Shown: positions 1 to 64,000 of the stretch, piece after piece | Position numbering within the stretch: position 1 is the stretch's first letter | How the letters are laid out: every line of letters begins with the position of its first letter | Source: Alphaproteobacteria bacterium | GTDB lineage: Bacteria; Pseudomonadota; Alphaproteobacteria; Bin65 | Assembly: GCA_021776685.1 (NCBI GenBank) | Contig: JAJFFJ010000044.1 | Coordinates: forward strand, 1 to 64,000 | Length of the DNA stretch: 64,000 bases | Direction of reading: 5' to 3' | Notes under the pieces: generated by a model | Told to the model about the DNA's origin: nothing | The model's input: only the letters and a program-made list of their open reading frames with translations | The model's database searches: none | Translations under genes and position numbers: made by a program

Positions 1-690
1 CCGGGTGACCATTTTCGCGACTTTGGCGGCGATGGCGACAGCCCGTTCTTCTCGGATGTCTTCGGCTGGGCGCGTGACCCCGACTATGGTGCCTGGCTCA
101 AGGGCGCAAAGCTTGGCCAGATCGCGGCGAGCTTGATGCAGACGCCGGAGGCCCGCCTCTATTTCGACCACCTTCTTGTCAAAGAGCCAGGCGGCACGGC
201 CAAAACGCCCTGGCATCAGGACGCCCCCTACTGGCCGATGTCTGGCCAGCAATGCCTCAGCGGCTGGATCGCCGTCGACCCGGTCAACAGCGAAAGCGGC
301 GCGGTGGAATATATTCGCGGCTCCCACCGGTCCGGCAAAATCTATGCGCCGGAGGCCTTTCAGGGCGACGGCAGCCTTCAGAATTCAGAATTGGTGGAAT
401 TGCCGGACATAGATTCCAGCCGGGGCGATTTCGATATTGTTTCCTGGGAGTTGGAGCCTGGCGACGTGGTGTTTCATCATTGCCTGACGTTGCATGGCGC
501 GCCGGCGAACCAACGAAGCGATCGGCGGCGGCGGGGGCTGGCCATCCGCTTTATCGGCCCGGATATCCGCTTTGCGATGCATGACGGCATCGCCATCCCG
601 ATGCAGCGATATTTCGAGGATCTGGCCCCCGAAATTGGGCCTGGCGATGCATTCTCCGGCGAAAAATTCCCGGTAGTTTGGCCTCAATAA
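1..690 (+). CDS. Phytanoyl-CoA dioxygenase (PhyH) family protein, 5' truncated by window
   Basis: The reading frame is open from base 1, so the start lies outside the window. About 229 residues are visible. A WHQD motif (bases 211-222) supplies the His and Asp of the HxD iron facial triad, and the HGAPAN segment (His codon at 493) supplies the distal His. A downstream Arg-rich stretch fits the 2-oxoglutarate-binding arm. PhyH proteins are Fe(II)/2-oxoglutarate oxygenases that hydroxylate diverse small molecules; the substrate cannot be read here. A TTG at 133 could be taken for a start, but the homologous sequence clearly continues upstream of it. It lies 138 bp before a TRAP importer on the same strand, so a catabolic role is plausible but unproven. 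Confidence 0.88.
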   Translation, partial: PGDHFRDFGGDGDSPFFSDVFGWARDPDYGAWLKGAKLGQIAASLMQTPEARLYFDHLLVKEPGGTAKTPWHQDAPYWPMSGQQCLSGWIAVDPVNSESGAVEYIRGSHRSGKIYAPEAFQGDGSLQNSELVELPDIDSSRGDFDIVSWELEPGDVVFHHCLTLHGAPANQRSDRRRRGLAIRFIGPDIRFAMHDGIAIPMQRYFEDLAPEIGPGDAFSGEKFPVVWPQ

Positions 691-828
691 AACGGACATG
701 CGCCATTATATCCTTCGAAACATCCCGCGAACTCGGTACCTTGGGCGGTAACAAAAAAAAGCAAATAGGGGCTGGCACCCGTATCGGTCCGACAATCGGC
801 AAAACCGAAACATCTTCAGGGAGATGAC

Positions 829-1851
829 ATGAAACCGTTCAAATCCATTCTGTTGACCGCTGCGGCAATGGCCGCAACCGGCGCCTGGGCCACATCCAGC
901 CAGGCAATCGACGTTCGCATTTCCAGCTGGGCGCCGCCCAGCCACCACCTGAATTCCCAAGTATGGCCGTCCTGGCAGAAATGCCTGGCGAAGGAATCGG
1001 GCGGCTCCATCAAGTCGAAGATCGTCTACAAGCTGGCCTCGCCGCCGCGGCAGTTCGACGTTGTGCGCAAGGGTCTGGCCGATGCCGGCTGGATTTTCCA
1101 CGGCTACAACGCCGGTAAATATGTGGCCACCCAGGCCGTTGAAATCCCGCTGCTTGGCGCCAGCGCGGAAGCCGGATCGGTCGCCTACTGGCGGACCCAT
1201 GTTCGCTTCCTGAAACGCGCGAACGAGCACAAGGGCGTCATGGTAATGAGCCTGACCACCCACGGCCCGGGCGTGATCCAGACCAAAACACCGATCAACA
1301 GCCTGGGCGACCTGAAAGGCCGCAAGATCCGTCTGCCCGGCGGCGTCGCCAGTCAAGTGGGTCGTGCCCTGGGCGCCGTGAGCGTCAAGGTACCGGCGCC
1401 AAAGGTCTACGAAGTGCTGTCTTCCGGCGTCGCCGATGGCGTGTTCATGCCGATGGAAACCCAGCGCAGCTTCCGCCTTCACGAGGTGGTTAAGAATGTA
1501 GTGGTGATGCCTGGCGGGCTTTACTACGGCTCGTTCGCCTTCATCTTCAATCCGCGTAAATACAAGAAGTTCAACGCCAAGGAACGTGCCGCCTACCACA
1601 AATGTTCGGGTGAGAACCTGGCGCGCTTCTCCGGCAGGTCCTGGGATGCCGCCGACCGCGCTGGTTGGAAGAAAGCCAAAGATTCCCACGGCAATGTCAA
1701 GATCGCCAGCCCGGCGATGCAAAAGGAGTACAAGGCCGTGGCGGCGAAGATTCAGGCGAACTGGATCAAAGCCGTTGGCAAGCGGGGCGTGAACGGCGCC
1801 GCAGCGCTGCGTTATCTGCGCGCCCAAGCACGGGCCGCTGGCTCTAAATAG
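829..1851 (+). CDS. TRAP transporter substrate-binding protein (DctP family)
   Basis: A 340-residue periplasmic solute-binding protein. Residues 1-26 form a Sec signal peptide ending in SSQA before IDVRISSW. The GRKIR segment in the second half carries the Arg that in TRAP binding proteins usually clamps the ligand carboxylate. AGGGAG precedes the ATG at a good distance. Two Cys (in QKCLA and HKCSG) could form a disulfide. It is the first gene of a dctP-dctQ-dctM set, with only 12 bp before the next gene. It belongs to the same subfamily as the binding protein at 55184-56221 (shared PPRQ and HGY signatures). The ligand is probably an organic or aromatic carboxylate; this is inferred from the family. 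Confidence 0.95.
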   Translation: MKPFKSILLTAAAMAATGAWATSSQAIDVRISSWAPPSHHLNSQVWPSWQKCLAKESGGSIKSKIVYKLASPPRQFDVVRKGLADAGWIFHGYNAGKYVATQAVEIPLLGASAEAGSVAYWRTHVRFLKRANEHKGVMVMSLTTHGPGVIQTKTPINSLGDLKGRKIRLPGGVASQVGRALGAVSVKVPAPKVYEVLSSGVADGVFMPMETQRSFRLHEVVKNVVVMPGGLYYGSFAFIFNPRKYKKFNAKERAAYHKCSGENLARFSGRSWDAADRAGWKKAKDSHGNVKIASPAMQKEYKAVAAKIQANWIKAVGKRGVNGAAALRYLRAQARAAGSK

Positions 1852-1863
1852 TCGCGCAGAACG

Positions 1864-2430
1864 TTGGCTTCTGGCCCAACGATCTATTCGACGTCCTGGA
1901 CGAGGGGGCCGTCGGCCGGTTGGCTGACGGTCCCTCTCGACCTTTTTGCAGCCTTTCTCCTGACGGTCATGGTGCTGTTGACCGTGGCCGATGTCGTCGG
2001 TCGTGAAGGATTCAACAGCCCGGTTTTCGCGGCCGTCGAGATCACCACAATCCTGATGCCGTTCCTGATCTTTGCCGTGCTTCCTTATGTGACCTACCAG
2101 GAACAGCATATCACCGTGGACCTGATCGACCTGGTCTACCCGGATGAGGCGATCAACATCCGGCAGATCGCCATCACGATCATCCTGATTCCGCTGCTGG
2201 CAGGCGTCACCTGGCAGATGATCTCCCTCTCATTCGAGTGGCGGGACGCTCCGGACCTGACCGAGGATCTGCAGTTCCCGAAATGGTATATCGCCTGGTT
2301 CATCGCAGCCCTGACCGGACTGACAGCACTGCTCATGCTGCTTAACCTGCCACGCTATTTCAGGGGCCGGGGGCCCTTGTCGCCAGGCGCCAATCGCGAC
2401 TCCTCCGCCGACCACCTCGAAGGCCTATAG
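1864..2430 (+). CDS. TRAP transporter small permease (DctQ family)
   Basis: This 188-residue protein has four hydrophobic segments, as expected for the small membrane subunit of a TRAP transporter. The GREGFNSPVF and VTYQEQHITVDL stretches are typical DctQ landmarks around helices 1-2. The annotated start is TTG; no ATG occurs until inside the first membrane helix, so TTG is preferred. It sits 12 bp after the binding-protein gene and 9 bp before the large permease. The charged C-terminal tail (GANRDSSADH) is probably cytoplasmic. Confidence 0.9.
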   Translation: MASGPTIYSTSWTRGPSAGWLTVPLDLFAAFLLTVMVLLTVADVVGREGFNSPVFAAVEITTILMPFLIFAVLPYVTYQEQHITVDLIDLVYPDEAINIRQIAITIILIPLLAGVTWQMISLSFEWRDAPDLTEDLQFPKWYIAWFIAALTGLTALLMLLNLPRYFRGRGPLSPGANRDSSADHLEGL

Positions 2431-2439
2431 GAACCGTCC

Positions 2440-3789
2440 ATGACGATTGCGATGATCGGCTTTGCAATTCTGCTGCTGCTGATTTTCTTTCGGCTGCCGA
2501 TTGCCTTCGCTATGGGCATTGTCGGATTTGGCGGGATCTGGGTGATTGATGGTTTCGAGCAGGCCGCCGTCACCGTCGCGTTCCGCTTTGAGGGCGTGAC
2601 CCAGAATTACGAGCTCGCTGTACTGCCCATGTTCATTTTGATGGGCAATCTGGTGGCCAAGGCGGGCCTCTCCCACGAACTTTACGACGCGTCCAACGCC
2701 TTCCTCGGGCACCGGCGGGGCGGCCTGTCCATGGCGACCGTTGTCGCTTGCGGCGGCTTCAGCGCGATTTGCGGCTCCAGCCTGGCGACGGCGGCGACCA
2801 TGTCGAAAGTCGCCATGCCGTCGATGCGCCGCTACGGCTATTCAGACAGCCTGGCCACCGCATCGATCGCGGCTGGCGGCACGCTCGGCATTTTGATCCC
2901 GCCCAGTGTCGTTCTGGTCATCTACGGCATTATGACCGAGACCAGCATCCGTGAGTTATTTGCAGCGGGCTTCCTTCCGGGCTTGATTGGTATCCTGTTC
3001 TATCTGGGGGCCGTGCAATATACGGTCGCGCGTGATCCGTCTGCCGGGCCTCGCGTCGAGCGCATACCGTGGGCCAAACGTTGGCAGCCGCTAATGATGG
3101 TGTCCTGGACCCTGGCGCTGTTCGCTCTGGTTATGGGCGGCATCTATATCGGCTTTTTCACGCCCAACGAGGCGGCAGGTGTCGGCGCGTTTGGCGCGTT
3201 CGTCATCGCAATGATGCGACGGCGGCTAAGCTGGGCAGATATCCGCGACGTCTTGGTCGACGCCACGCGGACCTCGGCGACACTCTTCGTGGTGCTGATC
3301 GGAGCGCTGACCTTCGCCAATTTCGTCAACATTGCCGGCTTGCCAGATGGCCTCAAGGCGTTGGTGACCGGCGGCGACCTCAGCCCGGTTGCAGTGATTA
3401 TTGTCATCCTGCTCATCTACATCGCCCTCGGCTGTGTCTTCGAGAGTCTGTCGATGCTGCTGCTGACGATCCCGGTCTTCTACCCGGTCGTCGCAGCTTT
3501 GGCTGCGCCCGTCACGGTCGGCGGCGTCACGGAATTCCCGCTCGGGGTTGAACCGCGCTGGGTGTTGGTCTGGTTCGGCATCCTGGCCGTGGTGGTCACA
3601 GAAATCAGCCTGATCACGCCACCGGTTGGCTTGAACGTATTCGTCCTGTCTGGCGTGCTCAAAGACGTGAAGACAACCACGATCTTCAAAGGGGTAACGC
3701 CCTTCTGGGCAGTTGATGTGTTGCGGCTGGCTTTGCTGCTGTTTATTCCACCGGTAGCAATCATCCTGCCCAAACTGTTCTACGGATAA
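2440..3789 (+). CDS. TRAP transporter large permease (DctM family)
   Basis: A 449-residue polytopic inner-membrane protein with the normal DctM length and landmarks: MFILMGNLVAKAGLS, GGFSAICGSSLATAATM, GGTLGILIPPS, FFTPNEAAGVGAF and ISLITPPVGLNVFVL. DctM is the sodium-coupled translocation subunit that receives substrate from the binding protein. The gene completes a compact P-Q-M operon. It is closely related to the permease at 53084-54520 but lacks the insertion found there, which makes it a useful comparison. Confidence 0.96.
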   Translation: MTIAMIGFAILLLLIFFRLPIAFAMGIVGFGGIWVIDGFEQAAVTVAFRFEGVTQNYELAVLPMFILMGNLVAKAGLSHELYDASNAFLGHRRGGLSMATVVACGGFSAICGSSLATAATMSKVAMPSMRRYGYSDSLATASIAAGGTLGILIPPSVVLVIYGIMTETSIRELFAAGFLPGLIGILFYLGAVQYTVARDPSAGPRVERIPWAKRWQPLMMVSWTLALFALVMGGIYIGFFTPNEAAGVGAFGAFVIAMMRRRLSWADIRDVLVDATRTSATLFVVLIGALTFANFVNIAGLPDGLKALVTGGDLSPVAVIIVILLIYIALGCVFESLSMLLLTIPVFYPVVAALAAPVTVGGVTEFPLGVEPRWVLVWFGILAVVVTEISLITPPVGLNVFVLSGVLKDVKTTTIFKGVTPFWAVDVLRLALLLFIPPVAIILPKLFYG

Positions 3790-3813
3790 CAAAAAACATA
3801 AAGGAATACGCTG

Positions 3814-4530
3814 ATGAGTGGCGGTCGCCTCAACATGAATGAGGAACTTTACACCTACCTGGATTCTGTCAACGACCGGGAGCCACCGGCGCTGGTAGCT
3901 TTGCGCATTGATACGGAAAGCGACCCGCGCAAGAACATGGCTATTCACCCGATGCAGGGGCAGTTCATGGGGGTGATGGTGCAGGCGCTCCAGCCCCGGA
4001 AAATCGTCGAGGTGGGCACATTCACCGGCTACAGCTCGCTCTCCATGGCGCTGGAGATGCCGGACGATGCGCGCATGTGGTGTTTCGATATCAGCGAAGA
4101 CTGGACGGCGCTGGCGAAGAAACACTGGCAGTTGGCTGGATTGGACGACCGTATCGACTTGCGCCTGGCGCCAGGAACGGACTCACTGCAAGCGTTGATC
4201 GATGAAGGGCATACCGGAACGGTCGACATGGTCTTTATCGACGCCGACAAGCCCAACTATACGAACTATTTTGAATTGGGCCTGCAACTCCTCCGCAAGG
4301 GTGGTGTCATGATCGTCGACAACACCATGTTCCAGGAACTGGTGCCTCTTAGCGTGAGCGATGAACAGATTCGTGCGTATTTCGGCCACTATCCCGATGA
4401 GACGGTCGAAGAACTGACTCACTCGGTCCACTGCATCCGGGCCTTCAATGCGCAGATACACAAAGACGAGCGGGTTTCGCTGGCGATGATCCCCGTAGGC
4501 GACGGCATGACCTTTGCGGTCAAGCGCTAG
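3814..4530 (+). CDS. Class I SAM-dependent O-methyltransferase (caffeoyl-CoA OMT-like family)
   Basis: This 238-residue cytosolic enzyme has the SAM motif VEVGTFTGYSSLSMA and the metal-binding/post-motif stretch DMVFIDADKPNY followed by MIVDNT, all characteristic of divalent-metal O-methyltransferases acting on catechols or caffeoyl-CoA. Such enzymes methylate a vicinal hydroxyl. A good ribosome site (AAAGGA) precedes the ATG. It follows a TRAP importer by 24 bp and is followed by a small ABM-type protein, so it may modify a catechol-like compound taken up by that importer. The C-terminal part is divergent and the substrate is unknown. Confidence 0.85.
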   Translation: MSGGRLNMNEELYTYLDSVNDREPPALVALRIDTESDPRKNMAIHPMQGQFMGVMVQALQPRKIVEVGTFTGYSSLSMALEMPDDARMWCFDISEDWTALAKKHWQLAGLDDRIDLRLAPGTDSLQALIDEGHTGTVDMVFIDADKPNYTNYFELGLQLLRKGGVMIVDNTMFQELVPLSVSDEQIRAYFGHYPDETVEELTHSVHCIRAFNAQIHKDERVSLAMIPVGDGMTFAVKR

Positions 4531-4541
4531 GGGCCGCACCG

Positions 4542-4862
4542 TTGATCGTTGGCATCATCGAATTCCACATCCGGCCGGGCCTGGAGGCCCGCTATGACGA
4601 GGTGGCCGCACAATTGCACGCCCATATCCAGACCATCGATGGCTTCATCAGTGTGGAACGGTTCGAGAGCCGAACCAACGAAGGCAAGCTCCTGTCCGTG
4701 TCCTACTGGGAGGATGAAGCTGCCCTCAAGCGCTGGCGCGATGATGCCGACCACCAGGCAGGCATGAAGGTCGGCCGCGAGGAAGTCTTTCAGGATTACC
4801 GGATTATCGTGGCGGAAGTGCAGCGCGATTACGCCATGGCGCGTCCGGATCAGTCCGTCTGA
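4542..4862 (+). CDS. Antibiotic biosynthesis monooxygenase (ABM) domain protein
   Basis: A 106-residue single-domain protein of the dimeric alpha/beta-barrel (ABM) fold: IVGIIEFHIRPG at the N-terminus, then IQTIDGFISVERF and LLSVSYWEDEAALKRWR, the usual strand-helix pattern. Members are cofactor-free quinol monooxygenases, haem-degrading enzymes or binding proteins; the specific reaction is not evident. The start is TTG, 11 bp after the methyltransferase stop, so it is probably co-transcribed. Its 3' end overlaps the converging ChaC-like gene by 13 bases. Confidence 0.82.
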   Translation: MIVGIIEFHIRPGLEARYDEVAAQLHAHIQTIDGFISVERFESRTNEGKLLSVSYWEDEAALKRWRDDADHQAGMKVGREEVFQDYRIIVAEVQRDYAMARPDQSV

Positions 4863-5497
4863 CCCTGAACAATCGCCTGCACACGGGCGTGCAGGTCATC
4901 CAGGTCCGGTTCCGGCAGTCCCAGCGCCGCCAGATGTTCGACCGTGCTGGCCAGATACTCTCGGCAGGTACCGTATTTGCCGGCTGCCCCGGCAATGATC
5001 TCCGCCCGCTCGTCACGGGTCAGATCGCCGGCATATTGCTGGTGGGTGGGATCGATCACAAATGTCAGCGCCTGAATGTCCTCGCCATCCGCGGTCACAT
5101 CCACCCACCGGGACATGTAGACGCCGCCATGCATTTCACGGGCCCACAGCGTGTGGAGGCTTTCCTCCAGCACCGCCGGGTCGTCCGGCAGCCGGCAGGC
5201 AAGCCCGGTACAGGTTGCGTCCGGCCCCTTCTCCAGACCAAGTCCGAGCCCTGGATTGTCCACAGTCCCCCGCGAGATCATGGTCCAGAAATTGAAACGC
5301 CGGCGATAGCCACGCAGCACCGCCGGGCGTGACTCAACCGCCTCAAAACAGGGATTCCACATCAGCGAGCCATAGGCGAAGACCCAGACCGGTCCCGGAG
5401 GCGCGGTCTCAAACAGGCGGGCGCGGTCGGTGTCCCGCTCAGAGTCAGTCAAAATCGATGCTTGGGACGGCGCCTTCCGGCGCCAGCTCTGCGTCAC
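4850..5497 (-). CDS. ChaC-like gamma-glutamylcyclotransferase
   Basis: A 215-residue protein of the ChaC/GGCT fold. The hallmark VFAYGSLMWNP appears near residue 38 and a REMHGGVY segment near residue 124 carries the expected catalytic Glu. ChaC enzymes release 5-oxoproline from glutathione in the cytosol. The start is GTG at 5497, overlapping the stop of the preceding hydrolase in a GTGA junction, so it is translationally coupled and last in the importer operon. The first 25 residues are not typical of the family, and a later start cannot be excluded. Confidence 0.85.
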   Translation of the reverse strand: MTQSWRRKAPSQASILTDSERDTDRARLFETAPPGPVWVFAYGSLMWNPCFEAVESRPAVLRGYRRRFNFWTMISRGTVDNPGLGLGLEKGPDATCTGLACRLPDDPAVLEESLHTLWAREMHGGVYMSRWVDVTADGEDIQALTFVIDPTHQQYAGDLTRDERAEIIAGAAGKYGTCREYLASTVEHLAALGLPEPDLDDLHARVQAIVQGQTD

Positions 5498-6312
5498 CCC
5501 GCGAGGCCCCTGTGCCGATCCAGAAAGTCCGCCAACGCGTCGCTGAATGCCTCTGGCTGTTCCAGGTTAATCAGGTGGCCGGAATTCTCGATCACCACCA
5601 TTTCCGATCCCTTGACCCGCTCGTGCATCTCTCTGCCCATTTCAGGGCGAGTGAGGCTGTCATGCTCGCCATAAACCAGCAGCGTCGGTACCGCAATTTT
5701 GTCCAGGTCGGCGCTCCGGTCATAGTAGGTCGTTGCTTCCACGGTCTTGATGTAGCTCTCCTTGTGGAGCGCCGCCATGCTCGCCACCAGGCGCTGATAC
5801 TGCGCCTCACTGGCGTTGGGGCCGATCAGCGTCTTGGCAACCACCGGCGCAATATCCTTCGGTTCCTTGCCCTCGAGAAGGGGCTTCTTCCGCAGGTCGA
5901 CAAAGCGCTGGCGCTCCTCCTCCGTGAAATTCTTGAAGCCGGTGAAGGTGGCCACCAGCGTCAGGGTCGCCACCCGGTCCGGATGGCGGGCGTAGAAATC
6001 CTGCGCGATGCGCCCGCCCATGGACAGCCCACAAAGGTGCGCCTTGGCGACGCCGAAATGGTCAAGCACCTCCAGCAGGTCGGCCGCGAAGTCGCCGAAA
6101 TCGAGCGGCCCTTCATAGTCGTCGCTCTCGCCATAGCCGCGCGCGTCCCACGCGAGCGCATGGAAGCTTTCCGAAAACCGGGTCAACTGGTCTGCCCAGT
6201 TGGTGCGATTGCCGCCAATGCCGTGCATGAAGATCAACAACTCCCCATCGCCGCCATGGTCGATGGCGACTTTCGGCGTGTCGAGGATACGTTCGAATGT
6301 CAGTTGCGCCAT
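5494..6312 (-). CDS. Alpha/beta-hydrolase (enol-lactonase/epoxide-hydrolase-like)
   Basis: A 272-residue alpha/beta-hydrolase. The oxyanion-hole segment is HGIGGNRTNW, the nucleophile elbow GLSMGG, the acid lies in VYGEHDSLT, and the catalytic His is in the ENSGHLINLEQPE segment. This set resembles 3-oxoadipate enol-lactonase and C-C hydrolases of aromatic catabolism, but the substrate is not determined. The ATG at 6312 is chosen over an upstream open frame because a GGGAGA site precedes it and homology begins there. It is 13 bp downstream of an ABC permease, so the hydrolysed compound may be the imported one. Confidence 0.9.
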   Translation of the reverse strand: MAQLTFERILDTPKVAIDHGGDGELLIFMHGIGGNRTNWADQLTRFSESFHALAWDARGYGESDDYEGPLDFGDFAADLLEVLDHFGVAKAHLCGLSMGGRIAQDFYARHPDRVATLTLVATFTGFKNFTEEERQRFVDLRKKPLLEGKEPKDIAPVVAKTLIGPNASEAQYQRLVASMAALHKESYIKTVEATTYYDRSADLDKIAVPTLLVYGEHDSLTRPEMGREMHERVKGSEMVVIENSGHLINLEQPEAFSDALADFLDRHRGLAG

Positions 6313-6325
6313 AAAGGTCTCCCGT

Positions 6326-7087
6326 TTAGGTCCGCTGATAACGCCGCGCCAGGGGGTCGAGCACAAGCTTCTCCCCCGCCCAGAACAGCGCCACCATGGC
6401 AAAGCAGGCAGCAAACACCGTGACATTGTCGGTCACCGTTTGCGCACGTTGGATGATGAAGCCGATGCCGCTTTCGCCGCCAAACAGCTCCGCAATGATA
6501 CCCACCTTCCAGCCCACGCCATAGCCGATGCGCAGCGCGCCCATGATGTAGGGCATCAGCAGTGGCAGGGTAATTTTGAAGAATATTTTGCGCCGGTTGC
6601 GGGTGAAGCTGCGCGCCATCTCTACCGCCTCACGATCCAGCTCGCGCAGCCCTTCGGCAATGTTCACCAGCGTGAAAGGCATCAGGATCATCACGATCAC
6701 GAACATGATGGTGAAATGATTGGTGCCGAACCAGATAACGCCGAAAAGCGCCCAGCCGGCGGACGGCATGGAGTTGAGGAACGGCTGAATGCGCCCAAAA
6801 ATGATTTCACCCGTCAACGGCACACCGTGGCCGAGCATGGCCAACCCCAGGCCGGCGAGCCCCGCCACAATTACCGCGATGACAATTCGGATGGTGCTGG
6901 CCAGCACATGCCCCAGGGTGTCGAGGGTCGTGAAAAGCTCGACCAACCCTTCGCCGACCACCCACGGTACCGGCAGCGAAATAGGATTGGCGGCCCACCA
7001 CCAGCCGAGGAAGGCGAGCACCATCGCGCCCTCCGCCACCAGATGACGATGCAGGCGGCCGCCGGATGTGGCGCCTTCAGGCGGCAT
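6326..7087 (-). CDS. ABC transporter permease (SsuC/TauC-type), second copy
   Basis: This 253-residue inner-membrane permease has about six hydrophobic helices. The EAA-like coupling loop is EGLRELDREAVEMARSFTRNRRKIFFKITLPLLMPYIMGALRIG-like (positions about 6540-6680). It belongs to the nitrate/sulfonate/taurine/thiamine-precursor importer group. Start 7087 is chosen inside a longer frame because it overlaps the upstream permease stop by 11 bases, whereas the longer frame would overlap it by 71. With the adjacent permease it probably forms a heterodimeric channel. Confidence 0.9.
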   Translation of the reverse strand: MPPEGATSGGRLHRHLVAEGAMVLAFLGWWWAANPISLPVPWVVGEGLVELFTTLDTLGHVLASTIRIVIAVIVAGLAGLGLAMLGHGVPLTGEIIFGRIQPFLNSMPSAGWALFGVIWFGTNHFTIMFVIVMILMPFTLVNIAEGLRELDREAVEMARSFTRNRRKIFFKITLPLLMPYIMGALRIGYGVGWKVGIIAELFGGESGIGFIIQRAQTVTDNVTVFAACFAMVALFWAGEKLVLDPLARRYQRT

Positions 7088-7853
7088 GGTGCCTCGCCAG
7101 CCGCTTCTGGATCGGCGCAAAAACCAACCGGTCAAACCCGTAGACAAAGGCGACGATGATCAGGATTACCGTGAAGATCAGCGGACTGTCGAAATCGTTC
7201 TGCGCCAGCGAAAGCATGTAGCCCATGCCCTGTCCACCAGCGAAGAACTCGGCGGTCAGCCCCACCTTCCAGGCGACGCCGAAACTGATGCGGATGGTCG
7301 CGAAGATGAAGGGATAGAGCGACGGCAGGATGACCATCCGGAACTGCCGCCCGCGGCGTCGGGTGAAGCTCTGGCTCATCTCGATCAGTTCCTGGTCGAG
7401 GCTGATCAGTCCTTCGCGCATGTTGATCACCGCGAACGGAATCAACACCATGGTGATGACGAAGATGACACTGAAGGGTCCCACCGAGAACCAGATGACC
7501 GCGAGAAAAATCCACGCAACGCCCGAGAAGGAATTAAGAAAGGGCGAAATCCGCCCATGCACCAGTGTGCTTGTCGACTTGAGATAGTGGGCCGAGAGCG
7601 CAAGGGCCGAGCCGATAACAAATGAAATCGCAACCGCTGCCAGGATGTGGCCGAAGGACGCCAGCATTTGCTGAACATCGTGCCAGTCGCTGAAAAACTG
7701 GCCCGCCCGCTCGCCCACAAGCAGCGGCCCCGGCAATTGGTATTCCGGCACCACGAAGCTGGAGAGATACCAGGCCAGCAACACCGAGAACGTAAAGATG
7801 TGCGCCGCAAGCCGCGCGTGGCGGCTTGCGGTCGCATTGGTCCGCTCGCTCAT
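7077..7853 (-). CDS. ABC transporter permease (SsuC/TauC-type), first copy
   Basis: A 258-residue permease of the same family as its downstream neighbour. The coupling loop reads REGLISLDQELIEMSQSFTR followed by GRQFRMVILPSLYPF, and the FGVAWKVGLTAEFF segment is typical of SsuC/TauC proteins. It is the third gene of an importer operon (ATPase, binding protein, permease, permease). Its divergence from the second permease argues for a heteromeric channel rather than a recent duplication. Confidence 0.92.
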   Translation of the reverse strand: MSERTNATASRHARLAAHIFTFSVLLAWYLSSFVVPEYQLPGPLLVGERAGQFFSDWHDVQQMLASFGHILAAVAISFVIGSALALSAHYLKSTSTLVHGRISPFLNSFSGVAWIFLAVIWFSVGPFSVIFVITMVLIPFAVINMREGLISLDQELIEMSQSFTRRRGRQFRMVILPSLYPFIFATIRISFGVAWKVGLTAEFFAGGQGMGYMLSLAQNDFDSPLIFTVILIIVAFVYGFDRLVFAPIQKRLARHHAA

Positions 7854-7891
7854 GAGCGGGCGTCAGACAATGGTGGACTCCTGACCGCTGC

Positions 7892-8872
7892 CTACTCGCG
7901 GACGGCGTGCTTCCAGACCACGTCGGCGGCCTTGGGCACTTTCTTCAGGATTCCCATCTCCTTGGCGTTTTGCCAGACGGTCTCCATGGCCTTCATGTCC
8001 TGGGCGGAAACCGCACCGGGAAAGAAGGAGTAATTGTTCAGCCAGGCTTTGAAGAAAGCAGGGCTGATCTTGAATTTCTTGCTGATCGCCTTGCCCACGG
8101 CATCGGCATTCTTGACCGCGTAAAGCACAGATGCCCGCAACATCCGGTTGAATTCCTTGAATGCCTCGGGCCGGGCCTCGAGCTTCTCTGGATAGGTGAC
8201 GTTGACGGCGGCCACGGAGTAGACGCCGAACTTTTTCTTGATGTCCCGGTTGGTCCAGGCGAGCACACGATATTTACCCATCTGCCGCGCTTTGTAGGCT
8301 TGGGCGTGGATCAGCGTCGCCGCCTCGATCTTCTTGGATTCCAGGGCCGCCAGTAGCGTGGGCGCCGGCATCTGCACCCATTTGAAATCACCGCCCTTGT
8401 AGGAAACATTCGCGCCATGAACCTTCCACAGCGCGATACGAATCCAGGTAGTGCCGGTCGACCGCAGGGCGTAGTTGCCAATCGATTTGCCCTTGAGATC
8501 CGCGATGGACTTGAAGGGGCTATCTTTCCTGACCCAGATGCCGGCGCCCAGGCCGCCCTTGGCGGCGCGCAATGCCGTCGACAACACCACCAGATCGATG
8601 CCGCGTCGCTTGGCGAACGGAATTGCCATCACCGCATTCATGATCACGTCAAATCGCTTTGCAGGCGTGGAGCGGATCAGCGCCGGGATCGACAGAGCCG
8701 TCGCCTCGATCTTGATCTTGTCCGATTTCACGATGCCTTGCTTGATGGCGTAGAGCACACCCTCCAGCGACGGGTCGAGCAGATATCCATAGGTGATGGT
8801 TTCCTTGGCGAGCGATGGGGTTGCCGTCGCTGTCGCCAGGCCCGTCAGGGCGGCGATAGTCAATTTTCGCAT
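7892..8872 (-). CDS. ABC transporter substrate-binding protein (NMT1/SsuA-like)
   Basis: A 326-residue periplasmic protein with a signal peptide (about residues 1-22, ending PSLA). The body has the two-lobed SsuA/NMT1 pattern: an N-terminal ITYGYLLDPS strand, RFDVIMNAVMAIPFAKR and DLKGKSIGNYALRSTGTTW. This class binds nitrate, alkanesulfonates, taurine, thiamine precursors or aromatic acids, and the ligand cannot be assigned. It starts one base after the ATPase stop, indicating coupled translation. Confidence 0.9.
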   Translation of the reverse strand: MRKLTIAALTGLATATATPSLAKETITYGYLLDPSLEGVLYAIKQGIVKSDKIKIEATALSIPALIRSTPAKRFDVIMNAVMAIPFAKRRGIDLVVLSTALRAAKGGLGAGIWVRKDSPFKSIADLKGKSIGNYALRSTGTTWIRIALWKVHGANVSYKGGDFKWVQMPAPTLLAALESKKIEAATLIHAQAYKARQMGKYRVLAWTNRDIKKKFGVYSVAAVNVTYPEKLEARPEAFKEFNRMLRASVLYAVKNADAVGKAISKKFKISPAFFKAWLNNYSFFPGAVSAQDMKAMETVWQNAKEMGILKKVPKAADVVWKHAVRE

Positions 8873-8873
8873 G

Positions 8874-9677
8874 TCACTCCTCCTCTATTGTGTTGTCGTC
8901 TTCTGATTCCAGTTTTCTGAACAGGTTGTGCAGGTGATCGCGCCGCGCCTGAAGGCTTTCCGTCGCCAGCAGATCACGCGGTCGGGGCTCTTCCAGCTCC
9001 AGCGTTTCAAGTACACGCGTCGGCTTGTTCGACAGCATCAGGATGCGGTCCGCCAGCACCAGCGCTTCCTCAATGTCGTGGGTGACAAATATGACGGTCT
9101 TGCCGGTCTGTTGCCAGATGCGAACAATCTCGGCGCGCAACCGGCGGCGGGTGTTCATGTCGAGTGCAGAAAACGGCTCGTCCATCAGGATGATGTCTGG
9201 ATCGACCGACAGAGCCCGCGCGATGGACACCCGCTGGCGCTCGCCGCCGGACAGCATGCCAGGATATTTGTCCATGTCACGTTCGAGACCCACCAGCTTC
9301 AGGAGCTCAATCGCCCGTGCCCGCATCTCCGCCTTCGACATGCCGTCGAAACGCATTTCCATACCCAGGGTGACGTTCGCGAGCGCCGTGCGCCAGGCTG
9401 CCAGCCGCGGCTGCTGAAACACATAAGCGAGCTTGCTCCAGCCGTCGCTTGGCGGCAGGCCATCGATCGATACCACACCTGAATCCACAGGCAAAAGATC
9501 ACCCATCAGACGAAGCGACGTGGATTTTCCGCAACCGCTTGGCCCCAGGATGCACAGGAACTCGCCCCGGTTCACCGCGAAGGAAAAATCTTCGTAGATC
9601 GTTTCGTCGCCGAAGCGGACGGAAACATCCTCGAAGGTCAACAATTCGTCGCTGGCCGGCATTGCAGCAGGCGGCAT
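8874..9677 (-). CDS. ABC transporter ATP-binding protein (SsuB/TauB-type)
   Basis: A 267-residue cytosolic ATPase. Walker A GPSGCGKST lies at residues 45-53, the signature LSGGERQR near 142-149, Walker B IILMDEP near 162-168, and the switch His in VTHD. The order and length match importer ATPases of the nitrate/taurine class. The ATG at 9677 is preferred over an upstream frame because AGGGGA precedes it and the longer version would run into the AI-2E-type gene. It drives the two permeases encoded downstream. Confidence 0.95.
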   Translation of the reverse strand: MPPAAMPASDELLTFEDVSVRFGDETIYEDFSFAVNRGEFLCILGPSGCGKSTSLRLMGDLLPVDSGVVSIDGLPPSDGWSKLAYVFQQPRLAAWRTALANVTLGMEMRFDGMSKAEMRARAIELLKLVGLERDMDKYPGMLSGGERQRVSIARALSVDPDIILMDEPFSALDMNTRRRLRAEIVRIWQQTGKTVIFVTHDIEEALVLADRILMLSNKPTRVLETLELEEPRPRDLLATESLQARRDHLHNLFRKLESEDDNTIEEE

Positions 9678-9687
9678 CTGCTTTCCC

Positions 9688-10806
9688 CTATTCGCCGGGG
9701 CCAGGCCCGGCGGGCCGGCGCCTGTTGGCGACGGACATCTCATTTTCCTTCACCTTGCCTGTACCTGAAAGCAGGATGGCGATCCACTGGGTTTCCTCGA
9801 ACTTGGACAGGATGATGGAGATGATGACCATGATCGGGACGCAGAGGAACGCACCGACCACTCCCCAGATCACGGTCCAGAATGCCAGCGAGACAATGAG
9901 CACGAAGGGGCTGAGGTTGAGCCGGCGCCCCATCATGCGCGGCTCCACCCAGTTACCGATGAAGACCTGGAACACTGTCAGGATCGCCGCTACCGCGATT
10001 GGCATGGCGATGTCCTCACCCTGCAGGAATGCAACGATGACAGGAAAGACGACGCCCAAGATCGACCCCACGGTGGGGATATAATTGAGCAGGAAGATGA
10101 TCACCGCCCAGAACTCAGCGAAATCCACCCCGGCCCACAAAAGCACCACATAGCTTGTACTGCCGGTCAGCAGGCTGGTGAGCGTTTTGATGCCGACATA
10201 CTTCCGGATGTCGTCGCTGATCTCCGTCATGATCACGCCGACTTCCACCTGACGGTCCCGGCGCCGGGCGATTTCGAGCATCTTGCGGCGGAAAATGCCC
10301 TGTTCCAGGAACAGGAACACCACATAAACCGCAATCAGGGCGATATCGCCCGCAACTCCGGTCAAGGTGGTCGCCAGATCCTGCAGCAGCGGAGACAAAT
10401 CAATCCGCCCCAACAACTGTTCCAATGGGTTGCCCGGCGGGGCCTTCATGTTCAGCAGTTCATAGAATTGGGCGAGCATATTCTTCAGCCGCTCGCCATA
10501 GGCTGGCGCCTTGTCGATGATCGAGCCGACATTGTTTTCGACGATTACATAAAGCAGCCAGAGCGCCAGCCCGCTGACGATGAAGGCGACCAAAAGGGCG
10601 ATGCCATAGGGCACAGGCACCCGAATCCGTGAGCTATAGCCGCGTATCGCGTTAGCCAGGCTCGAGACGATGAACCAAATCACCACGGCGAGCACGATCG
10701 GCTGCGTAATATCCTGACCGACGATCAGGATAAAGATAACCAACGCGACGATGCCGATCGCCGCGCATGTATTCAGGAACCGGAAGGGATGCTTTTCGGG
10801 GGTCAA
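9688..10806 (-). CDS. AI-2E family transporter (PerM/UPF0118)
   Basis: A 372-residue membrane protein with paired N-terminal helices, a soluble middle region and a C-terminal helical bundle containing NYIPTVGSILG and GNWVEPRMMGRRLNLSP, both signatures of the AI-2E/PerM family. Members export or exchange small molecules and are often over-annotated as autoinducer exporters. It is the first gene of the minus-strand operon and ends 10 bp before the ATPase start, so an efflux carrier appears co-expressed with an importer. The biological meaning of this pairing is not clear. Confidence 0.92.
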   Translation of the reverse strand: MTPEKHPFRFLNTCAAIGIVALVIFILIVGQDITQPIVLAVVIWFIVSSLANAIRGYSSRIRVPVPYGIALLVAFIVSGLALWLLYVIVENNVGSIIDKAPAYGERLKNMLAQFYELLNMKAPPGNPLEQLLGRIDLSPLLQDLATTLTGVAGDIALIAVYVVFLFLEQGIFRRKMLEIARRRDRQVEVGVIMTEISDDIRKYVGIKTLTSLLTGSTSYVVLLWAGVDFAEFWAVIIFLLNYIPTVGSILGVVFPVIVAFLQGEDIAMPIAVAAILTVFQVFIGNWVEPRMMGRRLNLSPFVLIVSLAFWTVIWGVVGAFLCVPIMVIISIILSKFEETQWIAILLSGTGKVKENEMSVANRRRPAGPGPGE

Positions 10807-10884
10807 GCCAACTACTTCTGTCGCTGTATCGGCCCGAAATGTAGCGAAATCAGGCGGGAGTGTCGATAATCCGGCTGAGGCGGT

Positions 10885-11856
10885 TCACCCCTCCCGCGTC
10901 GGCAGGTCGCCACGCTTCTCTCTTGCCTTCAGAATGAAGCCGATAAAGTCTGTGATCATGCGCGCCGCAAGCTGGGTTGTGCGTTCGGTCGGATCATAGA
11001 TCGGCGCTACCTCGGTCAGGTCAAACCCCACCACCTCGCCCAGATCGGCGATGCCTTCCAGGATTTCCTGAACCTCGTCATAGAAAAAGCCGCCGGGCGA
11101 CGGCGTGCCTGTGCCCGGCGCGACGGACGCATCCATGCCGTCGATGTCGATGGTGACGAAATAGCGCTCACACCGCGGTAGTTGCTGCAACAGAGCCGGG
11201 ATGCCCATGTTCCTGATCTGCCGCGGACTGAGGATCAGGTTGCCATAGGCGCGCGCATCTTCGAAGTCCTGGCGGGAGCTTGAACCAGTCCCGCGGATGC
11301 CCAACTGGGCAATTTCTGTCACATGAGCCATCTCTGACGCACGGCGGATGGGGCTTCCCTGCCCCATGCGCTGACCATGGCGGTCGTCCACGAAATCAAG
11401 GTGAGCATCGAACTGGATCAGGCCAAAGGGACCTTGCGCCGCCAGGCCTTCCAGGATCGGGATTGTCACCGCATGGTCGCCCCCCAGGCCCACCACCATG
11501 GCGCCGGACGCAGCGATCTGTTCGACCGCGGCGCGGGTATTGGCATGGCATTGCGCCACATCGCCGTGAATCATGTCGACGTCGCCACAGTCGACGATCC
11601 GCCAGGGCGGCCCCAGATAAATGTCATCCCGTTCGGGGTCATAAGCGCCATCCGGTCCGACCATGCATAGCATCGACGAATCGCGGATGCCGCGAGGGCC
11701 AAATCGGGCGCCGGGCCGGTACTGGGTGGTGAGGTCGAAGGGGACGCCCAAAACCGCCACATCAGCGTCCAGCGCCGTCAAATCGGTCGCAATTGGGAAC
11801 CGGGCGAAAGACGGAATCCCTGTAAAAGGCAGGTTTAGCGGGGTTTTTTCGGCCAT
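10885..11856 (-). CDS. Agmatinase/arginase family ureohydrolase
   Basis: A 323-residue enzyme with all manganese ligands of the ureohydrolase family: GGDHAV (His128), FDAHLD (Asp150, His152, Asp154) and TIDIDGMD (Asp237, Asp239). The family cleaves a guanidino group to urea. Agmatinases usually read DAHSD, so DAHLD leaves guanidinobutyrase-, guanidinopropionase- or other guanidino-acid-type activity possible. The ATG at 11856 is favoured over an upstream ATG at 11877, which has no ribosome site; the site at 11856 (GCAGAG) is itself weak. It is divergent from the Liv binding protein, so both may answer to a common nitrogen or amino-acid signal. Confidence 0.88.
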   Translation of the reverse strand: MAEKTPLNLPFTGIPSFARFPIATDLTALDADVAVLGVPFDLTTQYRPGARFGPRGIRDSSMLCMVGPDGAYDPERDDIYLGPPWRIVDCGDVDMIHGDVAQCHANTRAAVEQIAASGAMVVGLGGDHAVTIPILEGLAAQGPFGLIQFDAHLDFVDDRHGQRMGQGSPIRRASEMAHVTEIAQLGIRGTGSSSRQDFEDARAYGNLILSPRQIRNMGIPALLQQLPRCERYFVTIDIDGMDASVAPGTGTPSPGGFFYDEVQEILEGIADLGEVVGFDLTEVAPIYDPTERTTQLAARMITDFIGFILKAREKRGDLPTREG

Positions 11857-11903
11857 TATCTCTGCAGATCGGATCATTTGGTGTCTGTGCATATGTTTGC
11901 ACG

Positions 11904-11919
11904 CCATACAAGCTTATGG
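11904..11919. promoter_or_regulatory. Inverted repeat in a divergent promoter region
   Basis: CCATA and TATGG arms flank CAAGCT in the 129-bp region between the divergent ureohydrolase and Liv binding-protein genes. A second small repeat (GTGCA, 6 nt, TGCAC) lies just to its left. The position suits an operator serving both directions. The arms are short and the assignment is tentative. Confidence 0.25.
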
Positions 11920-11985
11920 CTACACTCGCTCAAGCCGCCACTGAAGTGGCTGGCGGGAGGCGAATCGACAAAACAAGGAGGCATC

Positions 11986-13218
11986 ATGTCGACTGTAAGC
12001 AAGAGCGGGAAACTGCCAATTGGGCGTATTCTGATGGCTGGTACGGCGGTAACCGTACTGGCAATGGGCCATGCTCAGGCCCAGGGAGCAAAAATCGGAT
12101 TTCTCGGCGGGCTGACTGGCCCCATCGCCGGCGCTTTGCCGCCGATCGTGGACGCGACCCGTCTGGTGGTCCGTCAGGTCAATGCCCAGGGCGGAATTCT
12201 GGGTGGCAAGCTGACCATGGTGACCGGCGACACGAAGTGTAGCCCGCAGTCATCCGTGGCCTCAGCCAACAAGCTGATCAACGTCGACAGAGTGGCCGGC
12301 ATTATCGGCGCCCTGTGTTCCAGCGCGACCATCGCGGCCGCCAACTCTGTCGCCGTGCCCAAGGGCATTGTGATGATTTCTCCGGCGTCTACGTCACCTG
12401 CCATCACTGGTCTGAAGGACAAGGATTTCGTGTTCCGCACCGCGGCGAGCGATTCCTTCCAGGGCAAGGTTCTGGCCCGTGCGGTCATCCGCCAGGGGAT
12501 CAAGAAAGTCGCCATGACCTTCGTCAACAACGACTATGGCAAGGGCCTGGCCGACAACTTCCGCGCCGAATACAAGAAACTCGGTGGCACCGTCGCTGGC
12601 GATCAGGCGCATGAAGACAAGAAAAGTTCTTATCGTGGCGAAATCGCTGCACTCGCCAAGGGCGGCGCCAAACACCTGGTAATGTTCGCCTATCCGCAGG
12701 GCAGCGCCCCGGTGATCATCCGTCAGTCCCTGGAAGCTGGCCTGTTCAAGCGCTTCATCGGGTCGGAAGCGATGTACGACGAGAAGATGTACAAGACCGT
12801 CGGCATCAAGAACCTGAACGGCACCATCTACACACGCCCGGCATCGCCGAAGGGCCGTGCCAACGCGCTCTACACGTCGGCCATGAAGAAGGCCTTCCCG
12901 AAGAGCGTCGGCAAGCTGTTCACGACGCACACCTATGACGCGGCATTCCTGCTGGCGCTGGCGATCGAAAAGGCCGGCAGCACCAACGGCACAAAGGTTC
13001 GCGACGCATTGCGTGCCGTGGCCGACGGCAAGGGCGCCAAGATCTATCCCGGTCAGTGGAAACGGGCCAAAGCGCTGATCAAGGCCGGCAAGGCGATTGA
13101 CTATGTCGGCGCCGCTGGCAGCAGCGACTTCGACAAGAATGGCGATCCGACCGAAGCCGCCTATCACCTGTGGCGCATTTCGCGCGGCAAACACCAGGTG
13201 ATCGGCACCTTCAAGTAA
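11986..13218 (+). CDS. Branched-chain amino-acid ABC transporter substrate-binding protein (LivJ family)
   Basis: A 410-residue periplasmic binding protein with a cleavable signal peptide ending near AMGHAQAQ. The mature part starts KIGFLGGLTGPIAGA, the classic Leu/Ile/Val-binding-protein opening, followed by DTKCSPQSSVASANKLI and GALCSSATIAAAN, which contribute the ligand site and a conserved Cys pair. The ATG at 11986 is fixed by a perfect AAGGAGG site; an upstream in-frame start lacks one. The permease and ATPase genes lie on the other strand and converge on it. Ligands in this family range from amino acids to amides and aromatic acids. Confidence 0.93.
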   Translation: MSTVSKSGKLPIGRILMAGTAVTVLAMGHAQAQGAKIGFLGGLTGPIAGALPPIVDATRLVVRQVNAQGGILGGKLTMVTGDTKCSPQSSVASANKLINVDRVAGIIGALCSSATIAAANSVAVPKGIVMISPASTSPAITGLKDKDFVFRTAASDSFQGKVLARAVIRQGIKKVAMTFVNNDYGKGLADNFRAEYKKLGGTVAGDQAHEDKKSSYRGEIAALAKGGAKHLVMFAYPQGSAPVIIRQSLEAGLFKRFIGSEAMYDEKMYKTVGIKNLNGTIYTRPASPKGRANALYTSAMKKAFPKSVGKLFTTHTYDAAFLLALAIEKAGSTNGTKVRDALRAVADGKGAKIYPGQWKRAKALIKAGKAIDYVGAAGSSDFDKNGDPTEAAYHLWRISRGKHQVIGTFK

Positions 13219-13268
13219 ACAGGCGCAAGTAAACGGGTGCCGCCCTCAGGCGGCGCCCGAAAATGCCG

Positions 13269-13295
13269 AAAGGCCCCTGCATCGCAGGGGCCTTT
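13269..13295. terminator. Bidirectional intrinsic terminator
   Basis: An 11-bp perfect stem (AAAGGCCCCTG with its complement) and a 5-nt loop lie between the convergent LivJ-type and LivM-type genes. The arms end in T runs in both directions, so it can terminate both transcripts. Confidence 0.85.
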
Positions 13296-13326
13296 CTTCT
13301 TGCGGGCATCTAGCGGGCCCGCCGGG

Positions 13327-14310
13327 TCAGGAAGCGGGCTGTTTGGCCAGGGAAGGCGCCTTCTCTCGCAACAGACCGCCGGGGAATTTCTGCAGCACCA
13401 CCTGCAAAAGCACGCCAATCAGGAACAATCGGACATAGGGGATACGGCGGCTCACGTCTTCCACATTCTCCTCCGACAAGTCGAAGGCGCTTTCTATCAG
13501 GGGAAGAAATCCCGCGGCGATGAAGTCCGGCAGAATGCTCCAAAGCGCCCAGATCAGCACGACCCCGATAAGCGCGCCCTTGTTGTTGCCGCTGCCGCCA
13601 ACAATCAGCATCACCCACAGCAGGAAGGTAACCTCCAGCGGCTCGGTGCCTTCGATGCCCACGGACTTGGACGCATGAACGGCAATCGCACCGGCCAGGC
13701 CCATCAGCGCGGAGCCGACTACAAACGCCTCCAGCCGGAAGGCTTCAACATTCTTGCCGGCAGCCGCCGCCGCAACTTCATTCTCCCGAATCGCACGCAT
13801 CACCCGCCCCCAGGGTGACCGCCACATGCGCTCGATGAGGATGTAGAGGACGGCGACGATGACGATGCCGACGGCCAGAAACGCCAGATCGGCACCGTAC
13901 CCGCCAACAAATTCAAAGGGGCGCGGCAGGTTCTGAATACCGTAGGTGCCGCCCGTCAGATCCTGGTAATTCTTGATCACCAGGCGCAGAATTTCCGCGA
14001 TGCCGATGGTGGCAATGGCCAGATAATCGCTCCGCAGACGCAGGCAGATCTTGCCGATGGCGTAGGCGACAATTGCGGCGGTCAGCATGGACGCGAGCCA
14101 GCCAACACCCGCCGGCAAGCCAAAGGCAATACTGTGCAACTGCTCCGGCGCCGTCAGGATGGCGGAGGTATAGGCACCCACCGCATAGAAACCAGCGACG
14201 CCCACATTGAACAGTCCCGTAAAGCCCCAGTTGATGTTAAGGCCAAGAACCGCAATCCCATAGGGCACGGTCTGAATCAGAAACAGCAATCCGAAAGCGA
14301 GTAAGTCCAT
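13327..14310 (-). CDS. Branched-chain amino-acid ABC transporter permease (LivM family)
   Basis: A 327-residue polytopic permease. The N-terminal GLNINWGFTGLFNVGVAGFYAVGAY and the central RSDYLAIATIGIAEILRL motif are LivM hallmarks, and MRAIRENEVAAAAAGKNVEAFRLEAF-like sequence forms the cytoplasmic coupling loop. It is the last gene of the livG-livF-livH-livM operon and its start abuts the LivH stop. The SLLREKAP-type tail is ordinary. Confidence 0.94.
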   Translation of the reverse strand: MDLLAFGLLFLIQTVPYGIAVLGLNINWGFTGLFNVGVAGFYAVGAYTSAILTAPEQLHSIAFGLPAGVGWLASMLTAAIVAYAIGKICLRLRSDYLAIATIGIAEILRLVIKNYQDLTGGTYGIQNLPRPFEFVGGYGADLAFLAVGIVIVAVLYILIERMWRSPWGRVMRAIRENEVAAAAAGKNVEAFRLEAFVVGSALMGLAGAIAVHASKSVGIEGTEPLEVTFLLWVMLIVGGSGNNKGALIGVVLIWALWSILPDFIAAGFLPLIESAFDLSEENVEDVSRRIPYVRLFLIGVLLQVVLQKFPGGLLREKAPSLAKQPAS

Positions 14311-15461
14311 TACAGCACCCTACCCTTGAACAATCCCTGGGGCCGAAAGATCAACATGATCACCATCACGCCAAAGGCGATTGCCGTCTTGTAGGCGCCA
14401 GGGACCAGCGGCTCGTCGCTCAGCCACCAATGGAATGTGCTGAGTTCCTCCATACCGCCGATCACAAGACCGCCGATAATCGCGCCATACGGCGAGCCCA
14501 ACCCACCGAGAATGGCGGCCGCAAAAATCGGCAGTAGCATATCCCAGCCCATGACTGGCTTGACCGGCGCGTCCATGCCCAACAGGACACCGGCGATAGC
14601 AGCCAGCCCGGCGCCCACGATCCAGGTCCACATGACCACCTGCTCGGTATTGATGCCAGTAACGCGGGCAAGGTCAGCGTCATCGCTCATGGCCCGCATG
14701 GCCTTGCCGGTGCGGGTTCGGGTGAGCAGGTAGTGCAGCGCCAGCATCAGGATGACTGTCATGCCGAAGATATAGAGATGCCGCTCGATGATCCGCAGGG
14801 GCAGGAATATCTCAAGCGGGCGGGCGATGTAGCCAACCGCGTAGGATTCATCCTCGACGCCGAAGAACATCTGCACCAGCGAACGCAGGATCAACGCCAC
14901 GCCGAAGGATGCAATCACCATGATGATGGGCTTGGAACTGCGGAAGGGCTTGTAGAACAGCCGGTCCAGCAGACGCGCCATGTATACCGCCAGCACGACA
15001 GCGAATGGCAGCACCGCCAACACCTTGAATTCCGCATCAAGCTCGAAGTCTTCATCTGCCGCCAACGGCGTCATCAGGTCCAGAGCCCAGACCAGCGGAA
15101 AGGCCAACGCGACAGTGCCGACGATGGTGAACAGCGATCGCCAGTAGGTAAAGGGCCCGAAACCGCGCTTTTCCAGGAACATGCCGGCAAGGATCGCCAG
15201 TACCAGGCTGAACGGCAGCATCGAAACGAGTTTGGCCAGGAAACTTACGGTGACATCCGGGTCCGCATTGGCAAAGACAATCAATTCCACGCCAAGGATC
15301 ATGCCGAAGGCAATGTAGGCGCCGATGGTCATCAAGTCGCCGTGGGCGAAATGGGCGAAACGCAGAATCGAATAGAGCAGCGAAATGCCGATGGCGCCCA
15401 GGGCGTAGATGCAGCCCAGGACCAATGCCGGGATCAGATAAAAGTTGATCAGCTCAAGCAT
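14310..15461 (-). CDS. Branched-chain amino-acid ABC transporter permease (LivH family), enlarged
   Basis: A 383-residue permease, longer than the 290-300 residues usual for LivH. The core motifs are present (GISLLYSILRFAHFAHGDLMTIGAY, MRAMSDDADLARVTGI, AILGGLGSPYGAIIGG). The extra length lies between helix 3 and the YKPFRSSKP segment, roughly residues 80-170, where additional hydrophobic stretches and an acidic loop (AADEDFELDAEF) occur. Start 15461 is chosen because LivF-type coding ends 8 bases inside it and the longer open frame lacks homology. It pairs with LivM to form the channel. Confidence 0.9.
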   Translation of the reverse strand: MLELINFYLIPALVLGCIYALGAIGISLLYSILRFAHFAHGDLMTIGAYIAFGMILGVELIVFANADPDVTVSFLAKLVSMLPFSLVLAILAGMFLEKRGFGPFTYWRSLFTIVGTVALAFPLVWALDLMTPLAADEDFELDAEFKVLAVLPFAVVLAVYMARLLDRLFYKPFRSSKPIIMVIASFGVALILRSLVQMFFGVEDESYAVGYIARPLEIFLPLRIIERHLYIFGMTVILMLALHYLLTRTRTGKAMRAMSDDADLARVTGINTEQVVMWTWIVGAGLAAIAGVLLGMDAPVKPVMGWDMLLPIFAAAILGGLGSPYGAIIGGLVIGGMEELSTFHWWLSDEPLVPGAYKTAIAFGVMVIMLIFRPQGLFKGRVL

Positions 15462-16167
15462 CTGCCCGCTTTCCGCCCAGGAAGGACTCGGCGACCTCGG
15501 GATTGGCCAGCAGGCTCGCGCCAGTGTCGATATACAGGTTTTGGCCGGTGGCAAGCACATAGCCCCGGTCGGCAATCTGCAGCGCATGGCGGGCGTTTTG
15601 TTCGACCATCAGGATGCTGACGCCGGACTTGTTGACGTCGATGATCTTTTCGAAGATTTCGCCCATGACAAGCGGCGACAGGCCGGCGGTCGGTTCATCC
15701 AGCAGCAGCAGGTCCGGCTCGGTCATCAGGGCCCGGCCGAACGCCACCATCTGACGTTGCCCGCCAGAGAGCTCGCCAGCAGCCTGTTTGCGTTTTTCCT
15801 GCAGCGCCGGAAACAGGTCGTAGACACGGTCCAGGACCGGACCGAAATTGTCCTGCCGGATATAGGCGCCCATCTCCAGGTTTTCGTGCACCGTCAGCGA
15901 CGGAAAGATATTCCGCTCCTGGGGCACATAGGCCATTCCGCGGGGCACCAATTCATCCGGCGGCGCGTTGGTAATGTCTTCCCCTTTCAGGGTGACGCGG
16001 CCTTCGCGCAGGGGCACAAGCCCGAAGATTGCCTTCATCGCCGTGGATTTTCCGGCGCCATTGGAACCGATGATGACGACGATCTCCTTTTCCGAGACCT
16101 CCACATCCAGGCCATGCAGGATATCCGCACCACCATACCCGCCGATCATCCCGGTCGCAGACAGCAT
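15454..16167 (-). CDS. Branched-chain amino-acid ABC transporter ATP-binding protein (LivF family)
   Basis: A 237-residue ATPase with Walker A GSNGAGKST, signature LSGGQRQM and Walker B LLLLDEPTAGLSP. The short length and the YVPQERNIFPSLTVHENLEMG stretch distinguish LivF from LivG. Its start overlaps the LivG stop by one base (TGATG), consistent with coupled synthesis of the two ATPases. Confidence 0.95.
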   Translation of the reverse strand: MLSATGMIGGYGGADILHGLDVEVSEKEIVVIIGSNGAGKSTAMKAIFGLVPLREGRVTLKGEDITNAPPDELVPRGMAYVPQERNIFPSLTVHENLEMGAYIRQDNFGPVLDRVYDLFPALQEKRKQAAGELSGGQRQMVAFGRALMTEPDLLLLDEPTAGLSPLVMGEIFEKIIDVNKSGVSILMVEQNARHALQIADRGYVLATGQNLYIDTGASLLANPEVAESFLGGKRADA

Positions 16168-16952
16168 CAGGCGTCCGCCACGGCTTCAGGTTGATCGCTA
16201 TGGCCCAGATAGGCCTCGATCACGCGTTTGTCGGCGCGTATGTCCGTCATATCCCCTTGGGTGAGCACGGTGCCTTCGGCCATCACGATCACCGGGTCGC
16301 ACAAGTCGCCGATCAGATCCATGTCGTGCTCGATTACGAAAAAGGTATAGCCGCGCTCTTCGTTCAAACGCCGGATATTCTTGGCCAGATCGCCCAGTAA
16401 AGTGCGATTGATGCCAGCGCCAACTTCGTCGAGCAGCACGACGCGTGCGTCAGTCATCATCGTCCGGCCCAGTTCCAGCAATTTCTTCTGACCGCCGGAA
16501 AGATTGCCCGCCAACTCGTATTTCACGTGGGTCAGTTTGAGGAAATCGAGGACTTCTTCTGCAGTCTGCCGCAGTTCCGCTTCTTCCCGGCGCATTTGGC
16601 TGCCGCCCAGCATCGCCCTGAAAATGCTCTCGCCGCTTTGGCCGGGCGGCGTGACCATCAGGTTTTCGATCACTGGCATGGTTGCGTATTCATGGGCAAT
16701 CTGAAAGGTCCGCACCAGGCCTAGCCCGAACAATTCATGGGGCTTGCGGCCGGTGACATCCTGGCCGTCCAGAATCACCCGCCCGGAGGTGGGTGGAAAC
16801 ACCCCGGCAATGGTGTTGAACAGGGTGGATTTACCAGCGCCATTGGGACCGATCAGCCCGGTGATCGTGCCCCGCGCCACCTCAAGGGAACAGTCCCGAA
16901 CCGCCTGAATCCCCCCAAAGGACTTCGAGACGTTTTCAACCTTGATCATCAC
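16167..16952 (-). CDS. Branched-chain amino-acid ABC transporter ATP-binding protein (LivG family)
   Basis: A 261-residue ATPase with Walker A GPNGAGKST, a signature LSGGQKKLLELGR and Walker B VVLLDEVGAGIN. The Q-loop region FQIAHEYATMPVIENLM fits LivG. A C-terminal VIEHDMDLIGDLCDPVIVMAEG segment carries the switch His. It is the first gene of the minus-strand Liv operon. Either of two adjacent ATGs (16952 or 16949) may be used. Confidence 0.95.
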   Translation of the reverse strand: MMIKVENVSKSFGGIQAVRDCSLEVARGTITGLIGPNGAGKSTLFNTIAGVFPPTSGRVILDGQDVTGRKPHELFGLGLVRTFQIAHEYATMPVIENLMVTPPGQSGESIFRAMLGGSQMRREEAELRQTAEEVLDFLKLTHVKYELAGNLSGGQKKLLELGRTMMTDARVVLLDEVGAGINRTLLGDLAKNIRRLNEERGYTFFVIEHDMDLIGDLCDPVIVMAEGTVLTQGDMTDIRADKRVIEAYLGHSDQPEAVADA

Positions 16953-17000
16953 CGCCAGTCTAGCCCGGCGGCGGCGTCTGGGGGAACCGGAATCGCGGCC

Positions 17001-17906
17001 TTATGGAGAGGGCGTTTTGCGCGTTATCGCCGCCCGTTCGCGGTGCATGGCATAGAGCCCGGCGAGGACGATGACCGCCGCGCCGATGAGCGTCCACTCA
17101 TCGGGATATTCGCCAAATACCAGGAACCCCAGGAGCGTGGCCCAAAGCACCAGGGTGTAGCTGAACGGCTGCAGAAGGGATGCTTCAGCCGCCGCTGTTG
17201 CGCGAATCAGGAGATAGTGCGCCGCGCCACCGAATATGGAGCTAAGCACCAGCCAGCCCCATCCTTCCCAATCCACCGGTTGCCAGAAGAATGGGCCCAC
17301 CGCGCATGAAGCGACTAACGCAATCGTCGCTGTGTAGATGAAGGTGGTGTTGTGGTCATCGTAGCGGGCAACCAGCCGCGACATGGTTTGATACAGGCCC
17401 CAGAGCAAGGTCCCCAGAATGGCGTAACCAATATATTCATTCACCTCGCCGAATCCGGGCCGGACGATGATCAGCACGCCGACAAAGCCCGTCAGGACGG
17501 CGGCCCAGCGGTGCCAGCCAACCTTCTCCCCCAACATGGGGATTGCCAGCGCCACAACAATTAGAGGTGCGGCGGCGGCGACGGAGTGGATGTCGGCCAG
17601 GGGCAGGTGGCGGAGGCCCAGGGTAAACACTGCGATTTCCGCGACCATGATGCAGCCGCGCAGGATCTGAAGGCGCGGCCGGCGGGATCTGAACGCCGCC
17701 CTGAGATTTCGCGGCCTGATCAGCACCACGGCAAAGGCAAAAAACAACACGAAGCGCACCATCAGGATCTGCGGCACAGCATAGGTCTGGGTCAGATGCC
17801 GGGACAGCACATCGACACTGGCGAACATCAGCATCGCCGCCATCATGAAGCCGATGCCCCAGCTGACGGCGCTGGTCTGCGAGATTGAGGTGGGAGGTTG
17901 GTTCAT
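17001..17906 (-). CDS. DMT superfamily transporter (EamA domains)
   Basis: A 301-residue protein with ten predicted hydrophobic helices arranged as two EamA repeats (about residues 17-145 and 160-290). Landmarks are RHLPLADIHSVAAAAPLIVVALA in repeat 1 and SYTLVLWATLLGFLVFGEYPDEWTLIGA in repeat 2. Members export amino acids, metabolites or drugs. The gene ends 48 bp from the Liv operon and starts 6 bp after the cyclase stop, so it is likely co-transcribed with the cyclase. Confidence 0.9.
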   Translation of the reverse strand: MNQPPTSISQTSAVSWGIGFMMAAMLMFASVDVLSRHLTQTYAVPQILMVRFVLFFAFAVVLIRPRNLRAAFRSRRPRLQILRGCIMVAEIAVFTLGLRHLPLADIHSVAAAAPLIVVALAIPMLGEKVGWHRWAAVLTGFVGVLIIVRPGFGEVNEYIGYAILGTLLWGLYQTMSRLVARYDDHNTTFIYTATIALVASCAVGPFFWQPVDWEGWGWLVLSSIFGGAAHYLLIRATAAAEASLLQPFSYTLVLWATLLGFLVFGEYPDEWTLIGAAVIVLAGLYAMHRERAAITRKTPSP

Positions 17907-17912
17907 AGCCGT

Positions 17913-19127
17913 CTATTGCGGTGCATAGACGGCGCGCTTTTCGCCGATACCCTTGAGCGAAAATTCTCCCATGGATTCAAAGCTATCGTCACTCAGCGCG
18001 GCAAACTCAGAAGAAACCAGTACCGGGCGTTTCAGATCCCGGGTCAGACCTTCGATGCGGCTGGCCAGATTCACGGCCGGGCCGATGACAGTAAAGTCGA
18101 GCCGGTTTTCACCCCCTACATTGCCATAATGGACGTCCCCGAAATGCAGGGCGATGCCGCAGCCGATTTCAGGCTGGTCCATCTCGCGCCGGTGGGCGTT
18201 GGTGTCCAGTAGCGCCTGGGTCGCGGCACGGGCAGCTTTCAGCGCCTTCGCCGTGGCAGCGGCTTCGTCGCCATCTGACGGTTGGAATATTGCCAGGACC
18301 GCATCACCGATGAATTTCAGAATCTCACCACCCGCCTCTTCAATCGCCGGTGTCACCGTATCGAAATAGGCGTTCAGCATATCGATCAGTTGTTGCCGGG
18401 GGAGCAATTCCGAGAGGCTGGTGAAGCCCTTGAGATCGCAGAACCAGATCGCCGCCCGGATGGTCTCGCCAGCCCCGCGCTTGATCTGCCCGTCGAGCAC
18501 GCGCCGGCCGGCAATGGGGCCAACATAGGTGTCCATCAGTGTGCCTGCCATGTGACGGAGATATCGGGCCTCGAGGACGATCGCCAGCGTGTCGCAAATG
18601 TTATCCAGCGCCGTGAACTCGTTGTCCGTAAAGCCACCCTCCCTGCGGGTGCAGTAGGTTACCGCCTTGTTGGTGCGGTCCGAGAAGGGCACCGGAAAGA
18701 CGATGTATTCCTGGAAACCTTGTTGTCGGAGGTCATCGACGAATGAGTATTCGTCCGATGCAGGCAGCGCGGTCAGGTCAATACGGGTGATCCTGGCCTC
18801 GTCATAGGCCAGGTAAATCGGGCTGCGCCGATAACTGCCGGAGGGATCGTCTTCCTGACGATAAGTGCGAAAACTGATGCCGCTCTCAGGTTCCCAAAGG
18901 GTGGAGAATGAATCCACATTGGGATGCAGACTGGGCACGCCCGTCGTGAAACGGTCGATCGGGAGGCCACGGGCGCGCAATTCCAGGACAAAGGCTTCGT
19001 CAAAGCTGCCCGTGCCATCGATGAAGCGGCCCTCCGTGATCAGCCAATCACGTATAGCGCCTATGGCCTGGTCTGCTGCTGCGGGGTCCATGGCGGCCGA
19101 TGTAGGTGTATTCGCCGGTTTCAGCAA
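17913..19127 (-). CDS. Class III adenylate cyclase with N-terminal GAF-like domain
   Basis: This 404-residue cytosolic protein has a poorly conserved GAF-like region (about residues 60-190) and a class III cyclase catalytic domain (about 222-404). Catalytic residues are complete: metal-binding Asp231 (FCDLKGFT) and Asp275 (KFIGDAVLAIF), adenine-selecting Lys271 and Asp344 (LDFTVIG), and transition-state Asn353 and Arg357. The Lys/Asp pair predicts ATP rather than GTP as substrate. No membrane helix is present. The start is TTG at 19127; an ATG at 19091 is an alternative, and neither has a strong ribosome site. The signal sensed by the N-terminal domain is unknown. Confidence 0.88.
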   Translation of the reverse strand: MLKPANTPTSAAMDPAAADQAIGAIRDWLITEGRFIDGTGSFDEAFVLELRARGLPIDRFTTGVPSLHPNVDSFSTLWEPESGISFRTYRQEDDPSGSYRRSPIYLAYDEARITRIDLTALPASDEYSFVDDLRQQGFQEYIVFPVPFSDRTNKAVTYCTRREGGFTDNEFTALDNICDTLAIVLEARYLRHMAGTLMDTYVGPIAGRRVLDGQIKRGAGETIRAAIWFCDLKGFTSLSELLPRQQLIDMLNAYFDTVTPAIEEAGGEILKFIGDAVLAIFQPSDGDEAAATAKALKAARAATQALLDTNAHRREMDQPEIGCGIALHFGDVHYGNVGGENRLDFTVIGPAVNLASRIEGLTRDLKRPVLVSSEFAALSDDSFESMGEFSLKGIGEKRAVYAPQ

Positions 19128-19162
19128 GCGGGGTCTTCACACAAGGGAAGAGAAGAGATTTG

Positions 19163-19774
19163 TCAGTCCATCAATTCAGCGATCAAAGGGCTGTTCGGCC
19201 GTTCCAGCAAGCGATGATTCCAGGCCAGCAAATTTGGCAAGTCGTCGCCGAAATTTCGGCGGCGCCGGGCGCCGTTGACCGCATAGCCGACGATGATGTC
19301 GGTTACCTGAAAATCATCACCCAATATGTATGTCTTGCCCTCCAGGGCATTGTTCAGCGCCTTCAGGCTGCGTCCCAACTCGAAATTATTCTGCTTGATG
19401 ATGTCCGGCACCCGCCGCTCTTCCGGGTAGAGGAACGTGTTGCGGAAGGTGCTCCAGGAATGGGGCTCGATCTCGGTCATGCAGAAATAGGACCATTGCT
19501 CGTGCAGCGCGCGCAGGCGAGTGCCAGCCGGTGCGATCAGCCCCTTGTCCGGGTGCGCGTCGGCGAGAAATGTGCAGATGGCCGCGGATTCGAACATTGG
19601 CTCGCCATCAATCAGCACTGCCGGCAACTTTCGCAGCGGATGAATGAATTCGATTTCCTCGGAGCCTGCAAGCTTGGGGCTGCTGATCGATTCGAACGGC
19701 AAATCGAGTTCCTGTAACACCCAGCGCACGCGGGCGGATCGGGTCGGCTCAAATTCGTAGAGGGTGATATCCAT
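19163..19774 (-). CDS. Glutathione S-transferase family protein (copy 1)
   Basis: A 203-residue protein with an N-terminal thioredoxin-like half (ITLYEFEPTRSARVRW, then LPAVLIDGEPMFESAAICTFLAD) and an all-helical C-terminal half ending in a DDFQVTDIIVGYAVN-type segment. Ser in TRSAR is the likely glutathione-activating residue and the ES pair binds the gamma-glutamyl group. The ATG at 19774 is set by AGGAG upstream. An AT-rich stretch before it (about 19820-19845) may hold its own promoter. It is a tandem paralog of the next gene. Confidence 0.9.
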   Translation of the reverse strand: MDITLYEFEPTRSARVRWVLQELDLPFESISSPKLAGSEEIEFIHPLRKLPAVLIDGEPMFESAAICTFLADAHPDKGLIAPAGTRLRALHEQWSYFCMTEIEPHSWSTFRNTFLYPEERRVPDIIKQNNFELGRSLKALNNALEGKTYILGDDFQVTDIIVGYAVNGARRRRNFGDDLPNLLAWNHRLLERPNSPLIAELMD

Positions 19775-19856
19775 GGCACATCTCCTGGCGGCCACCTGGC
19801 CGCAAATTCCAGTTCACGCCTTAATTAATAAGATCGTTAAGTAAAGCAAGACCACG

Positions 19857-20453
19857 CTAGGCGACGAGGGGACAATGCTCCCGCGCCATCAGGCGCTCAC
19901 GATAGGCCGCCAGGTTGTCGAACCCGTCCGCCATTTTCATCCGTACCGCCCAATTGACCGTAAAGCCGACGATGATGTCGGTTATCTGGAACTCGTCGCC
20001 CAGCAGGTAGGGTTGATCTTTGAGCTTCCGGTCAATTCCTGCAACCGCGGCGGTCACCTGGGCCGCATTCTGCGGCAGGATCTCGGCGACCCGCTCCTCT
20101 TCCGGCAGCCGAACCATGTTGCGGTAGCTGTGCCAGAGATAGGCCTCCACTTCGGTCAGCGCGTAGCTGACCCATTGGTCATGCAACGCTCGCTCCCACG
20201 TGCCGGCGGCGGGGATCAGGCCCTTGTCGGCATGGCTGTCGGCGAGCCAGGTGCAGATCGCGGCTGATTCGAAGAGAGGCCGGCCATCGTCCACCAACAC
20301 CGGCATCTTGCTGAGCGGGTGCAGCTTCGACATTTCGCCACTTTCCATCGCGGTCTCGTAGTCCCGTTCTTCGAATTCGAGCCCCAGTTCGGCCATGGCC
20401 CAACCAACGCGCAGCGCCCGCGACGGCGTCGCTTGATAAACAGCGTATGTCAT
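19857..20453 (-). CDS. Glutathione S-transferase family protein (copy 2)
   Basis: A 198-residue paralog of the downstream transferase, with matching landmarks: TPSRALRVGWAMAELGL, MPVLVDDGRPLFESAAICTWLADSHADKGL and GDEFQITDIIVGFTVNWAVR. The ATG at 20453 is chosen because homology begins there and AGAGAG precedes it. It lies 76 bp after the deacetylase-like gene on the same strand, so it might be read through from the GntR operon. Conjugation or isomerisation of maleyl-type compounds is one family activity worth considering here. Confidence 0.9.
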   Translation of the reverse strand: MTYAVYQATPSRALRVGWAMAELGLEFEERDYETAMESGEMSKLHPLSKMPVLVDDGRPLFESAAICTWLADSHADKGLIPAAGTWERALHDQWVSYALTEVEAYLWHSYRNMVRLPEEERVAEILPQNAAQVTAAVAGIDRKLKDQPYLLGDEFQITDIIVGFTVNWAVRMKMADGFDNLAAYRERLMAREHCPLVA

Positions 20454-20529
20454 CTCGTGTCTCTCTTCTGATTTGTCATTGGCCGCAATTGTGAAGGAAG
20501 CGCAATTCCCGTCGCGGACCAGGCGATGG

Positions 20530-21444
20530 TCAGGGTTTTGCCGCCGCCAAGATCTGCGAACCGGACGCCGACCAGACGCCTTGGATAGACATGACGTGGC
20601 CGAGGGCATTTTCCAATGCGCCGATGCGATGCGGTTGTCCGCTCATCCAGGGGTGGATCATCAGGGTCATCATGCGGCCGTCATTGACGGTCGCTTCCCG
20701 GCTGAGCACATCCGCCTGGTCCGAGACCTGTTCGCTGAATTGCTCCTCGGTATGCTGGTAATGCAGCATCAGGGTCTGGTCGTCCATTTCGTGCTGCAAA
20801 GGCAGCGACCAAAGCGGACCATTCTTTGTGGTCAGCGGGAACGGCATCTCGTCGCTCATCCAGTCCGTGACATAGCCGACGCCCTCTGCAGCCAGCAGGT
20901 CGAGCGTATTCATGGACTGGGACTTGGCAGGAGAGGCCCAGCCGGTGACCGTCAACCCGGCGCCCCGCAGCACACCCAGCGCCTCCTGAATTTGCGCACG
21001 CTCCGCTGCCTCGTCCATGTCGCCATGGTGCAAGCGGCCCATATCGACGCCGTAGCCGATCACTTCCCAGCCACGTTCGGATATCTGTTTCAGAATCCAC
21101 GGATAGCGCTCCGCCACCTTCGAGTTGATCGCGACCGTTGGCGTCACACCGGCGCGTTCCAAGGCCGCCATCACGCGGAATACGCCAACCCGATTGCCAT
21201 AGTCACGCAAGGTGTAGTGGCGCAGGTCTGGATAGGGGGTGGACATCCCGCCCGGCGCCTTGAAGGGCTCAGCCGGTGGGTTCAGGGGGAAAAACTCCAG
21301 GGCCATGACACAGAAGAAGGCCAGTCGGTTGCCGTCTGGCCATGCCACCTTGGGCCGGTCCGGCTGCATGGTCCATTCGTACCAGTCGTGGTCCATGCCA
21401 TGAGCGCGCTTGGGGTATTCGAGATATTTGGGATCCAGGGTCAT
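20530..21444 (-). CDS. Polysaccharide deacetylase-family (PuuE-like) hydrolase, copy 1
   Basis: A 304-residue NodB-fold protein of the PuuE/allantoinase-like branch rather than a cell-wall deacetylase: no signal peptide, the RDYGNRVGVFRVMAALERAGV motif, VIGYGVDMGRLHHGDMDEAAERAQI, and a C-terminal MIHPWMSGQPHR segment. Relatives hydrolyse amide bonds of small cyclic compounds such as allantoin; I recall a bacterial cyclic-imide hydrolase in this group but could not verify it. It overlaps the paralogous upstream gene by 4 bases. It is the last enzyme gene of the GntR operon; its substrate is unproven. Confidence 0.85.
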   Translation of the reverse strand: MTLDPKYLEYPKRAHGMDHDWYEWTMQPDRPKVAWPDGNRLAFFCVMALEFFPLNPPAEPFKAPGGMSTPYPDLRHYTLRDYGNRVGVFRVMAALERAGVTPTVAINSKVAERYPWILKQISERGWEVIGYGVDMGRLHHGDMDEAAERAQIQEALGVLRGAGLTVTGWASPAKSQSMNTLDLLAAEGVGYVTDWMSDEMPFPLTTKNGPLWSLPLQHEMDDQTLMLHYQHTEEQFSEQVSDQADVLSREATVNDGRMMTLMIHPWMSGQPHRIGALENALGHVMSIQGVWSASGSQILAAAKP

Positions 21445-22400
21445 GCCGCATCCCCCAGAGCGCTGCCATATGCTTCGCGATGCGAGACAATCGCGGCCTC
21501 CGCCTCGTCATAATGGTTTTGCAGGTACCAGTCGGCAATCTCGCGCCCGGTGGTGACCCAGACGTCGTCGTGGCCGGTGATGTATTCCAGCGCCTCGGCA
21601 AAGGCGTCGATGCGGTGGGGTGTGCCAACGGCGTAAGCGTGCAGCGGAATACACATGACCGTGCCGCCAGGTCCGTCCTCGTCCGCCGCTTCCTGGTACA
21701 GCCGGTCAAAGTTGGTCTTCAGCATGTCCGCATAGCGGCGCGGCGGATGGTTGTGGACGTTGTAGACAATGATGTCGTTCATCTCGAGCGAGTAGGGAAT
21801 CGAGATGAAGCGCCCGTCCCGCACTTTCACGGGCTGGGGTTGGTCGTCACAAAAAAGATCGCATGTGTATTTGAGACCATACTCCGCCAGCAGATCCATG
21901 GTCCGCTCGGTATGGGTGAGGGCCGGCGCGAGCCAGCCGGCGATCATCTGCCCCGTGTGCTTTTGCACGGTCTCGATGGCGTCCTCGATAATCGCGCGCT
22001 CTTGCGCCTCATCCATGTCGTAGCAGTAACGGGTGTTGTAGATACCGTGGGAATAGAACTCCCAGTCGCGGGCAACGCACTCCTTGATGATCTCCGGATG
22101 ATGATCGCAGAGCGCCACGTTGAGCGAGACGCTGCCGCGTACACCGCACCTGTCCATCACTTCCATCAACCGCCAGTGGCCGACCCGGTTGCCATAGTCC
22201 CGCTGGGCATAGGGAATCACATCAGGCGCCGGCCGCGCCCAGGCCTTCCGCTTCGGATTTAGCGGCGGCTCCAACTCATAATATTCGATGTTGGGCGCGA
22301 CCCAGAAGGCGACACGGGCGCCATTGGGCCAGCTCACGCGGGGCCGGTCGTTCCACGGCAGGTAGTCGTAAAGACCGGGATCTGCTTTTTGCTCAGTCAT
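21441..22400 (-). CDS. Polysaccharide deacetylase-family (PuuE-like) hydrolase, copy 2
   Basis: A 319-residue cytosolic paralog of the downstream gene. It shares PRVSWPNGARVAFWVAPNIEYYELEPPLNP, the RDYGNRVGHWRLMEVMDRCGV motif, EFYSHGIYNTRYCYDMDEAQER and IPLHAYAVGTPHRI. The pair could form a heteromeric enzyme or act on two related substrates. A 4-base ATGA overlap couples them, and 43 bp separate this gene from the amidase-like gene upstream. Family members cleave C-N bonds in heterocycles or amides; the exact reaction is not known. Confidence 0.85.
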   Translation of the reverse strand: MTEQKADPGLYDYLPWNDRPRVSWPNGARVAFWVAPNIEYYELEPPLNPKRKAWARPAPDVIPYAQRDYGNRVGHWRLMEVMDRCGVRGSVSLNVALCDHHPEIIKECVARDWEFYSHGIYNTRYCYDMDEAQERAIIEDAIETVQKHTGQMIAGWLAPALTHTERTMDLLAEYGLKYTCDLFCDDQPQPVKVRDGRFISIPYSLEMNDIIVYNVHNHPPRRYADMLKTNFDRLYQEAADEDGPGGTVMCIPLHAYAVGTPHRIDAFAEALEYITGHDDVWVTTGREIADWYLQNHYDEAEAAIVSHREAYGSALGDAA

Positions 22401-22443
22401 GGCAGTTAGTCGTTCGCTTCAATCGTCGGTTGATTCGGGCGGT

Positions 22444-23121
22444 TTAGTCGTTCAGGGCCACGTAGCCCTCAAGATACTCCTTGACCACGTCCACCGGCTC
22501 TACGTCCGCATACTTCATCAGCATGTCGCACAGGTTGGCGAAATGCGGGATCTCGTGTTTGTCGGCAACGCATTCCTCGGCAACGATCGTCCGGTAGCCA
22601 TGCGCCAGGCTATCGACAGCAGTTGCTCTCACGCAGCCCGACGTAGAGCCGCCGGTCAGGATGAGCGTATCGGCCTTGTGCCAAACGAGAAGCGATTGTA
22701 GCGATGTCTCGTGGAAGGCCGACGGCATGCGCTTGTTGTAGATAACGTCGTTGTCGTGATCGATCTCGAGCCGGTCATCGAACTCCGACCTGCGCGAGCC
22801 CTTCTTGATATTCTGCAGCGAATCCGGTGTGTCCGTGCGGGTCCCCCAGACGCCTGCATCCTCACCGGAGTCCATATACGCCACGTGGGTCCAGACCACC
22901 GGCAGTTTCTTCGACCGGCAGATCGCCGCCAGTTCGTTCACATAGTCGAGCTGTTTGGGATCGGTCTCGTAGGCGGTTTTGAATTCACCGACCGCCGTAT
23001 AGGACTTCTGCAGATCGATGTTCACCAGCACTGGCTTCCGGCCGAAACCGAACTTGGCCCGCGCCGGGTTCGACTTGATCTGCGCGTAATATTCCCGCGG
23101 CGTGAGATCTGATTCTTCCAT
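22444..23121 (-). CDS. Isochorismatase-family cysteine amidohydrolase (N-carbamoylsarcosine amidase/maleamate amidase-like)
   Basis: A 225-residue alpha/beta cysteine hydrolase with an intact triad: Asp36 (NIDLQKSYT), Lys130 (YNKRMPSAF) and Cys163 (TSGCVRAT). The TSGCVRA signature is that of the N-carbamoylsarcosine amidase branch; NicF, the maleamate amidohydrolase of aerobic nicotinate degradation, is also in this superfamily. The enzyme should release ammonia from a carboxamide in the cytosol. An ATG one codon upstream is also possible. Start and stop are coupled to the lyase gene. Its place between the NodB-type hydrolases and an aconitase-type hydratase suggests it opens a half-amide to a diacid. 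Confidence 0.88.
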   Translation of the reverse strand: MEESDLTPREYYAQIKSNPARAKFGFGRKPVLVNIDLQKSYTAVGEFKTAYETDPKQLDYVNELAAICRSKKLPVVWTHVAYMDSGEDAGVWGTRTDTPDSLQNIKKGSRRSEFDDRLEIDHDNDVIYNKRMPSAFHETSLQSLLVWHKADTLILTGGSTSGCVRATAVDSLAHGYRTIVAEECVADKHEIPHFANLCDMLMKYADVEPVDVVKEYLEGYVALND

Positions 23122-24005
23122 CACTCTTCCTCGTATTTCTTGCCCAGTTCGAGCATTTCAGGGGTACCGATCAGGCCGTTCAGGCCATCAAAGTCCAGCA
23201 TTCGGTTGCGGAAAGGCGTCGTTGTTCCGTGGCTTTTGAGGCTGCCGTAATACTCTGTCAGTTGCGCCGCTACAGCGCGCACGGTGCCACCGGGAAAAAT
23301 CGCCATGTCATAGCCCATGGCCTGCAGGTCTTCGCCCGACTTCACCGGCGTCTTGCCGCCTTCCACCATGTTCGCCATCAGCGGTGCGCGGCCTTTCAGC
23401 CGCTCCATGGTGGCGGCAATGTCCGCTTCAGAGGTCAATGCTTCCACGAACAGGATATCTGCGCCCGCCTCGGCATAGGCCGACGCCCTGTCGAGCGCCG
23501 GTTCAAGTCCTTCCACTGCCACCGCATCGGTTCGGGCGATGATCAGCGTTTCTGCACTGTCGCGCGCATCCAGGGCCGCCTTGATCTTGCCGACCATCTC
23601 CGCCGTGGAGACCACGGACTTGTCCCGCAGGTGCCCACAGCGCTTGGGCATGGTCTGGTCTTCCAGCTGCAGGGCCGACGCGCCGAGCCGCTCGAACAGC
23701 TTGACCGTGCGGATCACATTGAGCGCGTTGCCAAAGCCGGTGTCTGCATCGACGATCACCGGCAGGTCCACCCGCTCGCGGATCGGCGCCAGCGTCTCCG
23801 CCACCTCGGACATGGAGACCAGCCCAATATCCGGCCGGCCAAAGCGGGTATAGGCGATGCTCGCGCCTGACAGGTAGACCGCATCAAACCCCGCTTGTTC
23901 AGCCGCCAGGGCCGTGAGCCCGTCGTAGATGCCCGGGGCGATCAGAATCTCCGGCGCCTCTACAAGCGCACGGAGGGTCCGGAAGGGCGGGGTCGCGATG
24001 TTCAT
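23121..24005 (-). CDS. Isocitrate lyase/PEP mutase family lyase (2,3-dimethylmalate lyase/methylisocitrate lyase-like)
   Basis: A 294-residue TIM-barrel enzyme. VDADTGFG (residues 85-92) supplies the magnesium-binding Asp residues and KRCGH (121-125) the catalytic loop Cys of the carbon-carbon lyase branch, not the mutase branch. Family members split methylisocitrate, 2,3-dimethylmalate or petal-death-type substituted malates to pyruvate or glyoxylate plus an acid; oxaloacetate decarboxylases are also here. No citrate-cycle or methylcitrate gene is nearby. Coupling to the two hydratase subunits argues for a substituted malate as substrate. Specificity is inference. Confidence 0.88.
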   Translation of the reverse strand: MNIATPPFRTLRALVEAPEILIAPGIYDGLTALAAEQAGFDAVYLSGASIAYTRFGRPDIGLVSMSEVAETLAPIRERVDLPVIVDADTGFGNALNVIRTVKLFERLGASALQLEDQTMPKRCGHLRDKSVVSTAEMVGKIKAALDARDSAETLIIARTDAVAVEGLEPALDRASAYAEAGADILFVEALTSEADIAATMERLKGRAPLMANMVEGGKTPVKSGEDLQAMGYDMAIFPGGTVRAVAAQLTEYYGSLKSHGTTTPFRNRMLDFDGLNGLIGTPEMLELGKKYEEE

Positions 24006-24508
24006 GCCGCCTCGCTATGCAAACGTTTCTTCAGATGAGGCAGCAGGCCGCCATCCTCGATCATCGCCATCAGATGGGGTGGGATCGGATCACAGGCGAG
24101 CGTGCGGTCCTGCGTTGTGTTGGTAACCGTGCCTGCGCCCGGGTCCACCACCAGTTGGTCACCAGCTTGGATCGTGTCCGCCTCCGGACATATCAGGGCC
24201 GGTAGCGCCAGGTTCATGGCGTTGCGGTAGAAGATGCGGGCGAAGCTCCTGGCGATGACGGCGCCCACCTGCAGGACGTTCAACACCATCACTGCCTGTT
24301 CGCGCGAAGAACCCATGCCGAACGCGTCACCGCCGACGACGACATCGCCCGGCGCAACGTTGGGTGCGAAGGTCGGGTCCACGGCCTCGAGGCAGTGTTT
24401 GGCCATCTCCTCAATCGAGCCTTTCATATAGACACCGGGGGCCAATACGTCCGTATCGATGCCACCGCCGAAGACCCAGGCGTAGCCCTGGCGGGTGAGC
24501 CCACTCAT
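24002..24508 (-). CDS. Aconitase-family hydratase small subunit (LeuD-like)
   Basis: A 168-residue swivel-domain protein. IDTDVLAPGVYMKG forms the substrate-selecting loop and GDAFGMGSSREQA the conserved swivel motif, followed by SFARIFYRNAMNLALP. The size matches LeuD, dimethylmaleate hydratase small subunits and maleate hydratase small subunits. The ATG at 24508 overlaps the large-subunit stop in ATGA; a longer open frame upstream is an artefact inside the large subunit. The loop YMKG differs from the loops I associate with leucine biosynthesis, and no other leu gene is nearby. Confidence 0.9.
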   Translation of the reverse strand: MSGLTRQGYAWVFGGGIDTDVLAPGVYMKGSIEEMAKHCLEAVDPTFAPNVAPGDVVVGGDAFGMGSSREQAVMVLNVLQVGAVIARSFARIFYRNAMNLALPALICPEADTIQAGDQLVVDPGAGTVTNTTQDRTLACDPIPPHLMAMIEDGGLLPHLKKRLHSEAA

Positions 24509-25782
24509 GCCGCTTGCTCCATCAGGAATTCGCGCGGATCGGTAATCTCCCCGGTAACGGCCGCCGCCGCAACGGTGTAAGGCGAGGCCAGATAGACCTG
24601 GCTTTCGGCGTGGCCCATGCGGCCCTTGAAATTTCGTGCCGTGGACGAGATGCAAACTTCTCCTTCGGCCAGCACGCCCGCGCCATAGCCCGCGCAGGCG
24701 CCGCAGCCACTCGGCATGACGATGCCGCCGGCCTCGCCCAGAATGGCGAGCGTGCCGTCGGCGGCTGCCGTTGCAGTAACCCGGGTAGACGCCGGCGCGA
24801 TCAGCAGCCGCACGCCCTTTGCCACTTTCCGGCCGCGCAGTACTTCGGCGGCCATGTGAAGGTCACTCAGCTTGGCGCCGGTGCAGGCGCCGATATACGC
24901 CTGGTCGATGCGCGCGCGCTCGGTCTCGGTGACTGGCGCACTGTTCTCCGGGCTGTGGGGCGCGGCTACATGGGGCGCCAGGCCGTCCGCATCAAACACG
25001 TGATGCGCTTCAACCTCCGCGTCCGGATCGCTGACCCATTGTTGCCATTCACCGGCGTCGCCGCCGGCAGCGGTGATATGGTCCACCGTGGTCTGGTCGG
25101 GCGCGATCAGACCGACCTTGCCGCCCAGTTCCGCCGCCATATTCGACATCACCATCCGCTCGGTCATGGAAAGACCGTCAACGGTGGAGCCACAGAACTC
25201 GATCGCCTTGTAGTTGCCCATCGCCATGCCCAACCGGCCACACATGGCGAGCATCATGTCCTTGGCCACCACACCCAGACCCAGCATGCCGTTCCATTCC
25301 AGCCGAATCGTTGGCGGCACGCGCGCCCAGATTTCGCCGCTGGCGAGCACGCCCGCCATCTCGGTCGCGCCGATGCCGATCATGAAACAACCGAAGGCGC
25401 CTCCCGTCGTCGAATGGCTGTCACCGCCGGCCACGAACATGCCCGGACGAAGATGGCCCCGCTCCGGCAGGACCACGTGGCAGATGCCCTGCATGTCGTG
25501 AAAATTGTCGATGTCGTTGGCCGCGGCCCATTTGCGCGTCAGATCCAGAATGGCGGCGCTTTCCGCGTCCACCGCAGGCACATAATGGTCGCTGATCAGC
25601 ACTACTTTTGATGGGTCCCAGACGCCGACGCCGAGTTCCTCCAGCATCGGCTTCACCCGACGTGGTCCGCCCGAATCGTGAATCATCGCGAGATCCACCC
25701 TGGCGGTGACAATCTCCCCGGAGGTCACCTGCGCCTGCCCCGCGGCGTGGGCACAGATCTTTTCAGCCAATGTCATCGCCAT
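24505..25782 (-). CDS. Aconitase-family hydratase large subunit (LeuC-like)
   Basis: A 425-residue subunit with the three Fe-S-ligating cysteines Cys300 (IGACTGAK), Cys360 and Cys363 (SGCGAC), plus AGGDSHSTTGGAFG and STARNFKGRMG active-site motifs. It binds a [4Fe-4S] cluster and adds or removes water across a dicarboxylate double bond. The ATG at 25782 has AGGAG seven bases upstream. It is the first enzyme gene after the GntR regulator (10 bp). Known relatives include isopropylmalate isomerase, maleate/citraconate hydratase and dimethylmaleate hydratase; the neighbours favour the last group. Confidence 0.92.
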   Translation of the reverse strand: MAMTLAEKICAHAAGQAQVTSGEIVTARVDLAMIHDSGGPRRVKPMLEELGVGVWDPSKVVLISDHYVPAVDAESAAILDLTRKWAAANDIDNFHDMQGICHVVLPERGHLRPGMFVAGGDSHSTTGGAFGCFMIGIGATEMAGVLASGEIWARVPPTIRLEWNGMLGLGVVAKDMMLAMCGRLGMAMGNYKAIEFCGSTVDGLSMTERMVMSNMAAELGGKVGLIAPDQTTVDHITAAGGDAGEWQQWVSDPDAEVEAHHVFDADGLAPHVAAPHSPENSAPVTETERARIDQAYIGACTGAKLSDLHMAAEVLRGRKVAKGVRLLIAPASTRVTATAAADGTLAILGEAGGIVMPSGCGACAGYGAGVLAEGEVCISSTARNFKGRMGHAESQVYLASPYTVAAAAVTGEITDPREFLMEQAA

Positions 25783-25792
25783 GCAGTCGCTC

Positions 25793-26623
25793 CTATTCCG
25801 CCGCGGTCCAGGCCCCGGCGGGCTCCTCCAGCACTTGCCGCAGGTCCATGTGATACTGATATCGGTCCGGCCGGTAGAGGGCGACCAGATGCTCCACAGC
25901 CCGCCCGTTCTGATCACGGACAGTGCGGGTCGCCTGCAGCAGGGGGCCGCCGACATCTACATCCAGCAGCCCTGCGATCTCTCCGTCCACCAGGCAGGCG
26001 GACAGCGTCTGCACCGCGCCGGAAATCTGAATACCGCAACGCTCCAGCAGCGCGAGCATCGGCTTGGCCGCCAGATCAGCCTCGTCGTAGGACCGGCCTA
26101 TGTCTTCCGGCACCCAGGTGGTCAGGTGCGAGAAAGGGGCGCCGTCGACGCTGCGGACCCGGCGCGCCTTCTGGACCGACTCGCCAATATCGCAGCCCAG
26201 TTCCCGCGCCACATCAGGCGATGCCGGCACATAGTCAAAGGCAATCAACTTCACCTGGGTTTCACGGCCCATAATCACGAGATTGCGGTAGAGCCCGTCT
26301 ACCGACGCCATGACCGGATGCGCCGCCGTATCGAACGTAACCCGCGTCCCCCGGCCCCGCTCGCGCGACACGAGGCCATCGGCCGCAAGTTCGTTCAATG
26401 CGCGCTTGGTTGTGATGCGGGAGACGCCGTAGAGTGCAGTCAGTTCCTGCTCGCTCGGCAGGATCGACCCATGTGGGTATGCGCCATTAACAATTCCGTC
26501 ACGGAGCACCAGATAGATACGATGATACAAAGGCGTCTGCGCGCGCCTGTCCGGCGCCTGAACAGGCATTGCCCGGGCATCATCGCCGCCGGGCTTGGCG
26601 GAGGCTTTGCGAAGCGCAGTCAC
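25793..26623 (-). CDS. GntR-family transcriptional regulator (HutC/UTRA type)
   Basis: A 276-residue regulator with an N-terminal winged helix (about residues 30-97; EQELTALYGVSRITTKRALN then GLVSRERGRGTRV) and a C-terminal UTRA ligand domain (about 115-260). It heads the operon that encodes the hydratase, lyase, amidase and NodB-type hydrolases. A perfect palindrome 34 bp upstream of its start is a likely autoregulatory operator, and the same site lies near 32280. UTRA regulators usually release DNA on binding a pathway metabolite; which one is unknown here. Confidence 0.92.
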   Translation of the reverse strand: MTALRKASAKPGGDDARAMPVQAPDRRAQTPLYHRIYLVLRDGIVNGAYPHGSILPSEQELTALYGVSRITTKRALNELAADGLVSRERGRGTRVTFDTAAHPVMASVDGLYRNLVIMGRETQVKLIAFDYVPASPDVARELGCDIGESVQKARRVRSVDGAPFSHLTTWVPEDIGRSYDEADLAAKPMLALLERCGIQISGAVQTLSACLVDGEIAGLLDVDVGGPLLQATRTVRDQNGRAVEHLVALYRPDRYQYHMDLRQVLEEPAGAWTAAE

Positions 26624-26656
26624 GTCGTCAACACAGGATCAATGGCTCCCTCACTT

Positions 26657-26680
26657 AAATGGTATAATGACATACCATTT
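26657..26680. promoter_or_regulatory. Candidate GntR operator 1
   Basis: AAATGGTAT, a 6-nt spacer (AATGAC), then ATACCATTT: a perfect 9-bp inverted repeat in the 92-bp gap between the divergent GntR regulator and oxidoreductase genes. The inner GTAT...ATAC core resembles operators of HutC-type GntR proteins. It can control both directions. Confidence 0.8.
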
Positions 26681-26715
26681 GGTCCTGAACCAGCATCACC
26701 ACGCACGCGGCACCC

Positions 26716-27645
26716 ATGAAAGCACTGATCATCAGGAAATACGGCGGCCCGGAGGTTCTGGAGCTTGCCGAAATACCAGACCCCGCCCCCAGCCCGGGCG
26801 ATGTGCTGGTGGAAGTGCATGCCGCAAGCGTCAATCCGATCGACTGGAAGATGCGCGAAGGGCGCGTGCTGCGCTTTTTTGACGTGCCATTGCCCCATGT
26901 GATGGGCCGGGACATGTCCGGCGTCGTGCGGGAGGTCGGGTCGGAGGTCACAGGATTGCAACCGGGGGACCCAGTATTTGGTCTGGCCAACCCGTTGCGG
27001 GATGGCACCCAGGCGGAACTAGTGGCGATCGAAGCTGATCTGGTGGCCAAGAAACCGGACGCGCTCACCCACGAAGAAGCAGCCTCCCTGGGCGTCTCCG
27101 GCCTCAGCATGCTGGCTGCGCTCGAGGAAACTGCTCCGGTATTCCGCGGCATGCGGGTTCTGGTTCATGCCGGCGCCGGCGGCGTCGGCTCACTGGCAAT
27201 TCAGTATGCGGTGGACCGAGGTGCCGAAGTCCTCGCCACCGCCAGCGCACGCAACACCGACTATGTGCGCAGTCTGGGCGCGTCAAAGGTCATTGACTAC
27301 AAGCTGAGCGACTGGCCGCAGCGGGCATTGGACTGCGATGTGGTGTTCGACACGGTGGGAGGATCGACCCACCAGGACTCACAGGCTTGCCTGAAGCCGG
27401 ATGGCGCGCTGGTCTATCTGAACGCCGCGCCACTGCCGGACACACCGCCACGTGAAGATATCATGGTGTTGCTCGCGCCGGTCCGGACCAGCCGCGAGAA
27501 GCTTGAGCGAGTTGCAGAACTGGCCGCCGCGGGCGCGGTGCGCGCCCAGGTGACCGAGACCTATCCGCTGCATGAGGCCGATACAGCCTACGCCCGCAGC
27601 CAGACCGGTCACACCCGCGGAAAAATCGTCATCAAGCTCCGGTAA
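26716..27645 (+). CDS. NADP-dependent quinone oxidoreductase-like MDR-family protein
   Basis: A 309-residue medium-chain dehydrogenase/reductase of the zinc-free quinone-oxidoreductase type. VNPIDWKMREG and MGRDMSGVV mark the catalytic GroES-like domain; HAGAGGVGSLAIQYA is the nucleotide-binding motif, with TASARNTDYVRSLGASKVIDY following. No structural-zinc Cys cluster is present. Relatives reduce quinones, enones or alkenals with NADPH. It is divergent from the GntR gene with the operator between them, so it is probably in the same regulon. The ribosome site is weak. Confidence 0.88.
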   Translation: MKALIIRKYGGPEVLELAEIPDPAPSPGDVLVEVHAASVNPIDWKMREGRVLRFFDVPLPHVMGRDMSGVVREVGSEVTGLQPGDPVFGLANPLRDGTQAELVAIEADLVAKKPDALTHEEAASLGVSGLSMLAALEETAPVFRGMRVLVHAGAGGVGSLAIQYAVDRGAEVLATASARNTDYVRSLGASKVIDYKLSDWPQRALDCDVVFDTVGGSTHQDSQACLKPDGALVYLNAAPLPDTPPREDIMVLLAPVRTSREKLERVAELAAAGAVRAQVTETYPLHEADTAYARSQTGHTRGKIVIKLR

Positions 27646-27673
27646 AAAGCCGGCAAAAAAAGACGGACTCCGC

Positions 27674-29137
27674 CTATCCGCTGCCCAGGAAGGGCAGCCA
27701 GAGCACTATATCCGGGAACATCACAATTAGTGCGACCAGCAGCATGGCGCAGGCCATGAAGGGGATCGCGGCCAGACAGATTTCAACAAAGCTGGTGCCG
27801 GGCGGCGCCACGCCCTTCATCACGAACAGCAACAGACCGAAGGGTGGCGTGGTGAAACTTATCTCCAGCGCCAGCAACATGATGACGCCAAACCAGATCA
27901 CCCGCATGTTCTCCGGCATATCGAAGGTCAGCGCTGCGAGCTGTCCGCCTTCCGGCGTCTTCAGCAGGGTGAAGAAAATTGGCACGGTCAGCAGCATCAT
28001 GGCCAGTTGATCCATGAACATGCCGAGCAGCAGCAGAATGCCGAACATGCACAGCAGGAGCACCAGGTCGGAGACGTCAAATGCGACGACCCACTTGATC
28101 AACGCCTGATTGGCACCAGAAGCCGCAAACACGTTCGAAAAGATCGACGAACCGAACAGGATCAGCAGCGCGATCACGGTCACGCGGCCCGCACCCCACA
28201 AGGACCGCCACAATGACTTCGCGAATGTGGGCAGGAACACAGCGACTGCCTTACGCGCGTTCGTGCGGCTTTCGTCTGACCCAATCATGCTGCCAATCAG
28301 CGGGGCCACGAACAAATAGCCGATCGCGAGCAGCACCACGGCAAGGGAGCCATAGGCCGCCGACTCCGAGGGCGTTGCGACTCCAAACATAATCAACAGG
28401 ATCACCAGGAAGATGATCGACACCATCGGCACGACGTCGGTCATGAACAGAAGCAGGCGGCGGCCCCACGGCACATAGTCAACGTCGTAGGAAGGCGCTG
28501 CTTCGGGATCCAGTGCTGCCATGACAAAGATCAAAACGGCGTAGAAAACCGCCAGAATAAGTCCCGGAACGATCCCGGCAATGAGCAGACGGCCAATGTC
28601 GATTTCCGCGATGGTGCCAAGCAGGACGGCCAGCGCCGACGGCGGGATCAACATCGCCAGCCCACCGGTGCCGAGAATCGGCCCGATCGACATCTTTTTC
28701 TTGTACCCGCGCTTGGACATCTCCGGGACCATCAGAGTGCCCAAAAGCGCGGTCGACCCCATTGAGGAGCCCGAAAGCGTGGCAAATGCAGTGCCGCCCG
28801 CCACGGTGACGTAGGACAGGCGCGCCGGCACGCGCCCCATCAACGTGTCGATTGCGTTGAACATCCTGCCGGCGAGGCCGGTCTGGAAAAACAACTCGCC
28901 CATCAACAGGAACATGGGTATGGGAACAATCGCGAAGATCGCCATATTGGCGAACGCGTTGTCGGTCAGTTGCTCAATAGAGGCAGCGACATTGCCGTCA
29001 AAACTGTCGAAGCGGCCATAGATAAAAAAGGCGGCGATTGTGCAGACGATGATGAAGGACAACCCGACCGGGACGCCCACAAACATCAAAAATAGAATCG
29101 AGCCCAGAAGCGCGGCGAGAACCCAATACCATTCCAT
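27674..29137 (-). CDS. TRAP transporter large permease (DctM family)
   Basis: A 487-residue membrane protein with DctM signatures: AIVPIPMFLLMGELFFQTGLAG, GGTAFATLSGSSMGSTALLGTLMVPEM, GTGGLAMLIPPSALAV and ALEISFTTPPFGLLLFVMKGV. It is longer than the 430-450 typical size because of a hydrophilic loop with SDESRTNARKAVAVFL in the middle. It belongs to a different DctM subgroup from the other two permeases in the window. It is last in a P-Q-M operon. Confidence 0.94.
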   Translation of the reverse strand: MEWYWVLAALLGSILFLMFVGVPVGLSFIIVCTIAAFFIYGRFDSFDGNVAASIEQLTDNAFANMAIFAIVPIPMFLLMGELFFQTGLAGRMFNAIDTLMGRVPARLSYVTVAGGTAFATLSGSSMGSTALLGTLMVPEMSKRGYKKKMSIGPILGTGGLAMLIPPSALAVLLGTIAEIDIGRLLIAGIVPGLILAVFYAVLIFVMAALDPEAAPSYDVDYVPWGRRLLLFMTDVVPMVSIIFLVILLIMFGVATPSESAAYGSLAVVLLAIGYLFVAPLIGSMIGSDESRTNARKAVAVFLPTFAKSLWRSLWGAGRVTVIALLILFGSSIFSNVFAASGANQALIKWVVAFDVSDLVLLLCMFGILLLLGMFMDQLAMMLLTVPIFFTLLKTPEGGQLAALTFDMPENMRVIWFGVIMLLALEISFTTPPFGLLLFVMKGVAPPGTSFVEICLAAIPFMACAMLLVALIVMFPDIVLWLPFLGSG

Positions 29138-29707
29138 TTAGCGGTCCTCACCCAAGGCACGTTTGGTTTCTTCCAGCTCCGCCCTGTCGCTGGCAACCCC
29201 TGCCTCGCCAATATGCATTGGCTCTGCCACGACCACAAACCGGCCAAATTCAATCGCCATCAGCAGGAACCCGATCGGAAATGCGATGGTCGTGATCCAA
29301 CGGCGAATTTCCTGATCGCGAAGTTCGTCGAAGGCCATCACGTCGCCCCAATGCTCGGCGAACAGGCCCCAAGTGTACCAGGTCCAGGCCAGGCAGAAGA
29401 CACAGCAGATCAAAGCGATCAGCCGGGACAAACCATCTCGAATTCGGTCGCTCACGGCCGCGGTCAGAAGTTCAATATAGATATGGCTTCGGTTACGAAT
29501 CAGCCAGGGCGACCCCATAAACAGGCAATAGATGAAGCCATATTCGATGAAGGTGTGAACGCCGCCAAAATAGGACCAACCGAATGTGCGGAATAACGTG
29601 ATGTAGACGATGCCAATCATCATCAAGCCGATGTAAACGGCTGTCAGCGCCATCAGCACCCATAGGACTCCGCCCCAGGCACGGTCGAGAGCTTTCAAAC
29701 TGGCCAT
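29138..29707 (-). CDS. TRAP transporter small permease (DctQ family)
   Basis: A 189-residue four-helix membrane protein. It includes GGVHTFIEYGFIYCLFMGSPWLIRNRSHIYIELL-type sequence between helices 1 and 2 and a basic/acidic C-terminal tail (SDRAELEETKRALGEDR). The ATG at 29707 is preferred over one at 29725, because the latter abuts the base of a strong hairpin. It ends at the base before the large-permease start, so the two are tightly coupled. Confidence 0.88.
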   Translation of the reverse strand: MASLKALDRAWGGVLWVLMALTAVYIGLMMIGIVYITLFRTFGWSYFGGVHTFIEYGFIYCLFMGSPWLIRNRSHIYIELLTAAVSDRIRDGLSRLIALICCVFCLAWTWYTWGLFAEHWGDVMAFDELRDQEIRRWITTIAFPIGFLLMAIEFGRFVVVAEPMHIGEAGVASDRAELEETKRALGEDR

Positions 29708-29728
29708 TGCCGATACGCCCCGCATAAA

Positions 29729-29757
29729 GAGCGGCGCCGGGTGATCCGGCGCCGCTC
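29729..29757. terminator. Strong intergenic hairpin between dctP- and dctQ-type genes
   Basis: A 12-bp perfect GC-rich stem with a 5-nt loop (GTGAT). On the minus strand only a short T run follows, so it is more likely a partial terminator or mRNA-stabilising hairpin that lets the binding protein be made in excess over the membrane subunits. Confidence 0.7.
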
Positions 29758-29776
29758 CTATCGCTTCACCGAAAGT

Positions 29777-30757
29777 CTACTTCTGGTACAGACCGATAAG
29801 TTTATTCACGTGTGCGGTCGGCCGGCCAGCTTTCTTCAAGCGCCCCATCATCCGCGCCGTTGCGGAGGAGAGAGCCAGCTTGGAATAGACCTTGGCGTTC
29901 GGCACGCTGTAGAACTTCATGCCTTCTTTCATCAGCGTGGCGCGCTCTTTCTTGGCCAGCCCCTCAAGGATTTTGCGGTGGCGGGTTTCCGCCATGATGA
30001 CCTGGCTCTGCAGGATGTTCTTTTCTTTCGCGCTCAATTTCTTCCACCTGTCCAGATTGATGATCCAGGCGATGTCGGTGGAATAGAATTCCGGCTCCAC
30101 GGCGTGGCGCAGGAACTTGTCCCATTTCAGGCCTTTCAGGCCAATGGTGGCCCAGGCGCTGGCATCAACCACACCTTTTTCAAGGGCAGCATAGACCTGG
30201 GTCGCCCGCATCGGGTGAGTCTTCGCCTTCAATGCCCGGAAGAACGCACCGTAGATCGGGTTATCGCGCATCTTCACGCCAGCCAGATCGAGCATGCCGT
30301 TTTTGAACTTCGGCGGGTTTTTCATGTAGATCCGGAAACGGCCCCCGGGGCTGGTCCAACCCAGATATTTCACATTGAAATATTTCTGGTTGATCTGGTC
30401 GATCATGGCGGTGCCGCCATTTTTGCGGGCCATTTCCGGCGTCTGGCTGGAAATGGAGATCGCTTCATTCTCAGGCACGGCACGAGCCCAGAAAGCACTT
30501 GGCGTGCAGGTGATGTCGACGCGGCCCTTGCGGACGGCAGGCGCCTGCTGGAACATCTTGATCGAGTTGAACGGCAGCACCTTGATCTTGATACCGGCCT
30601 TGGTGATGCGCGCGGCCAGATCCTTGCACAGCTTTGTGTAGATCAGGAAATCCGGGAACGGATAAACGAGAGTCAATTCGGTCGCCGCCTTTGCGGGACC
30701 TGCCGACATGGTGGCCGCGATTGTCGCGGCTCCTGCGGCTGTCAGTAGTTTCTTCAT
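29777..30757 (-). CDS. TRAP transporter substrate-binding protein (DctP family)
   Basis: A 326-residue periplasmic protein with a signal peptide ending in GPAKAA. The core includes LVYPFPDFLIYTKLCKDLAARI and LAGVKMRDNPIYGAFFRAL, where the Arg of VKMR is the expected carboxylate clamp. It differs clearly from the other two TRAP binding proteins in the window and so likely has a distinct ligand. A GGGAGGAA ribosome site precedes the ATG. It lies within the GntR-regulon block, although no copy of the operator was found directly upstream. Confidence 0.92.
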   Translation of the reverse strand: MKKLLTAAGAATIAATMSAGPAKAATELTLVYPFPDFLIYTKLCKDLAARITKAGIKIKVLPFNSIKMFQQAPAVRKGRVDITCTPSAFWARAVPENEAISISSQTPEMARKNGGTAMIDQINQKYFNVKYLGWTSPGGRFRIYMKNPPKFKNGMLDLAGVKMRDNPIYGAFFRALKAKTHPMRATQVYAALEKGVVDASAWATIGLKGLKWDKFLRHAVEPEFYSTDIAWIINLDRWKKLSAKEKNILQSQVIMAETRHRKILEGLAKKERATLMKEGMKFYSVPNAKVYSKLALSSATARMMGRLKKAGRPTAHVNKLIGLYQK

Positions 30758-30781
30758 CTGCCAGGTTCCTCCCTGTTAGCC

Positions 30782-30813
30782 GGCCCGTCTGTTTGTCGGG
30801 CCAATTCGAATTG
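30782..30813. other. Hairpin plus 12-bp palindrome upstream of dctP-type gene
   Basis: GGCCCG (30782-30787) pairs with CGGGCC (30797-30802), and the perfect palindrome CAATTCGAATTG occupies 30802-30813. The pair sits in the 92-bp gap between the methyltransferase stop and the TRAP binding-protein start. It could end the upstream transcript or bind a regulator; the T run expected of a terminator is absent. Confidence 0.35.
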
Positions 30814-30849
30814 CGGAACGATGTGAACGCCGGCTTTCGCCGGTGGACG

Positions 30850-31923
30850 CTATGCCCGTTCCGCCATGATAAGCGTCCATGGAAACCGCCAATAGGGGTA
30901 ATCTGCGGCGAGGGTGCCGTCGGATTCCTCAAAAGGCAGGATCTCGATGTTGGTGAATCCCGTTTCCTCGAGCAGTTCTACCGCATCCATCTCGGCCCAG
31001 GGCTCCATATAGGGCTCGTTGTTGCGGCGGGCATGCCCATAGTGAATATAGCGCCGGAACGGGTCCGGCAGATCGTAGAAATCCACGTGCACCATGCGGC
31101 CGCCCGGTTCAAGCAGCCGGTGCGCCTCGCGGAAGGTCTTCTCGATCTCCGGGGGCGGCATCTCATGCAGCAGCATGGTCGATGTGACGAGGTCGAAACT
31201 CTCGTCCTCAAAGTCCGTCTTTGTGCAATCAGCCTGCACGTAGCGCGCGTGGCGCGCCTGGGCCGCCGCGGCATCGCGGGCGGCCAGCTTCAGGCAGGGC
31301 GCCGCTATATCCACGCCGACAATATCTGCATCGCGGAACCGTTCGATGAAGGGGCCGGTGCTCTTGCCGAAGCCGCAGCCCATGTCGAGCAACCGCCGTG
31401 GCACGCCGCCCGCTTCCACCCGGTCGGTCAACCGGTCGTGCAGATCCTTGTGGCGTTTACCGGCAAGCGGCGTGGTCGAACGTGCACCGCGCTCATAAAC
31501 ATAGCCCGCAATCTCGTCGCTCCAGACGCCGCCTGGATGCTGATGGATGTCCACGACGCGGAAATATTTTGGCACGTCAAAATCATCAGCCAGGTCAAGA
31601 GCGCCTTCAGGCAGGCCTTCCGTGGCCAGGCCATCGACCAGCCGTTCCCGGTCCTGATCGTGGAAAGGCTGGAGGCCATAGCGGCCGGAATACTTGAAAC
31701 GCTGCAGGTGCCGCTCCAGCCAGGAATAGGTGCGGTAGAGCACCGTATCGCCGATCAGCGCGTCCACGTCATCAACGGTTGTAGGCTCCGATCCCGCTTT
31801 GGCAGCGCGCCGGTCAAAGTCTTCCTGGAGGGTCGGATACAGATCCCGGGTCCACCACGACTTCATGCCCAGCAGAAAGTCCTGGGCGGCCGTGAAACTA
31901 CGATCATCAATCGGCGTGGTCAT
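30850..31923 (-). CDS. Class I SAM-dependent methyltransferase with long N-terminal extension
   Basis: A 357-residue protein. The methyltransferase domain occupies about residues 170-320: LLDMGCGFGKSTGPF (motif I), VGVDIAAPCLK, FDLVTSTMLLHEMPP and LLEPGGRMVHVDFYD. The first 160 residues are a separate, mostly helical region (WWTRDLYPTLQEDFDRRAAK and later IHQHPGGVWSDEIAGYVYERG) that I do not recognise. It overlaps the small upstream gene by four bases (ATGA). The candidate operator at 32271 lies before that gene, so the pair may belong to the GntR regulon. The substrate is unknown. Confidence 0.82.
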   Translation of the reverse strand: MTTPIDDRSFTAAQDFLLGMKSWWTRDLYPTLQEDFDRRAAKAGSEPTTVDDVDALIGDTVLYRTYSWLERHLQRFKYSGRYGLQPFHDQDRERLVDGLATEGLPEGALDLADDFDVPKYFRVVDIHQHPGGVWSDEIAGYVYERGARSTTPLAGKRHKDLHDRLTDRVEAGGVPRRLLDMGCGFGKSTGPFIERFRDADIVGVDIAAPCLKLAARDAAAAQARHARYVQADCTKTDFEDESFDLVTSTMLLHEMPPPEIEKTFREAHRLLEPGGRMVHVDFYDLPDPFRRYIHYGHARRNNEPYMEPWAEMDAVELLEETGFTNIEILPFEESDGTLAADYPYWRFPWTLIMAERA

Positions 31924-32204
31924 GACGCCGCCCCGCGGGAGACCTGCTCGCCCTTCAGGTTCTCCAGCAAATGCCGGACGAATGCGTCCCGGTCAGCGAC
32001 AACGGCGGCGCGCTCTTCAGCGGATGGTTCGGCGTTCAGCGCCCCTTCGGCCAGGGTTCCGTTGGTCACCAACTCGGCCTCCACGGCACGCAGCCGGTCG
32101 CGCAGCACATAGACTTCTGTGGCCAATGCCATGACCACGCCGAGGGTCCGGTCCAACGCCGGGTCCTCGAAAAATGTCTGCTCAGGCCGGGCCTTGTCGC
32201 CCAT
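31920..32204 (-). CDS. Small helical protein of unknown function
   Basis: A 94-residue soluble protein without Cys or a signal peptide and with a predicted helical centre (LGVVMALATEVYVLRDRLRAVEAELV), suggestive of a short coiled coil. The family is not recognised. A near-ideal ribosome site (GGGAGGA) and the ATGA overlap with the methyltransferase argue that it is translated. It may be an accessory subunit of that methyltransferase; this is inferred only from gene order. Confidence 0.7.
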   Translation of the reverse strand: MGDKARPEQTFFEDPALDRTLGVVMALATEVYVLRDRLRAVEAELVTNGTLAEGALNAEPSAEERAAVVADRDAFVRHLLENLKGEQVSRGAAS

Positions 32205-32270
32205 GCTGTCCTCCCCTGATCCGGGCCCTGATCGGGCTTTTGATATCCGCCGTGGGCGGCGTCCGGATTT

Positions 32271-32294
32271 AAATGGTATAGTGACATACCATTT
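32271..32294. promoter_or_regulatory. Candidate GntR operator 2
   Basis: The same AAATGGTAT/ATACCATTT palindrome as at 26657, with spacer AGTGAC instead of AATGAC. Flanking TTA on the left is also conserved. It lies in the 157-bp gap between the methyltransferase-operon start (minus strand) and the tautomerase-fusion gene (plus strand). Confidence 0.8.
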
Positions 32295-32361
32295 CGGCGA
32301 AACCTAGTCACGGATGTCTGCATAGCGCCGTGGAGTGGGCAATAATTAAAGGAGATGTCCG

Positions 32362-32949
32362 ATGCCGGTCGTCACGATCACATTGATGGAAGGCTATGAC
32401 GACGACACCAAAGTCGCGATGGCTACGCGCCTGACCGACGCGGTGCGCGCCACCATCGCCGCACCCCTGGACGGTATTACCGTCAATGTCTACGAGGTGG
32501 CGGCAACGGGCTATATGCGCGGACGGGTGGCCCGGCAACCGGGCGCGCCGGTGCGGGACGCGGAGACTGTTGTGCGCGAGTTTCTGGCCCTGATGGAGGC
32601 GCGGGAGCTGGATAAGGCAACAGCGCTTCTGGCCGACGGCTGCACCATGACCTTTCCCGGCACCGGCCCCATGTCCTCCATCGACGATGTGTTGCATTGG
32701 GCACGGGACCGATATTCCCGAGTTGGCAAAGAAATTGACCGGATCGACAGCGCCCCCGGCGAGGACGGCACCACGGTCTACTGTTTCGGCACCCTGAAGG
32801 GCGAATGGCTGGATGGACAGTCTTTCAGCGGCATCCGTTTCATCGACCGCTTCACCGTCAAAGATGGCCTGATCACCGACCAGCGGGTCTGGAACGACAT
32901 GGGCGAGACCATGTTGCAGGACAGCCGTACGGCGCAGGCCGCCGAATAG
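32362..32949 (+). CDS. 4-oxalocrotonate tautomerase-like/NTF2-like fusion protein
   Basis: A 195-residue two-domain protein. Residues 1-60 match the 4-oxalocrotonate tautomerase family: Met-Pro start exposing the catalytic N-terminal proline, PVVTITLMEGYDDDTKVAMA and a TVNVYEVA strand. Residues 67-185 form an NTF2/SnoaL-like domain (ETVVREFLALMEARELDKATALL through FIDRFTVKDGLITDQRVW). The two folds are normally separate proteins. AAAGGAG seven bases before the ATG fixes the start. It lies next to operator 2. It may tautomerise or isomerise an unsaturated oxo-acid; the reaction is unproven. Confidence 0.85.
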   Translation: MPVVTITLMEGYDDDTKVAMATRLTDAVRATIAAPLDGITVNVYEVAATGYMRGRVARQPGAPVRDAETVVREFLALMEARELDKATALLADGCTMTFPGTGPMSSIDDVLHWARDRYSRVGKEIDRIDSAPGEDGTTVYCFGTLKGEWLDGQSFSGIRFIDRFTVKDGLITDQRVWNDMGETMLQDSRTAQAAE

Positions 32950-32961
32950 GCAGCCTGAACC

Positions 32962-33438
32962 GTGCCGGCAGGCGATCTCACCATCGCTCGGGTGACGGCC
33001 TTGACGCCCGAGGTCCGTGACCTGGTTTCAGAGCTTGATGCCGAGTTGTCGGCAGGCTATCCGCCCGAGCAGCAACATGGACTGAAGCTGGATGAACTTC
33101 TCGCGGCCCATGTCCGTTTTTATGTGGCACGGGTTGATGGCGGCGCCGTCGGTTGTGGCGCGGTCGCCCTGTTCGAAGAATTTGCCGAGATCAAGCGCAT
33201 GTACACCCGCCCTGCCGGACGGGGCCGCGGCGTCGCGCGGGCCATCCTGCAGCGTCTCGAGTCCGATGCGCGCCAGTCTGGGGTTGGGTGGTTACGCCTG
33301 GAAACCGGCGACGTGCTTGAGGCAGCCATGGCGCTCTATGAGAGCCATGGCTTCCGTCCGTGCAACGCCTTCGGCGATTATCTGGGCAAATCAGCCAACG
33401 CCATCGCCCGCAGCCGGTTTTTCGACAAACAGATCTAA
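32962..33438 (+). CDS. GNAT-family N-acetyltransferase
   Basis: A 158-residue acetyltransferase. The acetyl-CoA motif is IKRMYTRPAGRGRGVARAILQRLE (Q/RxxGxG/A-type) and a C-terminal MALYESHGFRPCNAF strand-loop is typical. It starts with GTG 12 bp after the tautomerase fusion, so it is probably co-transcribed. The acceptor could be an amino acid, small amine or protein. Its 3' end overlaps the convergent TauD-like gene by four bases. Confidence 0.85.
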   Translation: MPAGDLTIARVTALTPEVRDLVSELDAELSAGYPPEQQHGLKLDELLAAHVRFYVARVDGGAVGCGAVALFEEFAEIKRMYTRPAGRGRGVARAILQRLESDARQSGVGWLRLETGDVLEAAMALYESHGFRPCNAFGDYLGKSANAIARSRFFDKQI

Positions 33439-34238
33439 TGCACCGTCGGCCAGCCGCGGACGCTGACCCGGTTCATCACGCGCGGGTCAATGCCGCCGCC
33501 GGCAGGTTCCAGGCGCGGGCCGGTGTGGAGGGTCAGGGCGTTGTCCCAGATCACCACATCATGGTCCTGATACTGGTGGTAATACTGAACGCTCTCGTCC
33601 AGCGCATACTCACGGTACTGGCCCAGCACCTTCGCGGCCGCGTCGTCGTCCATGCCCTGAATACCAATACAGGTGCTGTTGGCGCCATAGAGCGCCTTGC
33701 GGCCGGTAACCGGATGGGGGCGCACCAGCGGGTGATAGACCGTGGGAAAGGAGCCGTCGCGCCGTCCTTCGTAACAATGGGCGACCGTGATGTTCTCCGC
33801 CTGATCGCGCAGACCGTCAGGCAGTGCAGAATAGGCCGCACATTGATCGGCGAAGCCGGTCTCGCCGCCAACCCGCGGCACGGCCACAGCGTTGAGCATG
33901 GTGAAGCTGGCCGGTGACTCTGTGAACACCAGGTCCGTGTGCCAGTGGTTGCCGCCGTTGCGTTGGCGCTCGGGTCTGCCGTCCGCGTTTGACAGGGTCA
34001 GCACCTCCGGCACGCCGTCCACCAGGATGTCTTTTTCCACATGAACCATGGGCTCACCCAACTGGCGGCCGAAGGCGGCGAACTGGGCAGGGGTCAGGTC
34101 CTGATCCCGAATACACACCACCAGATGGTCATAGATCGCCTGGACGATGGCGTTGAGCGTCCCGTCATCCAGCGGCCCTGTAAGGTCGAGGCCGGTAAAT
34201 TCAGCACCAAATGCGCCCGGAAGCCGCTGCTGTCCCAT
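33435..34238 (-). CDS. TauD/TfdA-family Fe(II)/2-oxoglutarate dioxygenase
   Basis: A 267-residue oxygenase. The iron ligands are His100 and Asp102 (HWHTD) and His238 (LTLHTGPR); one of the following Arg residues (in PRVMNRVSVRG) should bind 2-oxoglutarate. Family members hydroxylate taurine, 2,4-D, alkylsulfates and other carboxylates. The ATG at 34238 has GGAG nine bases upstream and avoids overlap with the preceding gene. It closes a minus-strand operon with a flavin monooxygenase and a dienelactone-hydrolase fusion. Confidence 0.9.
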   Translation of the reverse strand: MGQQRLPGAFGAEFTGLDLTGPLDDGTLNAIVQAIYDHLVVCIRDQDLTPAQFAAFGRQLGEPMVHVEKDILVDGVPEVLTLSNADGRPERQRNGGNHWHTDLVFTESPASFTMLNAVAVPRVGGETGFADQCAAYSALPDGLRDQAENITVAHCYEGRRDGSFPTVYHPLVRPHPVTGRKALYGANSTCIGIQGMDDDAAAKVLGQYREYALDESVQYYHQYQDHDVVIWDNALTLHTGPRLEPAGGGIDPRVMNRVSVRGWPTVH

Positions 34239-34243
34239 ACCGG

Positions 34244-35503
34244 CTACTCCGCCGCCTGCGGCGCGCTCTCGGCCCACCGGGCCATTAACTCGTTGGAGGG
34301 GCGCGCCTCGTCGAGAACTTTATCCGCAGTAGATTTGCCGGCAACCGGAAGCCTGGCCGGATCAAGCAATCCGACTTGCACCAAAACTGAAGCCTGATCC
34401 CAGTAAATATGCTCGTGATAAAGTTTGTCGCCCCGGAAGTTGATGATCGCGACCAGCGGCACTTCAACCCTTTTGCCCGTAGGCGCAACGCCTGGCAGCA
34501 TCCAGTCGATCTCCCGGTCATGGGTAAAGCAGAAGAGCATTTCATCGACCACGCGGTCGGCGCCAACAGTGCGGGAAAGCGGAATTAACTGGGTGTCGTC
34601 AGGGTTCGAGTTGACGAAGTGGTTCTTGTAGAAGCGGTGCAAGTCCGTATAGCCGACGCCGCCGGTCATGGTCGGCACGTGGTTCACGTAAGGTTGGGCC
34701 ACCATCGTCGCCATGGTCGCATCAACATCACGCTCTGCAAATTCGTAGAAGCAGTGCATGTCCCAAAGATGCTCAAGGTCATAGACCGGTCCCATGACTG
34801 AGCGCAGCAACGCGACGGTGCGGGAATGGGCCATGCCGGCCGCGGCCTTGTCGTAGGTTTCGCGGAAGCTGTTGGCAAAGGCATGCGGTGCGCCCTCGTA
34901 GACGTTCACCAGCACATCGTCCCGGGCGGCGAAGGCGGCCTTGATCTCCTCCACTGCCGCCAATGGCACATGTTCGTCCTCGCCGCCGCAATGAAACACA
35001 ACGGGGCAGGTGATCTTGTCCTTGAGGTCGAGCTGCTTTTCGATGGCGACGCCGTAGTAGCTTACGGCCGCGTCCACATCACAATGGGCTGCTGCCTGAT
35101 AGGCCAGCGCACCACCGAGACAGTAACCCAGCGCGGCGACCTGGGTTGCGCGGCCTTTGCCCTGCCCCTTGACGCTGTCATGATTCCTGAGGAACGCGGT
35201 AGCTGCCTGCATGTCCACCGCTGCAGCGGCGAAATCAAACTGGCCGTAGTAGCCGAACGCTTTTTCCTGGTCGGCCTCGGTGTAACCAAGATCCACCCGT
35301 TGATCGAGCCGCCAGAACATGTCCGGCGCCAGAACCACATAGCCTTCCTCGGCAAAATAGTCCGCCGTCGCCTGGATCGCGTTGTTGACGCCAAAGATCT
35401 CCTGAAAGATCAGCAAGCCCGGTCCTGTGCCCGAAGCCGGTGTCGCCAGATAGCCCTGAAAGCTCTGACCTTCTTCATTCTTGATCTCGACAAACTCGCC
35501 CAT
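34244..35503 (-). CDS. Dienelactone hydrolase/NTF2-like fusion protein
   Basis: A 419-residue two-domain protein. Residues 1-235 are a dienelactone hydrolase: Glu36 in FQEIFGVN, nucleophile Cys128 (GYCLGG), an acidic residue in GGEDEHVP and His207 (PHAF). Residues about 240-395 are an NTF2/SnoaL-like domain (EHLWDMHCFYEFAERDVDATMATM through VEVPLVAIINFRGDKLYHEHIYWD). Dienelactone hydrolase opens the lactone formed after ring cleavage of chlorinated or methylated catechols. The NTF2 half may be a second catalytic or binding unit. This is the second NTF2 fusion within 3 kb. Confidence 0.9.
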   Translation of the reverse strand: MGEFVEIKNEEGQSFQGYLATPASGTGPGLLIFQEIFGVNNAIQATADYFAEEGYVVLAPDMFWRLDQRVDLGYTEADQEKAFGYYGQFDFAAAAVDMQAATAFLRNHDSVKGQGKGRATQVAALGYCLGGALAYQAAAHCDVDAAVSYYGVAIEKQLDLKDKITCPVVFHCGGEDEHVPLAAVEEIKAAFAARDDVLVNVYEGAPHAFANSFRETYDKAAAGMAHSRTVALLRSVMGPVYDLEHLWDMHCFYEFAERDVDATMATMVAQPYVNHVPTMTGGVGYTDLHRFYKNHFVNSNPDDTQLIPLSRTVGADRVVDEMLFCFTHDREIDWMLPGVAPTGKRVEVPLVAIINFRGDKLYHEHIYWDQASVLVQVGLLDPARLPVAGKSTADKVLDEARPSNELMARWAESAPQAAE

Positions 35504-35563
35504 CGTCGTCTCTCCCTATGGCTGCCGCATGCTACGACGCCAGTCTGCCCGGTTCAAATAGTG

Positions 35564-37243
35564 TCAGGAATTGCCGGTGGCTTGCGCCAGTAGGCCGGCA
35601 GCATCTTCGGGCGCGCTGTTGCCCCGCCACGCCACATGCTGGTCCGGCCGCACCAGGGCCAGATCGCAGCCGTAGAGATCGCGCGCCACATCGCCAGGCA
35701 CATCAAGAACGTCGAATGGAATGCCCGCCTTGGCTGCCGCTTCCACCAGATGAGAAAGGTCGGCTGAGGCTCCACCCAAGCGCAGCAGTGTGAACCCGCG
35801 TCCGAGCCGGTCAAACAGCGATTCCCGGCCCTCCTGGTTGCCGTCTATCCAAACATGAGGCGTGCGGCCGCCGGGAACGCTGCTGGGCACATAGACCGCA
35901 GGGTCGTCCGCGGGCGGGTCATCACCTAACGCGGCGCCGCCAACCACAATCGGCGAGCCGTCGTAGCGCGCGCCCAGCTGAATTCCGATTGAGGCGAATT
36001 CCTCGCCGAAGCCTGCCAGGAATGCCCCCGCTTCCTGCCGGGCCGCTTCCCCGGCCGGCGTATCGTCGAGCATTTCAGGCGCAGCAGGTACATCACCCAC
36101 ATTTTGGGCCAGGCTGTGCGCCGCACGGGTATTGCGGAGCGCGATGGGTCGGCGCTCTGCCTCGTAGCTGGCAATAAGCCTGGGGCCGCCCCAGCCCTGG
36201 ATGTCGGCCGCCAGCTTCCAGGCAAGGTTGGCCGTGTCGTCGATGCCGGTGTTCATGCCAAAGCCGCCGGTGGGCGTGAACAAATGGACCGCGTCGCCCG
36301 CCAACAGCACACGGCCCTTGCCGAAGGCGTCCGCCACCAGAGCTTGCCCGCCGGTCCAGTCCAGACTGTCGATAATCTCCACATCGACGGGCTGGCCAGC
36401 CGCGTCCGCGACAAGCTTCGCCAAACGGGCGTTGTCGGGGGTTTCGTCCGGTCCCAGGCGGCCCAGCAACAGAAACTCATCCTCACCGTCCAGCGCCACC
36501 AACGCCGTCCGCACGTCATGGCTGATCGTCCAGTATTGCCATGCAGGTTGCTTGATGATGTCCCGGTGTATCGCCGGCGCGCGGAGGTAGGTGGACAGCA
36601 TATCCCGGCCGAAGAACGCTTGGTCGAGACCTCCCTCCCCTGCATAGGCGATGCCCAACGCCCGTCTGGTGGCGCTGGCGCCGCCATCGCAGCCGACCAT
36701 CCAGGCGCAATCAACCTGTGCCACCGCGCCGCCATCCTGCTGCTCTATCGTCAGGGAGACGCCCGAGCCGTGATCATCAAACCCGGTACAATCCCAGCCA
36801 AATCGCAGATCTGCCTGGCGAAGGTTTGCCAGATGCTCGAACAATAACTGCTCCACATACATCTGGTTGGCGCGATGAATCGGTTCCGGCACCTGGTCCG
36901 TGGGATCGGCGTTGGCCACCGTCGCGCGTTTCTCCGCGGCCGAGGGCATGCGAATCCGAGCCAGTTCCTGTCCGTTGAACCGTGTGAAATAGGCGACATC
37001 CGTCGGGCAGTCGTCGGGCAATCCGGCACTACGAATTTTTTCGCTCAGCCCCAGTCGCCGATAGTGCTCCATGGTGCGGGCATTGTGGGTATTGCCCTTC
37101 GGGTGCCGACGCACTTTCTGCTCGGTGTTGACCAGCACCGTGGACAGGCCCCAGGCGTCCAGCTGCATGGCCAGGACCATGCCCACCGGCCCACCGCCAA
37201 CGATGGCCACATCTGTCTGAATCTTTTCGGTCGCCCCTGCCAT
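35564..37243 (-). CDS. FAD-dependent aromatic monooxygenase (PheA/MhpA/TfdB-like)
   Basis: A 559-residue class A flavoprotein. It has the Rossmann motif VGGGPVGMVLA (residues 15-25), the CDGGASATRRALG segment of the DG motif, and LLAGDAVHLFTPTGGFGMNTGIDD for FAD ribityl binding. A C-terminal thioredoxin-like region (about 440-550) matches the phenol-hydroxylase subgroup. Such enzymes ortho-hydroxylate phenolic acids using NAD(P)H and oxygen in the cytosol. It heads the operon with the dienelactone-hydrolase fusion and the TauD-like oxygenase, consistent with aromatic breakdown. Confidence 0.92.
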   Translation of the reverse strand: MAGATEKIQTDVAIVGGGPVGMVLAMQLDAWGLSTVLVNTEQKVRRHPKGNTHNARTMEHYRRLGLSEKIRSAGLPDDCPTDVAYFTRFNGQELARIRMPSAAEKRATVANADPTDQVPEPIHRANQMYVEQLLFEHLANLRQADLRFGWDCTGFDDHGSGVSLTIEQQDGGAVAQVDCAWMVGCDGGASATRRALGIAYAGEGGLDQAFFGRDMLSTYLRAPAIHRDIIKQPAWQYWTISHDVRTALVALDGEDEFLLLGRLGPDETPDNARLAKLVADAAGQPVDVEIIDSLDWTGGQALVADAFGKGRVLLAGDAVHLFTPTGGFGMNTGIDDTANLAWKLAADIQGWGGPRLIASYEAERRPIALRNTRAAHSLAQNVGDVPAAPEMLDDTPAGEAARQEAGAFLAGFGEEFASIGIQLGARYDGSPIVVGGAALGDDPPADDPAVYVPSSVPGGRTPHVWIDGNQEGRESLFDRLGRGFTLLRLGGASADLSHLVEAAAKAGIPFDVLDVPGDVARDLYGCDLALVRPDQHVAWRGNSAPEDAAGLLAQATGNS

Positions 37244-37456
37244 GATGGCCGCAGGCCTACCCTATCTCTTCGCGGCTGACCAGCCGGTTGCAGCGGGCGC
37301 AATCATCGAAGGATTTCCTGCCTTGAAGTTGAATGATCTGCCCACAAATCCATCCCCGCAATTCCACATCGCCCGGAAACAGGGCGGGCATCAGCATCGT
37401 AAAATATCTAAAATGAGCACAGACCGTTAGCTTCAGACGGTGTGAAAGGCGACAGG

Positions 37457-37684
37457 ATGGACTCAGCGAGACCGGGTGACGGTCCTGACCAAACCACCAT
37501 CGACTCCGCGAGGGAAGGCGAAGGTGAGCGCGCGCAGATCCTGGCTCAGGGCGTGGAAGATGCAGACCGCGAGGCCCAGGAAATTCGCAATCACATTGAG
37601 CAGATAGACGCTCAGATCCACGACCTTCGGGAGCTGCGCACGGATCTGGTGCGCCGCCTCGCCAGCGTCTGGGCACGGATCTGA
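37457..37684 (+). CDS. Small coiled-coil protein, copy 1
   Basis: A 75-residue protein from the ATG at 37457 (a GTG at 37442 would add five residues). The C-terminal half is a predicted coiled coil (EIRNHIEQIDAQIHDLRELR then RRLASVW). No known domain was recognised. The tail IDxxI..L......L.R.LA.VW recurs in the next small gene, so both are likely real and homologous. It is preceded by a GAAAGG ribosome-site-like stretch. Confidence 0.65.
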   Translation: MDSARPGDGPDQTTIDSAREGEGERAQILAQGVEDADREAQEIRNHIEQIDAQIHDLRELRTDLVRRLASVWARI

Positions 37685-37783
37685 CGCGCGATATTTTCAA
37701 AGACGTTTCTTTAGGGCGTTGTTAACGGCTGCATCGGAGAATTCCCCCATAATGCGGAAAACCGCAGATATGGGAGAAGACCA

Positions 37784-37999
37784 ATGGCAAAAGCAGCCAA
37801 AAGCGCGACGGTGGCCGACCTGGCGCCGCGCGAGCCGTGCAACAGCGCCGCCCTGGTAATCCATCTTCAGGAACTTGCCGATCAGCGGGCAATGGACATT
37901 CGCTGCCGGATCGACACTGTCGATTCGAAAATCGAGCGCCTGTATGACGAGAAGGTGACGCTCACCCGGCAGCTTGCTGGCGTGTGGAGCGAGGCCTAG
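37784..37999 (+). CDS. Small coiled-coil protein, copy 2
   Basis: A 71-residue protein with a good ribosome site (GGGAGAAG) before its ATG. After an Ala/Lys-rich N-terminus, residues 25-70 form a predicted helix ending TLTRQLAGVWSEA, which aligns with TDLVRRLASVWARI of the gene 100 bp upstream. No function can be assigned. A terminator-like hairpin follows at 38065. Size and composition suggest a structural or regulatory helix-forming protein. Confidence 0.7.
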   Translation: MAKAAKSATVADLAPREPCNSAALVIHLQELADQRAMDIRCRIDTVDSKIERLYDEKVTLTRQLAGVWSEA

Positions 38000-38064
38000 C
38001 CGCAACGACACACCGTCCATTTTGGCGGCGCCGACAAGTCATCGCACCTGTTATCGCGCTGGGG

Positions 38065-38079
38065 CCCCTTCCCAAGGGG
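38065..38079 (+). terminator. Probable terminator after small coiled-coil gene
   Basis: CCCCTT, a 3-nt loop, AAGGGG, then TCTTT on the plus strand. The stem is short and the T run is interrupted, so efficiency may be moderate. Confidence 0.5.
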
Positions 38080-38132
38080 TCTTTGCGTCACTAGCTTGAG
38101 CAAAATCTCCCCGGCTAGTGACCTTCGCGCGT

Positions 38133-39353
38133 ATGACCCAAGCATCCCCTGCCTGGCGGTTGCCGATCGCAATCGTGCTGATTTCCGGCTGCATGATCGC
38201 CGCCATATCCTTCGGCGCGCGGGCCGGATTCGGCCTCTATCTGGGCGATATTTCCAAAGATTTTTTCGACAACAAGACTGCGGTTCTCAGCCTGTCGCTG
38301 GCGATTCAGAATCTGGTCTGGGGCGCCGCGTCGCCGGTTACGGGATTGATTGCAGACAAGTGGGGCTCCGGGCGTGTGCTTTTGATTGGCGCGGTGATCT
38401 ACGCCGCAGGCATGGTCGCGGTCCCGTTTTCCGATACGCCCCTGATGATGCACCTGACGGCGGGTGTGCTGGTTGGCCTGGGCACAGCCTTTGCGTCCTT
38501 CGGGATCGTTCTCAGCACCTTCAGCCGCAGGGTCACTCCGGCGCGGCGCAATCTGGCGCTGGGCGTCGCCACCGCATTTGGTTCGGTTGGGCAGCTCACG
38601 CTGATCCCGATGGCGAATCAGGTGATGATCGCCTACGACTGGCAGGTGGCCGTCTGGACAATGGCCGGGATGGTGCTGCTGATCGTTCCGTTGTCGTTGG
38701 CGGTCACGGGCCGTGGGGAGCCCGAACCTGGGGTTCAGCATCAATCGGCCAAAGCCGCCTTCGGCGAAGCCTTCAAACATCCGAGCTTTCTTCTCCTCAC
38801 ATTCGGATTCTTCGTCTGTGGCTTTCACGTCGCCTTCATCCAGGTCCATCTGCCGAAATATCTGGAAGGTCATGCAATGCCCGCATGGCTGGGCGGCGTC
38901 GCCCTGGCGCTTGTCGGTGGCTTCAATATCATCGGCACCGTGCTTATTGCCTGGATCAGCAATCATATCAGCAAGCGCGTCACTCTCTCGCTGATTTACC
39001 TGAGCCGGACAATCGCGATTGTCGCCTTTGTGCTAATCCCCGTCTCAATCAACTCCGTGATGGTTTTCGCGGCGGTGATGGGGCTCTTCTGGCTCTCCAC
39101 CGTGCCACCCACATCAGGGCTTATTGCCCAGTTTTTCGGCCTGCGCTACATGGCCAGCCTGTTCGGCGTGGTGTTTCTTGGTCACCAGGTTGGGTCCTTT
39201 ATCGGCGTCTATATGGCCGGCGTCCTGTTTGACGCCACAGGCTCCTACAATATCGTTTGGTGGCTGGCCGCCGCGCTCAGCCTGCTGGCCACACTGGTCC
39301 ATATTCCGATCAAGGAAGCACCCGTTGCCCGCCTGCAAGGCGCCGCCGGATAG
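38133..39353 (+). CDS. MFS transporter, copy 1 (oxalate/formate or monocarboxylate carrier-like)
   Basis: This 406-residue, twelve-helix major facilitator has ARAGFGLYLGDIS in helix 1, the loop 2-3 motif GLIADKWGSGRVLL, and a sequence-duplicated second half (GFFVCGFHVAFIQVHLPKYLEGH). This subgroup transports monocarboxylates or small organic acids. An upstream GTG at 38118 is an alternative start. It is a tandem paralog of the next gene, with which more than half of the residues agree by eye. The central loop (RGEPEPGVQHQSAKAAFGEAFKHP) is conserved in length between the two. Confidence 0.9.
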   Translation: MTQASPAWRLPIAIVLISGCMIAAISFGARAGFGLYLGDISKDFFDNKTAVLSLSLAIQNLVWGAASPVTGLIADKWGSGRVLLIGAVIYAAGMVAVPFSDTPLMMHLTAGVLVGLGTAFASFGIVLSTFSRRVTPARRNLALGVATAFGSVGQLTLIPMANQVMIAYDWQVAVWTMAGMVLLIVPLSLAVTGRGEPEPGVQHQSAKAAFGEAFKHPSFLLLTFGFFVCGFHVAFIQVHLPKYLEGHAMPAWLGGVALALVGGFNIIGTVLIAWISNHISKRVTLSLIYLSRTIAIVAFVLIPVSINSVMVFAAVMGLFWLSTVPPTSGLIAQFFGLRYMASLFGVVFLGHQVGSFIGVYMAGVLFDATGSYNIVWWLAAALSLLATLVHIPIKEAPVARLQGAAG

Positions 39354-39461
39354 GCGCCAGCCCTGACGTCGCTGCGACATTGAATTAGCCCCACCCTCTT
39401 TCTTCCGCGCGATTGCGATTCTAGGTTCTGGCCAACGCATCTTCCTGGAAAGCGCCAATTC

Positions 39462-40697
39462 ATGACGTCACCTGCAGCAGGCAAACCCGCATACTCCTGG
39501 CGCCCCCCCATGGCGGTCATCATCCTGTGCGGCTGCCTGATCTCGTTCTTCTCCTTCGGCGGCCGGGCCGGCTTTGGACTATTTCTGGGCGATATCAGCG
39601 ATCAGTTTTTTGGCGGCAAGGCGGTTGTTTTTGCCACATCACTGGCGATCCAGAACCTGCTCTGGGGGGCGGCTTCACCGCTCGCCGGCGCCCTCGCAGA
39701 CAAGTACGGCTCCGGCAAGATCCTGGGGAGTGGCGCGGTGCTCTACACCGCCGGCATGCTCCTCGTGCCCTATTCGTCCGATCCATGGATGATGTACCTG
39801 ACCTCGGGCGTAATGGTCGGCCTGGGCGTCTCTTTTGCCTCCTTCTCCATCGTCCTTGCTGCCTTCAGCCGGACGGTGACGCCTGAGCGCCGGTCGCTCG
39901 CCATGGGCGTCGGCACCGCCGCCGGGTCGATCGGACAGGCTGTGCTGCTGCCCACCGCCAGTGTCGTAATGATCGACTATGATTGGGAAACCGCCGTCTA
40001 TGTCATGGCCATCGGTGTTGCCATGATTGTCCCCCTGTCGTTCGCGGTCAGGGGCAAAGGCGTTCCGGACGCGTCGAATCCCGACCAGACGATTATGCAG
40101 GCAGTCAAGGAAGCGTTCAAATATCCAAGCTTCAATTTGCTGACCATCGGTTTCTTCGTTTGCGGCTTCCACGTCATGTTCATCCAGGTTCACCTGCCGA
40201 AATACCTGTCGACCGGCGACCTCCCGGCATGGGTGGCGGGCGCAACCCTTTCGCTGGTCGCTTTTATCAACGTGGTTGGGGCGATCCTCGCAGGCTATCT
40301 CGGCTCGAAATACAGCAAACGAACGACGCTCGCCGTGCTTTATCTCGCCCGCTCCATTTGCATCCTCGTGTTCATCCTGGTGCCGCTTTCAACGACATCG
40401 GCATTGATTTTCGGTGGTGTAATGGGCCTGTTCTGGCTGTCGACCGTGCCCCTGACATCCGGACTGGTGGCGCAGTTCTTCGGTGTCCGCTATATGGCGA
40501 CGCTGTTTGGCATCGTCTTTTTCAGTCATCAGGTGGGCGCCTTCCTGGGCATCTATCTGGGCGGCGCTATCCTCGATGCCACTGGTTCCTACGACATTGT
40601 CTGGTGGATCGCGATTGGCCTCGGCCTGCTTGCGGCCGCAATTCATCTGCCGATCAAGGAAGCGCCTGTGGAGCGCCCGGCGCCAGCGACCGCTTAG
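39462..40697 (+). CDS. MFS transporter, copy 2 (oxalate/formate or monocarboxylate carrier-like)
   Basis: A 411-residue paralog of the preceding carrier, with the same landmarks: GRAGFGLFLGDISDQFF, GALADKYGSGKILGSG, GFFVCGFHVMFIQVHLPKYLSTGD and LTSGLVAQFFGVRYMATLFGIVFFSHQVG. Differences concentrate in helix 1 and the cytoplasmic loops, which could change substrate range. A 108-bp gap separates the two genes and an intrinsic terminator follows this one. Confidence 0.92.
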   Translation: MTSPAAGKPAYSWRPPMAVIILCGCLISFFSFGGRAGFGLFLGDISDQFFGGKAVVFATSLAIQNLLWGAASPLAGALADKYGSGKILGSGAVLYTAGMLLVPYSSDPWMMYLTSGVMVGLGVSFASFSIVLAAFSRTVTPERRSLAMGVGTAAGSIGQAVLLPTASVVMIDYDWETAVYVMAIGVAMIVPLSFAVRGKGVPDASNPDQTIMQAVKEAFKYPSFNLLTIGFFVCGFHVMFIQVHLPKYLSTGDLPAWVAGATLSLVAFINVVGAILAGYLGSKYSKRTTLAVLYLARSICILVFILVPLSTTSALIFGGVMGLFWLSTVPLTSGLVAQFFGVRYMATLFGIVFFSHQVGAFLGIYLGGAILDATGSYDIVWWIAIGLGLLAAAIHLPIKEAPVERPAPATA

Positions 40698-40728
40698 ACC
40701 GGCACCGCGGCAAGAAACGTGCTAGATT

Positions 40729-40760
40729 GAGGCGGGCCGAAAGCCCGCCTCTTTCTGTTT
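40729..40760 (+). terminator. Intrinsic terminator after MFS copy 2
   Basis: GAGGCGGGC, loop CGAAA, GCCCGCCTC, then TTTCTGTTT: a 9-bp perfect stem with a T-rich tail, 31 bp after the MFS stop. Confidence 0.85.
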
Positions 40761-40786
40761 AGAACGCTTGCTCTGGATGTTGACCC

Positions 40787-43700
40787 ATGCTCGACCTCGA
40801 TATCACCCTTGAGGACAAGTTCACCCGCGAAGAGGGGCAGATCTATCTAAGTGGCTGTCAGGCCCTGGTGCGGCTTTCCCTTGAGCAGCAGCGCCAGGAC
40901 ACCCGCAACGGTCTCAACACCGCAGGTTTCATCTCCGGCTACCGCGGCTCGCCCCTCGGCATGCTCGACTTCGAGCTGTGGCGGGCGCGAAAACACCTGG
41001 AGGCCCAGGGCATCGTCTTCCAGCCCGGATTGAACGAAGACCTGGCGATGACCGCCGTCTGGGGCAGCCAGCAGACTCACTATTTCCCGGGCGCCCGCCA
41101 TGATGGCGTGTTCGGCATGTGGTACGGAAAGGCGCCGGGCATCGACCGCTCCGGCGACGCCATGAAGCATGGCAACTACGCAGGGTCGGCGGCAAATGGC
41201 GGCGTGTTGGTGATGGCCGGCGATGACCATGCCGCCAAGTCCACCTCGACCACATCCCAATCCGAATATGCCTTCATGGACGCGATGATGCCGGTGCTGG
41301 CGCCATCGGACACCCAGGAATTCATCGACCTGGGGTTGGCCGGAATTGCGCTGTCGCGCTACTCCGGCAACTGGATCGGCTTCAAGATGACGGCGACCAA
41401 TCTGGACGCCGCCGGCACCGTGCAGGTAACCAATGCACGCGACCCATTCAAAATTCCGAATCTCGAGCTGCCGCCGGACGGCCTGAATGCCCGCTGGCCG
41501 GATGACCGCATTCCGCAGGAACCGCGCCTGCGCTATCACCGGATCCCGGCGGCAAAAGCTTTCGTGCGCACCAACGGTATCGATCGCACAATCTTCGACA
41601 CGCCCGACGCCCGTCTTGGCATCGTCACCGCCGGCAAGAGCTGGGTCGACACCCAAAAGGCCCTGCACGACCTGGGCATCGACGAAGAGACTGCCCGCCG
41701 CCTCCGCCTGCGCGTCTACAAGGTGGGGATGACCTGGCCGCTGGAGGATCAGGGCATTCTCCGCTTTGCCCAGGGCCTGGAAGAAATCCTCGTGGTCGAG
41801 GAAAAGCGCGGCCTGATGGAGGATCAGATCAAGACGATCCTCTACGACCATGGTGGCGCGAACCGGCCCCGGGTGATTGGCAAATTCGACGAAGAAGGCG
41901 GCCATCTCCTGCCCGCTATCCTCGACCTCGACCCCTTCAAGATCACCAGCGTCATCGGCCAGCGGCTGATGCGCTACGTCACCGACCGCGACCTGCTCGC
42001 TCGTGTGGCCGAGCTTGAGACCCGGCGACCCGGCGAGGAAACCAACCAAGCGCTCCTGATGCGCACGCCCTATTTCTGCTCCGGCTGCCCGCACAACACC
42101 TCGACCGTTGTGCCGGACGGCAGCGTTGCACTCGGCGGTATCGGCTGCCACGGCCTGGCCGCCATGCCGTTCTTTGAAGGCCGCGCTCAGACCTTCGCCC
42201 ATATGGGCGCGGAAGGCGCCACCTGGATCGGCCTGTCACCCTTCACCGATATGGATCATGTCTTCCAGAATATCGGCGACGGCACCTACTACCACTCAGG
42301 CATCCTGGCGATCCGGGCGGCCATCGCTGCCGACGTCAACATGACCTACAAGCTCCTGTTCAACGATGCTGTCGCGATGACCGGCGGCCAGCCAGTCGAA
42401 GGCCAGCCCACACCTGCGCAGATCACCCGCCAGCTTGCTGCCGAGGGGACGAAGCAGATTGTGGTCGTCTCGGACGAACCGAACAAATATCACTGGAGCG
42501 AGAAATTCGCCGACGGCGTCACCTTCCGCCACCGGGACGAACTCGACCAGGTGCAGCAGGAATTGCGCCAGGTACCCGGTGTCACCATTCTGCTCTACGA
42601 CCAGACCTGTGCGGCCGAGAAACGCCGCCGGCGCAAGCGCGGCACCTTCCCGGACCCGAACCGGCGCGTGGTCATCAACGAACTGGTCTGCGAGGGTTGC
42701 GGCGACTGCGGGCATCAGTCGAACTGCGTGTCAGTCATCCCCGTGGAGACCGAGTTTGGCGCCAAACGCCAGATCGACCAATCCTCCTGCAACAAGGATT
42801 TCAGCTGCCTCAAGGGCTTTTGCCCCAGCTTTGTGACTGTAGAGGGCGGCCAGCTACGCAAGCGCAAAGGCGTCAAGGACGACTTCGATGTCGCCACCCT
42901 GCCGACCCCGACGCTGCCGTCCCTCAGCCGACCCTGGCCGATTCTGATCACTGGGATTGGCGGCACGGGCGTTGTCACAATCGGTCAGATACTGGGCATG
43001 GCCGCCCATATCGAGGGCAAGGGCGCCACCGTCGCGGATATCACCGGCCTGTCGCAAAAGGGCGGCTCGGTGCTAAGCCAGGTTACCATCGCAAAGAACC
43101 GAGAGGCGCTGACCGCTGCGCAGATCGCGGTGGGTGAAACCCGGGCGCTGATCGCAGCCGATATGGTGACCGCAGCCATGCCCGAGGGTTTGAAAAAACT
43201 GCAGCCCGGCCGCACGGCAGGCATCGTCAATACCCAACAGGTTCAGGTCGGTGAGTTCACCCGCAATCCGGATATGAAATTCCCGGACGAAGAGCTTCGC
43301 GACGCCATCGCCGCGCGCGTCGATCCCGATCAAACCGACTTCCTGAATGCCTCGCAGATCGCGCTTGGGTTGGTGGGTGACACCATCGCCACCAATATGT
43401 TCATGGCCGGCTATGCCTGGCAGAAAGGCTTGATCCCGTTGTCAGCAGACGCGATTGACCAGGCCATCGAACTGAACGGCGCCGCGGTCGAATCCAATCG
43501 CAAGGCGTTCAACTGGGGCCGGCGCGCTGCTCATGAGCCCGAGGCGGTGGGCGAACTGCTGGACGATCTTCAGGGCGCTGTTCTTGCACGCACGCCTGAA
43601 ACGCTCGACCAACTGATCGACCATCGGGCCCGTTTCCTCATCGACTACCAGAACCAGGCATGGGCCGACCGCTACCGTGGAACGGTGCAGCGCATTCGCG

Positions 43701-44260
43701 AGCTCGACACCGGACTGGAGCGTCGAATGGCGTTGAGCGATGCGGTTGCCCGCAATCTTTTCAAGCTGATGTCCTACAAGGACGAATATGAGGTCGCCCG
43801 CCTTTACACCGGAACCGAATTCCGCGATCGGCTCGCCCGGCAATTTGAGGGCGACTTCAAGGTCAAGTTCCATCTGGCGCCGCCCGCGTTCGCCCGACGT
43901 GATCCGCACACAGGCCGGCTGAAAAAGCAGGTCTTCAACGGCCGCTGGATCTGGCCTGCCATGGGGCTCCTTCGGCGGATGAAGGGCCTGCGGGGTGGAT
44001 GGTTCGATATCTTCGGCAAAACCGCAGAACGGCGCATGGAACGGCAGCTGATTGCCGATTACGAAGCAGTCCTGGATGAACTTGCCGAGGGACTGACGCA
44101 GGACAACTACGATCTTTCGGTTGAGCTGGCGCGCCTGCCGGAAATGATCCGCGGCTATGGCCACGTAAAGGAAGCCAATGTAGAGGCAGCCAAGGCGCGC
44201 GAAGCCGAGCTGCTGTCCCTTTTCCGCGCCCCGCCGGAAACCCTGCTGGCAGCAGAATAG
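40787..44260 (+). CDS. Indolepyruvate:ferredoxin oxidoreductase, fused subunits
   Basis: A 1157-residue cytosolic enzyme in which the alpha, Fe-S and gamma parts are on one chain. TPP-related motifs include CSGCPHNTSTVVPDGS, GIGCHGLAAM (near residue 450) and GDGTYYHSG. A Cys-rich ferredoxin-like region starts CEGCGDCG near residue 635, and the gamma domain begins ITGIGGTGVVTIG near 720. The family decarboxylates aryl- or branched-chain 2-oxo acids to acyl-CoA, reducing ferredoxin; aerobic fused forms are common in proteobacteria. It stands alone in its operon. Which 2-oxo acid is used here is not known. Confidence 0.94.
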   Translation: MLDLDITLEDKFTREEGQIYLSGCQALVRLSLEQQRQDTRNGLNTAGFISGYRGSPLGMLDFELWRARKHLEAQGIVFQPGLNEDLAMTAVWGSQQTHYFPGARHDGVFGMWYGKAPGIDRSGDAMKHGNYAGSAANGGVLVMAGDDHAAKSTSTTSQSEYAFMDAMMPVLAPSDTQEFIDLGLAGIALSRYSGNWIGFKMTATNLDAAGTVQVTNARDPFKIPNLELPPDGLNARWPDDRIPQEPRLRYHRIPAAKAFVRTNGIDRTIFDTPDARLGIVTAGKSWVDTQKALHDLGIDEETARRLRLRVYKVGMTWPLEDQGILRFAQGLEEILVVEEKRGLMEDQIKTILYDHGGANRPRVIGKFDEEGGHLLPAILDLDPFKITSVIGQRLMRYVTDRDLLARVAELETRRPGEETNQALLMRTPYFCSGCPHNTSTVVPDGSVALGGIGCHGLAAMPFFEGRAQTFAHMGAEGATWIGLSPFTDMDHVFQNIGDGTYYHSGILAIRAAIAADVNMTYKLLFNDAVAMTGGQPVEGQPTPAQITRQLAAEGTKQIVVVSDEPNKYHWSEKFADGVTFRHRDELDQVQQELRQVPGVTILLYDQTCAAEKRRRRKRGTFPDPNRRVVINELVCEGCGDCGHQSNCVSVIPVETEFGAKRQIDQSSCNKDFSCLKGFCPSFVTVEGGQLRKRKGVKDDFDVATLPTPTLPSLSRPWPILITGIGGTGVVTIGQILGMAAHIEGKGATVADITGLSQKGGSVLSQVTIAKNREALTAAQIAVGETRALIAADMVTAAMPEGLKKLQPGRTAGIVNTQQVQVGEFTRNPDMKFPDEELRDAIAARVDPDQTDFLNASQIALGLVGDTIATNMFMAGYAWQKGLIPLSADAIDQAIELNGAAVESNRKAFNWGRRAAHEPEAVGELLDDLQGAVLARTPETLDQLIDHRARFLIDYQNQAWADRYRGTVQRIRELDTGLERRMALSDAVARNLFKLMSYKDEYEVARLYTGTEFRDRLARQFEGDFKVKFHLAPPAFARRDPHTGRLKKQVFNGRWIWPAMGLLRRMKGLRGGWFDIFGKTAERRMERQLIADYEAVLDELAEGLTQDNYDLSVELARLPEMIRGYGHVKEANVEAAKAREAELLSLFRAPPETLLAAE

Positions 44261-44359
44261 CCTTACAGGAACTGGCGGTCGGCTCTCAGCGCGCGGGAAG
44301 CGATAGCACCGCTGGCGCATTTTGGCCGCGAGACATTCTTCCGGGTTTTCGACCTGGGC

Positions 44360-44977
44360 CTATTGAGGCTGTTCCGGCTTTTTCGGCGGCTTGTCGTGGG
44401 TAAGCTTCGGCGGCTTTTTGAGGGCGGCGATTGTGCGCGGGCCGAGGACGAACAGGATCAGCAGTCCAATGATCAGCGGCCATTTGTAGGGCCCGGCGCG
44501 ATCAAGCACTTCCATCCCGAACACCTTGACGACAAAAAACAGGAACAGGGTCCAGGTGCCGACAATGAACACCACCGTCGTGGCAAACTTCGTAAAGGAC
44601 AGGCCGAACAGCCCGCAGGCGGTGTATGTGGGCAACCGCATCGTCGGCAGACAGCGCGAAACGATGATCGCCAGAATCATACGCCGGCCCATCCACTTTG
44701 CGGCATCAGCCACATGCTTGTGTTCCAGCTTGCTGCGGACCCACGCATTCCGCTGGGCCATCCAGCCGGTGCCATAGAGTGCGAAGTCTGAGAGCACGAT
44801 GCCCAGATAGAGCGTAATCACGGTCCCCCAAGTGCCGATGAGACCATCAGCCGCCGCCAGGGCGCCGGCGATGATCGCAGCATCCTCAAGCACAAAGGTG
44901 ATCGCAAACAGCAGGATCCATATCAGCCACGGGTCCTGGGCAACCTCTGCTATCCACTGGAGAACTGTTTCGACCAA
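44360..44977 (-). CDS. DedA/SNARE-associated-domain membrane protein
   Basis: A 205-residue inner-membrane protein. It includes FVLEDAAIIAGALAAADGLIG with the acidic residues typical of DedA re-entrant helices, DFALYGTGWMAQRN, and the conserved SRCLPTMRLPTYTACGLFG segment carrying an essential-type Arg. DedA proteins recycle undecaprenyl-phosphate or other lipids and affect envelope stress tolerance. The C-terminus is Pro/Lys-rich (PPKLTHDKPPKKPE), probably cytoplasmic. It is convergent with the oxidoreductase gene. Confidence 0.88.
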   Translation of the reverse strand: MVETVLQWIAEVAQDPWLIWILLFAITFVLEDAAIIAGALAAADGLIGTWGTVITLYLGIVLSDFALYGTGWMAQRNAWVRSKLEHKHVADAAKWMGRRMILAIIVSRCLPTMRLPTYTACGLFGLSFTKFATTVVFIVGTWTLFLFFVVKVFGMEVLDRAGPYKWPLIIGLLILFVLGPRTIAALKKPPKLTHDKPPKKPEQPQ

Positions 44978-45294
44978 CCTGCCGCCCCCGAAGCGGATTA
45001 CGCGAGTTTGACCAGCACTACACGTGCTGGGATTTGTCTTTTAGCACAAGCATTCGATCTGCAAACGCCCTGCGCTGAATTGCTGTGGATGAGGCCCCGC
45101 GCCGGGACGAGCCCCGCGGCACTACCCACAGGCCGGTGCGGTGGTGGCGTGGACATGCCATCGACAGCAGCCGTAGCAAATTGCACACTTACCGCGTTCG
45201 CCAACTTGGCTAGGCCCCGGATCACTGGTGCCCTGTCCGTGTCGGACTGGGTGAGCTCCAGCTGAAGAATAATCGACCAAAGAGATCGTTACAC
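44978..45294. other. Intergenic region without a recognised gene
   Basis: 317 bp between the divergent DedA and first lytic-transglycosylase genes. Two antiparallel open frames cross it, but neither has a ribosome site, sensible composition or resemblance to a family. It presumably holds the two promoters; no clear motif was seen. Confidence 0.5.
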
Positions 45295-46554
45295 ATGCCG
45301 CAGCTTCGCAGCTATTCCTTACCAATTCGTGGCGCCGCACGTGCGCAAGTCCTGTTATTGGCCGGTCTGCTGGCCGCCTGCGCGACCGGACAACCTGCCG
45401 GGAACGCCCGGGCGCGGGGCAAGGCCGGCTTTCCCCAATGGGTGAAGGCCTATCAGGACACTGCTGTCCGTCAGGGGATATCCCGGGCCACCCTGAAGCG
45501 CGCTTTCCGCGGCGTCACCTACAATCCCCGGGTGATCGAACTGGACAATTTCCAGCCGGAATTCGTCAGGCCAATCGGCAGTTATGTCCAGGCGCGAACC
45601 AAACCGGCCACCGTCGCCCGCGGCCGCCAACTGTTGCGCCAGCACGCCCGTGAATTCGCGAAAGTGCAGGCGAAATATGGCGTCGATCCGGCCTATGTGG
45701 TCGCCATCTGGCGGCTTGAAAGTGCGTTTGGCGCCAATTTCGGCTCCTTTGATGTGATCCGATCACTCGCGACATTGGCCTATGCCGGCCGCCGCAAGGG
45801 CTTTTGGAGTGGCGAACTCACGGCCGCATTGAAAATCCTGCAGCGCGGTGAAATCCCCCGCCGGCAACTGGTGGGTTCCTGGGCTGGGGCCATGGGGCAC
45901 ACCCAGTTCATCCCGTCCACATATCTGGCACGGGCGGTCGATGGCGATGGCGATGGCAAGCGCGACCTGTGGCGTAGCCTGCCCGACGTCTTCGCCTCCA
46001 CCGCAAACTATCTGGCGCGCGCGGGATGGAAGCCCGGACTTCCGTTTGGCTACGAGATCATCCTGCCAAAGAAATTTCCCTATGAGCTGGCAGATGGGAA
46101 AAAAACTCTGAAAACGAAGACATGGGCGGCCAAATATGGCGTCAGGCCGGCGCGGGGACGCGCTCTCCGCCATCCCGAAAAGGACGCCGCAATCGTTTTG
46201 CCGTCCGGCTACAAGGGTCCGGCATTCCTGGTCTTCCAGAATTACAAATCGATCCTCCGCTACAATAACGCGACTGCCTATGCGCTCGCGGTCGGCATTC
46301 TTGCGGAACGCCTAAAAGGCGTACCGCCGGTGATCCGTCCCTGGCCGGTGAAAGACCGGCTGCTGCGGCGCGCCGAGAAGGAAGAATTGCAGCGCCGGCT
46401 TGCCGGGCTCGGCTACAACCCTGGCCCGGTGGACGGCAAAGTGGGACCAACCACCCGCACGGCAATCCGTATGTTCCAGAAGGCCCGCCGGTATCCGGCT
46501 GACGGCTACGCCAATTTCGTTTTGCTGAAGCGGGTGCGCGCAGCCAGCAAATAG
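45295..46554 (+). CDS. Lytic murein transglycosylase lipoprotein (MltB-like, SLT_2 plus peptidoglycan-binding domain), copy 1
   Basis: A 419-residue lipoprotein. A lipobox LAAC puts the acylated Cys at residue 29. The MltB-type catalytic domain spans about 45-345, with catalytic Glu142 (IWRLESAFG) and the GAMGHTQFIPSTYL motif. A C-terminal peptidoglycan-binding repeat (about 360-415) contains LGYNPGPVDGKVGPTTRTAIRMFQ. The enzyme cleaves glycan strands to 1,6-anhydro ends in the periplasm. The position after Cys is not Asp, so outer-membrane sorting is expected. It is followed 97 bp later by a paralog. Confidence 0.93.
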   Translation: MPQLRSYSLPIRGAARAQVLLLAGLLAACATGQPAGNARARGKAGFPQWVKAYQDTAVRQGISRATLKRAFRGVTYNPRVIELDNFQPEFVRPIGSYVQARTKPATVARGRQLLRQHAREFAKVQAKYGVDPAYVVAIWRLESAFGANFGSFDVIRSLATLAYAGRRKGFWSGELTAALKILQRGEIPRRQLVGSWAGAMGHTQFIPSTYLARAVDGDGDGKRDLWRSLPDVFASTANYLARAGWKPGLPFGYEIILPKKFPYELADGKKTLKTKTWAAKYGVRPARGRALRHPEKDAAIVLPSGYKGPAFLVFQNYKSILRYNNATAYALAVGILAERLKGVPPVIRPWPVKDRLLRRAEKEELQRRLAGLGYNPGPVDGKVGPTTRTAIRMFQKARRYPADGYANFVLLKRVRAASK

Positions 46555-46651
46555 TACGTATATCCACAGGTAAGGGGGACGCGCGGTTGATCGGCTGCGC
46601 CAGCCGCCGCTACACAGCGGCCAGGCTGCAGCCAAGCTGCTCGATGGGGGA

Positions 46652-48142
46652 ATGATGATCCGTCCATTCACTGTAACAATAACATTTGGGCTCGCGTTTC
46701 TGTTGGCTGCCTGTGCGGGCACCAACCCGAAGCCCAAGCCGCCGATCATCCCGAAGACCGCCTGGAAAAAGCCGGACAACCCGTTGGTGCCGATCCTGGA
46801 GCGCTGCGAACGCCAAGTGGAGCGCAGCCGGATCAACAAACGCGGCCTGGCCTTCGATGACTGGCTCAAAAAGGTAGGCGCGATTGCCGGGCGCTGCGGG
46901 GTGGATCGAAAGACCCTGAAAATTGAACTGGCCAAGCTTAAGCGCGATAGGCGGGTATTGCGGCTAATGGCGGAAGACCGTGACCCGGCGGTGGAGCAAA
47001 TCGCCAGTACCGGTGGCAAGCTGGCTGCGCGGCGGCATCGGCGGCGTACTCGGCGGCGCTACATCCACCCCATGAAGCGATATATCGAGCGCGATATGCC
47101 CTACTTCGTGCGCAAGGGGGTCGCGCAGTACAAGGCCAACGAGGCGTTGCTGAAAAAGATCGCCAGCCGGCACGAAGTCGATCTGCACTACCTGCTGGCC
47201 ATCTGGGGCGTCGAAACCGCCTATGGCGCTTCTGCCGGAAAATTCAGTGTCATCCGCTCCCTGGCAACCCTGGGCCACGGCCATCGTCTCGACCGAAATC
47301 GGCTGTATTTTACCAAGGAGCTGGTGGCTGCACTGATTCTTGTCGACAAGGAAATTGCACCCAAGGACTGGAAGGGCTCCTACGCCGGCGCAAGCGGCAG
47401 CCCGCAATTCATGCCCAGTGACGTGATCCGCTTTTCCGCGTCCTTCGACGGCAAAGTGCACGCCGACATCTGGACCGCGGACAAGCCGGCGGATGCGCTG
47501 GTCTCGATCGCCTGGTTCCTGCGCGAGAAAGCAAAGTGGAACCCCAGCCACGATCGCACGATGATCGAGGTGGTGCTGCCAACCGGGTTTGATTTTGATA
47601 CCGCCAACCAGTTCAAGGACCTGCGTCCCGCGCTCGACTATGCCCGCAAGGGTCTGAAGGATGCAGGGCGAAAGGCCGTGATCCACCGGTGGCTGGAATC
47701 CACTGTCTACCTGCCTGCCGGTTGCCGTGGACCGGCCTTTCTCGTGAACAAGAATTTCAAGGCGCTCTTGGTCTACAACGTCAGCTATCCCTACGCCCTG
47801 AAGGTATCGCTGCTGGCCGAGGCATTGCGCGGTGAAATCGACGGCAAGCCGTTCAAGCTGGTCGGTTCATGGCCGGGCCGCGACACCACCCTGTCGCGAG
47901 GCCAGGTCGCCCGACTGCAGAAGCGGCTGAACAAGCTGGGTTATCGCGGCAGGGCCGGCTCGTCGCTCATGTCTGACGGATATATGGGATCAAATACCCG
48001 TTTTGCCCTGCGCCGGTTCCAGAAGCGGGTGCGCGCCTGTCCCGACGGATTTGCCAACCGGCGGCTCTTCAGGCGCTTGATGAATGCCGGACCCAAGCGG
48101 CGCACCATTCGCAATCGCCGCGGCGCGCGGAAACGCAGCTAG
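46652..48142 (+). CDS. Lytic murein transglycosylase lipoprotein (MltB-like), copy 2 with N-terminal extension
   Basis: A 496-residue paralog of the preceding gene. Lipobox LAAC gives acylated Cys21. A 110-residue basic linker (SRINKRGLAFDDWLKKVG through RRHRRRTRRRYIHP) precedes the catalytic domain, where Glu188 (IWGVETAYG) is the likely catalytic acid and GASGSPQFMPSDVI is the substrate motif. A C-terminal peptidoglycan-binding repeat contains GYMGSNTRFALRRFQKRV. The Arg-rich linker is unusual and could bind anionic wall or lipid. Two adjacent ATGs (46652, 46655) are possible starts. Confidence 0.92.
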   Translation: MMIRPFTVTITFGLAFLLAACAGTNPKPKPPIIPKTAWKKPDNPLVPILERCERQVERSRINKRGLAFDDWLKKVGAIAGRCGVDRKTLKIELAKLKRDRRVLRLMAEDRDPAVEQIASTGGKLAARRHRRRTRRRYIHPMKRYIERDMPYFVRKGVAQYKANEALLKKIASRHEVDLHYLLAIWGVETAYGASAGKFSVIRSLATLGHGHRLDRNRLYFTKELVAALILVDKEIAPKDWKGSYAGASGSPQFMPSDVIRFSASFDGKVHADIWTADKPADALVSIAWFLREKAKWNPSHDRTMIEVVLPTGFDFDTANQFKDLRPALDYARKGLKDAGRKAVIHRWLESTVYLPAGCRGPAFLVNKNFKALLVYNVSYPYALKVSLLAEALRGEIDGKPFKLVGSWPGRDTTLSRGQVARLQKRLNKLGYRGRAGSSLMSDGYMGSNTRFALRRFQKRVRACPDGFANRRLFRRLMNAGPKRRTIRNRRGARKRS

Positions 48143-48192
48143 GCTCAAGGGCTGGGCAAACGACCGGCGCCGGGATTTAGCGCAATGCTGCT

Positions 48193-49185
48193 CTACACGC
48201 CCGGTGGCGGCAGTCGGTCCAGATGGCGCATCAGGCCTACCTGGGCTTCCAGTTTCTGCCGGCGGAAGGCGTCGACATCCATCTCGCGATAATCGTAATA
48301 GCCCTGCCCTTCGCGCATGCCACGGCGGCCGTCCGCCATCATCTCGCCCACCTCGGGCGGCGGCCGGTGACGGTCAGATCCCAGCGCGTCTGCCAAGTAG
48401 TTGCAGGCGTACCACATGATATCGACGCCGCCCCAGTCGATGAATTCGACAACACCCATGGTGGTGTAGCGCGGACCAAAGCCGTTCATAATCGCCCTGT
48501 CGATCTCTTCCGGAGTCGCCACACCTTCGTGAACCATTCGCGCCGTCTCGGCCATGATCAGCGATTGGAGGCGCGGAATAATGTAGCCCGGTGACGCGCT
48601 GCAACGGACCGGCACCTTGCCGACGGCCTCGAACAAATCCATCAGGCGGCGAATCACGGCTTCATCGGTCGTTGGGCTGACACTGAGTTCGACCAGCGGA
48701 ATAAGGAAGGCCGGGTTCAGGAAATGAGCGTTCAGAAATCTTTCGGGATGGCTCACCATTTCCTGAAGTTCCGTCACCAGCATGGTCGATGTGCTGGAGG
48801 CGATCACGGCATCGGGCCGGGCAAATTCACTCAGCCGCCCGAAGACATCGACCTTCGCCTCCCGCGTCTCGGGGACGGCTTCAAGCAGGAAATCCGCCGC
48901 GGCTATCACATCCCCCGCGCCTTCCAGTGGCGCCACTTCAATAAGCGCCAGCGCCTTCTCCACCTGCGCCTCGGTCATCACATCCAGTGATGAAAGAAAC
49001 GTCATGTCGCCCTTGATTTCAGCAAGCACATCTTGCTTCAGCACGTCGAAGGCGTCGGCCGACCGTGGCTTGAAATCAACGATGGTGACCGGATAACCGG
49101 CGTAGGCGAAGACATGCCCCATGCCGCGGCCCATACGGCCCGCGCCGATGGCGGCAATGGTGGGTTTGCCCGGTTTGTTTGGCAT
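48193..49185 (-). CDS. 3-hydroxyacyl-CoA dehydrogenase family protein
   Basis: A 330-residue NAD-dependent dehydrogenase. The Rossmann motif is AIGAGRMGRGMGHVFAYAG; HFLNPAFLIPLVELS carries the His of the His-Glu dyad and SPGYIIPRLQSLIMAETARMV begins the C-terminal helical domain. Relatives oxidise 3-hydroxyacyl-CoA, carnitine or lambda-crystallin-type hydroxy acids. The tail VEFIDWGGVDIMWYACNYLADAL matches the last groups better than fatty-acid enzymes. It overlaps the preceding gene's stop by one base, so the two dehydrogenases are co-expressed. Confidence 0.87.
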   Translation of the reverse strand: MPNKPGKPTIAAIGAGRMGRGMGHVFAYAGYPVTIVDFKPRSADAFDVLKQDVLAEIKGDMTFLSSLDVMTEAQVEKALALIEVAPLEGAGDVIAAADFLLEAVPETREAKVDVFGRLSEFARPDAVIASSTSTMLVTELQEMVSHPERFLNAHFLNPAFLIPLVELSVSPTTDEAVIRRLMDLFEAVGKVPVRCSASPGYIIPRLQSLIMAETARMVHEGVATPEEIDRAIMNGFGPRYTTMGVVEFIDWGGVDIMWYACNYLADALGSDRHRPPPEVGEMMADGRRGMREGQGYYDYREMDVDAFRRQKLEAQVGLMRHLDRLPPPGV

Positions 49186-50285
49186 CAGCCTTGCCCACTA
49201 TCTGGCAGCCCGGTCTCCAGCAACTCGCGCAGCCCATCCCGGGACAGATCCGCCAGCCCGAGATTTGTAAGCGTCCGCCCGGTCTGTCGGAAGTCCCGCC
49301 CGTTGATCGCGCCGCCGAGCGCCAGCAGCCCTTGTGCGACCGGCGCGTCAACCCCGGCATAGTCCGCGCAGGAACACAGGAACGCCAAGCCGATCTCCAC
49401 ATCCTCGAGCATGTAGCGATGACTGGTGAGGGGGATTTTCTCCCGCCAATCGCCACTGTCAGTCAGTTTTTCGTGGCTGCTATTGCCGTACATCCACTCA
49501 TCCCGGTCATCGTCATAGTGATCCAACAAGGGAAAATGCGGCGCGCCGTAGCCGAGTGCTTCCCGGACAGCGATGCGTTCCGCATCCAGCGCATCAGTGG
49601 TGCGGCGGATGGACGGCTGTGTGCCCTCGTTGTGAATATCCCAAGCGTCGAAATGCTCCAGCGGACCGGCATTCATCAAAATCAGCGGCGGATGGATGAT
49701 CGGCCCCGCATTCATCAGCGCACCGTCGAGGGCATCGCGGATGGGCTCAACCGCAGGGAATGCCTCCTGGAGAGTCTTCATGGCTGCCTCGCTGCCGGCC
49801 GCTGGCATGAAGCCGGTGGGCAGTCGCGTGGCGCGCACACTTACCTGGATGGCCGCAGGACCGTGCTTTCGCACCAACCACGGCAAGGTTCCGGTTTCGC
49901 CGCAAAAGAATCGGGCGCCGTTCCCGGCGTCGCGGGCAGCCTGGTGCAGCAGATAACTGCCGAAGGTGCCCGGTGGCAGATAGACCACCTGGCCATCTTC
50001 CAGATGCGGCGCCAGGTGCGGAAACAGCCCCGCCTGGGCTGTCGCGGGCAAGGGAATGACCACCAGCGCAGCTCCCGTCACCGCATCTGCAAGGTCGGTC
50101 GTGGGCGCAGCCACAGCGACATCCCGGGTCCCCTGCGCGTCGGTAACCTGGATACTGCGCCCCTCCAGCACCGGGGCGAATGCAGCAGCGTCCCGCCGCC
50201 AGAATCGAACATTGTGGCCCTGTTCGGACAGGTCGGCAGCAGCGGCATAGCAGCCGTTGCCGCCGCCAAGTACGGCAATTTCCAT
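49185..50285 (-). CDS. Opine/octopine dehydrogenase-like NAD(P)-dependent oxidoreductase
   Basis: A 366-residue two-domain oxidoreductase. GGGNGCYAAAADLSEQG (residues 7-23) binds NAD(P). The C-terminal domain has the family signature around MNAGPLEHFDAWDIHNEGTQPSIRR, including the HNEG residues that bind the amino-acid substrate in opine dehydrogenases. The family reductively condenses an amino acid with a 2-oxo acid, or runs the reverse reaction in opine catabolism. Coupling to a hydroxyacyl-dehydrogenase-like gene is unusual. The direction and substrates are unknown. Confidence 0.85.
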   Translation of the reverse strand: MEIAVLGGGNGCYAAAADLSEQGHNVRFWRRDAAAFAPVLEGRSIQVTDAQGTRDVAVAAPTTDLADAVTGAALVVIPLPATAQAGLFPHLAPHLEDGQVVYLPPGTFGSYLLHQAARDAGNGARFFCGETGTLPWLVRKHGPAAIQVSVRATRLPTGFMPAAGSEAAMKTLQEAFPAVEPIRDALDGALMNAGPIIHPPLILMNAGPLEHFDAWDIHNEGTQPSIRRTTDALDAERIAVREALGYGAPHFPLLDHYDDDRDEWMYGNSSHEKLTDSGDWREKIPLTSHRYMLEDVEIGLAFLCSCADYAGVDAPVAQGLLALGGAINGRDFRQTGRTLTNLGLADLSRDGLRELLETGLPDSGQG

Positions 50286-50307
50286 GATTCAATCCTTATG
50301 GGCAGAC

Positions 50308-50334
50308 TAGAGTCGCGTATGCTAGGCGACTCTA
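50308..50334. promoter_or_regulatory. 9-bp inverted repeat upstream of opine-dehydrogenase-like gene
   Basis: TAGAGTCGC and GCGACTCTA flank a 9-nt centre, 23 bp upstream of the minus-strand start at 50285. It is a candidate operator or 5'-leader hairpin. On the plus strand TTTTGC follows, so terminator function in that direction is conceivable, but no plus-strand gene precedes it. Confidence 0.45.
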
Positions 50335-50448
50335 TTTTGCAGCGGCAAAGCAGGTAAAGCAGTTTCACCTGCATCCCGCACGAATGCGCCAGAGCGTCAT
50401 TCCGCCTCAGCGACAGCCCGCTCGTGGAGCCCTCGTGCAGGGTTTGTC

Positions 50449-50595
50449 ATGGTACCTCGGTGGAAGTCTGGCGCGGTGACAATGCCCGCGTCGCTGGCGA
50501 GGCGGAAATTTGTGCCCACAACCAATATCTATCTGATCATTGGTGCGCTCTGTGTTTCCCTGGTCGTGATCGGCATCGGGATCGCAGTCGCCTGA
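50449..50595 (+). CDS. Short single-helix membrane protein (48 residues)
   Basis: A short open frame in the gap between two minus-strand genes. It encodes a basic N-terminus (RWKSG, LARRK) followed by one hydrophobic helix (NIYLIIGALCVSLVVIGIGIAVA). The N-in, single-pass pattern is common among small bacterial membrane proteins, and similar YLIIGAL-type helices occur in alphaproteobacterial small proteins as far as I recall. An internal ATG at 50482 is an alternative start. No strong ribosome site is visible, so translation is uncertain. Confidence 0.45.
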   Translation: MVPRWKSGAVTMPASLARRKFVPTTNIYLIIGALCVSLVVIGIGIAVA

Positions 50596-50602
50596 GCAAG
50601 CG

Positions 50603-51907
50603 CTATACGCGCTGATCGACGAAGCGGGCGGCCTTGACGGTCGTTTCGAATTCGGCCGCAAGCGTGCCGGTTTCCAGCACTTCGATTTCCGCCGTAACTT
50701 CAAACACCGCCTTGATCTGCTGGCCAAGCGCCCCGGCCACCTTGGCACCGTCCGCATCCGCTGGCACCTCGATGCCCACCCACACATGTTCAAGCGCATC
50801 ACCGGTACGCGCCTCTACCCGAAAATCATTCACTGCCGGCACACGGAAGACCAGGTCTTCCATCTCCGCATGATTGATGTTCATGCCGCGCACCTTCCAG
50901 AAACCGGCTGTGCGATGGGCATGCTGCATTACCGGAAACACACCGAGTGGCCCTTCCAGCGAATGCTCGTTGGTGATGGTGACGATGTCGCCCGATGACC
51001 AGCGCAGAAACGGCGTCGCATTGTTGGTGAAGAGCGGGGTGATCAGCATCAGGCCGGGGGTGCCGTCCGGTACTGGAAGCCTGGTTTCTTCGTCGACCAC
51101 TTCAAACAGGAACTGGTCGGTCCAGATGTGAAAGCCTTCATGGTGGATGCTGTCGCCGCCGGGAATGCCCACTTCAGTCATGCCGAACAGGTCGTGCACT
51201 TCGGCTCCCCACATGCTCTCCAGCTTCTCGCGCTTTGCGTTCGACAACGCTTCCGCGCCGACCAGCACCTTGCGCACCCGGCTGCTGGCCAAGTCGATAC
51301 CCTGGGCGACCGCCATGTTGGCCAGATGAAGGCCATAGCTGGGCATGCCCATCCACATCGTCGGTTGTTGCAGATTGATCAGTTCCAGCTGGGTCTGGGA
51401 CGGCGTGTTGGCGCCACTGCCCGCCCACATTACGCCCGTCCCCATATGATAGGCGCTGCGCGCCCAGAGGTGGCCTGCAGGGTGAACACCTAAAGGAAAG
51501 GACATGTGAACCACGTCGTCCCTGCCCGCGCCTGCCAGCGCCCAGCAGCGGCACAGGTGGATGAAGGCCCACTCGATATCTTCCTGGGTGCGGGGGTAGA
51601 AGAGCGGTATTCCGGTGGCGCCGCCGGAACGCCAGAATTCTGCAACTTCTCCCGGTTCGCAGATCAGGAAATTCTTATTGAAGGCGTCGAGGCCGATCCG
51701 CCTCAGCTCTTCCTTGTCGATGATCGGCACCTTGGCCCATTCCTCGGGATCGTCGAGGCGCGTCACATCCAGATGGTCGAGCTTTCCCTGATAATAAGTG
51801 GCCCGCTTGGCCCGCTCGATGGCAATGGGTTTACGCTCGCTCTGGATCGCGGCGATGGCCTCCCGGCTGGCGGGGACCTTGAGATCGATGGGGTCGAACA
51901 GGCCCAT
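50603..51907 (-). CDS. Phenylacetate-CoA ligase-like AMP-forming ligase (PaaK family)
   Basis: A 434-residue adenylate-forming enzyme. The ATP-binding motif is EFWRSGGATGIPLFYP, the adenine-binding segment VHDLFGMTEVG, and DIVTITNE with the KVRGMNINHAEMEDLV hinge follow. The length and the SGGATG motif fit PaaK-type aryl-CoA ligases. It should activate an aromatic or other carboxylate with CoA or pass an adenylate to a partner. It lies 13 bp after the MetE-like gene. The substrate cannot be read from sequence. Confidence 0.88.
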   Translation of the reverse strand: MGLFDPIDLKVPASREAIAAIQSERKPIAIERAKRATYYQGKLDHLDVTRLDDPEEWAKVPIIDKEELRRIGLDAFNKNFLICEPGEVAEFWRSGGATGIPLFYPRTQEDIEWAFIHLCRCWALAGAGRDDVVHMSFPLGVHPAGHLWARSAYHMGTGVMWAGSGANTPSQTQLELINLQQPTMWMGMPSYGLHLANMAVAQGIDLASSRVRKVLVGAEALSNAKREKLESMWGAEVHDLFGMTEVGIPGGDSIHHEGFHIWTDQFLFEVVDEETRLPVPDGTPGLMLITPLFTNNATPFLRWSSGDIVTITNEHSLEGPLGVFPVMQHAHRTAGFWKVRGMNINHAEMEDLVFRVPAVNDFRVEARTGDALEHVWVGIEVPADADGAKVAGALGQQIKAVFEVTAEIEVLETGTLAAEFETTVKAARFVDQRV

Positions 51908-51920
51908 GCAACAATCCCCC

Positions 51921-53042
51921 TTAGGCCGAGCCCCACACGTCCGCGGCGACCTGGTGCATCAGGTCGATCTTCCGCCGGGTAGCGTCCGGGTCGATCACCT
52001 GACCGCTGCCACCACCGGACGAGAAACCACATTGCGGGCTGAGTGCCAGCCGCTCCACCGGCACGAATTTGGCGGCTTCTTCGATACGGCGTTTCAGCTC
52101 GTCGGCGGTTTCCAGTTCCGTGGTCTTGGTGCTGACCAGGCCAAGCACCACGGACTTGTCTGCCGGCATATGGCGCAGCGGCTCGAAGTCGCCTGCGCGC
52201 GGCGAGTCATACTCCAGGAAAAAGGCGTCGATGTTGAGGCCATTGAAGACCTGCTCGGCGATGGGCTCATAGCCTCCCTCCGCCATCCAGGCGCCCTTCA
52301 GGTTGCCGCGGCACATGTGCATGCCCACGAACATGTTGTCCGGCCGTGTGCTGATGGCGTCGTTGATCAGGCTGACATACCGGTCCGTCAATCCGTCCGG
52401 ATCTTCGCCGCGGTCGCTGACGCCCTGACGCACACCGTCATCGCAATTGCAGGGCAGCGCGGTCTCGTCGAGCTGGAAATAGGTACAGCCGGCAGCCGCC
52501 AGTCCGTCGATTTCCTGCTGATAGATTGCCGCCAGGTCCGTGTAATATTCTTCGATATCGGGATAGACCTGATCATCCACTGCTCTCGGGCCCAGAAAGA
52601 AGTGCATCACGGGCGGTGAGGCGACCGTGACCTTGGGCGTCGCGGTGGTGACCTTACTCTTGATGTAATTGAAGTCGTCCAACACGATCGGCTTGTTCCG
52701 CCGCAGCTTTTCCTTGGCGTAGGGCGAAGAAGCGACCCCCCAGTCGCCGATCTTTTCGTCCTTGAATCCGGCGACCCCTTCTTCGCGAAGGCCAAAGCCA
52801 GAGACAGCATCGATGAAGCCGGCGGACCAGCTGCGACGGCGAAACTCGCCATCGGTCACGGACTGGAGCCCGGCGCTTTCCTGAAACGCCACAACCTCCT
52901 CAATGCATGCGTCCTGAACCGTGTGGAAGTCTTCGTCGCTCATCTCGCCTTTGCGGTTGGCACGCGCAGCCTCAAGCAAACGGTCAGGGCGAATGAAGCT
53001 GCCGATATGCTCGACGCGAAATGGTGGGGTCACGATATCCAT
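51921..53042 (-). CDS. Cobalamin-independent methionine synthase C-terminal-like protein
   Basis: A 373-residue zinc enzyme of the UROD/MetE-C fold, without the N-terminal half of true MetE. Predicted zinc ligands are His242 and Cys244 (GMHMCRGN), Glu277 (FFLEYDS) and Cys338 (SPQCGFSS). The N-terminal EHIGSFIRPDRLLEAAR segment is typical of this stand-alone group. Its members transfer methyl groups between thiols or corrinoids and various donors, or have other roles. The gene is first in an operon with a PaaK-like ligase. Confidence 0.87.
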   Translation of the reverse strand: MDIVTPPFRVEHIGSFIRPDRLLEAARANRKGEMSDEDFHTVQDACIEEVVAFQESAGLQSVTDGEFRRRSWSAGFIDAVSGFGLREEGVAGFKDEKIGDWGVASSPYAKEKLRRNKPIVLDDFNYIKSKVTTATPKVTVASPPVMHFFLGPRAVDDQVYPDIEEYYTDLAAIYQQEIDGLAAAGCTYFQLDETALPCNCDDGVRQGVSDRGEDPDGLTDRYVSLINDAISTRPDNMFVGMHMCRGNLKGAWMAEGGYEPIAEQVFNGLNIDAFFLEYDSPRAGDFEPLRHMPADKSVVLGLVSTKTTELETADELKRRIEEAAKFVPVERLALSPQCGFSSGGGSGQVIDPDATRRKIDLMHQVAADVWGSA

Positions 53043-53083
53043 ACTCCTTGAGACTTGGCCTGTTTCAGTTCAGTGCGAGACTG

Positions 53084-54520
53084 TCATTCCATCATGCTGG
53101 GTAACCAGAGCGCGATCCAGGGGATCAGAAGCAAGAGTGCGGTGCGAACAATGTCCGCGCCGATGAACGGTATCACGCCTTTGAAAATGGTCGTCACCGG
53201 CACTTCCGGCAGCAGGCTTTTCAGTACGAAAACGTTGAGGCCGATGGGTGGCGTGATCAGGCTGATCTCGATCACCACGACCACGATGATACCGAACCAG
53301 ATCAGGGTCGCTTCTTCATCGCCGAGGCCGAAGTCCAATACTTTGATGATCGGATAGAAGACCGGCACGGTCAGCAGCATCATGGAGATCGATTCAAGGA
53401 TACAGCCGAGCACGAGGTAGATCCCGATGATCAGCAGCAACACCGCCATAGGCGCGAACTTTTCCTCCTGGAACCAGTCGGCGAGATCCGTCGGCACCTG
53501 GCTGACATTGATAAAGTTGGCGAAGATGAGGGAGCCAATGAGGATCGTGAACAACGCCGCCGATGTGCGGCCGCTTTCCATCAGCACGCGGCCAAGAACA
53601 CCCCATTCGACCCCGCCCCTCCGAAACGGTGCGCTGAAAAACCTGCCGCTTTCGGCGAGCAGCTGCCGGTTCCTGCATCCCGTGAAGAGCCACACGAAGA
53701 AGGGCCAGACGCCCAGAGGCGTCTGTGGAGTCAGCCCCCCCTTCAGCCAGCCGATGAGGAGGGCCCCGAACGCGCCGATCCCGGCAGATTCAGTCGGAGA
53801 AAAGATGCCGGCATAGATGCCGCCCATGACAATTCCGAAAAGCAGCAGCATGCCCCAGACGCCGCGCAGGGCAATCAGCCGCCCGACCCAGGGGGTCCGT
53901 TCGCCAGGAGGCCCCAGGGACGGCTTGAACCCGGTTACCACCCGAATCGCCGAGATATAGAGCACCACGCCAAGGAGGCCGGGCAGGAAACCGGCGGCGA
54001 ACAGCTTGCCGATGTCCGTATCGGTCATGATGCCGTAGAACACCAGCGCCACACTTGGCGGGATCAAAATCCCAAGCGTCCCGCCCGCAGCAATCGAGCC
54101 GGCGGCAAGGCTGTCGGCGTAGCCGTAGCGGCGCATCGACGGCATCGCCACCTTGGTCATTGTCGCCGAGGTCGCCAGCGAAGAGCCGCAGACAGCGCTG
54201 AACCCGCCGCAGGCAGCGATGGTCGCCGTGGCCAGACCGCCGCGCGTGTGCCCCAGCCAGGCGTTGGACGCATCGTAAAGGTCGTTGGAGATACGCGACT
54301 GGGCGATAAAATTGCCCATCAGGATGAACAGCGGCAGCACTGCGAATTCTGCGTTTAGAATCTGCCCAAAGGCGTCCGTTCCCACGGCCGCCAATGCCGG
54401 CCCCATGTCCAGGTAGTGGATCAGGCCGACGAAACCCACCAGGCCCATCCCGAAGGCGATCGGCACCTCGAGAAAGAGCAGGATGAACAACACGACAAAG
54501 GCAATGGCGACTTCGATCAT
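53084..54520 (-). CDS. TRAP transporter large permease (DctM family) with in-frame insertion
   Basis: A 478-residue permease with the full DctM motif set: FILMGNFIAQSRIS, GGFSAVCGSSLATSATM, GGTLGILIPPS, FSPTESAGIGAFGALL and ISLITPPIGLNVFVL. Compared with the paralog at 2440-3789, about 41 residues are inserted after WLKGGLT (residues about 265-305), in a cytoplasmic loop; the reading frame resumes as WGVLGRVLMESGRTS. The inserted DNA is rich in inverted repeats. All conserved helices remain, so the transporter could still function. It is the last gene of its P-Q-M operon. Confidence 0.93.
   Translation of the reverse strand: MIEVAIAFVVLFILLFLEVPIAFGMGLVGFVGLIHYLDMGPALAAVGTDAFGQILNAEFAVLPLFILMGNFIAQSRISNDLYDASNAWLGHTRGGLATATIAACGGFSAVCGSSLATSATMTKVAMPSMRRYGYADSLAAGSIAAGGTLGILIPPSVALVFYGIMTDTDIGKLFAAGFLPGLLGVVLYISAIRVVTGFKPSLGPPGERTPWVGRLIALRGVWGMLLLFGIVMGGIYAGIFSPTESAGIGAFGALLIGWLKGGLTPQTPLGVWPFFVWLFTGCRNRQLLAESGRFFSAPFRRGGVEWGVLGRVLMESGRTSAALFTILIGSLIFANFINVSQVPTDLADWFQEEKFAPMAVLLLIIGIYLVLGCILESISMMLLTVPVFYPIIKVLDFGLGDEEATLIWFGIIVVVVIEISLITPPIGLNVFVLKSLLPEVPVTTIFKGVIPFIGADIVRTALLLLIPWIALWLPSMME
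53606..53728. repeat. Palindromic element inserted in frame in a dctM-type gene
   Basis: About 123 bp that have no counterpart in the paralogous permease. It contains a perfect 8-bp hairpin (53706-53713 with 53718-53725) and an imperfect 11-bp one (53640-53650 with 53661-53671, 9 pairs). Exact ends are uncertain by a few codons. No second copy was noticed in the window. Confidence 0.6.
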
Positions 54521-54523
54521 CGA

Positions 54524-55033
54524 TCAGGAACCAGCACTTGATGACAGGTCCGTCTGGCCGCCGAATTTCGGCCGCAAGTCTTTGGCGTCGATCCATGCCC
54601 GAACCACAAATACCACCGCCGTGAAACCTGCCAGCACGCTCATGCAGTAGCCAATCCAAACCTTCTTGAGACCAAGATAGAGCAGATGTTCTGCGCCCAT
54701 CTTGCCGGCATGAATCCACAACTGATAGGCCAGCCCAGTCATAAGGAAGGCGAGGAGAAGTGAGATCACGGCTTTCTTGAGCCTCTGAGCACGTCCGCGA
54801 AACAGGTTCTCAAACAGGCTGATGGTGATGTGTTCCTGGCGTGCTGAAACAATCGGCAGGCCAAGATAGACCATCGCAGCGAGCCCGATCATGGTCAGCT
54901 CGGGCGCAAAGATAAGCGGACTGAAAAACAGTTCGCGGAGCATCACATCGACGAAAGTCATCACCATCATCAACGCGACAAGCAGCCCGAGAAATACCCC
55001 GGCAATCCGGTCGAAAATTATGAGAAAGCGCAT
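54524..55033 (-). CDS. TRAP transporter small permease (DctQ family)
   Basis: A 169-residue four-helix membrane protein. It carries MMVMTFVDVMLREL and YLGLPIVSARQEHITISLFENLF, the usual helix 1-2 region, and a GYCMSVLAGFTAVVFVVRAW last helix. The ATG at 55033 is preferred; a TTG at 55075 would add 14 residues. Three bases separate it from the large-permease start. Upstream, a hairpin separates it from the binding-protein gene. Confidence 0.87.
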   Translation of the reverse strand: MRFLIIFDRIAGVFLGLLVALMMVMTFVDVMLRELFFSPLIFAPELTMIGLAAMVYLGLPIVSARQEHITISLFENLFRGRAQRLKKAVISLLLAFLMTGLAYQLWIHAGKMGAEHLLYLGLKKVWIGYCMSVLAGFTAVVFVVRAWIDAKDLRPKFGGQTDLSSSAGS

Positions 55034-55138
55034 TCGCGGACCAAGTTTTGGCGTGACCCCGAAGCCAAGCCGCAATGGCCGATCCGGTCCGGACCTGCCA
55101 GCGGCACTGCCCGGCGAATTAGCCCGGACAAAGAAAGT

Positions 55139-55171
55139 AACAGGGCCAGCCCCATCTGGACCGGCCCTGTT
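55139..55171. terminator. Intergenic hairpin between dctP- and dctQ-type genes
   Basis: AACAGGGCC pairs with GGCCCTGTT (9 bp, perfect) across a 15-nt loop. On the minus strand ACTTTCTTT follows, giving a moderate terminator-like tail. A similar hairpin occupies the same place in the TRAP operon at 29729, suggesting attenuated expression of the membrane subunits relative to the binding protein. Confidence 0.7.
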
Positions 55172-55183
55172 GCAATCCTCGGC

Positions 55184-56221
55184 TCATTTCACTTTGGCAA
55201 TTTCAGCCTGGAACATCTTGATGGCCGCTTCGCCATCGACGCCCTTCTTCTTTGCTTTCGCAATCCAGGCAGCCCGAAGCGGTGCAACCGCCTTTTTCAT
55301 GGCAGCAGCCAGCGCTGGCGGGGCGTCGATAATCTGAATCCCCTTCGCTTTCAGCTTGGGCCCGGCGCCAACTTCCTGTGCATCCCACATGGTGCCGATC
55401 TTTCCGGCAAGCGTGGCACCGGCAAGACGCGTGATGGCAGCCTGGTCTTTAGCGGAAATACGGCTCCACTTGCGGGCATTCATCACCAAATAGAAGCTGG
55501 TGTTGTAGATGCCACCCTGAAACTTGGTTCCGTATTTGATGTATTTCGAAACCCGGAAATTGAAGAGCGCCTCATCGGTGAAGGCCGTGCCGTCCATGAT
55601 GCCTTTGGCAAGCCCCTGGTGCAGGGCGGTGACCCCCCCTTGGGGCGAAATCGGCACCGCACCGAAGTGCTTGAAGGCATGGAACACGGTGGCGTTGACG
55701 ATCCGCAGCTTCAGGCCTTTGAAGTCCGCAGCCATCTTGATCGCGCGTTTGTTGTTGTAGACGTGCCCGGCCGGGTGGACGTGGAGCGCCAAAGTGTGGA
55801 CTCCCTTCGGATGCATGCCGGCCTTTTCGAACATGGCCTTGAACACCTTCCAGTAGGCAATCGAATTCGCCTTTGTGCTCTTGGTAATAAAGGGAAGTGT
55901 CGCCATTTCACTAAGCGGATAGACGCCAGGCTGATAGCCATGAACGCTCCAGGCAACATCGGCGACGCCATCAACGGCGAGCTGCATCTGACGCGGCGGC
56001 GGTCCGAGGCCCTTGGCGGTCGGAATGATGCGCACACGGCCTTCGGTCACCTTGGCGACTTCTTTGAAGAAGACGTGCAGACCATTTCTCTGGGTGAAAT
56101 GCGCTGCCGGAATCCACTGGCTGAAGCGCATGGTCATCTTCTCTGCGACCGCACCCTGTGGCGCGATAACGGCAAGCAGCGGCAAGACAGCAGCCGACAT
56201 TGCGATAATTCGTTTCTGCAT
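55184..56221 (-). CDS. TRAP transporter substrate-binding protein (DctP family)
   Basis: A 345-residue periplasmic protein with a signal peptide ending near GAVA. The fold landmarks are MTMRFSQWIPAAHFTQRNGLHVF, GLGPPPRQMQLAVDGVADVAWSVHGYQPGVYPL and ADFKGLKLRIVNATVFHAF; the Arg of LKLR should hold the ligand carboxylate. It belongs to the same subfamily as the protein at 829-1851. It is divergent from the P450 gene, and the gap between them holds a candidate operator, so its ligand may be the substrate of the P450/Rieske cluster. Confidence 0.94.
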   Translation of the reverse strand: MQKRIIAMSAAVLPLLAVIAPQGAVAEKMTMRFSQWIPAAHFTQRNGLHVFFKEVAKVTEGRVRIIPTAKGLGPPPRQMQLAVDGVADVAWSVHGYQPGVYPLSEMATLPFITKSTKANSIAYWKVFKAMFEKAGMHPKGVHTLALHVHPAGHVYNNKRAIKMAADFKGLKLRIVNATVFHAFKHFGAVPISPQGGVTALHQGLAKGIMDGTAFTDEALFNFRVSKYIKYGTKFQGGIYNTSFYLVMNARKWSRISAKDQAAITRLAGATLAGKIGTMWDAQEVGAGPKLKAKGIQIIDAPPALAAAMKKAVAPLRAAWIAKAKKKGVDGEAAIKMFQAEIAKVK

Positions 56222-56330
56222 TTGGTTCCTCCCTGAGTCCCTGACGGCAGTTCGTCAGGCGCCCGCGATATCGGGTCGGCAATGGGTTTAGCGCGATTCT
56301 CGCCAGTTTGCCAATTGGTCTATTGAATTT

Positions 56331-56343
56331 TATCGATCTATCG
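56331..56343. promoter_or_regulatory. Candidate shared operator, copy 1
   Basis: TATCGATCTATCG in the 279-bp gap between the divergent TRAP binding-protein and P450 genes. It matches TATAGATCAATAG at 58911-58923 in 10 of 13 positions, and a TCTATTGA element is also shared nearby. The surrounding DNA is AT-rich compared with the rest of the window, as expected of a promoter. Confidence 0.4.
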
Positions 56344-56500
56344 GTATTTCCGCCCTCTTGAGGCAATTGCCATATCTCCGGAAAGCCCCCTGAATCACGG
56401 CAGTCAAGGTAAGGCACCACCTGTTGTCACCCGCCTGTTGTCACCCATCTGGGGCCAACCTACATTGCGCGGTCCCGATACGCATGGAAGGGAGGCCGGC

Positions 56501-57712
56501 ATGGTGACGCCAATTGCCATCGACCCCGCTGACTTCGACCTCGCCAATCCGCAGAGGGAATATCTGCTCAATCCATTCCCGACCTATGCGCGGCTGCGGG
56601 AAGAGAGTCCGGTGCACTGCAATCCTGACGGCACCTATTTCGTCACCTGCTTTGAGGAGGTGGCCGAGGTCCTGCGCAGCAAGGATATGAGCTCGGACAA
56701 GGAAACGCAGATGGTGGCGCGTTTCGGGCGCGATGCTGCGATTACCGAGCACAATCTCAATGTCATGGTCTTCGTCGACCCGCCGGACCACACGCGGCTC
56801 CGCAAGCTGGTGTCCCACGCGTTCACCAACCGGGCCCTGGCCCGTTGGGAGCAGGTGGTCGAGAATGTGGTCGAGCGGTTGCTCCGGGAAAACCTCGATC
56901 AGGGCGGCGAAATGGATCTGATCGGCGACTTCGCCTACATCCTGCCGCTCACCGTGATCGGCGAGATGATGGGCGTGCCGACCGGCGACCGCGAGCGATT
57001 CTCCCGGTGGTCATGGATGGTCACAGCGTCCCTCGAGCCGAGCGCCGGCCCGGAACTGGTGGCAGAGGCCAACGCGGCGGTCAACGACTTTAAGTCCTAT
57101 CTGGGCGCGCTGGCAGAAGAACGGCGCAGGCGGCCGGGAGACGACCTCATCTCGCTCTTGGTCCAGGCGGAGGAGGATGGCGAACGGCTGGGCGAACTTG
57201 AGTTGCTGCACAATGCGGCCTTCCTCCTGAATGCCGGACACGAAACCACCTCCAACCTGATCGGCAACGGCGTCAATGCGCTGTTCGAGAATCCTGACCA
57301 GATGGAATTGCTGCGCGATAACCCGGAACTGGCGGAGAGCGCAGTAGAAGAGATGCTGCGGTATGACAGTCCCAACCAGATCGGCGGCCGGCTGCCGACC
57401 AAGGACGTGACGTTCCGGGACACCACGATCCCCGCGGGCACCTTCATCTGGATCTCGAATGGTGCGGCCAATCGGGATCCGTCAGCGTTCCCGGAGCCAG
57501 ACCGATTCGATATCCGCCGCACGCCGAACAAGCACGTGGCCTTCGGCCATGGCATACACCTGTGCCTTGGCGCTGCGCTGGCGCGAATGGAGGGCAGAGC
57601 AGCCATCCGCCGACTGGTTTCAAACTATCCAAATCTGCGACCGGGCGGCGAGCCCGAGCCACGCATGCGCGCCCGTCACCGTGGCTTCAAGAAATTTCCG
57701 ATTGCGGCGTAG
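56501..57712 (+). CDS. Cytochrome P450 (class I bacterial type)
   Basis: A 403-residue soluble P450. The haem motif FGHGIHLCLG (residues 348-357) gives ligand Cys355. The I-helix oxygen-activation motif AGHETT is at 245-250 and the K-helix ExxR at 284-287. The length and the PPDHTRLRKLV segment are typical of CYP107/CYP108-like bacterial enzymes. No ferredoxin or reductase gene is adjacent, so electron partners must come from elsewhere. ATG 56501 is fixed by AGGGAGG. It probably hydroxylates or O-demethylates a substrate imported by the divergent TRAP system; that link is inferred. Confidence 0.95.
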   Translation: MVTPIAIDPADFDLANPQREYLLNPFPTYARLREESPVHCNPDGTYFVTCFEEVAEVLRSKDMSSDKETQMVARFGRDAAITEHNLNVMVFVDPPDHTRLRKLVSHAFTNRALARWEQVVENVVERLLRENLDQGGEMDLIGDFAYILPLTVIGEMMGVPTGDRERFSRWSWMVTASLEPSAGPELVAEANAAVNDFKSYLGALAEERRRRPGDDLISLLVQAEEDGERLGELELLHNAAFLLNAGHETTSNLIGNGVNALFENPDQMELLRDNPELAESAVEEMLRYDSPNQIGGRLPTKDVTFRDTTIPAGTFIWISNGAANRDPSAFPEPDRFDIRRTPNKHVAFGHGIHLCLGAALARMEGRAAIRRLVSNYPNLRPGGEPEPRMRARHRGFKKFPIAA

Positions 57713-57783
57713 GGCGCCAACAGCTTGCGTCATTCATGGAAACGCCGCCGGGGAAACGCCACTGGTCGACAAAAACCGCTTCT

Positions 57784-58827
57784 TTAACCGGAATGCCCGG
57801 CGCTTGCCCCGCCCGCTTCCGCTTTTATCAACCCGTCCATGATTTTGCGCGCCGCCGCATTGCCGGCATCGCAATTGACAGTCAGAAGCGGACGGCCGCT
57901 CTGGTCGCTGTCAATCAACTCCTGCTGGGTTTCGAGAATGTCCCGGTCTTCCTCAAAGGTGTTGATGATCTGCTTTCGGATCATCTCACCAAGTTCCTCG
58001 TCGTCCTGGCTGAAGCAGCGGGATACCGACCAGAAGTAATGTGTGCTGTCCGCCCGTTCCGGCGTCAGCGCATTCAGGACCATCCAGTTCATTGATTCAG
58101 GGTTGGTTGCCGTGTCCATCTCGGTTCCCGTGGGCACGCCACCGGCATCAATGGTGATGTGGGCGGGCGGGTTGAACCGGATGCGCTGCCAGCGGTCAAT
58201 ATTGGTCGTGAATCCCCGGGCCCGTTTGAACAAGGGCGGCGGATCGCAATCGATCATCAATCGCTCGATCAGCACATTCTCGCCGTCGACCCGGGTATCC
58301 ATGGGTGTGTGGGCGACGGCCTGATTGCCGATCGTCGCCTGATGCACGTAGGTCTCGTGGGTCAGGTCGAGCAGATTGTCGACGACCAGCTGATAGTTCG
58401 CACCGAACGTCAGGTAGCCCATGATCGGCGCCCAGCCGGGCGCGTCGTTCCAGTGATAATCGGGGATCAGATCCTCATCTGCCTCTGACGGCTCTCCCAT
58501 CCAGACCCATATCCAGCGGTGTTTCTCGGCGATTGGATAGACGCGGGCCTTGAGGCGCGGCGGGATGTTGTCCTGACCCGGCACAAAGGTGCAGACGCCC
58601 GAACAGTCGAACTTCATGCCGTGATAGCCGCATTGAACCTCATCCCCGACAAGCTCGCCTTTGGACAATGCGAACTTCCGGTGAGGACATCGATCCTCTA
58701 ACGCGACGGGCGTGCCATCTTCCTTGCGGTACATGACCAATGGTTCATCGCAGATCCAGCGCCCAAGCAAGCCGCGGCCCAATTCTTCCGCCGACGCCGC
58801 CACATACCAGCTGTTTTTCAGATACAT
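57784..58827 (-). CDS. Rieske non-haem iron oxygenase (VanA-like O-demethylase family)
   Basis: A 347-residue oxygenase. The Rieske cluster is bound by Cys47, His49, Cys66 and His69 (CPHR and CGYHG). The mononuclear iron is bound by His157 and His162 (DLTHETYVH), with Asp150 bridging in VVDNLLDL. This form resembles vanillate O-demethylase and dicamba-type monooxygenases rather than two-subunit ring dioxygenases. ATG 58827 is chosen because the Rieske fold starts there (MYLKNSWYVA); an upstream in-frame extension lacks homology. No reductase subunit is adjacent. Confidence 0.93.
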   Translation of the reverse strand: MYLKNSWYVAASAEELGRGLLGRWICDEPLVMYRKEDGTPVALEDRCPHRKFALSKGELVGDEVQCGYHGMKFDCSGVCTFVPGQDNIPPRLKARVYPIAEKHRWIWVWMGEPSEADEDLIPDYHWNDAPGWAPIMGYLTFGANYQLVVDNLLDLTHETYVHQATIGNQAVAHTPMDTRVDGENVLIERLMIDCDPPPLFKRARGFTTNIDRWQRIRFNPPAHITIDAGGVPTGTEMDTATNPESMNWMVLNALTPERADSTHYFWSVSRCFSQDDEELGEMIRKQIINTFEEDRDILETQQELIDSDQSGRPLLTVNCDAGNAAARKIMDGLIKAEAGGASAGHSG

Positions 58828-58910
58828 GCCGGCCCCCAATTGCCGAATTCCCGTGTATTGAACCTTATGAACCGAACTACCAACGTCCACAGTAGGACTG
58901 TACAGGTTTC

Positions 58911-58923
58911 TATAGATCAATAG
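58911..58923. promoter_or_regulatory. Candidate shared operator, copy 2
   Basis: TATAGATCAATAG, part of a near-palindrome CTATxGATCxATAG, in the 154-bp gap between the divergent Rieske and di-iron-protein genes. It resembles the site at 56331-56343 near the P450 promoter. Confidence 0.4.
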
Positions 58924-58981
58924 AATAATTCAAAGCAGGGTTCAGGTAGGAGCCTGGACCAGCAAGGGTGAGGGAGCAAAC

Positions 58982-59800
58982 ATGATCATCACAGACCGGC
59001 TGCGCGATCTGATCGACCGGGCGGCAATTTTCTGGGCGGCGGAAGCAGAGACCTGCCGCACCTATTTCCAGTCGCCGGATCGGACCCGCGAATCCGACCG
59101 TGCCTGGCTGGCCAAGCAGTGTTTCAAGGAAGTCTGGGGGTCAGGGCTCACCGCCAAGGGCGATGGCGGCGCCATGCTGCAGGAATTCTCCAAGCGGCTG
59201 ATCGACATGTTCCCGAAGATCGATGTCGATGTGGACCGGCGCGAGGCGCTGGAGATTGCCGAGGCCCTGCACGAGGAGTTCGAGCACTATTGCCTGTTCG
59301 CCGATGCGTACGACGCCATGGCTGTTGACGGCGAAGCCAAGCTGACGCCCATGGTGCTGCGCAACCACGACTGGAAGGGCGATGATGATCTCTCTGAGCT
59401 TCGCCGCCAGCATCGTTCGGAGCATGGCGAGCTTGGATGGCGGTCGACCCGATTCACGGAGGGCGGCTATTGCACCATCCTGTCAGAGGGCGCCGCGCTC
59501 GCTGCCGACCCTGACGGCCATGACGGTCGCAACCGCTTGATCGCCGAGGCCAGCCAACCGGTCTATGACGACGAATTCCTGCACATGCTCTATGGCATCG
59601 GGAGCATCGAGGAGAACCCGTTGAGCGATGCGGAGTGGAAGCTGTTCAGCGACCTGGCGTTGGCACAGCTTCGCCTGCGCGCGCCCATGCGCAACGAGCA
59701 GTTTGGCTTCCCGGTCAGCGATGACCGGATGACCGCGATGCTGAACGGCGACATCGAGCCTATCGTCTTCGACTATGATCGCGCCAAGCTGGCGGCCTGA
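58982..59800 (+). CDS. Unrecognised protein with paired ferritin-like di-iron motifs (putative di-iron oxygenase)
   Basis: A 272-residue protein that I cannot match to a named family. Two half-sites are visible: Glu68, 29 residues, Glu98-Glu99-Phe-Glu-His102; and Glu169, 27 residues, Asp197-Glu198-Phe-Leu-His201. This E-X(27-29)-[DE]-E-X2-H repeat is the ligand pattern of ferritin-like di-iron carboxylate oxygenases such as AurF. Surrounding segments are helical. No signal peptide. The gene is first in an operon with a 4,5-dihydroxyphthalate-decarboxylase-like protein and is divergent from a Rieske oxygenase. A role as an extra oxygenase, or as an N-oxygenase, is plausible but unproven. Confidence 0.75.
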   Translation: MIITDRLRDLIDRAAIFWAAEAETCRTYFQSPDRTRESDRAWLAKQCFKEVWGSGLTAKGDGGAMLQEFSKRLIDMFPKIDVDVDRREALEIAEALHEEFEHYCLFADAYDAMAVDGEAKLTPMVLRNHDWKGDDDLSELRRQHRSEHGELGWRSTRFTEGGYCTILSEGAALAADPDGHDGRNRLIAEASQPVYDDEFLHMLYGIGSIEENPLSDAEWKLFSDLALAQLRLRAPMRNEQFGFPVSDDRMTAMLNGDIEPIVFDYDRAKLAA

Positions 59801-59812
59801 GGGAACATACAT

Positions 59813-60823
59813 ATGAGCAAACTGCCGCTGACGATTGCGTGCTGGGACTATGACCGGGTACGCGGTCTGATGGACGGGCGCGTGCCGGTGGACGGCTGCG
59901 ACGTCAACTTTCTGCCGCTGGGGGTAGAGGAGACCTTCTTCCGCGCCTTCCGTCACGCAGAGTTCGATGCCTGCGAGCTGTCCTTCAGCACCTATCTCAT
60001 GAACATGGCGCGGGAACGGGACGAAGGCATTCCTTTCCCCTATATCGCCATGCCTGTGTTCATCAGCCGGGTGTTCCGTCATTCCGGAATCTACATCCGG
60101 ACCGACAGGGGCATTTCCGGCCCCGACGATCTGAAGGGCCGCACAGCGGGCGTGCCGGAATACCAGATGACTGCGGCCGTCTGGATCCGCGGCATCCTGG
60201 AGCACGAATACGGCGTCACACCGGCAGACATGAAGTGGGTCAACGGCGGGCTCGAAGAGTCGGGGCGGATCGAAAAGACGCCGCTCACCCTGCCTGCAGG
60301 GGTGGAGATGAACTCCATCGGTCCCGACAAGACCCTTTCCGATTTGCTCGAATCAGGCGAGCTGGATGTGCTGGTCACGGCACGCGCGCCGTCCTGCTAC
60401 GACCGGGGGGCGCCGAATGTGGGTCGCCTGTTCCCCAATTTCGGTGATGTGGAACGGGCCTATTACAAGAAGACCGGCATCTTCCCGATGATGCACGTGG
60501 TCGGCGTGAAAAAGAGCCTGCTGGAAGAGCACCCCTGGGTCGGCGCCTGCCTCTACAAGGCTTTCATCCAGGCCAAGAAGCTGATCATGCCGGAACTGAC
60601 GGAGGTGGCAGCCCTGAAGATCAGCCTGCCGTGGGTAGCGCAGGAGACCGAGGACACAATGGCTCTGATGGGCAAAGACTTCTGGCCCTATGGCGCCGAA
60701 GACAACAAGGTCTCGCTCGGCGCCTTCCTCGACTACCACTATGATCAGGGGCTCTCCGGCAAGCAGAAGTTCACCCCGGAAGACATCTTCATCCCCAGCA
60801 CGCTGGAGCGTTTCAAGGTTTAG
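59813..60823 (+). CDS. 4,5-dihydroxyphthalate decarboxylase-like protein (periplasmic-binding-protein fold)
   Basis: A 336-residue protein of the family named after phthalate-pathway 4,5-dihydroxyphthalate decarboxylase: LTIACWDYDRVRGLMDGRV, FFRAFRHAEFDACELSFSTYLM, FRHSGIYIRTDRGISGPDDLKGRTAGVPEYQMTA and LPWVAQETEDTMALMGKDFWPYG. The fold resembles SsuA-type binding proteins but there is no signal peptide, supporting a cytosolic enzyme. Members decarboxylate hydroxylated aromatic acids; many are uncharacterised. It lies 12 bp after the di-iron protein, suggesting that the two act consecutively. Confidence 0.85.
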   Translation: MSKLPLTIACWDYDRVRGLMDGRVPVDGCDVNFLPLGVEETFFRAFRHAEFDACELSFSTYLMNMARERDEGIPFPYIAMPVFISRVFRHSGIYIRTDRGISGPDDLKGRTAGVPEYQMTAAVWIRGILEHEYGVTPADMKWVNGGLEESGRIEKTPLTLPAGVEMNSIGPDKTLSDLLESGELDVLVTARAPSCYDRGAPNVGRLFPNFGDVERAYYKKTGIFPMMHVVGVKKSLLEEHPWVGACLYKAFIQAKKLIMPELTEVAALKISLPWVAQETEDTMALMGKDFWPYGAEDNKVSLGAFLDYHYDQGLSGKQKFTPEDIFIPSTLERFKV

Positions 60824-60868
60824 CTGGCGGGCAGCTGCCCACGACTGACAGGCAACAAGGCACATTGA

Positions 60869-62050
60869 ATGAGAGGTAATTTCCTCAAGGACAAAGACGT
60901 CTGCATCGTCGCCTATGCGGAGACCAAGCTTGAGCGGCGTTCAGGAAGGACAGCCTACGAGCTCTCGGCGGAGGTCGCGGAAGCCCTCTATAAAAAGATC
61001 AAGATGGGTCCGTCCGACATCGACGGCGTCAGCACGACAATTCCAATGAGCGAGGCGGCCAACCCGTTCTGGGCAAACTATTGCACCGACTATCTTGGCC
61101 TTCAGCCGCGTTGGCTGCAGACCACCGACCTGGGAGGTGTCTCCCATACCGGCAACGTGGCCCGTGCCGCCATGGCCCTTCAAAACGGCTGGTGTGACAC
61201 GGTTATGCTGCTCGCCGCGGACGCGCCAACCACGGCATGGAGCGCGAACTACCATGCCTATCACGACGAGTTTCTGGACCCGACCGGTCTGCAGGGACCG
61301 CCTGGCGCCTTCGGCTTCATCATGGACAGGTATGCGGCGCAGCATGACCTGGACTATCGCGGCCTCGGCGCGCTGGCGGTCGCTCAGCGCAACGGGGCGG
61401 TCGCCAACAAGAATGCCTGCGAGCAGCTGCGCGAGAAAATCACGGTCGACGACTATCTCAATTCGCGCGTGATCTCCTCGCCACTCCGGCTTCTGGATTG
61501 TGTCATGCCCTGCGATGGAGCGAGCGGGCTGGTGATGATGAAGACCAGCCGCGCGCGGCGGTTGGGATTCACGAAACGCGTATATCCGTTCGCCTATTCC
61601 GAGATCACGAATTTCAATGTTGCCAGCCAACAGCCCGACATCACCCAGACTGGCCATACGGTCGTTGGACCGGAAGTACTCAAGATGGCCAAGATGAAGC
61701 CCGGGGACGTGGACATGTTTCACCCCTACGACGACTTCCTGATCGCGGTGGCCATGAAACTTGAGCAGATCGGCTTCTGCAAGACCGGCCAGGGCACGCA
61801 GTTTTTGCGCGACACCAACATCGGGCCAAAAGGCACCCTGCCGATCAACACCGGCGGGGGGCAGATCAGCGCCGGCCAGCCTGCTCTGGCGGGCGGGCAA
61901 CTCAACCTTGTCGAAGCGGTCCGTCAACTGATGGGCGACGCCGGCCGGCGGCAGGTGAAGAACGCGCGCAACGCCCTCGTCACCGGCATTGGCGTCATCC
62001 CCTATGGCCGGAACTGGGGCTCGTCGAGCGCCCTGGTCCTGCAGAACTAG
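60869..62050 (+). CDS. Thiolase/SCP-x-like protein lacking canonical catalytic residues
   Basis: A 393-residue thiolase-fold protein of the type paired with OB-fold (DUF35) partners. The region where thiolases carry the nucleophilic Cys reads DLGGVSHTGNVARAA, without Cys, and the C-terminal GHP motif is changed to SAGQPALAGG, without the His. In Ltp2-type aldolases a thiolase-like chain with a DUF35 partner performs retro-aldol cleavage of an acyl-CoA instead of thiolysis. The same may apply here, giving chain shortening in a CoA pathway, but the reaction is unproven. The OB-fold gene follows after 9 bp. Confidence 0.82.
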   Translation: MRGNFLKDKDVCIVAYAETKLERRSGRTAYELSAEVAEALYKKIKMGPSDIDGVSTTIPMSEAANPFWANYCTDYLGLQPRWLQTTDLGGVSHTGNVARAAMALQNGWCDTVMLLAADAPTTAWSANYHAYHDEFLDPTGLQGPPGAFGFIMDRYAAQHDLDYRGLGALAVAQRNGAVANKNACEQLREKITVDDYLNSRVISSPLRLLDCVMPCDGASGLVMMKTSRARRLGFTKRVYPFAYSEITNFNVASQQPDITQTGHTVVGPEVLKMAKMKPGDVDMFHPYDDFLIAVAMKLEQIGFCKTGQGTQFLRDTNIGPKGTLPINTGGGQISAGQPALAGGQLNLVEAVRQLMGDAGRRQVKNARNALVTGIGVIPYGRNWGSSSALVLQN

Positions 62051-62059
62051 ACCGGAAGG

Positions 62060-62497
62060 ATGGGCTCAAAGATGACCAGGAACGCCACCCCCCGCCCGGT
62101 GCCCGTGCCAACGCCGATGACGCAGCCCTTCTGGGACGGCGCAAAGAAAAGAAAACTGATGCTGCAATACGATCCGTCGACCCGGACGTATCAGTTCTGG
62201 CCTCGTGCCTGCAGTGTCCAGACTGGTAAGCGGAACCTTGAATGGAAGGAAACCTCAGGCAAAGGCGCGGTTTATGCCTCCACCATCACCTATGTGCCCG
62301 CCGCCGGCTTCGAGGGTAAAGGACCATACGTTCTGGGTCTGATCGACCTTGATGAAGGTGTCCGGATCATCGGTAACGTGATAAACGTGGAACCGGAAGA
62401 TGTTGCGATTGGCATGCGGGTCAAAGTCGCCTGGGAAAAACTGTCGGAAGACATCAACTACTTCGCGTTTGAGCCCGACAAGGCACGTCGCAAATAG
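62060..62497 (+). CDS. OB-fold (DUF35) partner protein with degenerate zinc ribbon
   Basis: A 145-residue DUF35-family protein. The N-terminal helix (MTQPFWDGAKKRKLMLQYD) and the OB-fold half (KGAVYASTITYVPAAGFEGKGPYVLGLIDLDEGVRIIGNV) are typical. The rubredoxin-like zinc ribbon that usually has four Cys is reduced to one (PRACSVQTGK). It should bind the thiolase-like protein encoded just upstream and may shape its acyl-CoA site. A second ATG at 62072 could be the true start. Confidence 0.82.
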   Translation: MGSKMTRNATPRPVPVPTPMTQPFWDGAKKRKLMLQYDPSTRTYQFWPRACSVQTGKRNLEWKETSGKGAVYASTITYVPAAGFEGKGPYVLGLIDLDEGVRIIGNVINVEPEDVAIGMRVKVAWEKLSEDINYFAFEPDKARRK

Positions 62498-62726
62498 CGG
62501 ACCGCCTCCCGGGCCCACGGCGCCGGTGTTGCAGAAATTCCTTCAACGCCGGTGCGTCCTGCCTACCGCCTAAAGCAGCGGTCTAAAACAGCGATTTGGT
62601 GCGCAATTTTTTATGGATAGTCGGCAGCCATTCCGCGTAAATAAATCGCTGCTCCAAGCTCCACCAGCGTAAGGCAGCGTGGCCGGCCAGTGTGGTCCGG
62701 CTGCGACCCTATTTGGAGTGTCTTCC

Positions 62727-63068
62727 ATGAAAAAGTTAGGCGTTTGCCTCGCTGCCGCGGCAGCGTTGATGTTTGTTTCCTCGCAGGCGATTGCAGGTCC
62801 CCTGCGCCTCGTCGCGACGAATGCCAAAGGAAAGATGGCCAAAGCCGGAAAATACGGCAAATGGACCCGTATTTACCGCTCTGGGGAGATAAAAAAATTC
62901 AAGGCCAAGTCGCGAAAGCGTTATTCGGTCAAGGCCAGCTACTGCAAGCAGAACCTGATGCTGCGGACCGTACAGCGCCGCTGGGTCGCTGCTCACAAGA
63001 AGGCCAAACATAAGATCGTGATGCAGGAGCGCAAAGGCAAAAGGTACAAAGCCGTCTGCACCCTCTAA
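62727..63068 (+). CDS. Small secreted basic protein of unknown function
   Basis: A 113-residue precursor. Residues 1-23 form a clear signal peptide (MKKLGVCLAAAAALMFVSSQAIA). The mature part is very Lys/Arg-rich, with two Cys (SYCKQN and the C-terminal VCTL) that could pair. No family is recognised. GGAG lies nine bases before the ATG, and an ideal terminator follows. It is probably an independently transcribed periplasmic or secreted protein, unrelated to the catabolic genes around it. Confidence 0.75.
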   Translation: MKKLGVCLAAAAALMFVSSQAIAGPLRLVATNAKGKMAKAGKYGKWTRIYRSGEIKKFKAKSRKRYSVKASYCKQNLMLRTVQRRWVAAHKKAKHKIVMQERKGKRYKAVCTL

Positions 63069-63092
63069 CGGTCATCAGATAGACAGAAAAAG

Positions 63093-63118
63093 CGCCGGCA
63101 AATGCCGGCGTTTTTTTT
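63093..63118 (+). terminator. Strong intrinsic terminator
   Basis: CGCCGGCA, AA, TGCCGGCG followed by eight T: a textbook rho-independent terminator 24 bp after the small secreted-protein gene. Confidence 0.95.
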
Positions 63119-63246
63119 GTGCGCGGTGATCCAGCGCGCTCGTTAACCCTGCCCTCCAAATCTCCTGCGCCATGCGCCATTTACAAGGCATATTGCGGCC
63201 CCATGTGCTAGGCTGCCGCAAAAATAACGGCCTGCGGGAGGACATA

Positions 63247-64000
63247 ATGGACGGCAGTCAGATTACCCTCGACGACCTGAGCAACGCGCCGGATCTCGAT
63301 ACGCTGACCGAGCGGTTGGCCGCCAAGGGCATGACCCCTGGCTGGATTCCGCGCGAGCAGCCGATCCTCTGGCCTGAGCCTAGCACCGACTTCACACCGG
63401 CACATTGGAAGTGGGGCGAGTGCAGGGCCGCGATGGATGGTGCTGGCAAGCTGATCGGCACCGATCTGGCCGAGCGCCGCAACCTCATTCTCCGCAACCC
63501 GGTAGAAGGCAACGACGTCGCCACCGCGCGAACCCTGGTCAACGCCTATCAGACGATCCTGCCGGGCGAGGAAGCTCGCTCCCACCGCCACGCGCCTCAT
63601 GCCTTGCGCGTGATCCTGGAATCAGAGGGCGCATGGTCGGTCGTTAACGGCGACAAGCACCCCATGAACACCGGCGATATCGTGTTGACCCCGGGCTGGT
63701 GCTGGCACGGCCACGGCCATGACGGCCAGGACCAGGCTTATTGGCTGGACGGCCTTGATGTGCCGATGGTGCACCTGATGGAGCCGATGTTTGTCGAAGA
63801 ACACCCGGACGGCATGGAGCCGATTGAAAAGACCACGTCCGACTCGCCGTACCGCTTCACCTGGGACATGACCCAGTCGAAGCTGGACAAGGCGACACCG
63901 GACCCGGACGGATTTTTCGGCCGGCGCATCGCCTACGACACGTCGGACTCCATGCCCACAATCGGCATCTATGTGCAGCGCTGGGACGCCGGGTTCCAGG
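63247..64000 (+). CDS. Gentisate 1,2-dioxygenase-like bicupin, 3' truncated by window
   Basis: The frame is open from the ATG at 63247 to the window end; about 251 residues are visible. GGGAGG upstream supports the start. The first cupin has metal ligands His113 and His115 (RSHRHAPHALRVILE) and His154 (WCWHGHGHDG). The N-terminal DLDTLTERLAAKGMTPGWIPREQP-type stretch, WKWGE and the later YDTSDSMPTIGIYVQRW segment resemble gentisate 1,2-dioxygenase and 1-hydroxy-2-naphthoate dioxygenase. These Fe(II) enzymes cleave the ring between a hydroxyl and a carboxyl-bearing carbon. It supports aromatic catabolism in this cluster. The second cupin lies beyond the window. Confidence 0.9.
   Translation, partial: MDGSQITLDDLSNAPDLDTLTERLAAKGMTPGWIPREQPILWPEPSTDFTPAHWKWGECRAAMDGAGKLIGTDLAERRNLILRNPVEGNDVATARTLVNAYQTILPGEEARSHRHAPHALRVILESEGAWSVVNGDKHPMNTGDIVLTPGWCWHGHGHDGQDQAYWLDGLDVPMVHLMEPMFVEEHPDGMEPIEKTTSDSPYRFTWDMTQSKLDKATPDPDGFFGRRIAYDTSDSMPTIGIYVQRWDAGFQ

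Follow-up and report, generated by a model that had tools for sequence, protein, structure and literature searches.

What does an operon consume that places two PuuE-like proteins and an amidase beside a hydratase and a carbon-carbon lyase? In the 64,000-nucleotide stretch of alphaproteobacterial DNA analysed here (the window), one minus-strand operon runs from 26623 to 20530 and encodes a GntR regulator, a two-subunit hydratase, a lyase, an amidase and two PuuE-like proteins. The initial annotation had listed a PuuE-like pair, an isochorismatase-type amidase, an aconitase-type hydratase and a KRCGH lyase, and the open reading frames and profile matches confirmed both the gene set and the families. 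Its range of 20530-25782 covers the cassette and stops at AcoL; the operon further includes the GntR/UTRA gene at 25793-26623, whose stop lies 10 bp ahead of the AcoL start. Reading frames overlap by 4 bp at the AcoS/LYASE, LYASE/ISOCH and DAC2/DAC1 junctions, a pattern as of one transcript. Relatives of the regulator adjoin the cassette in L028, L053 and L058 (57-59%) and in other loci, and the TRAP substrate-binding protein has a 63% relative at the L053 cassette and 37% matches in L143 and L144.

Table 1. Operon genes and their neighbours in the window.
Feature	Position	Strand	Basis
TRAP transporter substrate-binding protein, candidate importer	29777..30757	-	label from sequence reading
TRAP transporter small membrane subunit	29138..29725	-	label from sequence reading; syntenic in L030/L053 (single contig), 59%
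TRAP transporter large membrane subunit	27674..29137	-	label from sequence reading; syntenic in L030/L053 (single contig), 71%
Quinone-oxidoreductase-like reductase, between operon and transporter	26716..27645	+	label from sequence reading; syntenic in L030/L053 (single contig), 53%
GntR/UTRA-family regulator, first operon gene	25793..26623	-	PF00392, PF07702
AcoL, aconitase-type hydratase large subunit (HacA/LeuC2 short type)	24505..25782	-	TIGR01343 hacA_fam, NF001614
AcoS, aconitase-type hydratase small subunit (LeuD/DmdB family)	about 24002..24517	-	TIGR02087, GSSRE motif, YMKG loop
LYASE, PEP-mutase/isocitrate-lyase superfamily C-C lyase with KRCGH	23121..24005	-	PF13714, 158 bits
ISOCH, isochorismatase-fold amidase, proposed half-amidase	22444..23124	-	PF00857 Isochorismatase, 97 bits
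DAC2, PuuE-like polysaccharide-deacetylase-fold protein, proposed catalytic imide hydrolase	21441..22400	-	Polysacc_deac_1
DAC1, diverged PuuE-like partner of DAC2, possibly non-catalytic	20530..21444	-	Polysacc_deac_1
GST-fold protein 1, downstream, same strand as operon, putative role	19857..20456	-	PF02798, PF13410
GST-fold protein 2, downstream, same strand as operon, putative role	19163..19774	-	PF13417, PF00043

Our best prediction from sequence, a tentative one, is that the operon serves to break down a disubstituted maleimide, with hematinic acid as the most likely candidate. This compound, a maleimide that bears a methyl and a carboxyethyl substituent, arises when tetrapyrrole rings with propionate side chains are oxidised. 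The cyclic imide would be opened to a half-amide by DAC2, probably in partnership with DAC1, and ISOCH would take off ammonia to give a substituted maleate, which for hematinic acid would be a triacid, in effect methyl-homoaconitate. AcoL/AcoS would then add water to yield a 2-hydroxy-2-methyl acid, and LYASE would cleave this to pyruvate and glutarate, with a CoA transferase or ligase and a glutaryl-CoA dehydrogenase (GCDH), encoded elsewhere in the genome, completing the breakdown. The TRAP transporter would import the substrate and GntR would sense it. In relatives, hydration and cleavage would fall to LeuCD-type hydratases with a KRCGH lyase, or to LeuCD with a CoA-transferase and an HMG-CoA-lyase-like enzyme, giving pyruvate and glutaryl-CoA.

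Comparison of the operon across genomes, which the initial annotation had proposed as a check, revealed recurrent linkage in distant lineages. The order ISOCH-DAC2-DAC1 is collinear in 97 of the 114 regions compared (the window and 113 related loci), and thus the grouping is not a matter of chance. Of the 113 related loci, 66 have a hydratase, a C-C lyase or both close to the cassette (both in 41); neither was seen in the other 47, part of these being short contigs. The lyases are of two unrelated kinds, the KRCGH type or a CoA-transferase/HMG-CoA-lyase-like pair, the latter in 10 of the 113. The reaction order gains support from these neighbourhoods, from the lyase swap, and from amidase relatives that occur with a NicX-like dioxygenase and without PuuE-like proteins. 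The earlier claim that an imide is converted through a half-amide and a substituted maleate to pyruvate and an acid is therefore well supported by comparison, as a series of predicted activities, and the small substrates attached to that claim are disfavoured by the GCDH genes described below.

For the hydratase, AcoL scored above the cut-offs of TIGR01343 (467.6 bits; cut-off 385.7) and NF001614 (533.7 bits), with isopropylmalate/citramalate isomerase (4nqy/4kp1) and homoaconitase (4kp2) as its best PDB matches, and AcoS scored 159 bits against the LeuD/DmdB family TIGR02087 (cut-off 108.95). Assignment to the 3-isopropylmalate dehydratase equivalogs TIGR02083 and TIGR02084 was rejected, with 393.1 against 610.65 and 135 against 245.85 bits. 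AcoS carries a GSSRE motif and a YMKG loop; the loop lysine, replaced by V in L071, L080 and L095 and by A in L056, might suit an extra carboxylate or charged side chain, a weak indication. The genome also encodes LeuC (C58), AcnA (C24) and isocitrate lyase (C119), each above its own curated cut-off, and because LeuC and AcnA are separate, AcoL/AcoS is not the housekeeping hydratase. LYASE reached 304.5 bits against the prpB model TIGR02317, below the cut-off of 354.4, and its PDB relatives are methylisocitrate lyases and 2,3-dimethylmalate lyase (3fa3). LYASE carries the KRCGH motif; among 49 KRCGH-type lyase segments, that of the window included, 48 keep it as KRCGH or KKCGH, the exception being a 206-residue segment. 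No better PrpB candidate was found in the window genome, where the sole other full-length relative of LYASE (C57, 39%) scored 247 bits, also below the cut-off. Since the genome offers no other established methylisocitrate lyase, LYASE could have that role in propionate metabolism; action on methylisocitrate alone is an outcome that the initial annotation had named as speaking against its route.

The nature of the released acid was indicated by GCDH genes, which lie near the cassette in 10 of the 113 loci, across six lineages and two phyla as judged by record title, and were not found in the other 103. In five of these loci the distance by aligned segments is 38, 52, 92, 93 or 192 bp. The cassette-linked protein is by sequence a true glutaryl-CoA dehydrogenase, scoring 613 bits against 3gnc and 558 against human 1siq versus 232 against the best non-GCDH. 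The 24 cassette genomes hold 24 GCDH copies (two genomes had none at 1e-110), a base rate at which about 0.5 loci would be expected versus the 10 observed. Of 49 control ORFs of the window genome compared at the same threshold, 48 matched no locus, the remaining one being an FAD homologue, and AcnA, isocitrate lyase and two hydantoinase/oxoprolinase genes matched 0 of 113. The window genome's own GCDH, which is on a different contig from the operon, matches the same 10 loci, and G014 has one GCDH at the cassette plus a second elsewhere. Some of the linkages are looser: the L080 match (49%) is 1.1 kb from the cassette, that of L129, at 3.4 kb, runs off the end of the locus and covers 251 residues, and in Paracoccus the gene lies 1.3-1.8 kb away beyond a LysR gene and could belong to an ordinary glutarate locus. 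A glutarate-type CoA-transferase was convincing only in Paracoccus, and even there scored below the model cut-off. On the GCDH association, the acid released by the predicted pathway is probably glutarate, and the substrate is probably hematinic acid and not dimethylmaleimide. The initial annotation had anticipated tetrapyrrole-derived maleimides in general, but its maleimide, methylmaleimide and dimethylmaleimide are probably not the right substrates.

An unlikely, though serious, alternative is that the same reaction order acts on methyl-, dimethyl- or ethylmethylmaleimide and yields pyruvate with acetate, propionate or butyrate. The resemblance of LYASE to methylisocitrate and 2,3-dimethylmalate lyases, the LeuD/DmdB membership of AcoS, and an acyl-CoA synthetase or non-GCDH acyl-CoA dehydrogenases in some loci are consistent with such a substrate, whereas GCDH would have no role for any of these three acids, and the lysine of the window AcoS better suits a charged side chain, weakly so.

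The front end was examined through its conserved residues. DAC1 and DAC2 are related by sequence to the PuuE branch of the polysaccharide-deacetylase fold, as are HxnM-type cyclic imidases. Their best NCBIfam model is allantoinase PuuE (TIGR03212; 93.1 and 119.7 bits, below the cut-off of 424.6), and phmmer against the PDB matched DAC2 to 1z7a (1.7e-28), 3cl6 (6e-27) and 3qbu (1.3e-7) and DAC1 to 1z7a (4e-19). Among 73 aligned sequences, DAC2 keeps S117-H118-G119, D185-D186, N208-D209, H254 and H262-R263 at 97% or more, while 72 aligned DAC1 sequences have H, N, S, Y or C at the position of the SHG histidine. Of the two C-N hydrolases claimed earlier, DAC2 therefore keeps its putative active-site residues and DAC1 is doubtful; since DAC1 has no conserved counterpart of that histidine, the two may together form one enzyme. 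Cyclic imides are known substrates of PuuE-like proteins: in the account given in PMC9304392, a deletion strain together with metabolite data led to the assignment of HxnM of Aspergillus as the opener of 3-hydroxypiperidine-2,6-dione, and HxnM shares 64% identity with a homologue in P. putida, a cyclic imide hydrolase.

ISOCH matches PF00857, and its D37, K131 and C164, which we take to be the catalytic Asp-Lys-Cys triad of isochorismatase-fold amidases, show no variation across all 19 aligned sequences, that of the window among them, so the intact triad noted earlier is borne out. Its PDB matches are N-carbamoylsarcosine amidohydrolase (26st, 4e-32) and a putative isochorismatase (3ot4, 1e-18); the closest solved relative is thus an N-carbamoyl hydrolase and not a maleamate amidase, which counts against the half-amidase reading. 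Four ISOCH relatives (53-59%), in L131, L132, L151 and L152, occur without the DAC pair, and a gene 69-100% identical to the L131 dioxygenase-like gene is present in exactly these 4 of 113 loci. The sole PDB match of the L131 gene at E<=1e-5 is 2,5-dihydroxypyridine 5,6-dioxygenase (7cn3, 3.6e-69), an enzyme whose product is N-formylmaleamate. A NicX-type dioxygenase had no match within 10001-36000 of the window.

These similarities also invite a ureide or hydantoin reading, which we regard as improbable, in which DAC2/DAC1 would open a hydantoin or allantoin-like ring, ISOCH would cleave the N-carbamoyl product, and the hydratase and lyase would act on something else. The kinship of the DACs with PuuE allantoinase and of ISOCH with N-carbamoylsarcosine amidohydrolase fits it, as does an Asp/Glu/hydantoin-racemase-family protein near the cassette in some loci. 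Against it, if the products were amino acids the hydratase and lyase, whose genes are tightly spaced, would have no function, a pyridine-ring dioxygenase-like gene stands beside four ISOCH relatives, and the DAC scores fall short of the PuuE cut-off.

The composition of the GCDH loci bears on a further route, quite improbable in our view, in which glutarimide would be converted via glutaramate directly to glutarate, accounting for GCDH and leaving the hydratase and lyase for another acid. L099 fits this, with GCDH beside ISOCH-DAC and neither hydratase nor lyase found within the stretch retrieved; L091 and L120 have GCDH and a hydratase, with no lyase found within theirs. Yet GCDH, ISOCH-DAC, hydratase and lyase occur together in 7 of the 10 GCDH loci (L052, L055, L080, L112, L114, L117 and L129), and the lyase family splits malate-type acids, which are not obtainable from glutarimide. 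That an isopropylmalate-type isomerase and a propionate-cycle methylisocitrate lyase are chance neighbours of an unrelated amide-hydrolase set deserves hardly any credence: family resemblance and the rank of LYASE as the top prpB match found in the genome (304.5 versus 247) speak for it, and the separate LeuC, AcnA and isocitrate lyase, the recurrence of the linkage in distant lineages and the unreached isopropylmalate equivalog and prpB cut-offs against it.

The predicted hematinic acid pathway combines parts of several known systems. Eubacterium barkeri ferments nicotinate with dimethylmaleate hydratase (DmdAB) and 2,3-dimethylmalate lyase, likewise an aconitase-family two-subunit hydratase and a PEP-mutase/ICL-family lyase that take an alkyl-substituted maleate to pyruvate and a short acid; there the maleate is formed anaerobically by a B12-dependent mutase route with no known imide, whereas the pathway proposed here starts with a pair of imide hydrolase proteins followed by an amidase. 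In the 2-methylcitrate cycle (methylaconitate hydration, PrpB), an unsaturated tricarboxylate is also hydrated and then split to pyruvate and a dicarboxylate; the substrate proposed here is one CH2 longer, LYASE scores below the PrpB cut-off, and the genes are linked to imide- and amide-hydrolase genes. The aerobic nicotinate pathway NicX-NicD-NicF shares the isochorismatase-fold amidase (NicF on maleamate) and the NicX-like gene beside the four DAC-less ISOCH relatives, but makes its half-amide by ring dioxygenation, isomerises maleate to fumarate, and is not known to include an imide hydrolase or an aconitase-type hydratase. Microbial cyclic-imide metabolism, exemplified by the Blastobacter imidase/half-amidase and by P. 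putida, similarly leads from imide through half-amide to dicarboxylate, but with a single imidase, and we know of no linked hydratase and lyase there. The P. putida cyclic imide hydrolase is named in PMC9304392, whose passages on Aspergillus nicotinate catabolism describe a PuuE-like cyclic imidase followed by a half-amide amidase (HxnM/HxnN). The imide of those passages is six-membered, HxnN is of another, FAAH-like fold, and a hydratase or lyase is not mentioned in them.

More speculatively, we envisage a widespread, horizontally moving bacterial pathway that would mineralise hematinic acid and, with an FAD dehydrogenase, perhaps also the dihydro form from the reduced chlorophyll ring. Its front end would be an imide hydrolase and a half-amidase, with DAC1 and DAC2 assembled into a hetero-oligomeric imidase of which one subunit is dead, and its hydratase-lyase back ends, leading to pyruvate and glutarate or glutaryl-CoA, would be interchangeable. 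Haem and chlorophyll are broken down in nature on a large scale. Passages in PMC7318184 describe hematinic acid as detected in leaves and reported from sediments, and those in PMC8131568 and PMC11442138 report its release by the haem-degrading bacterial protein ChuS. No bacterial route consuming it was found in the parts of the open-access literature searched, nor was a published description of the proposed maleimide route. The reading would give meaning to at least 559 relatives whose neighbours are annotated generically as polysaccharide deacetylase, isochorismatase family or 3-isopropylmalate dehydratase. Because substrate, intermediates and products are all named for this predicted, portable operon, the question lends itself to direct testing. 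The operon would open the small ring left by oxidative haem or chlorophyll breakdown and turn it into ordinary metabolic fuel; if true, this would close a missing last step of tetrapyrrole carbon and nitrogen recycling.

We compared the seven-gene operon of the window, which belongs to a 4.54-Mb draft genome (158 contigs), with the surroundings of related genes elsewhere. The operon genes likely share one transcript, because the gene pairs AcoS/LYASE, LYASE/ISOCH and DAC2/DAC1 have 4 bp in common each and the end of the GntR gene is separated from AcoL by 10 bp. A protective function of the GST-fold pair that follows is conceivable since maleimides react with thiols. The quinone-oxidoreductase-like gene and the TRAP genes remain with the cassette (ISOCH-DAC2-DAC1, often with hydratase or lyase genes) in another genome (L030/L053). 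Several other loci have methyltransferases close to the cassette (cluster k17), to which the methyltransferase-like protein of the window is 26-33% identical. In rhizobia and in L028/L058 the cassette comes with Liv-type importers, the compared copies being at most 47% identical.

Features of the operon and its surroundings in the window
Feature	Coordinates	Strand	Remark
Operon: GntR/UTRA regulator, AcoL and AcoS (large and small subunits of an aconitase-type hydratase), LYASE (C-C lyase of the PEP-mutase/ICL superfamily), ISOCH (isochorismatase-fold amidase), DAC2, DAC1 (PuuE-like pair)	26623 to 20530	minus	seven genes
Two GST-fold genes	19163-20456		after the operon
Quinone-oxidoreductase-like gene and three-gene TRAP transporter			upstream of the operon; labels read from sequence
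Methyltransferase-like protein	30850-31923		upstream of the TRAP genes
Liv-type ABC transporter	13327-16952	minus	downstream of the operon; labels read from sequence

The operon proteins look functional with one exception, DAC1. ISOCH retains D37, K131 and C164 in all 19 aligned sequences, AcoL has cysteines that fit an iron-sulphur cluster, and a GSSRE motif is present in AcoS, the latter two as read from sequence. LYASE of the window carries KRCGH, and KRCGH or KKCGH was found in 48 of 49 lyase segments including this one, the exception being a segment of 206 residues. In the DAC alignments, which retained the sequences of 270-420 aa (72/76 for DAC1 and 73/81 for DAC2), DAC2 was highly conserved and DAC1 less so, and the SHG histidine of DAC2 is replaced in DAC1 by N, S, Y or C where it is not H. 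We infer that DAC1 and DAC2 form a complex in which DAC2 is the catalytic chain. A tetrameric state has been described for both PuuE and its relative HP0310 (PMC3084791, excerpt).

The neighborhoods were profiled by tblastn in 113 loci around ISOCH relatives, comprising the 92 of a first comparison (window not counted) plus L126-L136, L142-L147 and L149-L152. Seven duplicate loci (L029-L032, L034-L036) were left out of both, and the mapping also omitted L148, on the plasmid of L109, and the own-genome hits L137-L141. Hydratase, lyase and DAC genes were counted at ≥30% identity over 150 aa, collinear triplets at ≥35% identity, and glutaryl-CoA dehydrogenase (GCDH) and control genes at ≥45% identity over 200 aa. 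DAC2 was detected in 102 loci and DAC1 in 98. Counting the window as well, 97 of 114 regions had ISOCH, DAC2 and DAC1 in collinear order.

PuuE-like proteins, PuuE itself included, act on cyclic imides or ureides. The solved structure closest to ISOCH by sequence is an N-carbamoyl hydrolase, which keeps alive the alternative that a ureide is the substrate. The best evidence that ISOCH would be a half-amidase, with the DAC pair making its half-amide from an imide, comes from four of the 11 loci without DAC2 (L131, L132, L151 and L152). They encode a protein labelled leucyl aminopeptidase in the three records that are annotated, and the L131 copy had one PDB match, a 2,5-dihydroxypyridine 5,6-dioxygenase. 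This NicX-like dioxygenase gene is confined to these four of the 113 loci, as is an HpaB-type monooxygenase gene; both lie beside ISOCH relatives of 53-59% identity, and DAC genes are absent. The product of 2,5-dihydroxypyridine 5,6-dioxygenase is a maleamate-type half-amide; given these dioxygenase neighbors, ISOCH is found where a pyridine ring would yield a half-amide, and in the remaining loci mainly alongside the DAC pair. The four loci are possibly an undescribed cluster for substituted-pyridine degradation. Among the other seven DAC2-less loci is L111, whose contig ends just past ISOCH. In Aspergillus, HxnM was assigned as the opener of a six-membered imide, with an amidase acting next (PMC9304392, excerpt).

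For the steps that would follow this front end, a hydratase of AcoL or LeuC type was detected in 47 of the 113 loci, a KRCGH-type lyase also in 47 and an HMG-CoA-lyase-like gene in 15; a hydratase or lyase was present in 66 loci, both in 41 and neither in 47. Three back ends recur: short AcoL with LYASE (15 loci), LeuC with LYASE (20 loci, accompanied by a Liv-type ABC importer in Rhizobium, Agrobacterium and Paracoccus), and CoA-transferase III with the HMG-CoA-lyase-like gene (10 loci, six with LeuC). Both lyase kinds flank a single ISOCH-DAC2-DAC1 set in two near-identical sphingomonad plasmid regions. Because two unrelated last-step enzymes thus serve the same front end, we argue that its product would become a 2-alkylmalate-type acid.

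These two regions are on Sphingobium plasmid pTomTYG65b (L126) and Sphingomonas plasmid pJE1 (L134), and place the triplet between a set of LeuCD, CoA-transferase and HMG-CoA-lyase-like genes and a set of LeuCD with a KKCGH lyase, besides a further catabolic block. The lyase of the second set shares 54% identity with the other LYASE relative of the window's genome, on contig C57, and the carriers may use two different imides. As a lead to a known substrate, pJE1 or strain JE1 was rejected, since by title no paper among the open-access matches listed deals with this plasmid.

A clue to the acid that would be released is GCDH, which is near the cassette in 10 of the 113 loci (L052, L055, L080, L091, L099, L112, L114, L117, L120 and L129) and was not found there in the other 103. 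The ten represent six lineages by title (Rhodospirillales, Acidimicrobiales, Rhodocyclaceae, Thalassomonas, Paracoccus and a Burkholderia plantarii plasmid); L080, L129 and Paracoccus are the weaker cases. The Paracoccus protein scored 739 bits to 4w9u, 613 to the GCDH 3gnc and 558 to human GCDH, against 232 for the best non-GCDH entry. Measured between aligned segments, GCDH is 92 and 93 bp from AcoL in L052 and L055 (divergent), 38 and 52 bp before ISOCH in L091 and L120 (same strand), and 192 bp from ISOCH in L099 (divergent). L052 is a contig of a Rhodospirillales genome (G014) that has a second GCDH elsewhere. Hydratase and lyase genes are both present in seven of the ten loci; L091 and L120 have a hydratase gene but no lyase, and L099 lacks the two.

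As 24 GCDH copies were found across 24 cassette genomes (two had none at 1e-110), about 0.5 of the 113 loci would be expected to have one by chance. The binomial probability is ~1e-10 for ten loci and ~1e-5 counting only six, with loci treated as independent, which the locus counts are not, several named loci being of one genus or near-identical (L126/L134). As a control, 49 ORFs from the window's genome were compared: 48 matched no locus, and the exception was the homologue of the cassette-linked FAD dehydrogenase described below. This control is lenient, since a single genome supplied all 49 and many of them may have no close relatives at all. Conserved genes are a fairer control but few: AcnA, isocitrate lyase and two hydantoinase/oxoprolinase genes matched none of the 113 loci, and the GCDH of the window's own genome matched the same ten. 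Only 18 gene clusters occur in at least nine loci, among them GCDH (k18, nine loci); the others are cassette, transporter, regulator, FAD-dehydrogenase, oxidoreductase and methyltransferase clusters.

In the three Paracoccus loci there is also a LysR-type regulator, together with a CoA-transferase whose best match is a succinate--glutarate model; on this model the L117 copy scored 502 bits, below the cut-off of 750. Such a transferase was rejected as a general cassette member: the matches in L027, L046 and L047 (40-41%) are no better than paralogues, which reach 44-45% in the window's own genome, so only the Paracoccus gene counts.

If pyruvate and glutarate are the products, the cleaved acid would be 2-hydroxy-2-methyl-3-(carboxyethyl)succinate. 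It would derive from the equivalent maleate, a compound whose imide is hematinic acid. On this chemical reasoning, degradation of hematinic acid is the best explanation we can offer for the operon, held tentatively and at slightly under an even chance; the initial annotation had proposed maleimide, methyl- and dimethylmaleimide. The hydratase would act on a methylated homoaconitate, and AcoL belongs by profile match to the homoaconitase/isopropylmalate family. The lysine in the YMKG loop of the window's AcoS is at a position that might bind an extra carboxylate; this residue varies among orthologues, so the loop does not prove that the substrate is a tricarboxylate, and we give it little weight. 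A role of the loop in specificity is supported in an excerpt of PMC7308503. Hematinic acid was detected among chlorophyll products in leaves and reported from senescent leaves and lake sediments (PMC7318184, excerpt), and E. coli ChuS was reported to convert haem to hematinic acid and a tripyrrole (PMC8131568, PMC11442138, excerpts).

That the operon consists of ordinary genes lying together by chance we consider very improbable: the LeuC, AcnA and isocitrate lyase of the window's genome all score above curated cut-offs. A search of that genome found no methylisocitrate lyase better than LYASE, so LYASE may have a role in propionate metabolism; this raised the alternative and lowered our preferred explanation, both slightly.

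In 20 of the 113 loci an FAD-dependent dehydrogenase gene neighbors the cassette; 12 of these matches are long and eight are cut by locus ends. Its best models, flavocytochrome c and tricarballylate dehydrogenase, were both below cut-offs, and it is speculation that it could oxidise the dihydro acid derived from the reduced ring of chlorophyll. It was rejected as a member of the window's operon, as its sole match in the genome at 1e-30 is on contig C123 (19500-39400, L154). This 53% homologue neighbors hydantoinase/oxoprolinase-family genes, a luciferase-like monooxygenase gene and a corrinoid/siderophore-type TonB and ABC uptake locus.

Every enzyme family in the operon is known already. No description of this combination or of the proposed substrate was found in the available parts of the open-access literature searched, nor such an operon in titles and abstract beginnings of the open-access dimethylmalate-lyase papers listed.

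ISOCH matches occur in 19 of 289 genomes of the class at 1e-40, and at 1e-70 in 7 of 397 of the phylum and 1 of 11 of the order, always including the window's own, so the gene set is patchy and accessory. The collection scan detected at least 559 ISOCH-related loci, of which the best 80 were named and are hence biased to close relatives; by title these are from Alpha-, Beta- and Gammaproteobacteria, Acidimicrobiales and one Bernardetiaceae. Twenty plasmid records had an ISOCH match, and among 16 examined, 12 had DAC genes (one, L148, being the same plasmid as L109) and four had none. A conjugative plasmid of Acidiphilium multivorum (unnamed4, L128) has transposase genes on one side of a compact version, with genes for CoA-transferase, HMG-CoA-lyase-like protein, ISOCH, two DAC proteins, LeuC, LeuD, FAD dehydrogenase, porin, MFS transporter and GntR.

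A 2-oxoacid:ferredoxin oxidoreductase-like pair lies beside the cassette in L027, L046-L048, L051, L057, L059, L061 and L067, most of which also have FAD reductase, Asp/Glu-racemase-family and ADP-ribosylglycohydrolase-family genes. Another variant (L065, L066, L068, L070, L072, L073, L075 and L084) combines glutamine-synthetase-like, class III aminotransferase and non-GCDH acyl-CoA dehydrogenase genes in varying ways with a lyase ~40% identical to that of the window, and probably acts on a different substrate. Since other acyl-CoA dehydrogenases or ligases are present in some loci, different carriers of the cassette may use more than one imide.

Follow-up and report, generated by a model that had tools for sequence, protein, structure and literature searches.

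ADO and MiaE are ferritin-like di-iron enzymes whose metal ligands follow the order E, ExxH, E, ExxH. The proteins of unknown function gathered in Pfam DUF455 (PF04305) are ferritin-like as well. The heme-oxygenase-like (HO-like) di-metal oxidases use a 3H/3C (or 3H/4C) ligand set and carry an Hx3[DE]x2H motif on core helix 3 (PMC13108848, PMC11611611), which in AetD consists of H172/E176/H179 (PMC11611611). Here we describe a gene from an alphaproteobacterium (assembly GCA_021776685.1) that probably encodes a new oxygenase for aromatic breakdown; its family is new and has no name, while the type of enzyme is a familiar one. The gene lies in a stretch of 64,000 nucleotides of contig JAJFFJ010000044.1, called the window below.

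Judged by its ribosome-binding-site-like sequence, by 67 aligned sequences and by relatives that are 25-54% identical, the open reading frame is a real gene (Table 1). When 84,980 species genomes were scanned, 68 loci with relatives came to light, distributed over Proteobacteria, Binatia/deltaproteobacteria, Myxococcota and Chloroflexi. Two clades can be told apart, a near one (Proteobacteria, Chloroflexi and Myxococcota) and a far one made up of 15 Binatia/deltaproteobacterial sequences. The family is rare: of 337 genomes sampled from the window's class, 5 carry it. Five loci (L007, L008 and L044-L046) come from metagenome-assembled genome records whose titles name Klebsiella, Bordetella, Rhizobium or Kuenenia, and these organism names are probably wrong.

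Table 1. Features of the gene, its candidate ligand codons and its neighbours, in window coordinates
Feature	Position	Strand	Evidence or remark
Cytochrome P450, neighbour; shared system uncertain	56438..57712	+	PF00067
Divergent neighbour, a Rieske oxygenase of the VanA / dicamba O-demethylase type	57784..58920	-	PF19112, PF00355; 3gb4 E 3.5e-56
GAGGGAG, RBS-like sequence, 5 bases 5' of ATG	58970..58976	+	read directly
Putative di-iron oxygenase ORF, 272 aa	58982..59800	+	homologues, alignment, model pLDDT 93
E50 codon, candidate ligand on helix before ExxH; takes the place of E68	59129..59131	+	67/67
E99-x-x-H102 codons, candidate ligands	59276..59287	+	67/67; aligns with DUF455 ExxH
E160 codon (TEGG motif), candidate ligand; takes the place of E169	59459..59461	+	67/67
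D197-E198-x-x-H201 codons, candidate ligands E198 and H201	59570..59584	+	67/67; aligns with DUF455 [DE]ExxH
4,5-Dihydroxyphthalate decarboxylase homologue	59813..60823	+	9jp7 E 1.8e-92 over 335 residues
Thiolase-like protein	60869..62050	+	PF22691
OB-fold acyl-CoA-associated protein (ChsH2/DUF35)	62060..62497	+	PF01796
Gentisate 1,2-dioxygenase-like cupin, extends beyond the window to contig base 64227	63172..64000	+	TIGR02272 E 2.1e-70, below its cut-off

The original prediction drew attention to two E-X(27-29)-[DE]-E-X2-H half-sites, and the pattern E-X(27-31)-[DE]-E-X2-H is indeed present exactly twice in the protein, from residues 68 and 169. When the window protein was shuffled 20,000 times, two [DE]ExxH motifs arose in 0.5% of cases; the duplicated pattern alone is suggestive and would count as modest evidence, and it is conservation in the alignment that carries the case. 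An alignment of 66 sequences was built by the alignment tool and a parallel one of 67 was used for the invariance counts. Four of the six predicted ligands (E99, H102, E198 and H201) are invariant in all 67 sequences. The first glutamate proposed for each half-site proved wrong: E68 is kept in 8 of 67 sequences and E169 in 48, versus all 67 for E50 and E160. The ligand set that emerges, E50, E99xxH102, E160 and E198xxH201, is invariant throughout, with the spacing of both ExxH pairs fixed, versus a mean column identity of 37% in the 66-sequence alignment. Q46, K49, R141, G161, G162, D197, R233, M236 and R237 are also invariant in all sequences. The distance from E50 to E99 varies between 31 (in the shortest member, L047) and 52 owing to an insertion after E50, which corresponds to a lower-confidence stretch (residues 51-70) of the window-protein model. 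E21 in the first helix (codon 59042-59044) is a glutamate in 66 of 67 sequences and is an alternative candidate for the first glutamate ligand. Taken at the level of the alignment, E50, E99xxH102, E160 and E198xxH201 are well supported as a metal site with a ferritin-type 4-carboxylate/2-histidine ligand set.

Database searches with the window protein gave little. No Pfam or NCBIfam family was matched at E up to 1, and searches of the PDB returned noise only, with the single sequence as with the 66-sequence profile; matches to alpha-tocopherol transfer protein, CHMP1A and designed bundles were set aside as such. Nothing was found in PHROGs or, by tblastn, among the PLSDB plasmids, and literature searches on DUF455 and on di-iron proteins with gentisate or 3-hydroxyanthranilate brought up no paper on this family. 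The window protein itself has no DUF455 match in the Pfam search. Fifteen family members singly match DUF455, with a best E of 4.1e-7, and the ten relatives examined score 24.7 bits at most, below the gathering cut-off of 34.3; in relatives examined singly, what is matched is either the E/ExxH hairpin or the final ExxH helix. When profiles were compared over the matched regions only, residues 72-209 of the family aligned with DUF455 at E 3.1e-5, and the two ExxH pairs of each came to lie in register (E 1.7e-4 for an over-extended alignment). In the far clade, the invariant glutamate of the KE pair (E50) aligns with the glutamate of the DUF455 'HIE', 32 residues before the DUF455 ExxH. DUF455 in turn aligns with MiaE at E 4.9e-4. 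Direct profile comparisons of the family were not significant with MiaE (0.19) or the PaaA/PaaC set (E 0.22), and gave E above 0.1 with the HO-like families Haem_oxygenas_2 (HO2) and TenA. These negatives mean little, and those for HO2 and TenA are not counted as evidence, because the known pair HO2-TenA, used as positive control, was itself missed (0.47). The profiles thus suggest that the family is weakly and indirectly kin to ferritin-like families, via DUF455 to MiaE.

AlphaFold2 models of the window protein (pLDDT 93) and of the far-clade member L066 (pLDDT 89) are both helical bundles. With either model, Foldseek gave no match below E 0.001; its leaders were TenA, UndA, BesC, CADD and PolF, at TM 0.3-0.6. 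VIA-align Z scores were 13.3-13.5 for TenA, 11.9-12.8 for CADD and about 11.5 for UndA (11.3 being the lowest of this group), compared with 10.2 and 12.5 for ADO in the two models and 11.5 for MiaE. Such values lie near the level of common helical-bundle arrangements, and the models would not by themselves choose between fold classes. The di-iron reading of the original prediction is upheld in outline by the invariant E, ExxH, E, ExxH order, the DUF455 link and the structural matches to ADO and MiaE; its ferritin-like part is tentative, because HO-like folds score equally well or better.

A rival reading, which we consider unlikely, is that the protein has a heme-oxygenase-like fold and works as the HO-like di-metal oxidases UndA, BesC, SznF and AetD do, carrying out oxidative decarboxylation, C-C cleavage or N-oxygenation at a 2-His/4-carboxylate site where the usual third histidine gives way to a glutamate of the helix that precedes core helix 1. 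Foldseek TM scores are indeed higher for TenA (0.55-0.60), UndA (0.55) and BesC (0.56) than for ferritin-like proteins (0.33-0.42), SznF likewise uses a glutamate ligand (E189) of auxiliary helix 2, and the E99-E160-E198 spacing (61, 38) resembles that of D76-E140-E176 in AetD (64, 36; PMC11611611). The Hx3[DE]x2H motif is absent, however: all 67 sequences have Val or Ile at position 194. In addition, the profile comparison brings no signal to HO-like families, with the caveat of its failed control; no Foldseek match falls below E 0.001; and the VIA-align Z scores of TenA, ADO and MiaE differ by no more than 1-2. A mixed reading seems to us about as doubtful: the family would have a heme-oxygenase-like fold around a di-iron site of the ferritin type (2-His/4-carboxylate), in which the glutamate of helix A is retained and the third histidine is missing. 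Such a family would link the two large classes of helical di-iron oxygenases as a living intermediate, and would be tied to aromatic catabolism and not to natural-product synthesis.

It is quite improbable, in our view, that the protein is ferritin-like but no oxygenase at all, for instance a ferroxidase, a peroxidase-type protective protein or a manganese or zinc protein, handling iron or peroxide near oxygenase genes. Weak rubrerythrin matches in four members (best 0.006) and the numerous oxygenase genes close by would fit such a role, whereas the invariant R141, R233 and R237 suggest an anionic ligand, and the tight coupling of one specific ring-cleavage gene throughout a whole clade (see below) also speaks against it. 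That the pattern arose by chance in an unrelated, metal-free helical protein is very hard to credit: shuffling does occasionally produce both motifs and no curated family is matched, but six residues remain invariant in a family of such low mean identity.

The genomic setting is consistent with aromatic catabolism. As originally described, the gene stands between a Rieske oxygenase, here divergent, and a decarboxylase-like gene, here a same-strand 4,5-dihydroxyphthalate decarboxylase homologue; beyond the window end, the gentisate-dioxygenase-like cupin is followed by another Rieske gene of the VanA type and by genes for an SDR-like protein and a UbiD. The clustering of P450, Rieske and di-iron genes within 3.4 kb is correct as a distance (3363 bp) and less remarkable than it had seemed. 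The genome (4.5 Mb) is unusually oxygenase-rich, with 46 Rieske domains in all and 11 matches to the PaaA_PaaC family, and the adjacent Rieske gene is therefore weak evidence alone. One of the PaaA matches contains an internal TAG. Elsewhere in the window (51921-53042), a MetE-like (PRK06520) protein adjoins a CoA ligase and a TRAP transporter, and similar MetE-like genes are seen also further along this contig, downstream, and close to the relative L170; these recurring genes are perhaps methyl acceptors for O-demethylation.

Neighbours of the relatives were called with a composition-scored gene caller at 70 loci, some of which are short contigs and several of which come from the same genera, so that loci are not independent. 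All 15 far-clade loci have a 3-hydroxyanthranilate dioxygenase (3-HAO) gene within 240 bp, and four near-clade loci have one at a distance of 5.3-5.8 kb. In the Defluviicoccus loci L018, L021, L028 and L034, a 3-HAO homologue lies about 5.5 kb away, and a molybdopterin hydroxylase, a cupin and an amidohydrolase accompany it. Across the 70 loci we counted Amidohydro_2 (14), Rieske (8), UbiD (7) and dihydroxyphthalate-decarboxylase homologues (6). At least one tested aromatic-catabolic class was present within 5 kb in 34 of 70; because about half of the loci have no such genes in that range, the neighbour argument is not family-wide, and aromatic catabolism is likely the setting for about half of them. 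The order di-iron gene, decarboxylase, gentisate-like cupin is found again in L003/L171, and the divergent Rieske/di-iron pair in L027, at 43-44% identity.

A linked reductase was seen in one locus among the 70, L169, where a BenC-type reductase lies 242 bp from the di-iron gene with a PaaA-like gene beside it. The same segment (L169:10954-15379) groups the di-iron gene with this BenC/MmoC-like reductase, with an aldehyde-dehydrogenase-like gene and with the PaaA-like di-iron protein, which has no PaaC next to it. In 8 of 70 loci a methyltransferase gene stands directly upstream of the di-iron gene. This methyltransferase-like gene (L045, 5438-7080; L022, L040, L043, L044 and L046-L048) has a conserved 'WYHG' stretch and sometimes overlaps the di-iron gene. 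UbiG with COQ7 is a comparable methyltransferase/di-iron pairing, of which this arrangement is reminiscent by analogy.

Our preferred explanation, held with moderate confidence, is that these proteins form an uncharacterised family of carboxylate-bridged di-iron oxygenases that hydroxylate an aromatic acid, or its CoA thioester, before ring cleavage. Its direct basis is the invariant ligand set, the distant ferritin-like kinship, the high-confidence helical model and the recurrent aromatic-catabolic neighbours; from these we infer the iron, the activation of O2, the aromatic hydroxylation, the class of substrate and the role of the arginines. In such an enzyme, a helical bundle would hold two irons through E50, E99, H102, E160, E198 and H201, and the reduced iron pair would react with O2 to give a peroxo-diferric species. 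Oxygen would then be placed on the aromatic acid or thioester, with R141, R233 and R237 holding the substrate. The ring would thereby be made ready for cleavage by the cupin dioxygenases of the neighbourhood, and decarboxylases would act close by. An NAD(P)H reductase, in most cases encoded elsewhere, would supply the electrons.

If this is right, uncultured bacteria of soil, groundwater and the sea break down aromatic compounds with the help of a whole family of O2-activating enzymes that has no name and no Pfam or NCBIfam profile. Hydroxylation chemistry would gain a new scaffold, and a common origin of heme-oxygenase-like and ferritin-like di-iron enzymes could be tested with the aid of the family's ligand set.

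Among known systems, the PaaA and BoxB-type aromatic-CoA oxygenases are also di-iron enzymes of aromatic-acid catabolism, and one relative (L169) has a PaaA-like gene at a distance of two genes, but the family has no profile match to the PaaA/PaaC set. With the HO-like di-metal oxidases (CADD, UndA, BesC, AetD and SznF) it shares a helical bundle of similar size (Z 10-12.8) and the order ExxH, E, [DE]xxH, but none of the 67 sequences has their defining motif: the third histidine is missing and the invariant E50 is added, giving a 4C/2H set versus 3H/3C (PMC13108848). DUF455 comes closest in profile, with both ExxH pairs superposing and the far-clade helix-A glutamate aligning too, although the members examined singly score below the gathering threshold, the third-helix glutamate does not align cleanly, and the window genome holds a separate true DUF455 gene. 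MiaE and aldehyde-deformylating oxygenase differ from the family in its extra N- and C-terminal helices, its genomic setting and the missing direct profile match to MiaE, but share with it the ligand order E, ExxH, E, ExxH and structural Z scores of 10-12.5.
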